From assembly GCF_030463535.1 (NCBI RefSeq), contig NC_132888.1:10182081-10246080 (forward strand): DNA of 64,000 nt, read 5' to 3'. Below the pieces are notes generated by a model. It was not told the DNA's origin. It worked only from the letters and a program-made list of their open reading frames with translations, and made no database searches. A program made the translations under genes and the position numbers. Shown piece after piece: positions 1 through 64,000 of this stretch; the first letter of the stretch is position 1, and each line of letters begins with the position of its first letter. The stretch is from Salminus brasiliensis (lineage: Eukaryota > Chordata > Actinopteri > Characiformes > Bryconidae).

Positions 1-704
1 GTCATCATCCAAACTTACAGCCTGGCACTAGAGGTAGAGAAAACACAGGGTGATTTTAAAGGTAAATTCTAAAGATGAATAATCAACCTGAGTGTAAGTA
101 TGTGAGTAGTAAACAAGAAGTGTAAAATATATTCTGTTAAACTGTAATACATATACATAATCCTAACCATGTCATGCATGATGTGAGATTTATTGATGAG
201 ATTTTCTTTTAATTCTATAATCAATGATTTTCTCTCACAACAAACCACTGTTGTTGAAATAATGTCAAGATTTACAATCCAATTTTTCATAACCTTTTTT
301 TCATTATTCTAATATTCATTGTTGTTATTTTTATTTTTTATTCAGTATTTTACTTTTATTCAAAATCTGAAGTCATTTTATATAATGTATAATATAACTG
401 ACACTAAAAACTATAGACTAAAGTCTAGTTAACTTTTTTTTTTTTAAGATTTTTCTAATAAACTACTTTTCTTACATTCTTAAAATATGCATTACTGTTC
501 TCATATGAATTTCCTCTATGATTTGAAGGAATGTGATCAATAAATACAGTACAAGGAACAGATTACTAATTGGGTGTGTCCAGTGGCATTATTTGGCCTT
601 ATCTTTGATGGCTTTTGTGTTCTGTGGACGCATTGACAAATACATAAAATGTTGCTGCCTAAAAATAAAAAACACTTACGACTGCTGAGTTATTGTAACT
701 GTGA

Positions 705-761
<57 letters not shown>

Positions 762-1794
762 TATATATATATAATATAAATCAAGGGCAAGTCACTTTAT
801 TTCAGCGAACTCTACTGTATGACAGACTGCATGGCAATAGATGGAATGTAGTGTGTGTTTTTTTTTTGGTTTTGTGGTTTTATGGTCAGTAATTGTATGT
901 TATAGATATTCAAATCAAAGGGTAAAACAAAGGTAAAAACGGCCTAGCAGTGATCCAGTGCTAAGTGGCATGGGTTCCAAAATATGCTTGCCAAGTTTAC
1001 CAAGCTTCTGGTCAAACAGAAAGATTATAGACTTAGAAAGACTTAGCCTAACAAATTAAAAATGAATTGAGAAAGAGAATTCTAAAATGGGCAGCTAGAG
1101 AGCGAAGACGTACAGTGTCTAGCGTTTTTTTTTATTAATAGAGTGCAGTTAAACAGTCACTGGTTAATCAGTATTTTTGGATAAAAACTCAACTAGAAAA
1201 TGAAAGGATACTCCACGCCACGCAATAATGTATTAAAGAGTACAAGTCAGGAGACAAATAGAAAAAACTCACTGAACATCCCCTGAAGCTTACTTAAAGA
1301 AATGGTACACAAGAGCATGCCGTCCTCACAAACTGAGTGACTGAGCATCAAGGAGAATAGTGAAGGAGGTAACAAAGACTCTGCATGTCATAGACTCTTG
1401 ATTGAATTCTACATCATTCACAGCTTTTCTCAGAGTTGCATGGGGTGTCCTATGGTCTTCATGGTGCATTTCTATTCAGGAATACTGATTAACCAGTGAC
1501 TGGGCCTTCCAGACAGATGTCTTTATACTATGATCTCTTGAGACACGTTCACTGATCTCCATTTTAGAATAAGAAATATTGATTCTGATTTTTTATGATA
1601 TGATTATACATCCATTCTAGTACTAATTGAAAGAACACTAGCTCCAACTGCCTGGAGCTCTGTTGAATTAGGTCATTCACTTAAGAATATTTATGCAATC
1701 ACTTATTTTACATTTGAATGATTTGTTGAAGTAACCTTTTTATTTATAAAAGCAATAAAATAGGGATAAATCAAAAGGAGTGAATGATTTTATA
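1..1794. other. AT-rich spacer, no gene seen
   Basis: I see no reading frame with recognisable domains, no RNA gene and no convincing exon here. The stretch is AT-rich and its only distinct structure is the (TA)n tract listed separately. Confidence 0.6.
709..758. repeat. (TA)n microsatellite
   Basis: About 25 uninterrupted TA dinucleotides, followed by a degenerate TA-rich tail to about 780. It is probably length-polymorphic. Confidence 0.95.
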
Positions 1795-1802
1795 GGCACT
1801 GT

Positions 1803-2020
1803 ATTCACTATTAAATGTATAAGATCCTTGAGAAACTTGAAGTTCTTCAGTTTAAAACTGTGGAGGAACCTTGAGGAACCTTCAAGGAACCATTTTCTTC
1901 TAAAAAAAAAAACTTTTTCTTGAAGGTTCCTCAATGCACCTCAAGAAGTTGCTCCACAGTTTCAAACTGAAGAACCTCCAAATGTTTCTCAATGATCGTA
2001 TATGTTTAACAGTGTACATA
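1803..2020. mobile_element. Hairpin MITE (long inverted repeat)
   Basis: The left arm (about 1805-1890) and right arm (about 1915-2018) are imperfect reverse complements over roughly 80-100 bases. Both contain the core TTCAGTTT.AAACTGTGGAG and repeated AAGGTTCCTC words. The arms are separated by a short loop with an A-run. It would fold into one long hairpin, as palindromic MITEs do. The minus-strand reading frame across it (1740-1934) is a by-product of the palindrome. Confidence 0.75.
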
Positions 2021-2831
2021 AAGACCAGTCTTGTTTGAACTGTCAAGAAATATAGTTATAGAATTAAGCAATTATCAGTGTTTCAAGTTTTCCATAAATG
2101 CAGAACAACTGGTCCATACTTTTTTAGGAACAATACAATAATTTTTAAAGAAAACCTGACATAATTTGAGTTTGAGAGTTTGAATGAAATGAAAAGAGAA
2201 GTATAAGTTCATGTTTAATATCTGTTTAAAAATAAAGATGGGCATGCATAGAGTTTCTTTTTTAATAAAGAGGAAGAAAAATACTATTTTGGAGTTACTT
2301 CCAGGAAATATGAACTATAAAACAGAAGAATGATTTTTCAAAACTTGTTTTGATTTGTCAGCGATGCTGACATAAGGTAGTGCTTAAGCTACAGAGGTTT
2401 TCTGAGAAATGCTTGTTAATTAATGAATTCGTTAACAAAGTACTTAGCATTATGAAACATTTGTGAAACTCATCCTTGTGTTTTCACTGGAGTACCTTTT
2501 GAACACTCAGATAATGTCAAAGATAAGATAAGGTCCAAAGTATTCTGCATTATTTCTTTCCACTAGTAGGCTAGTGATACCCATTCTCTCTCAAAATGTG
2601 CATCCACCACTCTAGAATATACACTTTCTCGAGTTTCAATTTCATAAACTCTCAACTTTTAATTTTTGGATGGTCAACATGTGGTCTTGTTCAAACAGAT
2701 GGAAAACATGCAAATGTTTTTCAGTTCCACAATTAATGCTGAGAATACAATCCTGTGTTTAGTTCTCAGAGTTCTTTGAAATGAAGAATTCAAGATCAAG
2801 AAGTACAGTTCCTCTTCTCATACCACACCCA

Positions 2832-3206
2832 TTAAGATTTATTCTGCAGGAGCCCCGCTTTCACAGGAACAGAAGCGGTGGGCACTGCTTGCTTTGGGGC
2901 AGTCACAGATGCCACTGCCTGAACAGAGCTAGAAACAGGGGCAGCTGGCACTGCTTGCCCTGTAGCAGGTGCGGATACCACAGCCAGGACAGAACCAGGG
3001 GCAGCTGGCCTGGTAGTTGGCGCAGATGCAACTGCCTGGACAGGAACAGAGGTGGGTGGGGCCGCAGAGACAGGAACAGAGGCCGGAGGCCTGGGCGTAG
3101 ACACTGGAGTCTGGACCTTGGGCGCAGACACTGGAGCCGGGATAAACTCTTCTGGTTCAAGGAGCACAGTCATGAGGAAGTCCATAATGTCCCATGAAGG
3201 AACCAA
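2832..3206 (-). other. Pro/Ala/Val-rich low-complexity reading frame, probably retroelement-derived
   Basis: This is an uninterrupted 124-codon minus-strand frame. A short start segment (SWDIMDFLMTVLLEPEEF) leads into degenerate tandem motifs such as PVSAP, VQAVASAP and GQAVPAAP, with no aromatic residues in the repeats. I recognise no enzyme domain. It lies just downstream, in minus orientation, of the LTR-like repeat at 3485-3895, which suggests the proline-rich part of a decayed gag-like gene. A coding minisatellite or an exon of an unknown gene are the alternatives. The opposite strand is also open (2781-3197), but that is expected from the repeat composition. Confidence 0.35.
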
Positions 3207-3484
3207 TCCTTCCTCAAGACATGCACCCAGTTAGCCTCACCTCTCCAGTCCTGAGACTTGAGGCCAAGAGTACCATTCTGCAACACCCCCCACTTATCTT
3301 ACTGCTCTCAAAAGGAGAATTATCTGGTGAGGAAAAGACTCCAGTACATCTCCTGCACTGACTCTTACATTACTGTGGGTAGTGGAGGTCTCCTAAACCT
3401 CCCACACATACCCGACAGGCAGACCAGGGAGGGGGGTCGCCTTATTGCATATCTGGCCCAGGTATCACCTCCTACTTCCATTTT

Positions 3485-3895
3485 TGGATCTGGTCTTCTT
3501 CCATGGTTTGTATAGGTCAAAGACAGAGGCAGGCGTACACACAGGATATGTATTAATAAATGAAAATAAAACAAAACAAACACTAGAATTACCAAATAAA
3601 ACAATAAGAGAATCATGCAGAAATGGGCCAAGTCAACAAACCATAAAACAAACATAAACATGCACAGGACCAGACAAGGGATGACTGAAATAAAGGGGTA
3701 CTTATACAGAGACTAACAAGGGAGTCATGAGGAACATCTGGGACTAACAAGGGGGCATGGCTACAGAGGAGGCACAGGTGGAGACACTAATTACCGGGAG
3801 GGGCTAGAACTGACAAGACACAAACAGAGTTGTGTTTGGGAGCACATGGCAACACAAAACAGAGGCAGACATGACAGAACAGGGCTGGCACGACA
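3485..3895 (-). mobile_element. LTR-like dispersed repeat, copy 1
   Basis: It shares ordered blocks with the repeat at 34811-35186: AGGCAGACGT-like start, CTTATACAGAGACTAACAAG, AACAAGGGGGC.TGG, GGCACAGGTGG and an end in GACA. Read on the minus strand it begins TGTC and has a TATA-like CTGTATAAG. The flank ATTTT (3480-3484 and 3896-3900) is a possible 5-bp target duplication, but the left border is less certain than in copy 2. Confidence 0.55.
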
Positions 3896-3900
3896 ATTTT

Positions 3901-5641
3901 ACAATCACCTTTCATTACTATATTCTACATTTGCAATAGGACCCTCAGTTGATTTATGTGCACCAGTCTTTGTGAACCTTTTATTTTTATTTATTTATTT
4001 ATTTTTATTTTGCATTTGCAAAAAGCATATTTATAACCATAATGACCATGATACCAGTAATGTTTCACTATTTACCACATATATTTATGTATTCTAATAT
4101 CATGTGATTGATACATGATTCTTCTCTGTAGTGGGCCCAATTGGTCCTACATAGTTAAAGTATATGCTTTACATAAGCATTTAGTGGACAGTTGGATGAT
4201 CTGTATGTTTCATTCATATCAATCAAAAAAATAAAAAATGTCCTTGACAGATATACATTGTTAAAACACAGAACTGTGTTTAACTCCACAGATGGTAAGA
4301 CTGTCTATAATGTCAAGGCAGTCTATAATCATAGTTTGAAAGTGATCGTTGGCCGATCCTGTCAAGTGTACTGCTTTATTTATATAGAAATGATTGTTTA
4401 TTGTATTATAAATGTATTTTGTTATCTGCATGTTTTTACAATTAGAAAATCATTCTTAGAAAGTGATGTATTTTTATATGTCTGATATGTAATTAAATTC
4501 AAAATTGCAATTCTGCTATTAAAGCATTAATGTGTATAAATATCAACATATAAAACTTTAACCTTTAAATGCGATATATAAAACTTTGACCTTTGAACAT
4601 AACCTCTAAACTTCTCATTTGTCTATTCATCTCAAGAGCATTCCTTCTGTGGTGAAGTGTGAAAATAGCATAATGTGAAGTCCCTTGTGCAACCTATTTT
4701 CTTGCATATCTGGTTAATTTTTACAAAATTTCTCTTTAATGTTTGAGGAACAAACATATGGCATAATGCATATAACACGTATGCACGTTATATCAAAACA
4801 ATCCCATTTATTTTATGAACATTTCTAGGTCATATGGGCTTTTACTTCTGTATTATTTCATTCAATTCCTCAATATTTAATTTTCAAAACCTCCTTATCA
4901 TTGTCATAGTTTTCATGTTCAATTATTTCAGTTCAGAGTGGCAGAGATATAATCCCTGTAGCTAAAGGATATGCCAGATACAACAGGACACCTTCAGAGG
5001 TCTTGTGAAGTCCATGCCTCTAGTATTCAGATCAGAGCACAAGGGGGACCCACTCAGTATTGGTAGGTGGTGTTAATGACTCATTGGTGTATGTAAATTC
5101 AGAGGAATAACCCTATTTGCACAGACTTCAAGGTTTGGAGCCCACTGTCACACTAAGAATACATGGTACACTAAGCTGTGGGTGGTGCACCCACACAGTT
5201 GATGAACGTAGTAACCATATTTCACAAGCAAGAGTAGCTCCCAGAAACTGTAAGCTGTAAGCCATTACCAAGTAGAATTTTGATGTCCCTCCCACCACCT
5301 TCTCCTCCTATGTTGTCCCCAGTGGTGCTTCTAGCTTGTAGGGTACCCTGGGAGAACCCCCCTTCAGCACTCTATCCCTCCTATGCTATTTGTATTAACA
5401 TAGCAAGTAATATAGCAAGGTAGGCTCTCAAACATTATTACAAGGATGACATTATACTCATAACATCAGTCAGAAAATACCAAATAGTAGTTAATCATTC
5501 TTATGTTGTGACATTTTGTGAGCTAAGAGACATTGAAGTGGTTGGCTAGATGTTTTTGGAGAGTTATGAGTGCTCACTGTCATGATGTAAACTAAACTGA
5601 GAGACAAAGAGTGACCAGACATCCTCTTTTTCCCAACCTGC
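3901..5641. other. Spacer without a recognised gene
   Basis: AT-rich sequence with short frames only. The longest is 97 codons at 4192-4485 on the + strand, with no domain features. I saw no tRNA, exon or clear repeat family. Confidence 0.5.
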
Positions 5642-6189
5642 TGTCATGATCCACTCAGTCTGACAATGACAGGAGAACACTCGCAGGGGATGGACCTAAG
5701 CGAGGAGCTTATTGATAACAATAAACCATAAACAAAACAGACATGCAGCACCAATTACCAGGGATAAGGAAGAACTAAACAAAACTGTGACAAACTAGCT
5801 GCTAAGCTAGCTAGGTAGAGAGAGAGTCCTCTTGTACAAGGATGCACTCTACAGACCAGACCAGTGAATACTGAGGCTCTACCATTAACTGAATAACCTG
5901 GGTGCATGTGGTGCACTAAGGGTAATCCTCAGCAACCAGCAGCTGCCCCTAGCCCTACTTAAATACACCAGCCCACAGGTGTAACACATTAACCAGACAA
6001 TGAACAGTCACATGACAAACAAAACCAGAAACCAAAATGGCGACGAGGGTCAACCCAAAAGTCCATTTCAACATAAAAGTCCTTCCTTCGAATAAACCCG
6101 ACATGGTTCAGTAACAAATAGTTCATCTTCTCCTGTGAGCCGCGGCCCGGGACCGCCTTTGCGGCGGGCGCGGCGGCGCGGGCGTGACA
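5642..6189 (-). mobile_element. Solo LTR with perfect 5-bp target duplication
   Basis: A 548-bp block starts TGTCATG and ends GTGACA, flanked on both sides by CCTGC (5637-5641 and 6190-6194). TG...CA ends plus a 5-bp duplication are the hallmark of an LTR retroelement. On the minus strand a TATA-like GTATTTAAG lies near 5960, and a TTATTG/AATAAA-like region near 5715 would be the polyadenylation side, so the LTR is minus-oriented. There is no internal domain, PBS or polypurine tract beside it, so this is a solo LTR left by recombination. Positions 6140-6186 are extremely GC-rich compared with the surroundings. Confidence 0.8.
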
Positions 6190-6659
6190 CCTGCCCTCTT
6201 TTCAGGATCTAAGCAATGCGTTCGGCCAGGAATTTTAAATTGCATAAACATCTGGGAATTCACTTTGATCTCCTCATTTTTTTTAATAGCTTTAACATTT
6301 TATCTTTAACTTCACATTAAATTCCACCTTTTCTGTACAACAACTGGTCTATATGTACTCACATCTAAATAACCATTGCATTAAAAAATTACCAATAAAA
6401 ATAAAAACCCTCCAAATATGCAAAAAATCTTAACATTCAATGTAAGTCAATGTAAAAACAAATGTTGGAGGATTTCTATTGGTCCATTCATCCTGAAATA
6501 CTACCACAGTACTACGAACAGTTCCAATGGTAAAAAAAATATCCTGTCACTGAGACCAGGAGGACTACAAATTGTCCAGTGGAATAGCTGACCTTTACTG
6601 AGTTTTATTTATTTTTTTATGCTGATTGAGATTGTATGTGATAAAGGTGGGGTGGATTG

Positions 6660-7050
6660 TCTATAGAGATCCATAGTGAGGATGGATCACTTGACGGCCT
6701 GGAGAAAGAAACTACACCAGCTTCTGTACCTCCTGCCACTTAGCAGCTATAAGGTTCTTCATTATCCTGTTGACCTTCCTAAGGCAGCGGAGGATTGGGG
6801 GCTGATAGTGATGTACCCTCTGCAAAGGTTTCTGCTCGGGATTGCTGTAGTTCCTGTACCAGTTGGTGATATAGCAAAGCACAGCACAGGTTTGAGAATT
6901 CAAATCAGATGAGAGGAAGAAGAGAGGGATGAGGACACAGCCCTGGGTGGCTTGGGTGTTAATTGTCAGTAAGGAGGACGAGATGTTGCCCATTCTTGCC
7001 ACCTAGTGAATCAGGAACTTCAGGATCCAACAGCATAGAAACTGTTCAGA
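6660..7050 (-). pseudogene. Degraded LINE reverse-transcriptase fragment
   Basis: The minus strand at 6712-7002 encodes a segment containing TQATQGCVLIPLFF, a decayed form of the PQGCVLSPLL motif of LINE reverse transcriptases. It is followed by a few conserved-looking residues and then by a tail reading CLRKVNRIMKNL. The region is short, 5'-truncated and non-functional. It resembles the 3' part of fish Rex1/L2-type LINEs; I cannot assign the clade. Confidence 0.55.
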
Positions 7051-7910
7051 CCTAGATCCTGTCTGCCACGCTGCTAGATAATTGAGCTTGTTCGTTTAAA
7101 AAAGGTTCATGTGTGTATAGTTCAGTCAGCTTTTTTTTAATTTCCCTTTCCCCAAGATGTAGGGGCGGGACAGGGGAGGGGGATTTTTTTCTGAGGGAGA
7201 CAGCAGCTGGAGTGGGTGCTGTGAATGCAGGTGTGTTATCAGCTCGATGCCACATAATGACTGTGCTGTTAACTGAGTGAAGTGACGGTACTGTATCTCC
7301 TCGTTAAGCTGCTTACTAGCTCAGTTCAGGCTAGCAAAAGGCCTCACTATGATCCTAGATGGCGCCCACCGTGGCAGACGTCTTTGTGTGTTCCTCCAGT
7401 AGCCAACGTTATTTATTATTTATTTTAAATGTCAAGTACACATCCGGAACATTTAGTTACAGTAGAGAGGCACTCCTGGAGATTGGTAAAGTTCGACATG
7501 AACTTAACTTTAGCCTTTCTGACTTCAGCTTTCTGTTACGCTCGCACTCCACCAGCACCGCGCAAGGCCCCGCAGCACCGGCCTCGAGTGAGTGGCGCAG
7601 CCGACGAACAGAGCGGCCAAAGCGGAAGCGGGGCAAGAGAGGTGTGCTACATGCTAGGCTAAAGGCGAGAGCTACGCGGCCACCGCTACCTAGCCTGTTG
7701 CTAGCTAATGTTCGCTCCCTCGAAAACAAGCTGGATGAGCTGAGAACCAGAGTAACAACTCAGCGTGAGATCAGAGAGTGTTGTGCTCTGATCTTCACAG
7801 AAACCTGGCTTTCTGGCAACACGCTAGAATCAGCGATCCAGCTAGACACGCACTCCGTTCACCGCGGCGACCGCACGGCAGCGTCGGGGAAGGACAAAGG
7901 CGGTGGTGTC

Positions 7911-8230
7911 AAATCAAATAAAAATCAAATCAAAATCAAATCAAAATCAAATCAAATTTTATTTGTCACATACATAGTCATACACAGTATAACTTGCAGT
8001 GAAATGCTTTTTTGACAGTCTGCCCACATCAAGCTATACAATAAAAATCTACATTTAAACTTAACGAAACCTTAACTTAATGAAGTAAAGTGCAAAAGTG
8101 CAAAAAGAAAATAAAAATAAAAAATAGAATAAGTTACATTTAAGTTAAAGAATAAAATATAAAAATATGAAAATGTAGAAATATAAGCAAAAAAACAAAA
8201 AACAAAATACAAATATACAAATATATATAC

Positions 8231-8272
<42 letters not shown>

Positions 8273-8486
8273 ATACATATGTACATATTTATCTGTATGT
8301 AAGTGTATGTGTGGGTTAAAAAGAAATATTTCCATTATTGTCCGTAGTGTGTTTTCCGTGAGCCATGGTTGTGTATTGTAGTGAGTGAGGGTCCAGTTTG
8401 TGTATGTAGATACTTTGATTTAGTGTCCTAGTCCCTGTCCCCTGTCCCCATTCAAGGCACGGATGGCTTGAGGAAAGAAATGGCTT
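7911..8486 (-). mobile_element. Nested retroelement insertion with (TTTGAT)n tail
   Basis: It interrupts the LINE endonuclease between GGGV and CVYVNN. GTGGTGTC flanks it on both sides (7903-7910 and 8487-8494), an 8-bp target duplication. On the minus strand it ends in repeated TTTGAT units (7911-7960) after TGTGACAAATAAAATT, which is a LINE-type 3' end. It contains a (TA)n tract at about 8229-8264. It was probably 5'-truncated on insertion. Confidence 0.75.
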
Positions 8487-8579
8487 GTGGTGTCTGTGTT
8501 TACGTAAACAACGCGTGGTGTTCAGACGTAAAGACAGTTGAAAAACATTGTCTAGCGGACTTGGAACTGCTGATGGCAC

Positions 8580-10718
8580 GTGAGCTTTCCGACGAGGGAG
8601 AACAACTTACTCGACCAAGTCTACAGCAACGTGAGGGGGGGGGGCTACAGAGCGGTGCCTTGGCCACACTTCGGACAGTCCGACCACATCTCCGTGTTCC
8701 TCTACCCAGCATACAGACAGCTCCTCAAGCGGTCACTTCCAGTGAGTAAAACTGTTAAAGTATGGAATGAAGAAACTGATTCAGTGCTTCAGGACTGCTT
8801 TGACAGTACAAACTGGGATGTGTTTAGAACCGCTGCTGTGAGAGAGGATGGTTCTGTTGATCTAGAGGACTATGCTTCTGGGGTAACTAGCTACATCAGC
8901 AGCTGCATTGAAAACATTGTCCCTTCAAAGCGCTGCATAAAGTACCCCAACCAAAAACCATGGATAAATGGTGAAGTTCGGTCCATGCTACGTGCTCGCC
9001 AGACTGCATTTCTCTCTGGCAACGCTGATGACTACAAAAGGTCTAGATACGACCTGCGTAGATCTATCAGAGAAGCTAAGAGACAGTACAGGCTGAAGCT
9101 GGAGGGCTACTACACCACAGCAGACTCCCGGAGCATGTGGCGGGGACTGCAGCACATCACTAATCATCAACAAACAAGCGGGGCGCTCACAACCAGCCAC
9201 TCTGCACTACCTGATGAGCTGAATGAGTTCTATGCTCGTTTTGATGTCCTCAACCTTGGCCAACTGAAGGACATTGCGGCCAAGGAGAGCACACAGAACT
9301 CATTACTCATTGTAACACCAGTGGATGTGCGCAGGAACCTGATGAGAATAAACCCACGCAGAGCAGCAGGCCCAGACAACATCCCCGGGCGTGCGCTCAA
9401 GGTTTGTTCATCAGAATTGGCTGATGTGTTTGTAGACATATTCAATCTGTCACTCACACAAGCTTTTGTGCCATCCTGTTTCAAGATCACCACCATCGTG
9501 CCTCTCCCAAAGAAAAGTAATGTGAGCTGCCTAAATGACTATCGCCCTGTTGCACTCACTTCAATCGTGATGAAGTGCTTTGAGAGGATAGTCATGACTC
9601 ACATCCAGAAGACCATTCCCAACACTATAGACCCTCAACAGTTCGCGTACCGCCGGAACCGGTCCACAGACGATGCAGTCAACGCTGCTCTTCACAAAGC
9701 CCTCACACACCTGGAGGGCAAGGACACATATGTCAGAATGCTCTTTATTGATTACAGTTCAGCATTCAACACGGTCATCCCACACAGACTTTCAGAAAAG
9801 CTCCTCATCCTCGGACTGACACCAGCCCTCTGCAACTGGGTGCTGAATTTTCTAACAGACAGACCCCAGTCAGTCAGAGTGGGCAGCCGCACATCCAGCA
9901 CAAGAACAGTAAGCACAGGGGTCCCTCAAGGCTGTGTGCTGAGCCCCCTTCTGTACACGCTCTTCACATACGACTGTGTGGCCTCCCAGAACAACACTAG
10001 CATCATCAAATTTGCTGATGATACTACAGTCATTGGACTGATCACTGGTGGGGAAGAAACAGCGTACAGGAAGGAGGTGGCTGAGCTGGTGGCCTGGTGT
10101 CATTACAACAATCTTTCCTTGAATGCAGACAAGACCAAGGAAATGATTGTCGATCCAAGGAGGAAGCGAGAGCTGCACACACCCCTGTACATAGGGGAGA
10201 CTGAGGTGGAGAGGGTGAAAACCTTCAAATTCCTTGGCATTCACATCAGTGAGGATCTCAGCTGGTCCCACAACACTCAGATCATCATCAGGAAGTCCCA
10301 GCAGAGACTGTACTTTCTGAGAAGGCTGAGAAAATTTGGCATGCCAGCCAAAATTCTCAGCACCTTCTACAGGAGTATGATTGAGAGTGTTCTTACCAGC
10401 TCCATCATCGTCTGGTATGGAAACTCTACTGCCCAGGACAGAAAGGCTCTCCAGCGTGTGATCAAAACCGCACAGTCCATCTCAGGAGCAGCCTTCCCCT
10501 CACTGCAGAACATCTACCATAACAGAGTCACCAGGAGAGCCCACAACATAATCAGGGACAGTACACACCCCCAGCACACACTCTTCACACTTTTACCTTC
10601 AGGCAGACGCTACAGGAGCGTGAAGTCCAGGACCACAAGACTCACAAACAGTTTCTACTCACAGGCCATCAGGCTTGTGAACACCTCACGCACTGCCTCT
10701 CCAACCCTTCCTATCTGA
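8580..10718 (+). CDS. LINE reverse transcriptase, main open part of ORF2
   Basis: The frame has 712 codons. The end of the endonuclease comes first (GQSDHISVFL). The RT core follows: a PDNIPGR segment, FIDYSSAFNTVIPHRL, PQGCVLSPLLY and the catalytic FADDTTVIG box. The C-terminal LPSGRRYRSVKSR..RLTNSF region is found in L2/Rex-type fish LINEs. The annotated start is arbitrary, because the real ORF2 began upstream (about 7359) before the nested insertion and the deletion. The RT itself has no stop, which suggests a fairly young element. Confidence 0.85.
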   Translation: MSFPTRENNLLDQVYSNVRGGGYRAVPWPHFGQSDHISVFLYPAYRQLLKRSLPVSKTVKVWNEETDSVLQDCFDSTNWDVFRTAAVREDGSVDLEDYASGVTSYISSCIENIVPSKRCIKYPNQKPWINGEVRSMLRARQTAFLSGNADDYKRSRYDLRRSIREAKRQYRLKLEGYYTTADSRSMWRGLQHITNHQQTSGALTTSHSALPDELNEFYARFDVLNLGQLKDIAAKESTQNSLLIVTPVDVRRNLMRINPRRAAGPDNIPGRALKVCSSELADVFVDIFNLSLTQAFVPSCFKITTIVPLPKKSNVSCLNDYRPVALTSIVMKCFERIVMTHIQKTIPNTIDPQQFAYRRNRSTDDAVNAALHKALTHLEGKDTYVRMLFIDYSSAFNTVIPHRLSEKLLILGLTPALCNWVLNFLTDRPQSVRVGSRTSSTRTVSTGVPQGCVLSPLLYTLFTYDCVASQNNTSIIKFADDTTVIGLITGGEETAYRKEVAELVAWCHYNNLSLNADKTKEMIVDPRRKRELHTPLYIGETEVERVKTFKFLGIHISEDLSWSHNTQIIIRKSQQRLYFLRRLRKFGMPAKILSTFYRSMIESVLTSSIIVWYGNSTAQDRKALQRVIKTAQSISGAAFPSLQNIYHNRVTRRAHNIIRDSTHPQHTLFTLLPSGRRYRSVKSRTTRLTNSFYSQAIRLVNTSRTASPTLPI

Positions 10719-11112
10719 ACTGGTTTTAAACTCTAATCTGATTTTAACTGCACCTTACACTCACTGTACTGCTGCAGTCAGAACACTGTTTACATTCGCT
10801 ACTTGCACACTATTGTTTACATTTCTTACTTGCAACCTGCACTTTATAGCTGCTGCTCTTCATACTTGCTCATACTTGCACATAAAAGCACATGTAACTT
10901 TTATTTTAATTTTTTTAATTGTAAAAAGGGAAAAGTTTACTTTAATTTTATTTACTTCAACTTATATTATTATACTTTATTTACTTTGTAAATAATATTT
11001 TTTATTATCTTTATCTATTGGTGAATGGAGGGACAGCAAAGTAAGAGTTTCATTGTACAGCGTAACTGTCTGTTTCTGCTGTGCATATGACAATAAAACT
11101 CTTGAATCTTGA

Positions 11113-13294
11113 TAGCAAGTATCGGACATTTTTGTTAGCTCAACCAAGCCATATCCTGTCTGACCCAGCTCAAAACTTCGCTCGACAGCAACCCGTTAAC
11201 GGTTTGGGTGACCGGCAAGCTTAAACCTCCACTGGCTTGGTGGGAGAAAGGCCTTTAGCTAAACTTCCCCAAAGGGGGAGAGAGAGACATAGAGAGAGAT
11301 AGAGAGAGAGTTCAGGCTCGCATGCTCTTGAAGGGGTCGTGTTTTATAGTTTCTGAGCCACAACGCACACTAGCACAGAACTAGGCCTGCAACGAGGGTT
11401 TTAAAAGGGTTAAGTGTGTTTGTGCGTGTGGGCCCACCACTCAGTTTAATAGTGCAAACCATTGGTGCTGTTTAAGTTCATAATAACTTGAGTATTGCCT
11501 TTTTTACCAACTTATTGAAAAGCTCAGCTCCAATTCTAGGCTTAATTCCCTTCTGTGAGGGGTTGTAAATTAAAATCTTGCTGAAGTACATTTTGTAACA
11601 CCCTATTTATTTTATTTTAATTCCAGCTCCTATACTTCTAATTTTGGATATATTAACCCTAATCTCTTTATATACTAAATTTGTATGTTTAAAGTTTGCT
11701 ATATTATTTATAAAAAGGGATCAGTATGTACTTTTCACTAATTTGTTTGGAGGCACCACCATTGTATATTTTATTACCTTTATGTTCAGACTTGTCAGCA
11801 AATACACAGTAAAATTACTCATAATTAACTAAAGTAATCTACCGAACCCAGAGCACTCGTATAGCTTACAGTACTTGGCCAGTTCATTAATTTTAGCCCA
11901 GTGTAAGGGAGCTGCACCTGGAATGCTGAAGCATGCTTTACTGTCTGGCAGTATAATGGGCGTATCTGGGTTTGGTAAATACCAGGAGAATGTCCTCTTC
12001 TGGATGCCCAGTACGCGCCAGTACGCAGTACCGGAACATCTAGAGCACTAGAGAGTTTTTGCACCGGTCTGAGGCTGTTTTTCAGGGTCTGGGCCATTGC
12101 ATGTTACAGTGTACAAAAACACAAATCTTCACTACATGTCCAAATGTTTGTGAACACCCTGCTAATAAATGCATTCTACCACTTTAAGTTGCACCTATTG
12201 CTAACAAAGATGTGCAAATGCACACACACAGCTTGTCTAGTTCCTGTAGAGAAGTACTGCTAATAGAATAGGACTCTCTGGAGCAGATAAATTTATACCT
12301 ACTGGCACCATGACCGCCACACTGAATGAACAGGTGTCCCAATACTTTTGCCCATAATGTGTATACTTCCAACTTTCTTATTCATGAATATTTTCTGTCT
12401 GAATGTAATTATTTGACATTTTCAGCAGCACATTACAGGGCATCTTTGAGACCAGAGCTATTACTACTATTATTGCAAATGCAGGACAATAGTAATCAGT
12501 TCAGCCTTGTATTGTCTAACCTAATTATTCTCACAATGTGCTTCTGTGAGAGGCTCTCTTGTAGTGGAGGTTCCGTTTCACTGCTTGTTTTTTCAAGCTC
12601 ATCACAGCTGTGTCATACTGAAAGTAGTTAAATTAGGAAGGGGCAGGGGCTTGATCTACCAGCACATGTTATCACTGTTGGGGGGGGTTTGTTTTCTGTC
12701 CCTGTGCAGGGTGGGGTTCATCTTTCTTTTACTTCTTAACTAAATACCACAATTTGAAGAGAATCCTGTGTAAGCAGTAAAAAGGCTTACCGTGATGCAA
12801 GTTGCTGTTTGAGATTGACTAATTCTCTTGGGAGGAAGGTAAGATATTTTAAATGAAGCTATTGTTTGATCAAAATGAGCAACCCTGTACAATCCTGATA
12901 TATGAAGAGTGTAGATTCCAGTGGTAATGGTGTTGTATATTAGATCTGCAGCTTTTTTAACACCTATAAAAAGCCTGTGTTCTGCCGGTTGGTCTAAAGT
13001 GTTATTACAAACTTCTATTACCAAATATTTCCTGTAGTTACTGAGTAATATGCCTTAGTGTGTAATAAGCCTTAGAGAGTTAAGTGGTTGAATGTTATTG
13101 AAATTTTAACTAAATAAATGAAAAAATGCACATGTGAAATATGTAGTCACCAGTGCTTTTATTACAGTGCAATTGTAATATAATGGAAAATTCAATATAG
13201 TACATTTATTCATATGAATAAAAAAAATATAACATAAAAATAAATGTAACATCTCCCTTGTAGTCGGAAGATCAGTTGTTCTGCACTGGAGAAC
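11113..13294. other. Spacer upstream of gene A
   Basis: Contains the transposon fragment listed at 12139-12365, a GA-rich tract near 11275-11310 and AT-rich sequence. No exon with domain support was seen. The promoter of gene A must lie in the right part, but I cannot point to a convincing TATA box or CpG island. Confidence 0.5.
12139..12365 (+). mobile_element. Non-autonomous DNA transposon, family 1 copy a
   Basis: Starts GTCCAAATGTTTGTGAACACC and ends GGTGTCCCAATACTTTTG, which are imperfect inverted ends. The interior (AAGTTGCACCTATTGCT, GATGTGCAAATGCACACACA, CAGCTTGTCTAG, GGACTCTCTGGAGCAGATAAA) recurs at 23690-23830 and, inverted, at 46507-46996. I take it to be a Tc1/mariner-like derivative, with the class uncertain. 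Confidence 0.65.
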
Positions 13295-16200
13295 ATGGCA
13301 AGACTTCTGCTGCTGCATGTGATTTTTCAAGGTGCAGTGAGATTCCTTTATTTTCTTTATTGTATAATATTTATGCTCTGTATAAAATCAGATATGTTAA
13401 TCTCAGAATTTGTCTAATTAAAGGTGACTATTATATTTGTATAATTTGTATAATTGCTGATTATCTATCCATTCATCCATCCATTACTCTGTCTAGCTGA
13501 GGCCTTTAACATTTCAGCAATGTGGCTCTCTACCTTCCCTTTTGTTTTTCATGGCTGACTCATATTCTTACAGAGTCTTATATATAAGTCTTATAGACTT
13601 TTCATTTTGGGGGAATTTATGGTGCAAAAATGGTGCAAATGATTACCTTTATGCTACGCAGGCATCCTGTTTAGTGGTACCTGGACATGGTTAGTAAAAA
13701 TGCCAAGGAGCATTCAAGGACTTCAAGGTTCCTGCTTGGTTATACCATGTTCATTTGACTACTCATCATATCCACCTGTGAACCCTCATCGAGTGGTGTG
13801 GTATCAATATGTCAGTCGTGGATATCCTCTAGTGTATGATAACTGGGACCCTAGATCAGTGATTCCAAAGTTCAGAGGAAAAACCAGTTTATATGGGAGC
13901 CCATCCTATAGAGACTGCAGTCTGCTGATTGATGCCCTTGACATGTCCCACCATGGAGAGAAAGTTTATCCGTGGGTAGACCCAGAAAATGTTGGATGGC
14001 GCACTTATGAATTCTATGATGTTACCACTGTAATTCATGTAGAACGTAAGTGTTTTACTTTTCTTCCACAATGTTTTATCAGAATCTTAGTGATTATGTA
14101 TTTTTTATTGATGCAGTGCTAATGTTCATTATACCAGATTCAGTACAACGTCCCATCATTCAAATTATTGGAGGTATCAATATTGGGGACACCATCACTG
14201 TTCAGTGCAGCACATACCACACCTGTCCATACAGAACACCTACTCTGACTCTGAGTGGGATAGAAAGAAAAGAGGGAATAAATGACCGTGTGGAAAATAC
14301 ACATATCGGTGATGGCAAATATCAAATCACACTGAAACGGGATGGAGTTGTTCGGGCTGTCAGTCAGAGAGTTCAGTGTTCTGTCAAACATCCTGGTGGC
14401 CGTTCAGCCACAGCTACCGGAACACATACTGCAAAGTGTAAGTGCTGAAAAATAAATTGCATTTATTTTTTAAAAACAATGAATATTAAGGTGTGTTTTC
14501 TCATTTGCTTCTTAACAAATATCATTTTATCCAAAGGTCCCATTGATCCACCCCGGATCACTCCTGATTCCAACACAGAGTTTCTGGAGGGAGTGGAAAG
14601 AGAAATTGTTTGCTCTATAACATACACGTGCCCTCAGGACAGACCTTACATCACTTGGAATGGCGGACAGTTATCTGGTACCACAGCTTTAAACAAAGTC
14701 AGAGAAAAAATGGAAGCTAAATCAACGTTAAAGTTCACTGCAAAGGCCAGCGACAATGGAAAAGTCATTACCTGCCGGACAGAAATGAAAGGAAAAGACC
14801 AATCAGTCACAATTACTTTAAAAGTAAAACGTGAGTAAGAACTCCTTACACTTCTATTTACTGATTGTAGTAAGAAGATAAGAGGTTCGGCTGATGTTAG
14901 ACAATATTAGATTGTTGGTTAGATTGCACAAGGGACACATCTACCATTTATTTATAAGAACATTTATATGAAATGAGTTTATACTTAGTATTTAAATGGT
15001 TTTAAAGCTACTACTTTATACGTCTGCGCTCAATATGTGTTTTGCCAGGATACTAGCCGATATTGCACCAAATTAGCAACACTTTTATGTGGCTATGGGT
15101 TTCGTCTTCTATATCCAACTCAGTTTTTGCATAAATAGACAAGTAGTACAGTATTTGTCATCAAGTGACTTTCATAAATTAAAAGTAAAGTTTCTTGAGT
15201 AACCTGGGTAGAGGTTACTTGTTTCCTCATCTTGACCAGACACAACATGGATACCCAAACGTGTGCGTTCTGTGTTCTGAACACTTTTTGTATGATTTTC
15301 TTTGAAGGGTCAATGTTCTCCCGTGACTGGACCTTCTTCATGCCTAATACAATCAGAGGGGTCCGTGGCTCATGTGTAGTCATTCCCTGCAGTTTCGACT
15401 TTAAAACATCCCAGCCCAAAAATGTCAGGGTAAAATGGTACAAATTCTCTAGTACACAGTATCCTTTAGTGTTTGATCAATCAACATCGAATGTCATTGG
15501 AGAGTTCAGAGGGAAGACGAGCTTGTATGGAACTAACGAGGGAAACTGTAGCTTGAAGATCCAGCCACTTGAAAAGCAATACAACCAACAGAGACTGTAT
15601 CCCTGGATGGACCCTAAGCCTATTGAAACATACCACAGAGAAAATTACTTTGATATTACCATCGCCCTTGAGGTAACAGGTAAGGCTGATTCTTTCATTC
15701 CTTTTCTTATAACATATTGTCCTAAACCATGAGGATTTACATTTACATTTATATGTACTCATTGCATTCTACCACCAGAACATTAGTGAAATCAGGTACT
15801 GATTTAGAATAATCAGCACTTGATCACAGGTGCCACTCAGGCTCCTCCCAATGGTACTGGACCAGTGCACAATGCTGTGGTTCTAATTACCATATATTTG
15901 AGGCAGGAGGTGATGTAGCTGTTACACATTAAAACAAGGGTTTAAAGCAGGACTTTAAAGTTTGCATGTAAGAATATAATCATGCAAGATTGTTAAGTTT
16001 ATAAAGTGACACAACAAGAGGTTCGCTATGGCATGTCTTACACTGACACCAACTGGCTATAGTTTGAGTTGCACATGATCACATTAAATATCACCAGCAT
16101 TTTCTAACAACAAAAAGTATCCAGATTTCCAGTTGAAGATGTGAGGTGAGGTAAAGTTTTTGATTAAGGGTGATGTCCTGATGACTTCCCAAAGATTCCT

Positions 16201-19200
16201 GCCTATCCTGATAATTCTGAGATCCTCATAACCTCCCTCCCCAGTTAAAAATTGGGGTGTGATTTCAGAAGTCTTTAGCTAAGAGCTAATCTAATGTAAA
16301 AATGCAGTACTTTACTTCTAGTACTTCTGCTTATGAGTGTTTTTCATTTTTGAACTAGATCTTATTGAGAAACCACAACTGGATATTATTGGCATACCAA
16401 AGGTTGGAGAGCAGCTCACCTTATCCTGCAGTGTGATTCACACTTGTCCTCCAACACCCCCGACGCTGAGACTAAGTATCTCCCATGGAACTGAGCGTAT
16501 TACACACGCCCCCCAACATGAAGGAAAATGGAAGACAGTCAAGCAGATTACATGGAGTGTCAAGGAGGATGATACTTCTGCTTTCTGCACCGTTAGTTAC
16601 TCAGGTGGACAGACCTCCATGACTGAAGTCAGACTCAGCCCCTCATGTAAGTCTAAAATAGTCTGCATTGTTAGTTCTTGATTCAGGAAAGTTCAGCTTG
16701 TATGCCACAGTTTTTACACAGCCAGAGAGAACATTGTTTCACATAAATGTACTGCTTCAGATGAACCCCAGCAGGTTCACCCAGCAGGTAAAAGTGGCTC
16801 AGATCCAAGCTTTTCATCACATGTGACAGAGGTGTGTAGTCTGTGTGGCAGTGTAGACAGAAAAACACAGTGAATCAGATACATATCCAATACACAGCAA
16901 TGCGACTCAGTCTGAACAGACAGATTAGGATTTACGCAACTTTTATGTCCATTGTGACATTCGTCATAAATGTGCGCTAAGATGAAGGGAAAATGGGCAA
17001 CTGCAGTGAGGGAGCTTTTCAGTGTCGGGATATCGAGGTAACAGTCCTCATAAATATTTGGGAAATGCATGTTCCGAAGAAATGGCCGAAGCTTTTCTTT
17101 TTTGCACATTCAGCAGTTTAGGAGTGTGAATTGTTCAGACGAATGTTGAATAGCAGTCATATTAAAAACATTGTGTGAACAGGCAGAACCTGGTTTGATG
17201 AGGAAATCGAGTTTGGGACTCTTTATCTGTTGTTTGAATTTTGCATAATTGTCTTGATTGCCTTTTTCTCTGTTTTTTAATAGGTACTTTTCAGAAGCCT
17301 AAAATAAACACAACACAAGATGAAGTCATGGAAGGAATTGAGAATATCTTTACTTGCACTGTGCAACACAAATGTCAAAGACAGAAGCCATTGCTCACCT
17401 GGAAATTGGGAAACCTGGAAAGAATGCAAGAGCCTCCTTTAACACGAATGATTTCGACTGCTACCTGGGAGACGGTTTCCACATTAAAACTCAAAGCAGC
17501 CAGGGATGACCATGACAAGACATTGACCTGCACAGCTAAGTCTACAGAGGAAGAGTCTTCAGATTCTGTTGTTTTAAAAGTGAAGAGTGAGTTTATTTTC
17601 ACCTTTCAGACTGAAAATGCAACAAGGCAGGGCTGACTAACTGATCCTAACTGAGTAGTAATTTCTTTGTTTTGTTGAATAGTAAGGTCTGAAAAAATCT
17701 TCTAGCCCTACATTAATCAAATAATATCATATAACTGTTCTTGTCTTCTTTCCTCATTTTATCCATTGCCCTTTAAAAAGGAGGAATGTCTTCACTGGAT
17801 TGGACGTACTCCATGCCAAGCAAGGTCAAAGGTCTCAGAGGCTCTTGTCTAGTCATTCCCTGTAGCTTTGAGTTCAAAAGCACTCCTCCCAGTAACACCA
17901 TGGTCAAGTGGTATGAGTATTCCACTTCACAACACCCTTTAGTGTATGCTCAAAATGGTGCTAATGTCATTGGCAAGTTCTGGCAGAAAACCGAATTGTA
18001 TGGATCATCCAGCGAAGGAAATTGCAGTTTGAAGATCAATCCACTGTTAATGGAGCACAATGGAGAAAGACTGTATCCCTGGATGGATCAACAGCCAGTT
18101 GAAAAATTCCACAAAGTAAACCATTATGACAATTGTGTTGTACTCGAAGTAACAGGTAATTATAAGATAGATGCCACTTTATGTACCTCATTACATTAAC
18201 AATACAGTAGATGACTAATATGCCAAATTTCCAACTGCTTCCTTCTAACAGAACAAGCTGAAAAACCGAAACTCAGCATTACCGGTGTGCCCAGAGTGGG
18301 AGAGCAAATCACAGTGTCCTGTAGTGTATACCATACCTGTCCTTCAAGTCCTCCAACGCTGACAATGGGTAAAGCTCAAGACACTGACAGAACAGAACAC
18401 ACTCCAAAGCAGGATGGCTTCTGGGAGACCACCAGACATCACACGTTTAAGATTAAGGAAGACGACCAAACCATTACATGTAAAGCCACATTCCAAGGCT
18501 GGCAGACATCAGATGCTCAAATCAACCTCAATGCTCAATGTAAGTAATACAAAACATTAAATATAATAGCATGAGATGCAGACTTTGCCAGTGTTAATAC
18601 TGAGTGTAGATTCAGCTCTGGCAATGAGACATATCTTTGGCACTTTGATGAAGGGTTGGAGGTTTGGGATTGTAATGTCTCCCTCTGCTGGCCTCCCTCT
18701 CACCCGAGGCTTGGCTCCAGGCACACAGGTGAAGTTCATTTCTGGATTGCACCTTTGTTTGGTGTGCTGGTGTGGAGTCTCCATCCTGTGCTTGTGTTGC
18801 TAGTTTGGTTTTCTTGGTTTTTGACACCCTGCCTGTTTTTTGCTACTGGAATATGGATTTATCATTGATATACCAGCCTCCCCATGATTTAACCCCAGCC
18901 TGTTCTGATGTTGAGTTTTGCCTTAGTCCTAATAAAGAACAATTGCACATGCAGCCGGTCTCAACCACTCTGTTAGAGGGATATTGAGTAATAAGTTTTC
19001 TTTCTCGCTTGTCATGCCCTGAGAGTACGACGACCAGTTCCAACCACTTGAACTAAGTCTATAATCTAAGTCACTGTTACTCTAAATCATTGTCTTGATA
19101 ATATCTTATTAATTTGAGATACTAGCTCACTATTTTGAGAAGTTTTCTGATTATTTCCAGATGCTTTCACAGTATTTTAAGAAACCTCATAATTTTGCAA

Positions 19201-22200
19201 TTAAATCTCATAACTTTGACATTACATTTATTTTTTTAATGATGAGTAAAATATTAATATTGTGATTTTTGAAGTGCCAGGAATTGGATGAAAAATAATA
19301 CATATGACAGTTGTAGTTTTAAATGTTACTTTATTGATAACTTTCTATTAGGAAATAATGACTGATTCCTCTATTTCTGACAGTCATACTTTATAATGGC
19401 ATCTGTGCTACTCTTAAAGGGGGGGGGGCAACATTTCATAAGGGCACAACTTGTGGCACAAACTGTCTGATGCACATTAATTTTTTTTCTTATACTCTGA
19501 CTTTTCAGGTATCCATGAAGGTATAGTTATTGATCCAGACTTGGCCGATGTCACAGAGGGAGTTGCAACAAACTTCACCTGCAAGGTTTTCCATTCTTGC
19601 AGGAGGCAGCCTCCAACTATCACCTGGAACTATGAAGACATGCCAGAGACTGTGAAGATTAAAGAAAACAGAATTTCAGGCTGGATCACCTCTTCGAATG
19701 TATTATTTTTAGCTTCAATGGAGGACCAGGGAAAGAAGCTCATCTGTACTGCCAAGTTTCCTGATGAAGAGATTACAGCTTCTGTTGTGTTTCAGGTTCA
19801 AAGTGAGTATAATCAACATGATTAAAACCTATAGTGTGTCTATTTTGTTTGTGTAGTGTGTCTATAGGTTGTCTGCATTCCTTATTATATGTATCTATCT
19901 TTCTTATTCTCTTCCAGAGTATGTGCCCAAAATAGTGGATCCATTTGAGAATGACAGTATGTCTTTTTCTCTTTTTATCTGCATTTATTTCATTTATGAT
20001 TGAGAAAGTGTTTACTTAAATATTGTATAAGATGTCTAGCCCCCCCTCCTTTATTTTGTCTGTTTATTCCGATCTGTAGGTTAGACCTCTTTCACACAGT
20101 GTCCACAGACTGAAAGGTTTTTGACAATGGAGTGCTCAGGCCTTGCTGGGATTTATCCTTTTGAACTCCTTATTTGATGAGCTGGCAGTGAGACTGTAGG
20201 GTCACTATGAAGCTGTGAAAGTACACATGAGTTCATGGCTCTACATTGGTACAACTGTCTAACTGCCTGCTTGTCAGTAGTTTAATACCCTCCCTGCATG
20301 TGATAGAGGGTGTTCTAACCTGCAGATGTTAATAAACAGTAAACAATTCGAGGGAGTGTATCTTTAGCTCCACATAATCTGCATCTGGTAGCATCTCATA
20401 ATGTCACATCTCAGTAATATGATAGTATAGTGTATAAAAATAACAGTTCACACATAAAAGCATTGACTTAGGTGCTTTGTTGTCAGCTATGGCATAACCT
20501 ACATATTATATGACATACACTTTTGACATATGATTTAGTTAATATGCCATATTTGGCAATAAATATACTTCTGAAGTGACCTCCTATTACCCCGTTTCAG
20601 CCTTACACGTTTTCGAGGCGGATGTGGTGCCCAGGATCACTGCCTTGACCCGCTCGTGCGTAGTGATACCCTGCACTTTTGAGACCGGTAAAGAGGATGT
20701 CACTCGCCTTCGTGGTCTTTGGTACAACAGCAAAGGCGAATATGTTTACCACCCCGGACTGTCCAACGTTATGGACAACTTTAAAGGTCGCACAGAGCTT
20801 CTTGGGGAACTAGATGAGAAGAACTGCACTTTAGAGATTGACGACGTTCAAGCCCATGACAATGGGCCGTTTTGCTTCCATGCAGAAAAAGGCATGGACA
20901 AGTACAGGTTTAACCACAGCTGTGTGTTTATCGTCATGAAAGGTAAGAACCAACCTAGAACACTGGAAGGGCTTGTAGCTTGTACACGTGCTTCCAGAAC
21001 TCCCTGTTCATCTGTAATTGAAATACTTCAACCACAGGTTCCAGTAGGGTGTTTCAGACCTTAACCTTGCATTAATGAATGGAAATGCCTCTTTCTGAAT
21101 TCAGCAACTCCTAATAAACCAGTGATTTCGAGTCTTCCTGAGGAGCTGGAGCCAGGCAAGAAATTCACAATAAGCTGTTCTGTCACCCATACATGCTCCT
21201 CGCACCCCCCAACTATTACATGGAGTATTAAAACTGCCAAGGAAGTGGTGAGCCACATGGAGGGACGTGCAGGTCAGTGGAAAACAACCTCAACAGTTAC
21301 TTTCATGCCGACTGGCTATGAAGGCGAAGAAGACCTCATCTGCTCAGCCTCATTCAGGGGAGGAAAAAAACAAGAAAGTGCAATTTACCTGCCAATTATA
21401 AGTGAGTATTGAGGTATACTTCAGGTTATTTGAAGAAGATGCTCTAATGGGTCTCTTGCATGACTGAAAACTAATGAGCACACTCTTTTTAGGATACCAG
21501 GGGATGAGAATGGAGACTATAGGACCTTACATCCTGGCACCTTTGTTTTGTCTTTTGCTTCTATGTGCCATATTTACAGCTGGAGTGGTCATTTATAAGA
21601 GAAGAGCTAGCAGGTAAGTCTGTGTGTACACATGACTGTGTAAATGTTGTTACGCTCATGTTGTGGGTTTGACAATATTAACGACTTATTTGTCAGTTAT
21701 TGACTAATGATATTATTTGCCAAAATATAGGGTACCTTCAGATGGAGATACATTTGAGAAAAGGTAAGTATTTCTATTCCTTTTTTTTATTTCAGGTTGT
21801 TTATATTTTATGCATAGCAAGTTATTTTGAATTGATGTTTTTATTGTGAAATGAGATTGGGATGGTTTAAGCATACTGCCTGGAAGTTTTTACATTTGGC
21901 TGTTTGAGAACTATATTAAATTGTGCTGCACAGTGATATTATGTTCATTTGTTCCTTGGTTTTAAATAGGAGATCAGTATGGGCTCAATTTTCCAGGTTA
22001 GTTTAATTTGTCTTTTAAAATGCAGCAATGTATTTTTTTATTACACAAACAAACACATGATACACACTTGATAGAGACATAGAAACATTAATATTCTTGT
22101 GTCTTCCATCACTGTATACATCTTCTCTTAGTATGAATAAAGAATATTGCTGAATTTTGTATTCAATGGCAATTCTAACTGATGCTTTATGTGAATAAAA

Positions 22201-24491
22201 GGAGAACTGATGGAACTGCAAGCTGGCTAGCATCATCTAAAAACAAGTAAGTAACAAGTAAAATGCACTGGGAATAGAAGTCGACCACAGGTGATCGCAT
22301 TGTGAACTACTACTACAGCTACACTCTTAAAACTAGGGATGTTACACAGGGTTCTTTGAGCAATGCCAGAGAAGAATTTAAATTCCATAAAGCACCACGT
22401 TCCTGTTTTTAAAAAACCTTCAGTTGATAAAATGTTCCTCACGCATCTTTTTATGCAAAATGGGTTCTTCTGTGGCATCACCCAGAGCACCTTTAGTGTT
22501 TTTCCATAATTTGCATTCAACCCTAAAACTTCATTGAAAGCCAAAAACATAACACTATAAATATCATCCGCAGTGCACCACCAAGACCACCGAAACCTGA
22601 GAGGCAAGTTCTAAATGAAATTACTTGCTTAAATAATTAAGGAAACTCAATTTGTATCAAATGGTATATTTCATTTGTAATTATACTGTGATTAACTGTA
22701 AAGATAGCAGTTAGCCAACAGCACTATCATTTCTGTGTTTGTTTTTGTTTGTTTGTTTGTTTGTTTTTATGTTTTTTTTTGGAGTAGGCGCAGCATCTGG
22801 AGCCGCTTTTCCAGGTGATTAAGTTTAATGTACTTTTTGGGGAGCTCTTTCTTATATTTATCTGGAATCATTTCCACTGTATTTTATGATAATAATGATT
22901 ATCTTATTACTTTGTCATCACAGAAGAGGTCCAGATATGGCATACAAGTAAGTAATGAATAACTATACAAAGCAGTTTACAAATTACAAATTAATGTTTA
23001 TATCACAGTGGATTTCCTTTGTTGGGCTGATAGAAATGCAGACAAAAATATGCGTTTTATCTGAATTTCAGAATCTGCAAGAATAAGTACTGTAATGTTT
23101 TTTTATGAATATGAATATGAATATTTTTAACTTTCCTTAATATGATTACTTATCATTAAAACAGCACAATATAGTGGATATAAATTAATTACTTTTATAG
23201 TGAAAATAGAAACTTACAAAATAGACTTTTTTTAACAGAATCTTTTATGTCTTTCCCAGTGCACCGTCAAGGCCACCAAAACCTGGGAAAAGGTAAGCTT
23301 TCTATTAAATTAAGTGATTACCGAATCAGTACCACAGTGTTATATGTGTGCACTATCACATAATGATATTTTTAAGACTGTAGACTACAACACAATATTG
23401 TTCATTAAATGTTTTCTCTTGGGGAGTAGGCCCAGCATCTGGAGTCGCTTTTCCAGGTGACTTTCTTTCATGTTCTTGTCTGTTTATAATGCACTTTTTT
23501 CAAATCTTTATTTGGACTTAAAACTGCTAATATACTAATCATTTTAATATTATTTGGTAATCACAGAAGAGGTCCAGCCCCCAGTGCAGATATGATGGTG
23601 GAATACAAGTAAGTAATCTGCCAGTGTGGGACTTTTTGATATGGTGCCATATGTGGTAAAAATGGATGTGCACATTTTGTTTGTTTGAGTTTGTGAACAC
23701 CCTCTTAATGAATGAGTTCAGATACTTTAAGTTGCACCTATTGCTGACACAGATGTGCAAATGCACACACACACAGCCTGTCTAGTCCGATAGAATTGAG
23801 CAGATAAACGTGAACCTAGTGGCACATGCCTAAAGCCAGGTGCTGGCTAGGGGTATAAAGCCCTTAGCTTTGAAAAATGGTTCTCTGTCCAATATGTTTG
23901 TCCTGAGTTGGGAATGAGGTTTTGTTGCTAAATGCATTCAGATCCTCCCAGCCATGCTCCAAATTCTAATAGAAAGCATTCCTTTCCTGGACAGTAGAGC
24001 CAATTACCAAGATAAACTATTTTTAATACCCTTTATTTCAAAAGAAACAATTAATGATTAGGTGTTTGAAATCACTGGGCAAACACTCACTGAAATGCTT
24101 TTAATGTGGGTGACACATACATTGATACATACACTGATCACACATTGTCATAACTTATTGTCTTTATAGTGCCTTGTCTGGAACTGCAGAATACTCAAAC
24201 TCTTCCTACCCACCACCGAAAAGGTAGAGTACATTGCCGAATGAAGGGCAGAGGAAACATTATGCATATATAAAACAGTTTACAGTTTAATTCATTTATC
24301 TTAAAAACAATGTTTTAAGAATAGTAATACAAGAAATGTAATGCAGAATGCAAAATGTGGCATCTCTAGTTCTACTCTTTTGCTTGTGAGTGATAAGTGT
24401 TTTATTACTGTTTCACTGCAGGATATGTAGTAATTATGATGATGATCACATCAACACTTCTGATTTTAATTTTTACAGAAATGCATATTGA
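13295..24491 (+). CDS. Gene A: multi-V-set Siglec-like receptor, V-C2-C2 (x3)-V-C2-TM
   Basis: Twenty-five exons join in frame to 1381 residues. Signal: 13295-13331 plus the start of the next exon. Unit 1: V 13662-14045, C2 14138-14437, C2 14537-14830. Unit 2: V 15308-15679, C2 16359-16646, C2 17284-17586. Unit 3: V 17781-18155, C2 18252-18539, C2 19509-19802. Linker 19918-19956. Unit 4: V 20601-20942, C2 21105-21401. TM 21493-21613. Tail: 21731-21763, 21970-21996, 22202-22246, 22574-22603, 22788-22814, 22924-22947, 23260-23292, 23430-23456, 23567-23608, 24170-24223, 24422-24491. Ectodomain exons are phase 1-1 and tail exons phase 2-2. V domains have the Siglec pattern SC(L/V)VIPC...C(S/T)L with an upstream DW/TW...MP motif; C2 domains have CS..HTC as in Siglec domain 2. 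The TM helix is about residues 1215-1238, followed by KRR. Likely a cell-surface adhesion or signalling receptor. Nearest kin are MAG/Siglec-4-like proteins. Function unknown. Confidence 0.85.
13662..14830 (+). other. Gene A ectodomain unit 1 (V-C2-C2)
   Basis: The V domain (about residues 13-140) has GSCLVIPCSFDY, WYQYVSRGYPLVYD, FRGKTSLYG, RDCSLLI and an F-strand region EKVYPWVDPENVG, which lacks the Siglec arginine. The first C2 (141-240) has STYHTCPYRTPTL and the second (241-338) has SITYTCPQDRPYITW. The junction between the two C2 exons splits a TGT codon (T|GT), giving a Cys at the hinge. Confidence 0.85.
15308..17586 (+). other. Gene A ectodomain unit 2 (V-C2-C2)
   Basis: The V domain (about residues 339-462) has GSCVVIPCSFDF, WYKFSSTQYPLVFD, FRGKTSLYG, GNCSLKI and RLYPWMDPKP. 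C2 domains follow (463-558 with SVIHTCPPTPPTL; 559-659 with TVQHKCQRQKPLLTW). The hinge Cys from a split TGT is conserved at the C2-C2 junction. Upstream of the V exon an in-frame Met-started hydrophobic stretch runs from 15247 without a stop, so an alternative start cannot be excluded. Confidence 0.85.
17781..19802 (+). other. Gene A ectodomain unit 3 (V-C2-C2)
   Basis: The V domain (about residues 660-784) has LDWTYSMP, GSCLVIPCSFEF, WYEYSTSQHPLVYA, GNCSLKI and RLYPWMDQQP; it is the closest match to unit 2. C2 domains follow (785-880 with SVYHTCPSSPPTL; 881-978 with KVFHSCRRQPPTITW). The same split TGT hinge Cys is present. The intron between the two C2 exons is enlarged (18540-19508) by repeat-like sequence. 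Confidence 0.85.
19918..21401 (+). other. Gene A linker exon and unit 4 (V-C2)
   Basis: A 39-bp exon encodes a 13-residue linker (KYVPKIVDPFEND). A divergent V domain follows (about residues 992-1105): RSCVVIPCTFETG, LWYNSKGEYVYHP, FKGRTELLGELDEKNCTL, and F strand GPFCFHAEKG with His where Siglecs have Arg. Then comes one C2 (1106-1204; SVTHTCSSHPPTITW). The second C2 seen in units 1-3 is missing. This unit looks like the original membrane-proximal Siglec head to which the triplets were added. Confidence 0.8.
22322..22515. mobile_element. MITE, family 2 (gene A intron)
   Basis: Imperfectly palindromic sequence with GGTTCTTTGAGCAATGCCAG at the left and GTGGCATCACCCAGAGCACC at the right. Members of the same family lie at 35318-35765, 36820-36978 and 57755-57955. 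Confidence 0.55.
23690..24005 (+). mobile_element. Non-autonomous DNA transposon, family 1 copy b (gene A intron)
   Basis: Matches copy a (12139-12365) through AAGTTGCACCTATTGCTGAC, GATGTGCAAATGCACACACA and GAGCAGATAAACGTGAACC. It then continues into GGTATAAAGCCC and an interior shared, inverted, with 46507-46996. The right end looks truncated. Confidence 0.6.
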
Positions 24492-24650
24492 TGGATGTGG
24501 TGATGCTACGAACAAAAACCAAGAACTTGTTATATTTCCAAAGATAAATATCATCCATTTTGCTGTTCTGGACTGGAGATTTTCTGGATGTCTGATATCA
24601 TATGAATGTAGTTTGAGATTTTGTGCTTAATTCATTCATTTTATTCATGT

Positions 24651-24656
24651 AATAAA
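24651..24656 (+). promoter_or_regulatory. Candidate polyadenylation signal of gene A
   Basis: AATAAA lies 160 bases after the stop codon at 24489-24491, in an AT-rich 3' UTR. Another AATAAA-rich site at about 24928-24936 is an alternative. Confidence 0.5.
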
Positions 24657-25957
24657 ATTGCACAACCTGTATATTAGTAAATGTAGCTGTACTAATGTAC
24701 AATGTACTATTTCAGCTGTTCCAGAATTTGTGATGGATTATGTACTTTTTCTTGATGTCTACTGTACAATGTTTGCTTAACCAAATAATGGTAACATTCC
24801 AGCCTCACCGAAAAATATAATAATTGCTTTATTTGTTAACCTAGTACTTTATTATTAAATTGACTGTTTTGACACATTTAAAAAACAATTTCTTTTATAT
24901 CTAGATTCATATCTTTCCTTTTCTTTTTCATAAATAAATGTTGTTTCCTGTCAGTGATATAGTCTCATTTCTATTTATTAACCTTTTTTTTTATTTAGCC
25001 AAGTGTCCTAGAAGGTAAAGCTGTATTTGCCTTAGCATAGTTGAGTAAGCAGAGTTTGGCACATGACACTGACATACTATTAACCTCCAACACAACATTC
25101 ATATGCAAATCGTCACAGGAGAAAGCAAAATAGTCTTTGAATAGAAGTTAATATAAATAAAATGATCTTCCAAGTAATTTAGAGCATTTCTATTGGTCCT
25201 GGAGTATTTACAAAATGTACAGAGCAGGGCATTATAGGGTTAAAATGATGGAGATCAGGCAAAAATGGCAAAAATGGAGATATGTTTTTATCAGACAGCA
25301 GCAAAATCCTGCATAAGTAAAACATGGCTGTAAAATGATCTTTAAAATGTAACATTCTGAGACCCTAAACTGTTTGATTAACATATACAGACCCAAAATT
25401 TACATCACCATGGTTTAACACTGTTGAGCTTCATATCACCACCAGACTTGACAGATACCAGAGAATGTGCAACATCAGGTTGCAATGCGAAACAGGCCCA
25501 ACAATTATGATTTTGCCAAAAGGCTTTAGCTAAGGAAGGGATGTTGAAAGCGTTGGAAGCGAGTGAATAAAAGCAGCACTTCATTTAAGACTGGGCTAAT
25601 CTTACAACTTGCCAAGAGGATAGCAACACTGTCTATTGCATAATTATTATAAATTATAAAACGTTTAATATAGATTGACATATGAAATCCCACCTGAGAT
25701 CAACAAACCAGCATTTTATATCCAGTGACCAATGAGCACTCATCATACATTTTGTCATAATGAACATTTGTAATATTATACACACATCTGCAAGACAAAA
25801 GTTTAAAATGCAAATTCAAATATACATATATACTCATAGACCCTGACTTCCCCTAATTTAGTTCATGAGCAGATCACCCACAGTGCTTTGAACTGGAATC
25901 ATACTACATACTATACCAAAGCTTTTAGAAGAAGACACAAACGGTCATTTAATCTTA
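24657..25957. other. Convergent intergenic region between genes A and B
   Basis: Genes A and B run tail to tail. The 1.47 kb between their stop codons holds both 3' UTRs and AT-rich sequence. I saw no additional gene. Confidence 0.6.
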
Positions 25958-28900
25958 TTATCTTATTATGATTTGAGAATATTCAGTCCTCTCTTTCTCA
26001 TCAGAACTGGAATCATCTCCATCATCAGTGAAACGTGGTTTATGCTGTTGTGTCACAGTGAAGGTGACCTTGCTGTAATTCACTTCCTCTTCCTCCTCAC
26101 TACTGTCTGAGTCCCAGTTTATGTTTGAAAAATCTGGCTTTCGTGCACAAACACTGGATACATTCTCATAATCGTCATTATCTTTTTGCACCACCTGTAA
26201 GAAAAGTGTCTAATCTCAGATTTCAGGCAGTCTGGATATTTCCAAAGATCACACCAAGCCCCCATTTTAACCTTTCAACAGTTTCACTAAGAAATAAATG
26301 TGTGTTTGTGGATCCTCATGTAGCAACTTTTTGCTGTTGTTTTTTTTTTTTTTTTTTTACATTTAAGTCAACCTGCTGGATGCCACGGTCCCAGGGTCAT
26401 TCCAGGCATGAACTAACAAGTATTGCAGCAATTCAACAAAAATATAATTAATAGAGTATGTAGAACATGACATTGTTTGATGTGAATATCTAAAGACCCA
26501 CATCATGTCCATACATCTACAGATTTTCTCAGTTTTTGCACAGTTTTGCACAAGGGCGCAAGGGTGGGATTTGCAAAATGTTTAAGACTGCGATTTGATT
26601 GCAATAAAAGGTTCACTGTGCAGTTACAATGCCTGTTGATTGAATGTTTTTAGACGTTTATGCTGTTCTATGCAGCAATAAATGTGGCAACAATATTGGT
26701 TTGAGAAACTCCAAGATGCTTAATACTCATAAAGGGTAGAAATAAAGAACTTGCCTGGCTGTGTAGTACTGCTCCTTCTTTTGCTTGAATGTCATGATTA
26801 TTTGGAGAGGAAACACAGCTGACTGAAGCTACCACAGCCAGAATACTAACTAATTAACATTTAAAAATTGCACTTACAAGTTAACTAATTCTCTTAAAAT
26901 TACTCATACCAAATTAACACAGTTAATCTAGACACACTGTAATGTCCAGTTAAACTGGAGGCAGTCGTCATACTTAAAAGGTTTTAATTAAGTTTAATAT
27001 TTTTGTAGATGATTTTGTGGAAGCTTCATTTAACTAACTGAAACATTACAAATCCACATTTTATTAAGATAATGTGTGAGAGAATTAATTGAACATACCT
27101 TTGTGTTTTGGTTATTTTTTGAAACTACAGCGTACACTGTACAGTCATCACTGCTGTTTACACTAGAACAAAAACAAAACAGTCCATGAATACAAGGAAA
27201 AATTATGATAACATGAATATGCATGTATATATGTATATGTAGCAAAATCTGCATTGTTCTAATTTCCCATATTTTAGCCAAAGATCATTTATTTTACTCC
27301 AATCATGGATATAGGGACTGCATTAATAATAACATTACATGTTGGATAATTAAATTCTGGTGAAATTTGGTTAGTTTTTCTATTTTAAAATATTGCAATA
27401 TACATTGCAGAATTAGTTTTTCTAAAGGTGGCAGTAAGGGCTCCACAGAGAGGCTTACAAACTTTGTTTAAACTTCGTAGAACATAAAAATAACATGTAC
27501 AGGGTGGGTTCTGGCATGGCTACACCCTCAACTTTCTCTGGCCACTGAGGGTTTGGGGCTTGTGGTTGGAATTGTGGTTGTTGATGGTGTAGCATAGTGG
27601 CTAACACTGCCTCTCCTGTGGCAGCTTTTGATTTCTCGGCTAGACAAAACAAAACACCATGCTACACCATTTAGTCATTAGGCGAGACTCATAACTCAAC
27701 ATTCTCCTGCCTGTGTGACATGTAATTCAAAGGTAAGTCACACCAAATACCTAAGTATAAATGGTGCTTGAGGGTGGATTTCAGAGACTCGGTGATGGTG
27801 ATTTACGACTCCTATGCACTGTGGAACCCTTACCCTTACTATAGTAAAATATAGTAAAATATAGAAGATGGAATTAGAACTTCATCAACATCACAGAATT
27901 TATCAGTGTGATCAATGCATCATTGATCAATGACAACTGGTCAATGTATCATTTTTTACATTAATGTACCCGCATTCAATCGCAGGATGGTGGCAACATG
28001 GTGCAGGTATTGACATGCAGGCACACACTCATTTGATATAAGAGTGCATCTCAAAAAAAGCAAAATACAGTGAAAAACTTTATGTGTATTCATTCATTTT
28101 ATTCAAAAAGATAAACTCATATTTATATGTATTACATTTAAATACATATGTCAAGTCTGTTTTTTTATGTTGACACTGTTTGATCAGTAATTTATAAAAA
28201 TGTTATATACTACAAAAAAGGCATGGAAAAGTGTCACTTCACATGTAATAAATATTTATGTTATTCTCATTTTTTGAGCTAGTATAGCTATTCTTCTTTT
28301 GAATAACTACTTACTCATAAGTGATTATCTTACCCTTTGATTATTACCCTTTGATTATTCCCCCTTGATCTTACCCTGGATTATTGTTGTCCTTGTTCTG
28401 CAGATTAGCATAATTCATAGTGGACATAGCTGAAGTCTCCTGTGTGTGAGAAAGCATTTCCTTTAAAATGTTTTCCTGCAAAGTCAGATTACAAAGCTTA
28501 GTCTTGTATTAAATGTAAATAGGTATAGTTATTTGTAGTGGGTGTAGTGGGCCTTTTGCCGGGGTAGAAGAGAGAATGCATCTGAAGTTTTGCTAGTTTT
28601 TAAGTCCTTTATTAAACCACACCAAATAAGTAATTGAAACACAGCTAGGGTACAGCGCTCAGGCTGTTCTTGTCTCTCAAAACAACCTTGAGGCTATATC
28701 TCATATTACTTGGACTTAATTTTTCACGGCGGGGCACACATAAAACTCCTTAAAGCTAGCCATACAAGGAACCATAGTGGTTATTTTCTGATATCACTAC
28801 GAGAGCCCTTTGTAGCAACTTTATTGTTATTCAAGACCTAGCAACGTAACCACAACATCGACAAACTGCTAGTGTGTTTGCGGGTATTTTGAAGTCTGTT

Positions 28901-31900
28901 AGCCATTAATGGAACACAATATTTTTGAATTTAAGTGCTACATCAGCTTGCTTACACTGCTGTAGCTAGGAAGGTGCTTCAAATTGTGTTTCTTTAGCCA
29001 GTCGTGAAATCGGTTGCTATTTATTTAATGTCCAATCTCATCTCATACCTGAATGGCTTGTGGTGACTTTACAACGTCATAATCTCCCAGAATGTTTGGA
29101 ACTGGCCTAAATGTACAAGAAAAAGAGAAAATAGGATTATACAGATCTACCCATGTAGATATTTACATGTATGTAAATGGCTTCATCAAATCTTAGAAAT
29201 AACCAGAGGCTATTAACCTGTCTGCTAGGTTGTCTCTGTTGGCCAAGGTATTAGGCTGTGTAGTAGAAGCTGTCTGGTTGTGTCTGTGGCTGTAAGGCTC
29301 CATTTCTCCCTCCATCACCAAGTGTTCGCTAGTGTTGTTCTGTGGGCCCTGCACATAAGATGGTATTATTTTTTTCTTCTTAATAAAATAGCTTTGGATT
29401 AAATATCTTAATTTCTGGGTAACAATATGACAAATATAGTAAAAATCAGTCTGAATGAGTTACTGAAGTAATTAAGCTGCATTATATTAACATAAGGACT
29501 GAAGGACATTAACCAATAAGAGTAAGCTTGATACTGTAGAAAACCGATCTGTAATAAATGGGAAGAAAAATGATTGGCTGTCTGATGATCTTTTTTTCAA
29601 GATGATTCTGTGAATGCAAAGAAGAACAAGTACATAAGTACATAAGCATATAAATATCATTTAAGCATACAATTATCATTACCACCAGTACCGCACAACT
29701 GTTATTTATGCCAAATACAACATACTATACATATCCTTGCTGTCACACAAAAACTTTACATCTCCATGTTAGCTGTTTTTTTTTCAGAATTATTATTTTT
29801 TTTGTTTTAAGCTTTGTGCTGGAATTGTATAATGTAGTCATTAAAATGGACAAATAGAAATGCTCCAAAATTACTTAAAATAGTATATGTTTACACTGAC
29901 TTCTATTAAAAGTTTGTTTTTTGACTTCTTGTAATGTTGCCATTTTGGAGGATTTAAGTTTTTTGGTGTGGCAGCAACATGCACTGTCTTATAGCTTTCT
30001 TACATTCTTTTCTTTTTTAAAGTACCTTAATGCAAAACATTTTAAACATAAAAAAAGTTTATACCTGTGCACAATTAATATGACACCAATCAGAATGCAA
30101 AAGAGAAAAATAGAGATCACGACTGAAAGGATGATTTGCATGATTTGAAGTCCTGGAAAAAAAAAGTATTACTGTTGTTATTATTATAAGCTCTGTGCTT
30201 TAAAGCAGCTGATTATGATTAATTGTTGTAAATGTAGAACGTTATGCACCATTAACAAATAGTTTTACTGCATCAGATATAGAGTCCCCAATTTCATTTC
30301 TTGCAGTGCAGTAGTAAGTCGCTGCATTTTGTGGTTGAACAATGTAGGTTCGATCACTGGACACTGGATCACTGGTCTGGTCCTCTTGGTCCTTCCTGAA
30401 CCATTGATAGCCTGTAGCTGCAGGATAACAGTCTGCATTGCAAGTCAGATTGACTGGAGCCTTTCCATCCCACTTATTTAAGGAGGTCAAATTATAGATA
30501 ATCGTTATCTTTGGGCGGTCTGAGAAAGCAATGCAAAAAGATTTAGAAGATGAATGTTTACATTGTGAGTTATCTTATTCCAGCAATGATGTAGGACAAA
30601 GTATCATCAGTAGTTCACAAAGAAAACTGACCTATTTATGTTCTCACAGGTATGCTTTCTTTCATATCAATTATCATGAGGTTGGACAAGCTTTACAGAA
30701 CACAGACATGGAGAGGTCAAATAATAGTAGTTTGATCTTTCAGTGTGCATCATTATAAAATATCATAGTTTATTATGATTAGTCAAAGAAACATGTTAAC
30801 TAACAATCAGTTCACTTGCATCTGCTGTTTTCTGTCCAACAAGATCTCAGAAAATTTGTACATGTACCACCAAAGGGCACCCCAAGAAATTGATAACATT
30901 GGCACCAAAGATATTTCAGACATATTTTATGATGTACAATGAGCTCCCATCCACTGGTGGCACTGTTTTGTCAAATACACACAACCCAGCATGTCATGTA
31001 CTTGAAGAACAATTGAGAAAACAGTGACGGCACAGCATTCTGCGTTTCTCTGTTATGGAGCTTCTAAACATGGGTTTAATAAACGGAAACTTCTGCCAAA
31101 ACAATTTTCACATTCTAGTATGGTTAAGGTTAGGGTAAGGGTAAGGCTTTGGTTAAGTTTAGGCTTTGGTTAAGGTCAGGGTTATGCTTAGTTAAGGGAT
31201 AGGTTATATTTAGCTTATGTTCAAATTAGAATTAGGGTTTAGGTGTAGGAGGGACAAAAGCGCTATTATAAACTGAATAATATATCTTAGTGTGTACTTA
31301 TAAGACCAGGCTGTTCTGTCATGTGACAGCTGTGCTGAGGAAATTTACAGCTTTACTCACATTGACATCCTGCAAAAGCATTCAGTTTTACTGGCAAAAA
31401 GTTATAAGATATATCACAAATATTAATACAGTATGTAGATATATACCTAGAAAAGCTAGGAAACTTAATGCTGGTGATGTTTAAATTCTAGCAGTCTGTG
31501 GTGTAATATCTTATCTTATCTTATCTTATCTTATCTGCTCTATGTTTAAGTCAAAGCATCCACCACTATTATTGTTGCTATGTTGTGGGATGATACATAC
31601 ATTTCACTCTGATCTCTACTGATGCGGATGTGTTAGTGCCGAGGTCATTCCTTGCAGTGCAGAAGTAATGCCCTGAGTTTGATGAGGTAAGGAAATACAG
31701 GTTTAGATTCTGTGCCGATCCCAATTCTTCGGATTTTCTCTGATTCTCCTTCCCAGATGATTTCATCCATGTGTACTTGGACACAGCAGGCTCAGAATGA
31801 GCTTTACATGTGAGTGTAAGGTTGGTTTTCTCCTTTAGGTCTTGTCCTGAATGTAGCAGTACTTGAACATCTTTAGGGACGTCTGTAAAGACATGGCAAA

Positions 31901-34900
31901 GCAATTAAGATGGGTTTCTTTCAGAATTTCTTTTCTGCTTGTTTACAGCTAATCATATTCATGTACAAGGGGTTCCTTTGTTGTGTGTTCATTACCTAGT
32001 CTTATGTCATATTCCTAGAGCTTTCAGACTTAACACATCACTTATAACTATTGTTATATTTATATGAAATGCTTTTTGACAAAACAACTTTAGGAAGATT
32101 TAAGAAGAGTTTACTCACATAAAACCTTCAGCCGTTGTTTTGTGTAGGATTTTCCTTCAGTGTTTTCTGCTGTGCAGGTGTACTCACCGGCATGTGATTC
32201 GGACACATTATGAGAGAAACTTAGAGTGTTGCTCTCTTTTTTTGTAAACACCACATCTTCTGTGTTTGTGCGAGAGGTTCTGCTCAGTGTCATGCTTGCC
32301 ATAGGATAGCTTTTTACAGTGCACTTGATGGAAAGCATTTCATTCTCCCTTATAGTCTGTATCATGATCAGATCAGGTTTACTTGGTGGATCTATAAAAT
32401 AAATAATTGGACAAGAGATTAAATGTTTTCTACCAAAGGAATATCACTGCACAGTTTTTTATGTAGCATATTTAAAAACACTGCAACTTTGTAATGTACT
32501 GACCTGAGTACTAAAAAAGAAGCAGTGCAAATATTAAGCAGGATTATGTGAGAATTTGCCTTTCTTGGCTCCCTCTACAGTCAGGAAGTGTAATTCACAC
32601 TTTGAGCTATTCACTTACATTTTATAATTACATTCCTGGACAAGCCGACAGATACAGAATCATTATTAAAGAAGTGAAAGAAGCATGTGGCCATGTTTTT
32701 TTTTTTTTTTTTTTTTGGGGGGGGGGGGGGGTATGTACAGGTTTCGAGGAATGGGAATGAATGCCCCTAGTTCACTATAGTGTGTGTGTGTTCACTACCA
32801 CAGATGGGTTCAATGCGAAGGACACATTTCGCTGTGCATAGTACAGTGACAAATACGTACACCTTTTTTTTACCTTTTATATGGCAATAAAAATTTTACA
32901 AAATATTTTCTTCATGCACTCAGTGAATACACAATGAACCCAAAGGTGCCCAGTTCTTGCATTTCTTCCACAAAGCACATCACAGCCAAAGCGATTTTCA
33001 GTGGACATCATTACTATTACAACATTTACACAGCTACTTAGCATCATTAATCATACTGGAATTATAGTTTACGCCAATGGTTTCTGCTCATTTTTGTAGT
33101 CATCATGCCAATATACAGTAGTAGATTCAGCATGGCATAAATATATGAGTATTACATCTAATATGACTTAAATTAGCAAAGAACAAATATATCCTATTGA
33201 ACATAAAGAAAGAAGTACTTACAGAGTACATCAACTTTAAATTCAGGGGATTTTGATCCTGTACCAATAACATTCTTAGCACTGCAGATATACCATCCTG
33301 CATTTTTAATGGTCACATTCTTAATCTGATACGTCTGAGCCATTTGTGAATGAACAATATATCTCTGGGTGTCTTCCGATTTATAGGACCAGGAATAATT
33401 ATTAGGACAAGGATTGGCATTGGTTGAACAGTGGAGGTTAAGGGTTGATCTCAGCTTTATTTTATGTTCACCTTGAATAGAAGTGTTTTCTGGAGCATCT
33501 GTAAAGAGAAAACAAATGTTAATGTTTTCTAAAATCAAATGTTGAGCTTTTTATGTTTTAGATTGGAGTTCACAGGGTGTGGCTGTTTTCAAAGAAATGT
33601 CATCATTCAAATTTGTATGGGTTGTTTTGAGATATTTGTAACATTTGTAACTCATTTAATGTACAGAACAATTGTATTACTTTACATGAGTGTAATATTG
33701 CAATATTTGGGAGGTTTTCTTGGTATAAAAGATCACATTTTTTGAACATTCCAGTTCACAAGATGATGTCTTTACAAAAACAAACACATCTATTATATTA
33801 AAATATTAAAACTCACTAAATCTCACTTTGTAAAACAGTTTATATGACATAGCTTGCCCAAGATGAACTGAGTACTTACACCTCACAGATATCTCAGTTG
33901 AGGTAGCGTTTGTAGACCCTATTTCATTTGTGGCCTGACAGTGATACCATCCGGAATGGCTTTGTTTTAGTCCTGTAATAAGTAAAGTTCTCTTCTGTTC
34001 ATTCAAATGTATATTATTTCTGTACCAGGAATAGAGAGCTGCTGGATTGCTGTCCTGCACCAAACATGTCAGTTCGAGTGTGTCTCCTACTTTGACCTTG
34101 CTTGGTTCTGCTTTGACACGAACATCTTTTGGAGCGTCTGTTAAACACAGACAATTTGATGTCATTTCTGTTCAACTCATGAATACAAGATCACTTGTTG
34201 GAATTTGCTAAAAATAATTCAAGAAACAGAAAACTGTCATTCACTCACTGATTTGCAGATATTCTTAAACTTACATTTAACACTGATTTTGACAATAGAT
34301 GAAGAGTTCTTCCCCAGAAGGTTTCTGGCTTCACAGCGGTATTCTCCGCTATGTTCTGGTTTTATGTCATTCAGTGTATAGTATTTGTTGGATGAGGAAG
34401 TCTCAATTAGATTGTTGTTTTTAAACCATGTGAAGGAAGCATTAGGATAAGCCTTGGTGGAGCAGGTGAGAGTGATATGATCTCCTTCTTTTACGTTGTG
34501 AGAGTTTGCCAATAATTCAGTTTGTCTGGGTGCATCTTGATAAACACATGAAGAAAACTTTCATTTAAAAAATATACAATTTTAAGAAGGGTAATAATAT
34601 TGGGCCTTATTCACCAATTGGTCTTAAGCAGAAATTTCTTCTTAAAACCCACATAGAAAGATCTTTTGTTTAATGAACAATTCTGGGGTCTAAAAATACA
34701 TCCTGAATCCGACAAACATTTTGCTATGACTTTTCTCAGGAACAAACTTGGTGAATAATACCAGGAACAATATTGGTGAATGAGGCCTTTTTTTACTCAC
34801 ACAGTGATACGGTCACAGTGTGTTGAGCTTGGAGGCGGAGGCAGACGTAAACGCAGGTCTTTATTAAAAAGAAAGTAAGCAAAACCAAACAAACAGAACA

Positions 34901-37900
34901 CAAGGAAACAAACCAAAAACTAACAAAAGAAAAAAAAAACAGCCCAAGCTAACACACTGCAAACTGACATGAACATGAAACCACATGATCACATTCAAGT
35001 CTAGACAAGGGAATGCTTATACAGAGACTAACAAGGGACACCTGGGAATAACAAGGGGGCGTGGTTACATAGAAGGCACAGGTGGGAACACTGTTCATTA
35101 GTGAACAGGCGGGGCTAACAAACAAACTTGAAAGCACATGGTTACGCAAAACAGAGGTAGGCATGACAGGACGGGCGGACATGACAGATACCCTTTATTG
35201 TAGTGGTAACTCAGACTTACATAAAGTAGGACACTTAAGCAAGTTATTTAAGACAAAGACAAAATATATTCTTATTTTGAATCATCTGAATCCACAAATG
35301 CATCAGCTATGTACAGTCCAGTCCTAAAAATAATGGTGCTTTGAGTGATGCCAAGGAAGAATTTTTGGTTTCATAAAGAAACTATCGATAGCAGGGTTGT
35401 GGGTTCGATTCCTGGGCTTGGCAAGCTGCCACTGTTGGGCCCTTGAGCAAGGCCCTTTACCCTCTCTGCTCCCCAGGCACTGGAGTTGGCTGCCCACCGC
35501 TCTCGGTGTGTGTGTAATCACTGCCCCTAGTTCACTAGTGTGTGTGTGTTCACTACCACAGATGGGTTAAATGCGGAGGACACATTTCGCTGTACAGTGA
35601 CAAATACGTGCACCCTTTATTTTATTTTATTTTATTAAACATGTTTGAAATAGTGATGTGTGAGTGTAAAAACCCTTTAAATTGATCAAGACCCTTTTTG
35701 TCATATTTTCTAATGCATCACTCAAGGAACCACTTCAAGCACCTTTATGTTGTTACTGTACATCTATACCTACGTTCCACTGTCAGAGTGATATTCCTGG
35801 TCTGGCAGTCATCTGTGCTTCTAGCTGGACGACACAAGAACTTTCTCCCATGATCCTCCCAGATCAAATTTAAGTTCAGCTGAGTGATTTTTTTCCCTGA
35901 TCCAGTGTTTGTCACGTTGGAAACCATTTCAGGAATGACATCAAGCCATTCAGGATAATCTGAACAGAGCTCTGATGTTGAGCACTGAATAGACACTGTG
36001 TCACCCTCTTTGACTGTCCTCTTTTCCAGTGGCTCAATATGGATCTTGCAAGGGTTGTCTACAGAAACAACCCAAAAACAGCACAGAAAGTATCTACCAA
36101 GACCCCAGACTCACATTAAGGCCTTCTCCATCACAAGTATTCAGACTAAGTTGAAAGGAAATACATGACTTACCTTTTATTGTGAGGTTCACATAATCAC
36201 TTATAAATTTTAACGTTCCTGATGTCTGTATAGTTCTGAAGCTGTAATTTCCTCCGTCATGTATTTGCAGATCATTAATTCTTAGTGTGCACAATCCTGG
36301 TTTACTATTTGCATTGCCCTGGTATTGCACTCTGTTGGAGTACTCAGAAGCCTGTGGACGATCTGGTTTGTTACTATATACAATGGTCCCATTAAATTGT
36401 TTTTCATTGCTATCATACACAGGATCTTTAAACCAGAGCAGATACATTTCATTCGAAGAATCTGTGTCATATGTGCATTTGATGGTGACACATGATCCCT
36501 CCATTACTGAAGTAGTTTTCAAGTCCACATTAGGCTTTTCGTGTGCTAGCAGTAAACTGCATAAACACAAGGTGACTAAAGGAGAAAAGCAGAAGCATTA
36601 ACATTAATGACACTTATAATTAAATCATGTTACACAGGAGAATGTACATTCAGAGTCTTGCCCCATTGGTGTAGCATGGTGGGTTTGCCTGGTCAGTGAA
36701 TTGAATCCTACTCCACTATGGGGTGTTGTTACCCATTATGCTACATCAACTACAGTCAATAATGCAAAATCACACATTGTTAAATATAATTATTACTGTA
36801 CAGTGTACACTTCTAATGATAAAGACGCTTGAAATGATTCTTTGAGAGATGCCATAAAAGGACCACTTCTGGTTCTATAAAGAACTATGTTCTCCACACT
36901 CACATGTTGCTTTATTGTGCCAAAAGTGGTTTTTCAAAGGCATCGTTCAAAGAACCATTTGAAGCACCTTTACTTTTAGTAGGGGTTAATGTAGTCTAAA
37001 AGGGGCCACAGTAAAAATGGACATTCCTTGGTTGCACCTTACTCTTACACTGCTTGGCTGATGTTCACAAATTTTAAAACAAAAGTCTCACCAGCAGAGG
37101 TGAAATATGTAATGTTTGAAGTGTTTACCATTTTTGCATACATTACAGTAATCAAAGATATATTATTTCAGCAAAATAAAATGATCTGATTTGACCCTAA
37201 GTTTAAGTACAGCAATACAGACTGTAAACTGGCTATAACTATAACAGAAAACATCATGGTTACTACTACAAATCCATGTAAATTAGATGCGAACTTTAAC
37301 ATTACCATGAGGAACTACAAAAACCTGAATTTAAACATATTTTGAGAGATGTAACCAACAAAACTGCTTAAAAACATCTAACACTTAACCACTCTGGAAT
37401 CTGAGGACTGTCAACCACTTTTGAGGTAGACATGTCATTGACATTTCAAGTATTGCATATACTTAAAAAACATGGGGCCTACTATTTTTACCATCACCAA
37501 CCATTCTTAATAAGACATTTCACCTAAATCCCACTTACATTACACAGTTTTGACAAGGATCATGACATCCAAGTCTCTGTATTTTCTATATTTGTTCAAT
37601 TTATGGGGACAATGGAATTGATTATTTTAAAAGCATGTCTGTAAACGGTGGTTTTGAAACACTTCATCATTCTGACATAGATTTCTTTTGGATTCTTCTC
37701 AACAACAAATCTAAGAGCTGTCTTAAGAATAGATTGGTGAATGATTCAAAAGTGTTACATAAGCTTATAGCCAGCATAAACTTAGCGCCGTTAATGCGAG
37801 AGCAGGACAAATGTCATTAATCAGATTTTTTTAATTAGCTCTAAACAGTTGCTGATATATTGTGAAAAAATATGGATTATTACGTCAGTGACTGCATTGG

Positions 37901-38130
37901 TTTGCAGGTGAGTAACTCTAGTTCATATAACAATGTAGTTAAATGATTTAAGTTCTTTGAACACAGCATCTTATTTTGTTAAGCTTAATTGATTACATGT
38001 CCAAATGTTACTATAGTATTATTTGATTTAACCTAATTACACTAAATTACCCAGGAGGGTTGTTTTTATAGAATTAAAATAAAAAGCTATACGCACCCAG
38101 TAGAAAGAGCAGCCTCCAAACAGGATTCAT
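25958..38130 (-). CDS. Gene B: CD22-like inhibitory receptor (V + 7 C2, TM, ITIM tail)
   Basis: Exons (minus): signal 38097-38130; rest of signal and V 36174-36575; C2 35774-36058, 34275-34535, 33880-34137, 33223-33498, 32119-32391, 31601-31882, 30250-30519; TM 30065-30152; tail 29218-29348, 29049-29106, 28375-28475, 27099-27162, 25958-26194. The V domain has EGSCVTIKC and F strand GNYSFRTIQ, keeping the arginine that binds sialic acid in Siglecs. Domain 2 has STSELC, giving the extra inter-domain Cys. The tail has TVYAVV (ITSM), VNYSKV (ITIM), TEYSQI (ITSM), MNYANL and DYENV, the combination used by CD22 to recruit SHP-1 and Grb2. Phases agree everywhere except between the TM exon (phase 2) and 29218-29348, which is open only in phase 0; about 1004-1006 residues are expected. 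Probable role: B-cell-type inhibitory lectin. It has one more C2 than mammalian CD22. Confidence 0.85.
31507..31536. repeat. (TATCT)n microsatellite
   Basis: Six tandem TATCT units in an intron of gene B. Confidence 0.9.
32696..32731. repeat. Poly-T/poly-G tract
   Basis: A T-run of about 21 is followed directly by a G-run of about 15 in a gene B intron, immediately before a SINE fragment. Long G-runs are prone to G-quadruplex formation and sequencing error. Confidence 0.9.
32737..32890 (+). mobile_element. SINE fragment (3' part)
   Basis: Shares CCCCTAGTTCACTA, GTGTTCACTACCACAGATGG, GGACACATTTCGCTGT and GTGACAAATACGT with the fuller copy at 35385-35636. It lacks the tRNA-like head, so it is 5'-truncated. 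Confidence 0.7.
34606..34795. mobile_element. MITE, family 3 (gene B intron)
   Basis: Ends GGGCCTTATTCACCAATTGG and TATTGGTGAATGAGGCC are inverted repeats of each other. The interior has CTTAAGCAGAAATTTCTTCTTAA and TTTTCTCAGGAACAAA. A second copy is at 55716-55968, and part of one at 42398-42610. Confidence 0.65.
34811..35186 (-). mobile_element. LTR-like dispersed repeat, copy 2, with 5-bp target duplication
   Basis: A 376-bp block flanked by GATAC on both sides (34806-34810 and 35187-35191). On the minus strand it starts TGTCATG, has CTGTATAAG (TATA-like) near 35010 and ends GTGACC. It is homologous in ordered blocks to copy 1 at 3485-3895, and its TGTCATG start is shared with the solo LTR at 5642-6189. 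It sits in a gene B intron, in the same orientation as the gene. Confidence 0.65.
35318..35765. mobile_element. MITE family 2 copy interrupted by a SINE
   Basis: The left half (GGTGCTTTGAGTGATGCCAA to TTTCATAAAGAA, up to about 35380) and right half (about 35640-35750, GCATCACTCAAGGAACC, AAGCACCTTTA) are the two inverted arms of the family 2 MITE. The SINE described in the next entry separates them. Confidence 0.6.
35385..35636 (+). mobile_element. tRNA-derived SINE
   Basis: The head contains a Pol III B-box-like GGTTCGATTCC (35402-35412). Then comes the fish SINE segment CCCTTGAGCAAGGCCCTTTA, a body ending in GTGACAAATACGTGCACC, and a (TTTTA)n-type tail. It sits inside an older MITE in a gene B intron. 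Confidence 0.75.
36820..36978. mobile_element. MITE, family 2 (gene B intron 1)
   Basis: Arms GACGCTTGAAATGATTCTTT and AAAGAACCATTTGAAGCACC are inverted copies, with TCTATAAAGAAC inside. Same family as 22322-22515 and 35318-35765. Confidence 0.65.
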
Positions 38131-40498
38131 CCTTCTATGGCTTACAGAGTGATCTGCAGGTCATGGAAAATGAGATACTTAACTGTTATTTATTGATTTT
38201 GTTTAGATTCTGAGCAACTGTAACTAAACCCAGCACAAGCACATCAGTTCTGCTCAGCTGTGGGCGGGTGTGCACGCTTGACACATTCAGTTTTAGCACC
38301 TCACAGCTGCAAATGACTCATTCTTTAGATGTAAACTTTGTGGTTCGCATGGAAGCGTTGTTGTGGAACTGAGACACTTAATCTTTTAGAAACCAAAAAT
38401 TATGTGTAACACCTTCTGCAGCTTATATTTGCAATGCAATCAGGGTAAATAATATATATAATAATATTATTTGTGTACATATAATAAGTTGATGCTAACT
38501 TTTTCTGGGTCAGAGCTTTTTTGGAAACAAGGGGGATCTACACAATATCAGTCTGGTAGTTTTAATGTTATGGCTATGTATATATACTATTATTGTGTTT
38601 AGTAATTTGTGCATTAGCTCTTATTATGTTTTTTAAAGTATTCTTATCAAATTGTTCAGACATTTCAGATTTATTCAGATGAAATATTTAACATATTTCA
38701 TCTAATTTTTATCCTGATATACACTTAAAATATTGTATACAACTGCATAAATATTATATATCAAAAATCAGGTCCATCTGTTGTAAGTGTGAAACATGAA
38801 AACACCTTGAAAAGGAGAACTTTCTGCAAAACAAAAGAAGAACTCCCCAATGTACTATAGCTATTTGCATGATCACCTACACAGAAAAACAAAAGGAAGG
38901 AAATGAAGTCTTATTTCTGTTAAAGATAAGAGGATATGCTAATATTTTCCACCTACTAGTGTGCACAGAAGCCCACTTTCTGTAGTTCTACTATTTCCTG
39001 TATTGTGTATAGTATAATATAAGGATTTGGCCTAAAAACACTTTTCAACTCCATTCACGACAAATAGGTACATGCAGGGCTTTGAAAGGCAAATTAACCA
39101 CCAGGGAAAATGTTTGTTTTATGTTTACCATTATTTTATCATAATCAACATTACACATTTAACCCAGAATATCAGTTGGTTCATGGTTTTTCAATGGTTA
39201 TAAAGTTATAAAGTAAATGCAATGGCTATATTTGTGCTGTAGATGTCGTATCCCTGGTTTCTATCACTCTAAAGACATCTGTGTCGATACATTTCTCTAC
39301 AATGAGCCATTTCACACCAAACTCACTCTGAAGTTGTTTACATCTCAAACACTAAATTATTAAACATTTCAATGGATTAATCTGTAGCGTTCCCCTTACA
39401 GAAATATCTCACCAACATAATTAGGTAATGATGTAGTACTTTCTTAAACCACACACAATTTTAATCTCTTAATAGCAAGATTTATTTTAGCTATTACAGT
39501 CTCAATTGATAACTACATAAAATCATTGTTGCCTCTGTCTTCACTCAAAGCTGTAGTAAATCAGTAAATAAAAATATCCAAGTGAAGCCTTTCCTCAATC
39601 AAGCACTTAAATGAATAAAAAAGTTTTAAGCATTTACATTTTATTTACACTAAATTTTAAGTATCAGCTTCTATCAAAAGCCACAATAATTAAGAGTGAA
39701 GGTCTTTCATTTCAGTCAAGAATAAAACCTTGTTGTTTTTACATTTTGTCTTTGAAATTGTCTGAATGTTTGAACAGGACAACAAATCAGTCCAAAATGA
39801 CTTCAGTATTTTTTAATAAATTCTTTAACAAAACAAAGCTGGACCACCTCACCACTTTTGTAAATACATTTCGATATGAGCTCCCACTCATGGATGGCTT
39901 TACACATGCATTTGCTTACAAGCTGAGAGAAATGGAACTGGCATCTGCAGTGAAAGAAGCACATGGACTGAGTTGGTAGATTAATTTTAGGATTAGGATT
40001 TTACACAATTATTAGGATCGGATTTTACACAAATATGACTTATGTTACACAGCCTTCCGCGGTTCTTGCTTTATCAAAGTTACATAGTGTTCTAAGCCTG
40101 GCGTGGCCAAAAGCAAAGAGAACATTCTCCTTATTACAAGCCAGTGAAGCATCAAAATGATTCTCAAGCTGTTATTTTAAGGTTGGGTTGCCACAAAGTG
40201 TTGCTTTCACCATTCAAATTTAAGAAGCGTTTTGTTCTTCTGTAAAGTTACCATATTATGAATATATAACATTTGGTCAGCCCATGAGAATATGCATGCA
40301 AAGTCCGCTCTCCTTGTAAAACGACAAGGCTACAATTTCCTGTAATATTTGTGCAGTTTCACAAGAGAACCACAACAATTAGGGTGTGCCTCATTTACAT
40401 ACTTCTATATACAGCATTGCTGCACCAACAGAACTTCATTGCCCTGCACGATTCGGTCAGCAAAAGCAGGGTCTTGCCCTTTTTGTCACAATCACAAC
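38131..40498. other. Intergenic region between genes B and C
   Basis: Holds the gene B promoter (minus strand, just right of 38130) and AT-rich sequence. A single 122-codon + strand frame at 39611-39979 has no recognisable domain and no codon-use signal I can defend, so I leave it uncalled. No RNA gene was seen. Confidence 0.5.
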
Positions 40499-41635
40499 TC
40501 ACTGTGAAACCCCTGTTGCCACTGCTATGATCTTATCAGCATCAGCACTCATGTCATCAATCGCAGAGTTTATGGCCTGCAGCATCACTGTGAAGGAGCG
40601 GCTGACTGATCTGGCGTGGCGTGGCATAGCCAGCTCCACTAGCTTTGTGGTGGCTGTGCTGGTGTCTTTCTCAGCCACAGAAAGCCTCCTCTTCACTTCG
40701 CTTTTGCTAATCTCCACAGACAGGAGGCAGGTTCGCAGTCCCTTTAGCTTGGTTGGATCCATGCCTCTCTGCCGCGCCAACCTCTCCACAGACTCATCAT
40801 CCAGGCAAAGAGAGATTTGGGCCTTTGTTAGAATCCGTACAGCAATGCTGGCATCCACCATGGAAGCCACCAGGGGCACAGGAATAGCAGAAACTCCAGC
40901 AGAGAGTGAAGCTGCTGCCCAGCCTAGGGCTTTGAAGGCTTCCTTCTTCTTGGCCACCAAGGTGCTGGAAAACGTAGGTAAAGCCAGCAGAAGAGCATGC
41001 GCTCTGATTTCTGGAAGGTCACCTAGCATCACCTCTAATAGCATTAGGAACTCCAGCTTTTCCAAAGCTGTAGGACACACAAGCAAAACTTTGGGCTGAG
41101 ACACTCCTTCTGCTTTCAATACCTCCAAGCTGGCCTTCTTTTTGGCCTCCAAGGTTTTTTCTGTGTCCTTATCTGACGCCAGCAAGGCAAAATACACATC
41201 TTTCTGCAATGACCGTGCCTCTCTCCAGACAGCGACCATGTTTGAACTTGAGTTTTGTGTGAAGGTCATGATAATAGAATTGTACCGTATGATTTTATAT
41301 CGCTCCAAGTAATTCTCAGGGTCAAAAGGAGTGTTGCTGGGAATTGCAGGCAAATCCCACAGGCGGAAATCTGGATGCTTTGGATTCGGGAAAACAGCCA
41401 GTTCATCCGGAGCTGCAGAAGAAGGACAGAGAGCAGCTCCTTCATTCCCAACACCAAGCCCTCTGAGAGAGTTAATAAAGGCTGCTTTCTCACCTCCCCT
41501 CTCCCCTACCAGGGCAATGTTTATACGACTTATCAACATGTCTTCAACCGCATCCTTAATGTCTGAAATGTTGTTCTTCTCAATAGACTCTTTTAGGCTC
41601 TCCAGGAGATTAAGACTTTTAATCACTTCAGCCAT
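40499..41635 (-). CDS. Gene C: IRG-like protein with degenerate GTPase motifs
   Basis: A single coding exon of 378 codons, the usual gene structure of immunity-related GTPases. The acceptor TTTAG lies at 41646-41645, just before the ATG. Family features are an N-terminal helical segment, a P-loop region (IALVGERGGEKA, residues 39-50), the switch-like WDLPAIP, the LGDLPEIRAHALLLALP block and a C-terminal helical part with GVSAIPVPLVASMVDASIA. The P-loop breaks the GxxxxGK(S/T) rule, with Glu for the second Gly and Ala for Ser/Thr. DxPG reads DLPA, and the expected (T/N)KxD is SDKD at best. I therefore infer a quasi-GTPase, as for IRGQ, that may not bind GTP normally. IRG proteins act on vacuoles and membranes in cell-autonomous immunity. 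Its GC content is higher than that of its neighbours. Confidence 0.85.
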   Translation of the reverse strand: MAEVIKSLNLLESLKESIEKNNISDIKDAVEDMLISRINIALVGERGGEKAAFINSLRGLGVGNEGAALCPSSAAPDELAVFPNPKHPDFRLWDLPAIPSNTPFDPENYLERYKIIRYNSIIMTFTQNSSSNMVAVWREARSLQKDVYFALLASDKDTEKTLEAKKKASLEVLKAEGVSQPKVLLVCPTALEKLEFLMLLEVMLGDLPEIRAHALLLALPTFSSTLVAKKKEAFKALGWAAASLSAGVSAIPVPLVASMVDASIAVRILTKAQISLCLDDESVERLARQRGMDPTKLKGLRTCLLSVEISKSEVKRRLSVAEKDTSTATTKLVELAMPRHARSVSRSFTVMLQAINSAIDDMSADADKIIAVATGVSQ

Positions 41636-41647
41636 GTCTGTGACCTA

Positions 41648-44600
41648 AAGAGCAAAAGAAAGAGGTTTACAGTTCATTTTATTTGCTACTGTATTAGGTC
41701 AGTTAAATGTTTAGGGTAGACAGAGCACAAGACTCAACTATACCATCTGCATGCATGTGACATCATCTTCTTTAAGCATACACATCAACTGTGTACACAT
41801 TTCCATTACAAAGGTATGAAACAACATAAATCTACTTAAGAGGTAAACTAATAGATCACTTTATTTATCCCATGGGGAAAGTCAGTTTTCACAGCAGCGA
41901 AATCAAACAAGAGAGCAGCATAATAAAGGCACTTAAAATAGTAGTAAGAAGTGGCAAATAGGAAACAGTAAACCTGACTATAAATACAGCTATAACAATA
42001 AATACAGCTATAATATACATGATATAACCCAATTATATAAATAAGAAGTACTAGAAAAAGTGATTGCAGTGCAGTAATTACATTAATATAATGTAATATA
42101 CAGAATGAATTATGTATAATGTAACAGTGCAGTAACTACATTGATATAATGTAGTGATGTAAGGCATCCTGGGGTATCAGTACAGTATAAGTGATAAACA
42201 ATAGAGTTTTAAAGTGGCAGTGCAGATGACAGAGCTGTGTGGCAGTACATAGTGATGAACGGAATATTGTCCGATAGAGAAACAGTGGGACTGTTCTATT
42301 AGTACACTCAGTGCACAATAATGTAACAATGTAATAATGTAAAAATATAAACTGTATATTACTGTAATCATTCACGTGTCAACAAAAAAAATTACGTTAT
42401 TGTACGTTCTTAAGAACATATTCTTTCAGAAAACCCACGGTTACAGTTTGCACAAAGATTCTGACATTTACCAATGTTTTCTTATTTGGGCATGAGCAGA
42501 GCTGTGAACTATTGTGCAGTTTAAAAACATAAATGTGACATATGAGTTTTTGTTAGGACTTTTCTCAAGAACAAATTATTAGAAAGATGTTGTTAAATCA
42601 GGCACAATGCTATCAGTAACTGATAACATCAGACTCCCCTAAACCTGGAATGAATGAACTTAACTCTCACATTCTTTTTATGTGTTAGCTATATTTATGA
42701 ATATGCATTGCTTGTATTTGTAATTAGTAATGTATTGTTGTACAATCAAGTATTGTATACTATTGATATGTGTTTTTATTGTTGTTGTCCCTCATCTTAT
42801 TAAAATGTCAAATAAAACAGATAAAATACAAATAAAACAAAAGTCCAAACTATTGCCTGAGTGTTTAAAGCAAAACCTGTTTCAAGTTTTATAGTGTTAG
42901 TTTTGTTTGTAAAGATTTAAAAGGTATGTATGGCCACTAACAGAAATTACTATTTAATAAGTCAATAGATAGTCCTCTGTTAAACTTCTATAGTCTAACT
43001 GACAGTAGCTATAGCAAATAAGTGTCACTGCTGTCCCTCATCTGGGGAGAACTGTAACAAATAAACAATTGGGCACCTTCACACACACTTATTGTGGAAT
43101 ATATCATTGCTATTTGATGAAAAACCTGTATCGCCATCTTTGTCATTGTTCAATTTTTGACATAATATGAATCTGACAGACCTAAATAAATGCTCCAAAA
43201 TGAGTTGGAAGAAATTATGTGCGTTGACTTCCATTGAAAGTTAAGAAAGTTATTATTCTTAAATTAAGAATCCTAAGAGATTTTTGTGTGTCAGCAACAA
43301 TATGATATATAGCATGTGCATCTATTTTGACATGTCCATATTATTTGTGTATAAAAACTCACAGAAAAAGCATATATTAACATCTGCAGTGTTTGTAGAG
43401 TAGTGCATAAAAGAACAATGTTAAGATTTTCACATTCTCAGGGCTATAAATGACAGGACTGGTGGTTGATCATGTAGCTCTGTAGATAGATGTAATGTAA
43501 TAATGTAATTGCTAATGTAATTGTACCATCTTATATTTTGCTCAAATAACAGAATATGTCTAATCAATGAATGAAAAAATACCATAATAAACCTGTGAGA
43601 TTGGTGTAATCTGCACTGTTCTATACATCAGTGTCTTAATCCCGTACATTCTGAGAACTACTTCATATAAATGCAATATTGTAGAATATACTGATTTAGA
43701 TCTTATTAAAAACACCTTACTCACCTGAAGTCACAGAGTTGTGATGGGCTGATAATGAGTCCAAACTTGAAGCTACTCTTCTCAGGAGCAAGAGGGTTCT
43801 GACAGTGAAACACTGGTGTCTGTGGAACATTCTAATCCAGTAATCCAGGGCCTAATCTTCTTAGACATACGTACAAACACAGCAGCTCTCATCACACACT
43901 CAATAATATAAAGGAGCAGTACATGATTGTAAAAAAAATATAAAAACATATATAACATATTATAAAAAGTGACAGGTGGATACTCTGCTTAGCATATAAC
44001 CTTACAGTTATGTAGCTCTATCACATGTTGAATAGAGGACTGTGTCTGTAATGAACTGTTTTAATGTGTTGATTAAGACATATTTTAATAGTAAAGAGAA
44101 ACATGAATATAGACAATGGTATTAATGGTATTTTGATTTCTATATGTCATTATGTTTATTAATGAATTGATGAAAAAATGCAACAAGATAATCCACCAAA
44201 ATGAACAGAAGGGGGCAGCAGAAGAACAGTTTATTAATGAACACTCGAGTTTAGCTTTTCTCTGTACATGCTTTTACACATTGCTTTACATTCAGCTTTG
44301 CACATCAGTAAACAAGACAATCAAAGCATTAATAATAATTTAAAAGGCTCATATCACATTTTTTTGTATTACTAAACGGATGATTAATATGGTGCCAAAT
44401 TCAAAGAGAACTCAAAGCTGAAAAACTCCTTCTGTCATGGTGTAGTATGAATGAACGAACTGTTGAAGACTAAGCAATAAGCAGAGATATTGAGTTGGTT
44501 CTTGTGACATCAGAGAAACAGTAAATGTGATGTAATACATACTACTGTACACACATACTATTACATAATGTTATAACGTGTGGGAAGTGAGTTTTTCATT

Positions 44601-45477
44601 AAGGGGGGCTCTTACATATTTACATATTACAAATGTCGCTAAAAGTACAGTTTTGTGAAATGCATTTTTACATGATTTTTGCTAAATGTGTTACATGAAC
44701 AAAATACAACCATTTGCATTTGCAATAAAAAGTACATTTTGACTACATTCAGTTTATTTACAGTTGGTTACTTGTCGATCACTGGCTATTTAAATGTTGT
44801 GCCACTGGCAACACTCAGAAATCACCTGCAACAATAAGTTTAATTCTACAGTGTCCCTACATGGCAGCATCTAGAACCACCCAACATACATACTTTACAT
44901 GCAGGATGTTTCACTGAACATTCAACACATAATTTAGATCATTATATAGATTTACCTTCACTCATTGTGCATTTTGCACACTGCACACTGAATTCTTACC
45001 ATCTCAGGTTTACATTGTACACTTCCTATTTATTTTCACAGAACTAAACAGGCTGTGCCATTAAGATGGACATAAGAGATATATATATACACGGTACCAC
45101 GGTATTATACATTCATACTATTACATACTATTCTAAAGTTTCTTCAGTTTCCATTAAGGAAATGCAATCTTACAAACTGTATATTTTTCTATTTTATCTG
45201 ACTAATATATATTTCTATATGACATATAGTATATATTGTTTTTCATACATTATTTTCTTTGTTGTTATCTATTGTTTCACATGGACATACAGTCATCAAA
45301 GTATTTCTACAGTCTATGATAATCTATGTAAAATATAAAACTTTGTGAAATCTGTGAGATTTTGTTGTCACCAACCTAAACAACAACTATATAGAAAACA
45401 TAAATAAATAAATAAATAAATGTGCTTTCAATTCTTATGGATGACTTCTTTATACTTTGTGGCATGCATTCATTCAT
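41648..45477. other. Gene C upstream region and intergenic spacer
   Basis: Includes the long 5' intron and probable leader exon of gene C, part of a family 3 MITE at about 42398-42610, an (AAAT)n tract at about 45400-45420, and AT-rich sequence. No further coding region was supported. Confidence 0.5.
43725..43850 (-). other. Probable 5' non-coding exon of gene C
   Basis: On the minus strand CTTCAG|GTGAGT gives a strong donor at 43724-43723, facing the acceptor at 41645 in front of the gene C start. IRG genes often have one non-coding leader exon and one coding exon. A TATA-like TTTATATTATT lies near 43905-43915. The exon start is a guess. Confidence 0.4.
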
Positions 45478-45483
45478 TTTATT
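45478..45483 (-). promoter_or_regulatory. Candidate polyadenylation signal of gene D
   Basis: AATAAA on the minus strand, 209 bases after the stop codon of gene D (45694-45692). Confidence 0.4.
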
Positions 45484-45691
45484 AAAGCAACTATGCAGAA
45501 ATGGAGCTGTATTCAATAAAAAAGTAAAAGTAGCTCAGTAAAATCATGGCTTCACATTTGGATCACAGATGGATTGATAAACAAGAAATAGCTTCAACTG
45601 TAAAATGGCCTAATCCCATGAATAGTTACATTTCATTACTCTTAACATAACATTAATTTGACAAACACACCCATTGCTTCATTTCAATGCA

Positions 45692-48600
45692 TTAAACCTC
45701 TGCCTCCTCTACTTCCACCTGCTCTTGATTTTCTAACTCCAGGACCTCTTCAACCTGCAGGGGCTCAGGGCCCTCATCTTCAGCCTGCTTCTTAATCTGG
45801 ATCTCTGCATATTCCGTCTCCTCGCTCTGTGCCTTTTGGGCCTTGGCACCTCTGCCCTGTAGAAGCGAGTAGTCAATGCAGGCATAGTCCACCTCTTTTT
45901 GCTCTTTCTTATCTTCCATCTCCTCCTCTCCTGAAGGCCTATCTTCTCCTGATGTTTCCTCCTCCTCATTTTTACAGCTCACTGCAGCTGTGAACCCTAC
46001 TGCAGGGCTTCTCCGCAGTGGGGTGTGCTCATCTTCTTCTGTCTGGTCCGCACCAGCCTAGATCACATCGTATGGCAAAAGAATTAGGTGTTCTGTATTC
46101 AAAAAGATTCCCACATTGTTAAGGCATTTCGAGACACTCTGAGTTTCTGATTTTAAGGAATAGTTTGGTGGAAAGTCAAATTAGCATGATTTATCAGTTT
46201 AATATGCAGTCAATCGGCTGAATTTGCTTCTTTAGTTTAGAAGGGGAGATACTAGGCTAACACTGCTAACAAACACTGGGTCACCAAAAAATGTATATAT
46301 TATCCCAGTGAATTCAACATGTCTCTCAACCCACTTTAAATGCGTCTAGAATTTGGTTTAGGAATGTGGTTTAGAATATAGTATTAGTCAACTAACTGTA
46401 GTCTCTCCATAGAGCTGAATGTTCTACCTTTAGCTTAAACGTCATTCATACCATTTTATTAATCTTTTTAAAAACAAAAAACCTTTCCATAGTATTTACA
46501 TAATACAAAAGTATTGGGACACCTGCTCACTGATTGTTTCTTCCGAAATTAAGGGTGTTATTAAGGATTTATCATGTTTTTGTTGGAGTAACTGTCTCTA
46601 CTGTCCAGGGAGGACTTTCTACTACATTTGGAGCACTGCTGTGAGCATTTGATTGCATTTAGTTTTTGGACGATTACCAACCCATCTCATCCCCAATTCC
46701 TCAACTCATCCCAAAAGTATTGTATTAAGCACCATCCATCATTCCAGAGAACAGAGTTCCACTACTCCACAGCTCAGTGCTGGAGGACATTATACCTCCC
46801 TGGCCCATGTTTGGCATGGTACCAATAGGTTGATGTTTACCTTCTCCAGAGTGCCCTATTCTACTGGCAATACTTTTCCACAGGGACTAGACAAGCTGTG
46901 TGTGTGTGTATGTGTGTTTGCACATCTGTGCAATGGGTACAACTTGAAGTAGTCGAAATAATTCATTAGCAGGAGTGTCCTCAAACATTTGGACATTGAA
47001 TAAAATAAATAAAAAACAATTAAGTTGGGCAAGTATTGGTGACTGTCTAAGTTCAGTGTTTGTTAGCAATGTAAGCCTAGCATCTCAAGCATGTCAAATT
47101 TTAAACATATCTTAGCAGATCATCTGCAGTTAGTGATGAATCATGTTCATTTCATTTTTCAGCTACTCAGGATTACATTACATTGCTTTGTAAGGAGTGG
47201 TTACTGTCTGGGTCATTTAAAAAAATTCTATGAACTCATAAAAGATGCTGTCTTACTGAGTCATGTTGAACTTTGACAGTCTCCAATTTAATTCCTGCTC
47301 TGTCTGTGTTTTCATCCATTGCTTTGACTCTTCTGCATCTGCAGTATTATAAAGAAACAGTGAAACACTTTAATGCATTTTCTTGAATATATTAACATTC
47401 ATCCCAGCTGTTTTCCTTAGGGATTGTCAGGGATTGTGGGCCACATGAAAAGATATTAATCCAACAATTCTGCGAAAATACTCAATAAATTTTTTAGGGT
47501 GCCTGTCAGTCATTTACATTTACATTTACATTTACGGCATTTAGCAGACGCTCTTATCCAGAGCGACTTACAAAGTGCTTTGCTATTTACCCAAGAAAAG
47601 CCTTAGCTAGTTAGAATAGACTAATAATACAAAAGATACCTCCAAGCTTAGACATTACTAAACACAATACAATAAGGCGACCATAGAATTCTAAGAGTCA
47701 CAGGCTCTTGGAATTGTCCTTTGCCCCCCATATGACACCTATGTCTTTTAGCACGTATTTTATTACAAACGCTTTCAGACATGTGTGTACATTAGTATTG
47801 GTGAAGGCAACAGCAAATAATTACCTATACATATAAATTACGTATCGCTAACTTACGTTCTGTTAGCACAAAATAATGAATAAGCAGATCTTTATTTAAG
47901 CTTGCGATTTTGACTATTTATTAAAAGGTTGTTAGTTTGTTTTCTACTCAATGGCAAACAATGAATTAATATGGTGTCTTAATTGAATGTGACAATATGT
48001 ATCAAGTGGACACTTTGCAACACAAGAGGATTTTAAGTGCTCCTGAAAAAGATATTTGAATCAAAGCTTATAAAGATAGAAAGGTACAGCTACCAAATTA
48101 GGTAGGTATAACATTTAAAGGGTCTGTTATTTAGATTTTAGAAAAATTGGATAATTACATGTATAGAATTCTTTCTCAAAATGCAAACATCTGGATAAAA
48201 CAGTGCCTCACATTTGTTGTTGATAAGCTAGCAGTCCAATGGCTGCCTCTGTATTTTTACTAATTCATTGTTTATTAATGTAATTGTATGTTTGTTAATC
48301 TTCGTTTTTCTTATCTTAACTTTTGTTATTTGGTCAAATTGATCAACAGACACTTTACGAAGACAGTTAATATGTGCTGTAGGGCTGTTCAAAGATAAAT
48401 ATGTCATAGATCACATAGCTGGTAAATACCAATCAATGGATTCAATTAAATTCTAAAGAAAAGTAAGATACAATTTAAGCCCAGTTACAAAGTTAGCCCC
48501 CAGTGTCAATATTAAGTACTGTAAAATCCTAAAAATATCAGAATCTGTAAAATTCTATCAAAGCAGTTTTCCATTATATAAAGGGATTAAAAAAGAAGAT

Positions 48601-49400
48601 TGCACAGTACCTCATGCACATGCCTACAAAGCACAGTGCAATGCAGACGATGATTACTGTGCTTGCTGCTCCCACGAAAAATGTCAGGATTGTTCTTATG
48701 TCCAGTTTTATGTGGTTATTGTCTTCAGCTTAAAGTGAAGAAGATGTATTTGTTAGATTTTCTATACATACATCTAGACGTGAAGAAGCATTTTGGCAAA
48801 AAAAAAAAACCCACACATTCATTACAATCCTGCATTACTTCAGAAAGGGAAGAATTTAGGCCTAAAGGCAGTATGGGTTTGCTTCAGCTTCTTCTGGACT
48901 CTTAGATTGAGGTTGAATCTAAAGTTCATTTGTACCATTCTTAACTTCTGTTTTTAAACATGACTATTACATGGAGACAGCTGCTGTGGACCCTCACCTT
49001 CTATTCTCCTGGTTTTGCTTCTTTTTTTTAGGTTTGACTCAAGCACAGAGTGTATGAGTCAGAAAGCACTGCTGCTAAGGTCACCATGGGGATTTAAAGT
49101 TACTCTCTGTTTGAATAAGCTTTGACCTGGTTGCCTGTAGCATTACTTAGATGGACAATAAGGTATGGTGGAATTTGAATGCCCTAAATATTTGTATTAA
49201 ATATAAGTAAATATAAGTTAAAAGTAATGTATTTGCATTTGAAAAGTACTGACTTACATAAGATAACACATAAAAGATACATAAAACAAAAGTGTATAAA
49301 AGTTATAATAAGGATAAAGCTTTACTCAAAATGCAATTTAGAAAAAAATACTTTGAAACTTTTGATACACTAATGTTAAAATAACAATACAAAATATACA

Positions 49401-49460
<60 letters not shown>

Positions 49461-52400
49461 CATCTCCAGTTCTGAAGGGCTGGTGTCCAGCACAGTTTGA
49501 TGATTTCCCTTCTTTAACATGTCTGCTTTAATGAACACCTGTTAACTGGCAGGTTTAGTTAATGTACTTTAGAAATAAAATTGACCAACTGTGCTGTATA
49601 TTTTCTCAGTACCAAGGAAAGCTGATATACATACAGCTGTGGTTCTCGATCAACTGTACCTTCAGCTTCGGATTTTTCCTGGATGTCCAAACACTTCTTG
49701 TCATTGCCAGCACTGTTTTCACACATACACTTTAGCGCCTTAAGATCAAGTCTGTGTAAAATGAGGGTGTTGTGTATCACAGACCCATTGGGGTATCCTT
49801 CAATGTGATGATGGTTTGAGTTTAGGACATGCTTTTGCCAGATGACGTGTGGTAAGGGCACACCCTTACAATTGCACTTGCACCTCAGATATTTATTCAG
49901 GCGAACACATCCAGATGCATTGAGAATCCTGGGTGGATCTATGGTGTGAAGATAAAAAAAGAGCTGAAATTCTGTCACACAAACAGAGTTCAGATATTTT
50001 CCTAAGAAATAGTTTGAGCTATTCTGAGTTCTATGACATTAGATGTCAATAGCATCAATCTAGTAATGTACTCACAGCTCACAGAGATGTTCACCGAGGT
50101 TGTCAGAGTCTTTTTAAGATTCCGCACTGTGCACACATATTCCCCTGCATGTTCACTGCTAAAATTGGTTATGGTGAGCATGCCCTGGGTAGTGTTGTTC
50201 TGAATTGAAGCTCCTCTGAAGCTCCAGGTGATGTTTAATAATGGTGAATTAATCTTAGCACTGCAGTTCAGCCTTAACGTGTCTCCTTCCTTCACTGTAT
50301 TGGCACCGCTGATTCTTACATCCATCAAAGCTTCAAAAACCCAATGTAAAAAAAACAGCAACAACAACAAGGCTTTAGACTCAGGTAAAGGTTAAACTAC
50401 ACTGACCAGTCAAATGAAAACAAACACAAATGATCAATATCTGCAGCTGTCCTTAGTATGTCCAGAAAAAGAACCTAAACACCATAGTAGATGGAGAACA
50501 TTATAGGTTCTTCTACCAGTCAAATACAGGTACATCAGGCACATCAACTAGATGTTTATCCACATTTGTCCAGTTGTCACTGTTAGACCAACACTTCATA
50601 TGTCCTAGATAGTAAAAGGTCTTTTTTCACCAGACACATTATAATAAAGAAATGTCTTGTTCTAATAATAAAAAATGAACAAGGATCCTTTGGAAACGGG
50701 TTCTTTGGAGTGATGGCAAACAAGAACCACAGTTGAGTCTATTAAGAATCTTTGTCTAGATAGTTTGTTAAAGTCAACATGACATGACTTCAGAGATCAT
50801 AACATTTTCCTTCCATATCATGATGTATATCCAGGCTAGCTGAGTGTTTCGAAATTGATAGGCGAAAGTGGTGGGAGTCGGAAGGTTAAATGTGTAATTA
50901 TTGATTAGTATTATTTTCCCAGCCTACTGCTGGGGGGGCAACTAAGAAGGCATTTCAGGCAAGAATCTTTACATTTTGATGAAGGATTACAGAATAACAA
51001 TGCTTAGTAGTCCAGGGACATGAATGAGCTGGTGAAAAGGATGCCAGTGTGATTTCAACTTTATAGAACTGTATTTTTTTTTTATAAACATATGTGTGAA
51101 AAAAGGTTGCATACCAGTGGTCTCCAAACCTGCTCCTTCAGAGCTACCTTCCTGCACTAAAGCTTTCTGCAAATTCAAGCCTAATCCACTTCAACCCAAA
51201 TGTCATCCCATTTAGCCAATCAAGGACTTCAGAAGACAGTAGTTAGTTGAAACCTGCAGGAAGGTAGATCTCCAAAAAGGAGACTTGGAGACCACTGTTC
51301 TATACCAACCTTACAATGGAGCCAAGAACCACTGAAGGACCTTAATGTTTAAGAACATACTATTCACTAACATTAATTACCTTGAGAAGTAAATGTAATA
51401 CTCACAATTTACCATCAGGGTACTGGTCATATTAATGGTGGTATTACTCCCATAGCTCACCACGCACACAACTTCAGCATCTTGCTGATCCAACGAAGGT
51501 ACAAAGGTCAACTCAGAGGTAATAGTGGATTGGCTCAGATTCTGTGAATAATTGCCAGCACTTAGTTTGGTGATGTTTTGTCCTTGCTTCTTTATCCACC
51601 ATGTCATGTTTGGACGAGCACTGGGGCATGGATCTGGAGCTGAGCAACTCAGTATGGTCTGCTTTCCAATAGTTAGAGGTGGAACAGACATGAGAGGCTT
51701 CTCTGGAGAGATAAAGCATTGGACAACACATGTTCTGATATCACTTTGGAAGAACTGTCAAAAACAAAGAATAGATAATAAGACCTAAGTACTTGTTTAG
51801 GAAAATTAATGGAACCCAGATAAAACTCTAAAAAGTATGTTATATAATTTAATAAAACAATTTTTATATGCCTGTCATGATAACTTCCTTTTTTGACTAC
51901 AATTTCAACAATAGATGGTCTCGATCATTTTTGCTAACTTCAAGATTGCCCATTGGGTTGATTTGCTTTGTTTTTTAAGATTTAAGGACAAGTGAGGGCA
52001 GAAGGTGGTTAAATATCTAAAATCATGCAACTCTGTTAATCAACAATAATCCATAAACATTTACTAATTTATCAAAACTAATAAATAGCCTTAATGGCCT
52101 TGATGACCAAATCATCTCCTTTCTCCTTTCTCACTTTTACCACCTTTGAGATTTTTTATTTTTTTATATTTTTGTATCATTTTTTATTTTCATGCCAATA
52201 AAAAAGTTAAAAAATGTCTAACTGATTTGTGTTTATTTATATTTGTGTTCATGTATTTTAGGCTGTGGTCAGTCAGCTGTGGTGGGAAGAAGTTTGATCA
52301 ATGGTTCATGTAAACCAGTGCTGGCAGTGAAAAGGCGGGGCTTTAACTGAAGTGTTCAAAGTTGTATTAGTCCTGGCCACTGGCCTATCCTGGCCAGTTG

Positions 52401-53928
52401 TGTTATTCTGTTTGAGTCTGTGAACAACAGCAACATTTATTGTGTAGGAACAGAGAAGAATTTGGACTTGGGGGATTCTCAATAGAACATACGCCAAGTG
52501 ACTTGGCAAGTTCGACTCGCGAGTACAAACGAGAGTTCTGTAATTTTACAATTGGAACATCAGAGTTGTGCATAGTGCATATTGGGATATTTGGCTGTTC
52601 CAAGTCCTTGATGCATCCAGGTATTTGGACTGTACTTGGCTAGATGTGAATTTCTGAAAGGAACAGTATTTGGGCTGCAATTAATGACTTTTCACAGGAA
52701 CACAGCAACACAAGTACAGACAAGAATGCAGATTGAGAATCGGCCTTCAAGGGAGCATTCCACAGTCCCGGTGAGTGAGGGAAGCCCATTGACAAGTTTA
52801 AAACATAGCTATCCTACAAGTTTTCCAAGCTGGGAACAAAAACTGCAGTTGGAGGGAGTCTTTTTGACAGTTGGCTGTTATGGGTAGTTTTGCATTGTAA
52901 ACATTGTAAATATAGACGTGATAGCACAAGCTGGCGCACGCTTACAAAAAGCATCACTTGCTTGTAATACAAAATCGTATTACTCTATCAGTGGTCTTAA
53001 AAATGACAAAAATTACAATTTAACACAATTCTGGGACAATACCTTCAATAATGTTATTGTGACAGGGCTATTTCCATAATTAGTATACACCAATCAGCCA
53101 TAACATTAAAATCAGTTAAAATATTGTGTAGCCCCCCTCCCATGCTGCCAAATCAGCTCTGATCCACAAGACATATCTGATGTTTTTGGAGATGCTCAGA
53201 CCCCTTGACAGGTGTTGCGGGAACCAGATAATCAATGTTATTTACTTTATACTATTGGTTTTAACGTCATGGCTGATCAGCGTATGCTCCACATACGGGA
53301 GCAAGGACATTTTCATCAACATTCTCTTGTTAAATAAACAGAAAAACAATACCTTGAATTGTGATGTTAACTGAAGCACATGAGATATTCTTTGATCTGG
53401 TTTGTAGCTTAAATTGGTAGTAGCCTTCATCGTGACCATCTATTTGATTAATAATCATACGGCAGTTCTTTTTTGAGGAATCCAATTCCAGCAATGACAA
53501 TCGTTTTCCAAAATCCTTAGACCCGCTTGAAATCTGACAGTCAGAGCAGTTATCCCACTTTTCTTTAGTGAAGGACTGGTTTTCAGAATCAGCATAAGTA
53601 CACAAGATGACAGCACACACGCCAGGAACCGCGGTTACCCATTCTGGTGGACTTGAGGAAACACTTGTGTTTTGTTTTTCCTCTTAAAAAAAAAAAGAAC
53701 AAGTGTTAGTGCTGATCACTGTTAGATCACTGTAGCAGGAACAGAGGAGCCTGTGAGTTCACGCAACATATATTGCATTTCCTCAAACAAGCACATGTAA
53801 AGAGCAAGAACACATAGAAAACTGCACTATTCAGTGAAACATAACAGGATAGATTACAGCATACCTTGGCATGTGACTTTTAGTGCTAGCATGAGGAGCA
53901 ACACACTGGTTGCGTTCGGCACCCTCAT
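45692..53928 (-). CDS. Gene D: Siglec/CD22-like inhibitory receptor (V + 3 C2, TM)
   Basis: Exons (minus): signal 53865-53928; V 53353-53682; C2 51406-51702, 50076-50330, 49660-49938; TM 48611-48722; tail 47257-47338 and 45692-46057. They join in frame to 594 residues with consistent phases (1-1 for Ig exons, 2 after the TM). The V domain has VCAVILC and KNCRMII, with F strand GYYQFKLQ: Lys at the Siglec arginine position. Domain 2 has SAPDPCPSARPNMTWW, the inter-domain Cys signature. The last C2 has an odd CKCNCKG cluster. The TM helix (about 418-444) ends in Arg. The tail is acidic and has VDYACIDYSLL, two overlapping ITIMs sharing five residues, plus TEYAEI (ITSM). Probable SHP-recruiting inhibitory receptor on leukocytes. 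A leader exon near 56006-56045 is likely. Confidence 0.87.
46507..46996 (-). mobile_element. Non-autonomous DNA transposon, family 1 copy c (gene D intron)
   Basis: Begins CAAAAGTATTGGGACACCT and ends AAACATTTGGACAT, the reverse complement of the ends of copy a. The interior carries TTCCACAGGGACTAGACAAG and TGTGTTTGCACATCTGTGCA in inverted order. It is the longest copy in the window and includes CTCCACAGCTCAGTGCTG, but has no transposase frame. Confidence 0.65.
47512..47585. repeat. Dispersed teleost repeat fragment
   Basis: TTTACATTTAC repeats lead into GGCATTTAGCAGACGCTCTT and ATCCAGAGCGACTTACAAAG, a sequence very common in fish genomes. I do not assign its class. Confidence 0.6.
49402..49458. 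repeat. (TA)n microsatellite
   Basis: About 28 TA units, in a gene D intron. Confidence 0.95.
53087..53286. mobile_element. MITE with ~25-bp inverted ends (gene D intron)
   Basis: Left end CACCAATCAGCCATAACATT plus AAAATCA; right end TTGGTTTTAACGTCATGGCT plus GATCAGCG. These are imperfect inverted repeats. A half-like fragment (TAGTTTTAATGTTATGGCT) is at about 38557-38575. Confidence 0.65.
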
Positions 53929-55715
53929 CTTGCAAAATTCAACCCAGCCCAACTTCTGGTCTGCACATAAACCAAAGCATACACACTTTCATTTACACAC
54001 TCTCATTTACAGGGTTCAGCATTTCTTACAACAGCCGCAACTATGTTTGCACAAACTGGCCACAAAATGTGGTTAACTCCGTAAACTCAATGCAATTTAC
54101 ATACATCATATAAAGATTGCAAATTAATATACAGGAGGTTGTATAAGTATTTAGATAGTGGTAAAGTACTTTTCGGAATTACAGCCATTTTTTGGCATAG
54201 TCTTCCATTTTTATAGGCTCAAAAGCAACTGACAATTGACAGATGAGCAGTTTTATGGCCAGTTCTGGCCTGTTCCTTCATTATTGCATGACTGATTAGT
54301 GAATAAAAGGTTAGAAATTGATTACAAGCTTTGGTTTTGCATTTGGCAGCTTTCCATGAGTTATTATAGTCCAGTAAGGTGATGACACAAATGAAGGAGG
54401 CCGTCATCAAATTGAAAAAGAAAAGAAAAGAAACCTAACAGAGAGATAGTAAAACTTTGGAAAAAGGGACCCAATCAACAATTTGGAACATTTTTAAAAG
54501 ACGTAAAGGCTTCAAAGACCTTAAATGACCTTAGTTTAGATGAACACAGAGTATTAAAAAAACCTTTACAACATCTAGTCAAGCAAAGAACACTGTCATG
54601 AAGATAGCGCATCATTGTGAGAGTCTACAATCAAAAGATGCCTTCATGAGATTAAATAAAGAGGGTTTATTTCAACATGCTACCCACAGAGAAAACTTAT
54701 GAACAGAAAGGTCAGATTACACTGATAAAACATTTGAAAAGCTGCCCAGCTCTAAAACAAGTTTTGTTGAAACGATGAACCTAAAATTACCAAGCAAGAA
54801 GAAGGAAAGGAAAGGCACTAATCCACATCATCTATTAAACATGGTGAAGGCATGGCATGGGCATGTACGGCTGCCAGTGGAACCTGATCACCAGTGTTTA
54901 TTGACGATGTTGATAAACTGCTAATAGAGGTAACAGGATGGATTCTGAAATCTACACAGCTATGTTTTCTGCATGCAATCAATCAAATGTTGCAAAATAT
55001 CACTGTTACACATGGATACAAACACAAAACACAAACAGTATCTCAATGTAGGAAACTCAGCATTTTTTGATGTTCATAGTTTACAAAATTCAGTCTCCGA
55101 CTGCAAAAGATTTGCATCCAAGTATTAAAAACAATCTTTCTTTTTATAGTTGTGTTAATTTGAATTTGGCGTTTGAAGCTGCAGAAATGAAGGTTGTAAT
55201 TCCTAAAGGTACAATGCAATATTTATATTAAACCTGTTTGTAAACCTGAATTAAAGCTTAACATTTACAAATTAATCACACCTTGACTGATAAGCATTTT
55301 CATGGCCAGTTGTAGAGTTTTCTCGCATTGTTTCATCACAAATTATGGATATAAATGATCTAAAGTATTGAAACCTTCTTTTTATAGTTATGTCCAGTCA
55401 GCTAGATTGTCCAGTTGCCTCTTGGCCTGTGAAAATGGAGGAACTATGTAAAAATGTCGATCAGTTATGACCCCGTAAGCTTAACATCTACACCTCAATC
55501 ACTTCTTGATTGCTTAATTTTTTCTTAAAATTATACGAAGGCAGATCTGTTCATTGTCCAAATGTGTCATTGTCCAAATACTTCTGTACCTTCCAGTATG
55601 ACAGTAAAACCCTAATAACTTGCTTATATAACATAGTGCGGCAAAATATTCAAACCTAATGACCTAAAAGCCTGCGTCATGCTCTTTTCACTTCCATGCA
55701 CACTATGAAAAACAA

Positions 55716-55968
55716 TGTGTCTCATTCACCAACCGTTCTTAAGAACAAAATTCTTATTGAGCAGTTTTTCAGATTCTGACATTCACTAGTGTTTTTATTT
55801 TATTTTATTATTATTATTATTTAAATGTGTTTAGTTTAGAAGGACAATTGGGTTCATTAGTACAATTGTACACTTTAAAACACTGTTATCGTGAACAATC
55901 TGATGTAAACTTTTCTCAAGAACAAACGTAAGAAAATTCTTAGAAAAATATCGGTGAATGAGGCCCAA
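55716..55968. mobile_element. MITE, family 3 copy
   Basis: Ends TCTCATTCACCAACCGTTCTT and TATCGGTGAATGAGGCC match the copy at 34606-34795. The interior has TTTTCTCAAGAACAAACGTAAG. Confidence 0.65.
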
Positions 55969-56005
55969 TGATAGCGACTAATTTGAAAAACAAGAGTAAA
56001 CTCAC

Positions 56006-56045
56006 CGTTTTATTCCTTTTGCGTCTTCCTCTGCTCAGAACGTGT
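56006..56045 (-). other. Possible 5' non-coding exon of gene D
   Basis: On the minus strand an ATAAAACG|GTGAGT donor lies at about 56005. It faces an acceptor (GTGCAG) at about 53960, just before the gene D start codon. The exon start is not resolved. Confidence 0.35.
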
Positions 56046-57754
56046 CTTGTCTAGTCACAGGTCGTTCTGTTTTCACAACCTTCTTCCCACTTCCACTTTT
56101 AATACAGTTCTCATCATTTCCTTGCACAAGTGTTCTACAACATCCTGCACAGTACACTCACTATTGTGTGACACATCAGTGTAAGTACTGTCTCTACACC
56201 AGTTTTTCATACACACCGCAGAGGTTTCACATGAAAAACGGCTCATATGTTCTTCTTTTAGAATGTGGGCAAACCTTGCATTTGTTTATCCTACAAACCT
56301 TGCTGGACACAGAAATGCTCAAACTTCCCCAAAAGTCTCTTTCATCTTCTTGCACCCTAGACATAAAGAAGAAAAAGAGGGGAGGGGGTTTTTGGACACT
56401 TTGGGATATTCCTATAGCAAAATCATCTGTCATGTCACAATTTCATGTGTTTTTGATCATTAAGTGTCTAAGGGTGTTTCCACACTTGCACTGTTTAGGA
56501 TGGTTAAATTGGACTCTCTTTGTTCCTTTTCACCATTGGTGCAGTTTGTTTGGGCAGGTGTGAATGAAGTAATCACACTCAGATGTGAATCAGTACAATC
56601 CGGTCCCAAATAAACTCTGGAGCGGTTTGTTTGTGGTGAGAACATGATCTGACGTTGATTCCACCCAACCATCAGTTGTACACCTCCAAGTTTGGTGGTA
56701 GTTTAACCTGGTAAATTGGCCAAATAACTTTTACAGCTATGAAGAAATGCCATCTCTGCCATTGCTCTGTGCTAAACTGCACAGAAATCTACACTAGTCC
56801 AGAACACAGGACCTTCTTCCTGTATTTACTTTCCGGCTTTCCGGCTACAGGTTCTGACCAATCAACAGAGAGAATGTTCCCACATGGTTTGCTGTGCACT
56901 TGGATTTCTCGCTGTATGAAAACAAACCAAACCAAGAGGAAAACACAAATTTACAAACTCATATCTCCCAAAAACACATGTTAGGGGAATTGGCTATGCT
57001 AAGGTGAGAGTGAACAGTGCCCTGTTCAGGAGGTATTCCTTCTTTGCAGTCAATCATTCTGGATAGAATTAGCTAGGTTCTGAACTAGGTTGGAACTAGT
57101 GGTCACTTGAACTAGCTCAACAGTGATACCTCACAGGACTTTCTCACACACACTAGGGTGAAGCCACTAAGTAAAACAGCCTCCATAGAAACTGCAACTA
57201 ACCAAATAGAGGTGTATAATAAAGACATCCATAGAACCACAGTGCAGAGAGATGTCACAAAATAACCATGAAACTTTTCAGTTTCGAAGCGACCCCCACA
57301 ACTGCAACCTGCATAAGTCCGCCCAAGGTGACCTTACATCTTCAGTGGCAGATGCCACAATATCGAATAAATGCTAGCAAATATCTTTAAATTGATTTCC
57401 TTACTGAAATTTAAAAAAAAACGCACCCTCCAGATGGCAGGATTAGCGGGTGTTCACCTCAGCAATGACTTTTCAGTTTGCTTAGCAGAATAATTCAGAC
57501 TAATTTATCACTATTCTCCACAGACTTCTTCAAAAGCTTCTTTTTTTTTTTTTTTTTTGCAGTGATTGGTTGTTTGGTTTTGGTTCATTATTGAACAAAC
57601 TGCCAATTGGCTTAACATTTGTTCACGCTCAAGGCTTAAAGTAGTCAACTGTCCAATCAAAGTTTTCACATGTATCACAGTTTTCACAGGTATTAGAAAT
57701 AAATTACACAGCTGATCCACTAGGCTCCATTAAACACACTTCAATGCTACAAAT

Positions 57755-57955
57755 GGTTGTTTAAGTGATGCCAGGGTTCTTCGAGAGAAATGTATGAAGA
57801 ACCAGAGAAATGTATGAAGAACCTTTTCATTTGGTAAATAACTTTTACTTCATCATGTTTTAAATTTTCTTTAGACCTTTAAAAGGATCTTCATACCAAG
57901 ATATTCTTTTATAGAATCACTCATACAAGCCTTTGTAGCATCTTTATTTTTTACC
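57755..57955. mobile_element. MITE, family 2 copy
   Basis: Starts TTGTTTAAGTGATGCCAGGG, contains a duplicated AGAGAAATGTATGAAGAACC (57785-57823), and ends CACTCATACAAGCC...TAGCATCTTTA. It resembles the other family 2 members, but is diverged. Confidence 0.5.
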
Positions 57956-60821
57956 AATGAGGGATAAAGCTGGCATTCTTAATGCAGTTACTGTGTTTGT
58001 TTTTAGCAATCAACAGTAGGGAGCACTGTCTTGCCCTGTGGTAAAGAAAAACGTTTCAGTTCCAAGTAGTTTTGTCGTGTGTACATTCTTCCAACTTATC
58101 GGAATCGCAAGATCACTCATCAGTCAAATTATTGAAACATTTTCAGTCAGTATGTCATTCATGCATGTTCTCTTTGAGTGTGATTTATGTAGTTGTAGTA
58201 GTTGTGTAGATCCAACTCATCCCTAATCAGAGATTAAAAAGAAAAGATATTATTCATGGCTATTAAACTTTATAATAATTCCTACTAATAGTTCACCTCC
58301 ATTTATTGCAGCATATTGCAAAAGCACTTATTAACTAAATATTTTCGGAGAGGGTTGGAACGGAAGATGCACACACTTTCTTAACAGTCTTTATGCTTGA
58401 GTGCTTTGGGGCCTCAAGATATATTGTGTGTTGGTGGGGGAAGAGGAGCCACAAACAGAAGCTCACAAACACTAGATCTACTGGCCGCAGAATGAGGAAG
58501 TGTCCTAACTGAGTATATTACATGCTGGTTTGCTTGTGGCGTGCTCAGTTGTTAGGCCATTGCTATATGCAGGAAACACACAGTGTGTCATGGAAATATT
58601 TCATCATGGTAATTCACTTCTGTAGAGAGCATCTGAGAGCATCTGTTATTTGATTTTGACCTGAACCTTATTTACAAGTTGAGAGACCCCAGTCAATGAA
58701 CTTACATTCAGTCAACCCCAAATAAAAGGGTGCATTTTGTATTTTGACAGCTACATTGGCCCAGTATGCAACTGACAGCAGCCTTCATTTTATGTTCTGT
58801 AAATGCTGTAAAGTGCTGTAAAAGCATTGTAAAGTTTCACCAAGAGCATTTAAAAAGAAACCAAAAAAATCCATATATAAAATACAGAAATATGCAAAAA
58901 GATCAGATTTCACTTCCTCTTTATGAAATGTTATTGTTTAAAGCTATAGTACATTATTTCAAGACAGAACAAGTTGACGTGATGGGGTGGTAAGTCAAAC
59001 TGAGTGATGAACACAACAAATTGTATATGGACGTGTACCAATGGCTGGGAGGTAATACAAGTAATAAAAATGAGTATTTACTCTTTAAAAAATAGTTTTT
59101 CTCATATATCATGTTAACAAGAACATTTGCTTTAAAAGCTTAGGCTTTGGAAACACACTTTGGCACATTTGTTGTGGTTAGCGCATCTCACCACATGTTG
59201 CATCTGCAAACTGTGCCTGTTTTGTAGAATGAGGTTCTTACTGCTGATTACGAACTGCGTTACTATTGTGGTATTTTTAACTTGTGAACTCTGTACTATA
59301 GAGACAGTCAGTTGCAACACACAGTCACTAAGACACACAAACACAATGAATGATGATGACCTCCATGACTTAGGATAACCTGCAACACCATAAATTAAAG
59401 ATGTTACAGCAAGTTCACAATCAAGACCATGTCCCAGCATGCATTTCAGGTAGAAACTTTTATGCACTCACCACTCACCATATGAAATTTCTAATTTCTG
59501 CTTGCACCTTTACAAGATATGTCAGTGGTGTGGTGTGCATTCACTTTCCAACAATGGGCCTAAACGTAAATGTGAATATCACAATTTCAACTAAAAATAT
59601 GTGTGACTAATCATGCATTAAATATACTAATCTTTAATATAATACCATTAGTTATTTAGTACTTGGGACTTCACATACAATATTTGTTTTATACTAATAT
59701 ACAGTATTATCATACATTTGAATTCAAAAGCAACAAAAAAGAAATAACCAAAAGACAATTTTTCCATCTCATTTACTTTATTTTTTTGCTTTAAGGGGGA
59801 TGGCATTGAGGCTTTGTTTTTAAAAAATAAAATAACAAGCAAAACATCAAATACATGATTAGCTCTGAACAATGCTTTTTGTAGAAAGATTGCAGAGTTT
59901 CTGTTTGAATTATTATGTAAATAAAGAAACAATATTGATTTTCATCGTTATCGTCATCACACAGTCAGATGCTTACAAAGATTTTTACAATACACAAAGT
60001 GAAAAATTAGACTGCACGAACAAAACAGAAATTCTCCTGAATTTGATGTTTACAAATAAATGTTTGTGTTCTCAAACAAGGACAACCAGTGTTACTAATT
60101 GCATATTTAATGTCACTTGTGTTGAAAATCCTGAAAATTATTGTTGAGCAAGTGTATGGTCTTATTGTGTTTTCAAGGATTCACAACAGAGAACAGATAC
60201 ATATTTACATATTACAGTATCCCTTTACCATCCAAGGTGACTTTACTGAATACTTCATAGACGAAGATAAGTAATCGTATGGGTTAAGCTGTTAGTAGTA
60301 TTGAGTTGTATGAGTTCAAATTTAAGATATGTACACACATTGTACATTTAGATGACTTATACTAATTAATTTGACACAACCTCAATAGAGGATGTTTATG
60401 CATAATAAATAATATATTTACTCAAAGCACTCTCGGGTAAAGTCATACTGTCCTCTATGATGCTTTGTTTTTCGTATTTGTCTGACAATGTGTATTTGTG
60501 TACATGTGTTCTCATATGACGTTCTGTTTGCTTACGATATCTGCTTGTTGGATTGCATTCTGCTGACTTGGTTGCTTAAACTGATATTCTGGACCGTTTC
60601 CAGTCGTAAAACAGAAAACATCAGTCCTAAATAGGAAAAACTGTTTGTGAAATTGTTTTTGCTCCAAACTGTGGAAAACAGAGTTTGATCGGCATAGAAC
60701 AACACATAATGATATGTCTGCAAAACAAGGGGCGTAACAGTACACTTCACTTATAGTGTTACTTTTTCTGCTATTCGTCAGAATACTCAAAAATAGCATC
60801 AGATATTCCTCAGACAACTCT

Positions 60822-60822
<1 letters not shown>

Positions 60823-60889
<67 letters not shown>

Positions 60890-60902
60890 TATATATATAT
60901 AT
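60823..60902. repeat. (TA)n microsatellite
   Basis: Long TA tract, interrupted once by ACACA near 60881. Reading frames crossing it on both strands are artefacts of the repeat. Confidence 0.95.
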
Positions 60903-61843
60903 TCAAAGAGTGTGTATATATTCAAAGTGTGTCATTAACTTATAAGTATCCTAAGGAAACATCTGTAGAAGGATACAGAACAAAATCACCCATAAATAAA
61001 TAAATAATCAGGTAGCTATTCTTTAAACCAACATCCAAGAAATCTGGTTCCTGCTCAGTTGCGATGAACTGGAGAAGCCATACCGTTATCGATTAATGCC
61101 TGCAGTGGAATCGCACAAACCCAGAGACACTTAAACAATCACTTTAGGGTACGATCTACGAGAATCACTGACCGCAGTATGCACTGAGTGCATATTCTGG
61201 TACTGTAGGAAGTGGATGAGAAACCCTTCAGGATTAAAAACACATTCTGTCTGCAAATCCACAGTTGGAGATAGTGCTAGAACATCGAGATACACTGCAT
61301 GTCTCGTTCCCTGACGCTTCGGCTTGCTGAGGACACAGTGTTGAAGAGCCACTAGTGAAATACACTATTAAAAATGAAGGTCCCGGAATGGCTCTTGGCT
61401 TGGACGTAGAGTACTAAGAAAAAAACCCTGTAACTGGTGGAACATTTAGATTATGTGGGGGTGTAATAAGGTCGGCACCTTCATTTTTAAGTGTGTAGAT
61501 CTGGGCTGCAACCAATCAGCATCTTTTCTCATGACATTTAAATATTCTCTGACAAATATGATATAATATAATATATAATTACCCGTCACTTAAACTGAGA
61601 AAGAACTGATATGGTTGCAGCCATAAACTGAAGAAGAAAAATGTCAAAAAAAAATGTCAAAAAAACTTTAGGTGGACAAGGCATTGCTAAAGGCAACACC
61701 AGTCAGTCGCTGCTAGGGTAAATTTGATGGAGGTAAAAGGAAAAGGGAAACACTGATTCATGAAGGACATGGGCAGAGGAATTGTGGTGGCCCTAGTGGC
61801 CACTGTATCCCGTTTGGTCGAGGCTTCAGGGAAGGATCGCGAT

Positions 61844-63803
61844 TCATTTGGCTTTGATCTCTGTGTAGTCACTGCCGTCATCCCCCCTCCCGAAACCTCC
61901 CTCGCGAGGGCGCCCCCGTACAAACTCCAGGGCAGCGTAGTTCAGCTCTTGCCTCTCCAAGCTTGCCATTGAGCCAACAGACTGGTAATCACTGTCGTCT
62001 CCCTGCAGAAATAGAACGGGAGAACACAACGTCAGGGTGAAATAGATGACCCGGTCAGTTGTTTCAGAGTGCAGAGATGGCAATCCAAAAAGCAGGCTGT
62101 TAGTTAACTCTTAGCAAAGTCAAAGAAAGCAAGCATGATAGCATGTTAGCATAGGCAATAGGCATTATCTCATTAAAGCTAAGTTACAACTGAAATGAGG
62201 CACAAAGAATCTGCTGTTTTAAGGAACTAACTGGATTCTCAAAGTGCTCTAAATTTGCTCTCTGGTTTGTTTAATTGTATAGTACTCCTTCTCCAATTAC
62301 TGATTTGTGAGCCCGTCTTAAGTCGCAGCCTTACCGTGCTCTCCTCTAGGATGGAATTAAACTTAGAGCCCAGCAGCTCAGTCTTAAGCTGTTAAGTTAG
62401 GAGGAAGAAAAAAGAGACAGAGAATGCAGAAAAGCGATGAAGGAGGAGAGAACAGTCAGGAAATGCTTTGAAGCAAAGGCCACACTACAGCCCTCCATCA
62501 TAAACCACCATCCACACTTGGCATGCAAATAAGAACTAAGTAAATACTGTGATGAGCTCATGTAGAAGCTAAGAACGTCTGAATGCTCCACCATATAAAC
62601 TGGGGAAAAAATGTATTTACATGCAAATACTGTTCAAACAGCAGATCTTAATCCAGCCATTTCTGAATTAGATCTTAGAACACCACACATGTCATTCCCT
62701 GGGTGATATTCTCGCTGCTCCTAGTATTAGTTTGGACCTGTAGATTTCTATCAGTACAATAACAGGGTGTATAGTATTACAATGAGTGTCCTTTCACATT
62801 AAGTGAGAAGAGGCTTTCACCATGCACTAAACAGGTGTGTAGAGGAGACTAAATGGTGGTGATTGGTGGATTGTGATTATCTTCTCGCAGTGATTGCATA
62901 GCATCTAACAACCCCAAGACATCAGCAAAAACCACTCTAAACAACTGTACATGGAAAAAAATAGTATTATAATAGTATTTAAATATATATAGATAGATAT
63001 ATAGATCATATATATGTCATTCATCATCGTCGTCATCATCATATCTCACCACTTTTTTCCTGAGACTTTGTTTGTCCTTCTTGACTGCGCTGTAGAACAT
63101 GGAGGGATTCTCCACTCTAGATCCCACGTCCTGCCCAGGGTTGCCATTCTCTCTGGAGGGTGGAGTCAGAGGATCAGACTCTGTCTCACACGGAATGACG
63201 CTATTGACTAGCTCAGGGCAACACTGTAAGCCTGGGCATCCATTTTAATAAAAAGAGGATCGCTTTCGCCTCCCTGGCGAAGAGGCTCTTGCGACCCATG
63301 GTTTCATTTCTTTTTTGGAACTGTATTTTTTTCCATTGAGATTAAAAAAACCCAAAAATAAAATAGTGGTTGGAGGTTTGCTGAAACACTTGAGGTTAAG
63401 TGCTTTTGCTTTGCATAGCTTAGCGGTTTGAGGCTAGAAAGCAATGGAGGGGCAATAGAGCCTGTCTTGTTAGTCTGGTCACCTTGAATCCACATCATGG
63501 CCAACAATGTCATTTGGTTCGCCTATATCGTTGCACATGTTACCGTCTTACCATTTGATCCAATTGTTTCATCTGTGAATGGGTTATGGCTTAAATAGCA
63601 AATGCCAAAAGAAACACATTTGAGAATGGATGACTAGGCTTGGGTGTTTCCTTGTTTTCCCCCTCTCCCCAGCTCTGTCCCATGGGTTTTGTGGGTTACT
63701 CACTTTTTGTTGTTTTGGCCCACATATCGCACAGCAGCAATAATAAAAGCGATGACTGCCACTCCTCCGATGGTCCCCACTATCACAGCCATCATGTACT
63801 TTT
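61844..63803 (-). CDS. Gene E: MAG/Siglec-4-like receptor, TM and tail only (partial)
   Basis: Exons (minus): TM 63704-63803 (KYMMAVIVGTIGGVAVIAF..., then RYVGQNNKK); tail 63050-63200; 62335-62388 (54 bp); last exon 61844-62002 with stop. Phases run 2, 0, 0. The 63050-63200 start assumes the AG at 63202-63201; the stronger-looking AG further right puts a stop in frame. The tail has ENPSMFYSAVKK, like the NPPVLFSS region of mammalian MAG, then SDYQSV, ELNYAALEF (ITIM) and a C-terminus SDYTEIKAK that parallels EYAEIRVK of L-MAG. The ectodomain lies beyond the right edge. MAG is a myelin and glial adhesion lectin that binds sialylated glycans; identity as true MAG rather than a paralogue is my inference. 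Confidence 0.75.
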
Positions 63804-64000
63804 CTGAAACACGAAATGAACTTCTCTGAATTAGAGGAATGTCAGTACCATAGATTTTACTTGCTGCTGCCTTCCATAGCACTGCTACTGTGAACAAAGC
63901 TCAAAGATCTGACAGTTAAAGTTTCATTGTATACAGTATTCTTCTACACTCTTAGGACATAGGTTTTAATAAGTGCTAAATAAGGTTATATGACTTGTGA
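63804..64000. other. Intron of gene E, cut by window edge
   Basis: No Ig exon is visible before the end of the window. The upstream part of gene E continues to the right. Confidence 0.5.

Follow-up and report, generated by a model that had tools for sequence, protein, structure and literature searches.

The locus described here raises the question of whether a run of eleven immunoglobulin (Ig) exons, four of them coding for V-set domains of Siglec type, belongs to one receptor gene, and what such a receptor would recognize. The window (the whole stretch of 64,000 nucleotides that was analyzed, C11:10182081-10246080) comes from a Salminus brasiliensis genome of 1.07 Gb in 103 contigs. We favor, with a probability of about 0.68, one inhibitory receptor of Siglec-like, type I transmembrane form, 1381 residues long and with 11 Ig domains, in which a head of a subfamily marked by the motif YPW was most likely fused in front of a V-C2 receptor of the type found in neighboring genes and was then duplicated in tandem.

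On the plus strand of the window, 25 exons between 13295 and 24491 join in frame into 1381 codons and a stop (Table 1), and the predicted domain order is leader-(V-C2-C2)x3-13-residue linker-V-C2-TM-tail. The sequence-only reading that first drew attention to the locus had described eleven Ig exons in the order (V-C2-C2)x3 then V-C2, all of phase 1-1, within a model exactly divisible by three. All of this held: the 11 exons stand in that order, each has an AG acceptor and a GT donor with phase 1-1 throughout, and the model closes in frame at a TGA. Introns are GT-AG in 23 of 24 cases and GC-AG in the one that follows tail exon 22574-22603, and the sequence AATAAA occurs 160 bases 3' of the stop, at 24651. 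A scan for leader-like exons between the units (12.0-24.6 kb) gave nothing convincing, with one weak frame at 19161, and a scan for TM-like exons (13.3-21.5 kb) likewise gave nothing convincing, with one stretch at 18709/18721. The unbroken frame and the outcome of these scans support a model of one gene, as had been proposed. The 39-nt linker exon is absent from the array formula by which the gene had been titled. Assembly artefact or slippage, a collapsed array being what the earlier reading had itself named as grounds for giving up its claim, was considered as a source of the repeats and rejected: the units are too diverged (67% nucleotide identity between V2 and V3), the contig is continuous over 40.8 Mb, and no N occurs in the 166 kb examined.

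Table 1. Exons of the predicted receptor gene and related genes in the same genome (positions are those of the window unless a contig is named)
Feature	Position	Strand	Remark
Leader exon MARLLLLHVIFQ	13295..13331	+	Leader runs on into V1 exon; 13 residues identical in upstream copy
V1 exon	13662..14045	+	F strand KVYPWVDP, without Arg
C2 exon C1a	14138..14437	+	B-C loop Cys (HTC)
C2 exon C1b	14537..14830	+	
V2 exon	15308..15679	+	F strand RLYPWMDP, without Arg
C2 exon C2a	16359..16646	+	
C2 exon C2b	17284..17586	+	
V3 exon	17781..18155	+	F strand RLYPWMDQ, without Arg
C2 exon C3a	18252..18539	+	
C2 exon C3b	19509..19802	+	
Linker exon KYVPKIVDPFEND, 13 residues, 39 nt	19918..19956	+	Between C3b and V4
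V4 exon, neighbor-type V domain	20601..20942	+	F strand FCFHAE, His replaces Arg
C2 exon C4a	21105..21401	+	
Transmembrane exon	21493..21613	+	
Cytoplasmic tail, 11 small exons, all phase-2 starts	21731..24491	+	Stop TGA 24489-24491
Four V-C2 neighbor genes	C11:10126794, 10146340, 10159941, 10168451		~14-55 kb left of window
MAG-like V exon, FRADLGG	C11:10250326	minus	~4 kb right of window
YPW genes, 4 V exons	C1, 94.13-94.23 Mb		

Among known Siglecs the gene resembles MAG (Siglec-4) and sialoadhesin (Siglec-1). Among solved structures one or the other is the best phmmer match in PDB for every V exon (sialoadhesin for V1, 1.6e-16; MAG for V2, 2e-9; sialoadhesin for V3, 1.5e-10, and V4, 4.7e-11), and when the 7 C2 exons are combined in a profile its best hit is the second domain of MAG (1.6e-9); C4a taken alone places VCAM-1 (2.2e-4) ahead of MAG (4.3e-3). 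Pfam was run on nine of the eleven Ig exons, that is, all except C2a and C2b. V1 (26.1), V2 and V3 reach the V-set cut-off of 26 and V4 (22.8) falls short of it, while among the five C2 exons C4a ('ig') is alone in reaching a cut-off and C1a has no match at 0.01. Siglecs have a characteristic cysteine pattern, with two B-strand Cys and one E-strand Cys in the V domain and a B-C loop Cys in the C2 domain that follows. The three V-domain cysteines are present in all four V exons and the B-C loop Cys in all seven C2 exons, so that each of the four V-C2 pairs is predicted to carry the Siglec pattern and the remaining three C2 exons share its loop Cys. Since C1b, C2b and C3b each have an additional Cys as their first residue, units 1, 2 and 3 total 10, 10 and 11 Cys. 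An AlphaFold2 model of V3, made with the four V domains of the gene as input, has a mean pLDDT of only 33.

Just outside the window, at C11:10177618-10181452, lies a second copy of the 5' end of the gene. Its leader, at C11:10177618, is 17.8 kb upstream of the window leader, and the DNA at 10176628-10178903 matches window positions 12319-14528 at 91.3%. After the first V-C2 pair the copy continues with two more V-C2a pairs, its three V and three C2 exons all being stop-free, and it also has a single C2b-type exon with a one-base frame change relative to the window exon. We therefore considered a larger gene that would start at the upstream leader and splice these three V-C2 pairs to V1; such a receptor could have as many as seven V domains, and the window leader would serve as an alternative start. 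The identical leader, the stop-free exons, and junctions that fit phase 1 when read by eye all speak for it, and we found no further Ig exon between the upstream copy and the window gene. The leader and first V-C2 exons are also 97.5% identical to those of the window (721 sites), as against 93.7% for the surrounding DNA (1475 sites; p 7e-5). We nevertheless judge this larger gene unlikely: the frame-changed C2b-type exon would need to be skipped, ~14 kb that include a reverse-transcriptase frame intervene, and the window leader is intact. When V1 and C1a are compared with their upstream counterparts, dN/dS over 6 pairs is 1.0-4.3 and synonymous changes are few, a result that weighs against the favored reading as far as head 1 is concerned; the low silent change in these 5' exons points to gene conversion no less than to selection, which lessens its value to the larger gene. 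The upstream V-C2 pairs are perhaps decayed, or perhaps extra heads. Two hydrophobic, acceptor-led stretches were also seen between the upstream copy and the window gene.

Returning to the single receptor, we examined the descent of its domains in trees. A genome search with V3 as the sole query gave at least 19 V matches, and the V tree has 21 rows. In it V1-V3, three upstream V domains and the four YPW V domains on contig C1 form one clade (96/99), within which V2 and V3 are sisters (97/96). V4 is joined to the V domains of the neighboring V-C2 genes, all four of them (86/88), a value below the starred level, in a tree for which the program warns of long branches, that of V4 among them. The C2 tree, built from 23 of 24 rows with the frame-shifted upstream exon omitted, unites C1b, C2b and C3b (94/93) and joins C2a to C3a weakly (82/52); it gives no supported placement of C4a with the C2 domains of the neighbors. 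The proposal that whole V-C2-C2 heads were duplicated within the gene thus stands for units 1-3, where block duplication is supported by the trees, and is not supported for V4, which is of the neighbor type. Both V2 and V3 were kept, since dN between them is 0.28 against a dS of 2.1 (saturated); for C2a-C3a and C2b-C3b dS is saturated and hence not computable. The C1 genes share with V1-V3 the YPW motif in place of Arg, but they differ from the window gene in that each apparently has a single V exon, after which come a C2 exon and further frames of Ig-like type.

The V-C2 neighbors resemble the 3' part of the gene. V4 has an FCF F strand like theirs and is 51% identical to the V domain of the first neighbor (1.6e-35), compared with 24-29% for V1-V3. 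In the tail, IWSRFSR resembles IWSRMSR of the second neighbor (E 0.048), the IWSR motif also occurring in the third, and exons with SGTA..PPPK (7e-4) and NYDDD (0.009) match the first; these E-values refer to a 13-kb search space in which the first and second neighbors were pooled, and the same list holds weaker matches at chance level. The first neighbor's own W-type tail exon matched at E 15 only, and the window TM exon has no clear similarity to that of the neighbor. The neighbors are unlike the window gene in retaining Arg (FCFRAE, 4/4) and in their leader-V-C2-TM layout, which we traced by eye, with some tail exons, in two of the four. Taken together, the grouping of V4 with the neighbors and the similarities of some tail exons suggest that V1-V3 of YPW type were fused with a V4 of neighbor type. 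This interpretation depends on V4 and the small tail exons, as neither C4a nor the TM exon has a supported link to the neighbors.

The same similarities also speak for two genes lying side by side, one for a soluble leader-(V-C2-C2)x3 receptor that would end by read-through past C3b, the other for a two-Ig receptor V4-C4a-TM. Consistent with this, the C3b frame meets a stop shortly past its donor. However, the array half has a leader and no anchor and the V4 half an anchor and tail, so that each supplies what the other lacks, as one gene would require; the leader scan described above revealed no convincing exon for V4, a search near V4 with the leader of the first neighbor gave no convincing match, and the C3b donor, the linker exon and the V4 acceptor are all of the same phase. 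We regard two genes as improbable, slightly more so than the larger gene.

What the single receptor would recognize depends on the F strand, where Siglecs carry an essential Arg. According to the accessible part of PMC7226832, mammals and the fish studied there have in common both R120 of CD22 and R118 of MAG. None of the four window V domains retains this residue: V1-V3 have YPW.D and V4 has FHAE. At the site itself V1 has Pro in the MAFFT alignment and Trp in the HMMER pairwise alignment with MAG, with Arg in neither, and HMMER places the V4 His opposite the Arg of sialoadhesin FRFE. In an alignment of 21 V exons of this genome, nine have Arg (the MAG-like gene with FRADLGG, the four V-C2 neighbors with FCFRAE, and four others) and ten have YPW in its place (V1, V2, V3, the three upstream copies and the four on C1); the remaining two are V4, with His, and one minus-strand exon of the window, with Lys. 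The multivalent sialic-acid lectin implied by the sequence-only reading is accordingly very improbable, despite the V-domain matches to sialoadhesin and MAG and the sialic-acid binding reported for a two-V Siglec, chimpanzee Siglec-12, in the accessible part of PMC6288428, given that 0/4 V domains here retain Arg as against 9/21 V exons compared in this genome. We therefore class the gene as Siglec-like and, as it fails the Arg test, not as a sialic-acid-binding Siglec; sialic-acid multivalency is unlikely, and the four-V receptor probably recognizes something other than sialic acid.

No described Siglec has the same architecture among those we compared. MAG has one V domain followed by four C2 domains, with R118, and the window gene has another domain order and no Arg. 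Repeated domain pairs occur in another fish receptor family, the DICPs. Four V exons in an in-frame model also depart from the single N-terminal V-set domain of Siglecs, which had been given as a general rule; that rule has a published exception, the accessible parts of PMC6829431 and PMC6288428 both describing two V-set domains in human Siglec-XII (SIGLEC12), and the former stating that both are without the critical Arg and that sialic acid is not bound. Siglec-XII is thus the closest case in print, sharing with the window gene more than one V-set domain and the missing Arg, but it has two V domains, not four, and the accessible text mentions neither a V-C2-C2 repeat nor a fusion of two subfamilies for it. 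Sialoadhesin, with one V and 16 C2 domains (PMC6829431, accessible part), differs in its single V, and MAG in keeping R118, in fish also (PMC7226832, accessible part). Titles and abstract openings among the matches listed named no Siglec from fish in which V-set domains number two or more, in a search that covered few subscription journals. More than one V domain therefore has precedent in Siglec-XII, and what is new is four V domains of mixed origin together with a repeated V-C2-C2 unit.

The favored history would begin in a Siglec cluster adjoining a MAG-like gene, where a head of the YPW subfamily came to sit before a short neighbor-type V-C2 receptor, whose V4 may once have had its own leader; the head would then have been duplicated in tandem, phase 1-1 exons allowing heads to be added with the frame intact. 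Fusion, its order, and transcription of the whole array as one mRNA are what we infer from the exon structure. The four V domains would bind a non-sialic, probably protein, ligand, many heads providing avidity and reach, and a ligand that is repeated or held in a membrane would cluster the receptor and so elicit an inhibitory signal through an ITIM. The tail has one such motif, VEYNAL at residue 1338, which is its sole match to [I/V/L/S]xYxx[L/V] (the signature given in the accessible part of PMC7226832) and by which the protein is a candidate ITIM inhibitory receptor. If transcribed as modeled, the gene would indicate that heads can be added one after another to a Siglec scaffold and its recognition turned to targets other than sialic acid, and that the YPW domains may form a subfamily that has a ligand of its own; it offers a direct route to asking what Arg-less Siglecs, including human Siglec-XII, recognize. 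A bolder extension, which we hold to be improbable, is a receptor that is still growing, in which as many as seven V heads, including three from the recent upstream duplication, would be spliceable to one anchor and ITIM tail; the YPW face would be a new ligand site instead of one for sialic acid and added heads would bring avidity or variety.

The tail also has proline-rich exons, with PPRPPKP and PSRPPKP. The form PxxPxK is of SH3-ligand type. A cassette of three tail exons (proline-rich, SIWSRFS and RRGP) is present twice, and the two cassettes share DNA across an intron, 22769-22934 being 71% identical to 23409-23577.

The 5' end of the window gene, the Siglec-like receptor model, is copied 0.6-4.5 kb to the left of the window at C11:10177618-10181452 (loci L016 and L017; C11 is NC_132888.1). 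This upstream copy comprises a second leader and three pairs of a V exon with a C2a-type exon (like the first C2 exon of the V-C2-C2 units), and its one C2b-type exon (like the second) carries a frame-shift. When the leader and first V-C2a pair are compared with those of the window gene, the exons are more alike than the DNA surrounding them. A reverse transcriptase frame sits between the upstream copy and the window gene. At the other end of the window gene, a three-exon tail cassette (proline-rich, SIWSRFS, RRGP) is present in duplicate at 22574-23608.

Other frames and exons in the window
Feature	Position	Strand	Evidence
Reverse transcriptase frame	8574-10715	+	RVT_1, 1.5e-33
Second Siglec-like V + C2 exon pair	35778-36510	-	
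Interferon-inducible GTPase family frame	40502-41644	-	Pfam IIGP, 1.3e-37
Siglec-like V + C2 exon pair	51431-53647	-	F-strand YYQFKLQ

The GTPase frame is a single open frame of 381 residues. Lysine replaces the F-strand arginine in the V exon with YYQFKLQ. Judged by eye, cytoplasmic-tail-like frames with tyrosine motifs occur at 45695-46057 and ~26000-26200, both on the minus strand; these perhaps belong to minus-strand Siglec-like genes.

On another chromosome, four Siglec-like V exons at C1:94.13-94.23 Mb (L020-L025, L028) carry YPW, the F-strand residues standing in place of the sialic-acid-binding arginine in V1-V3 of the window gene; the YPW genes there have a single V each.
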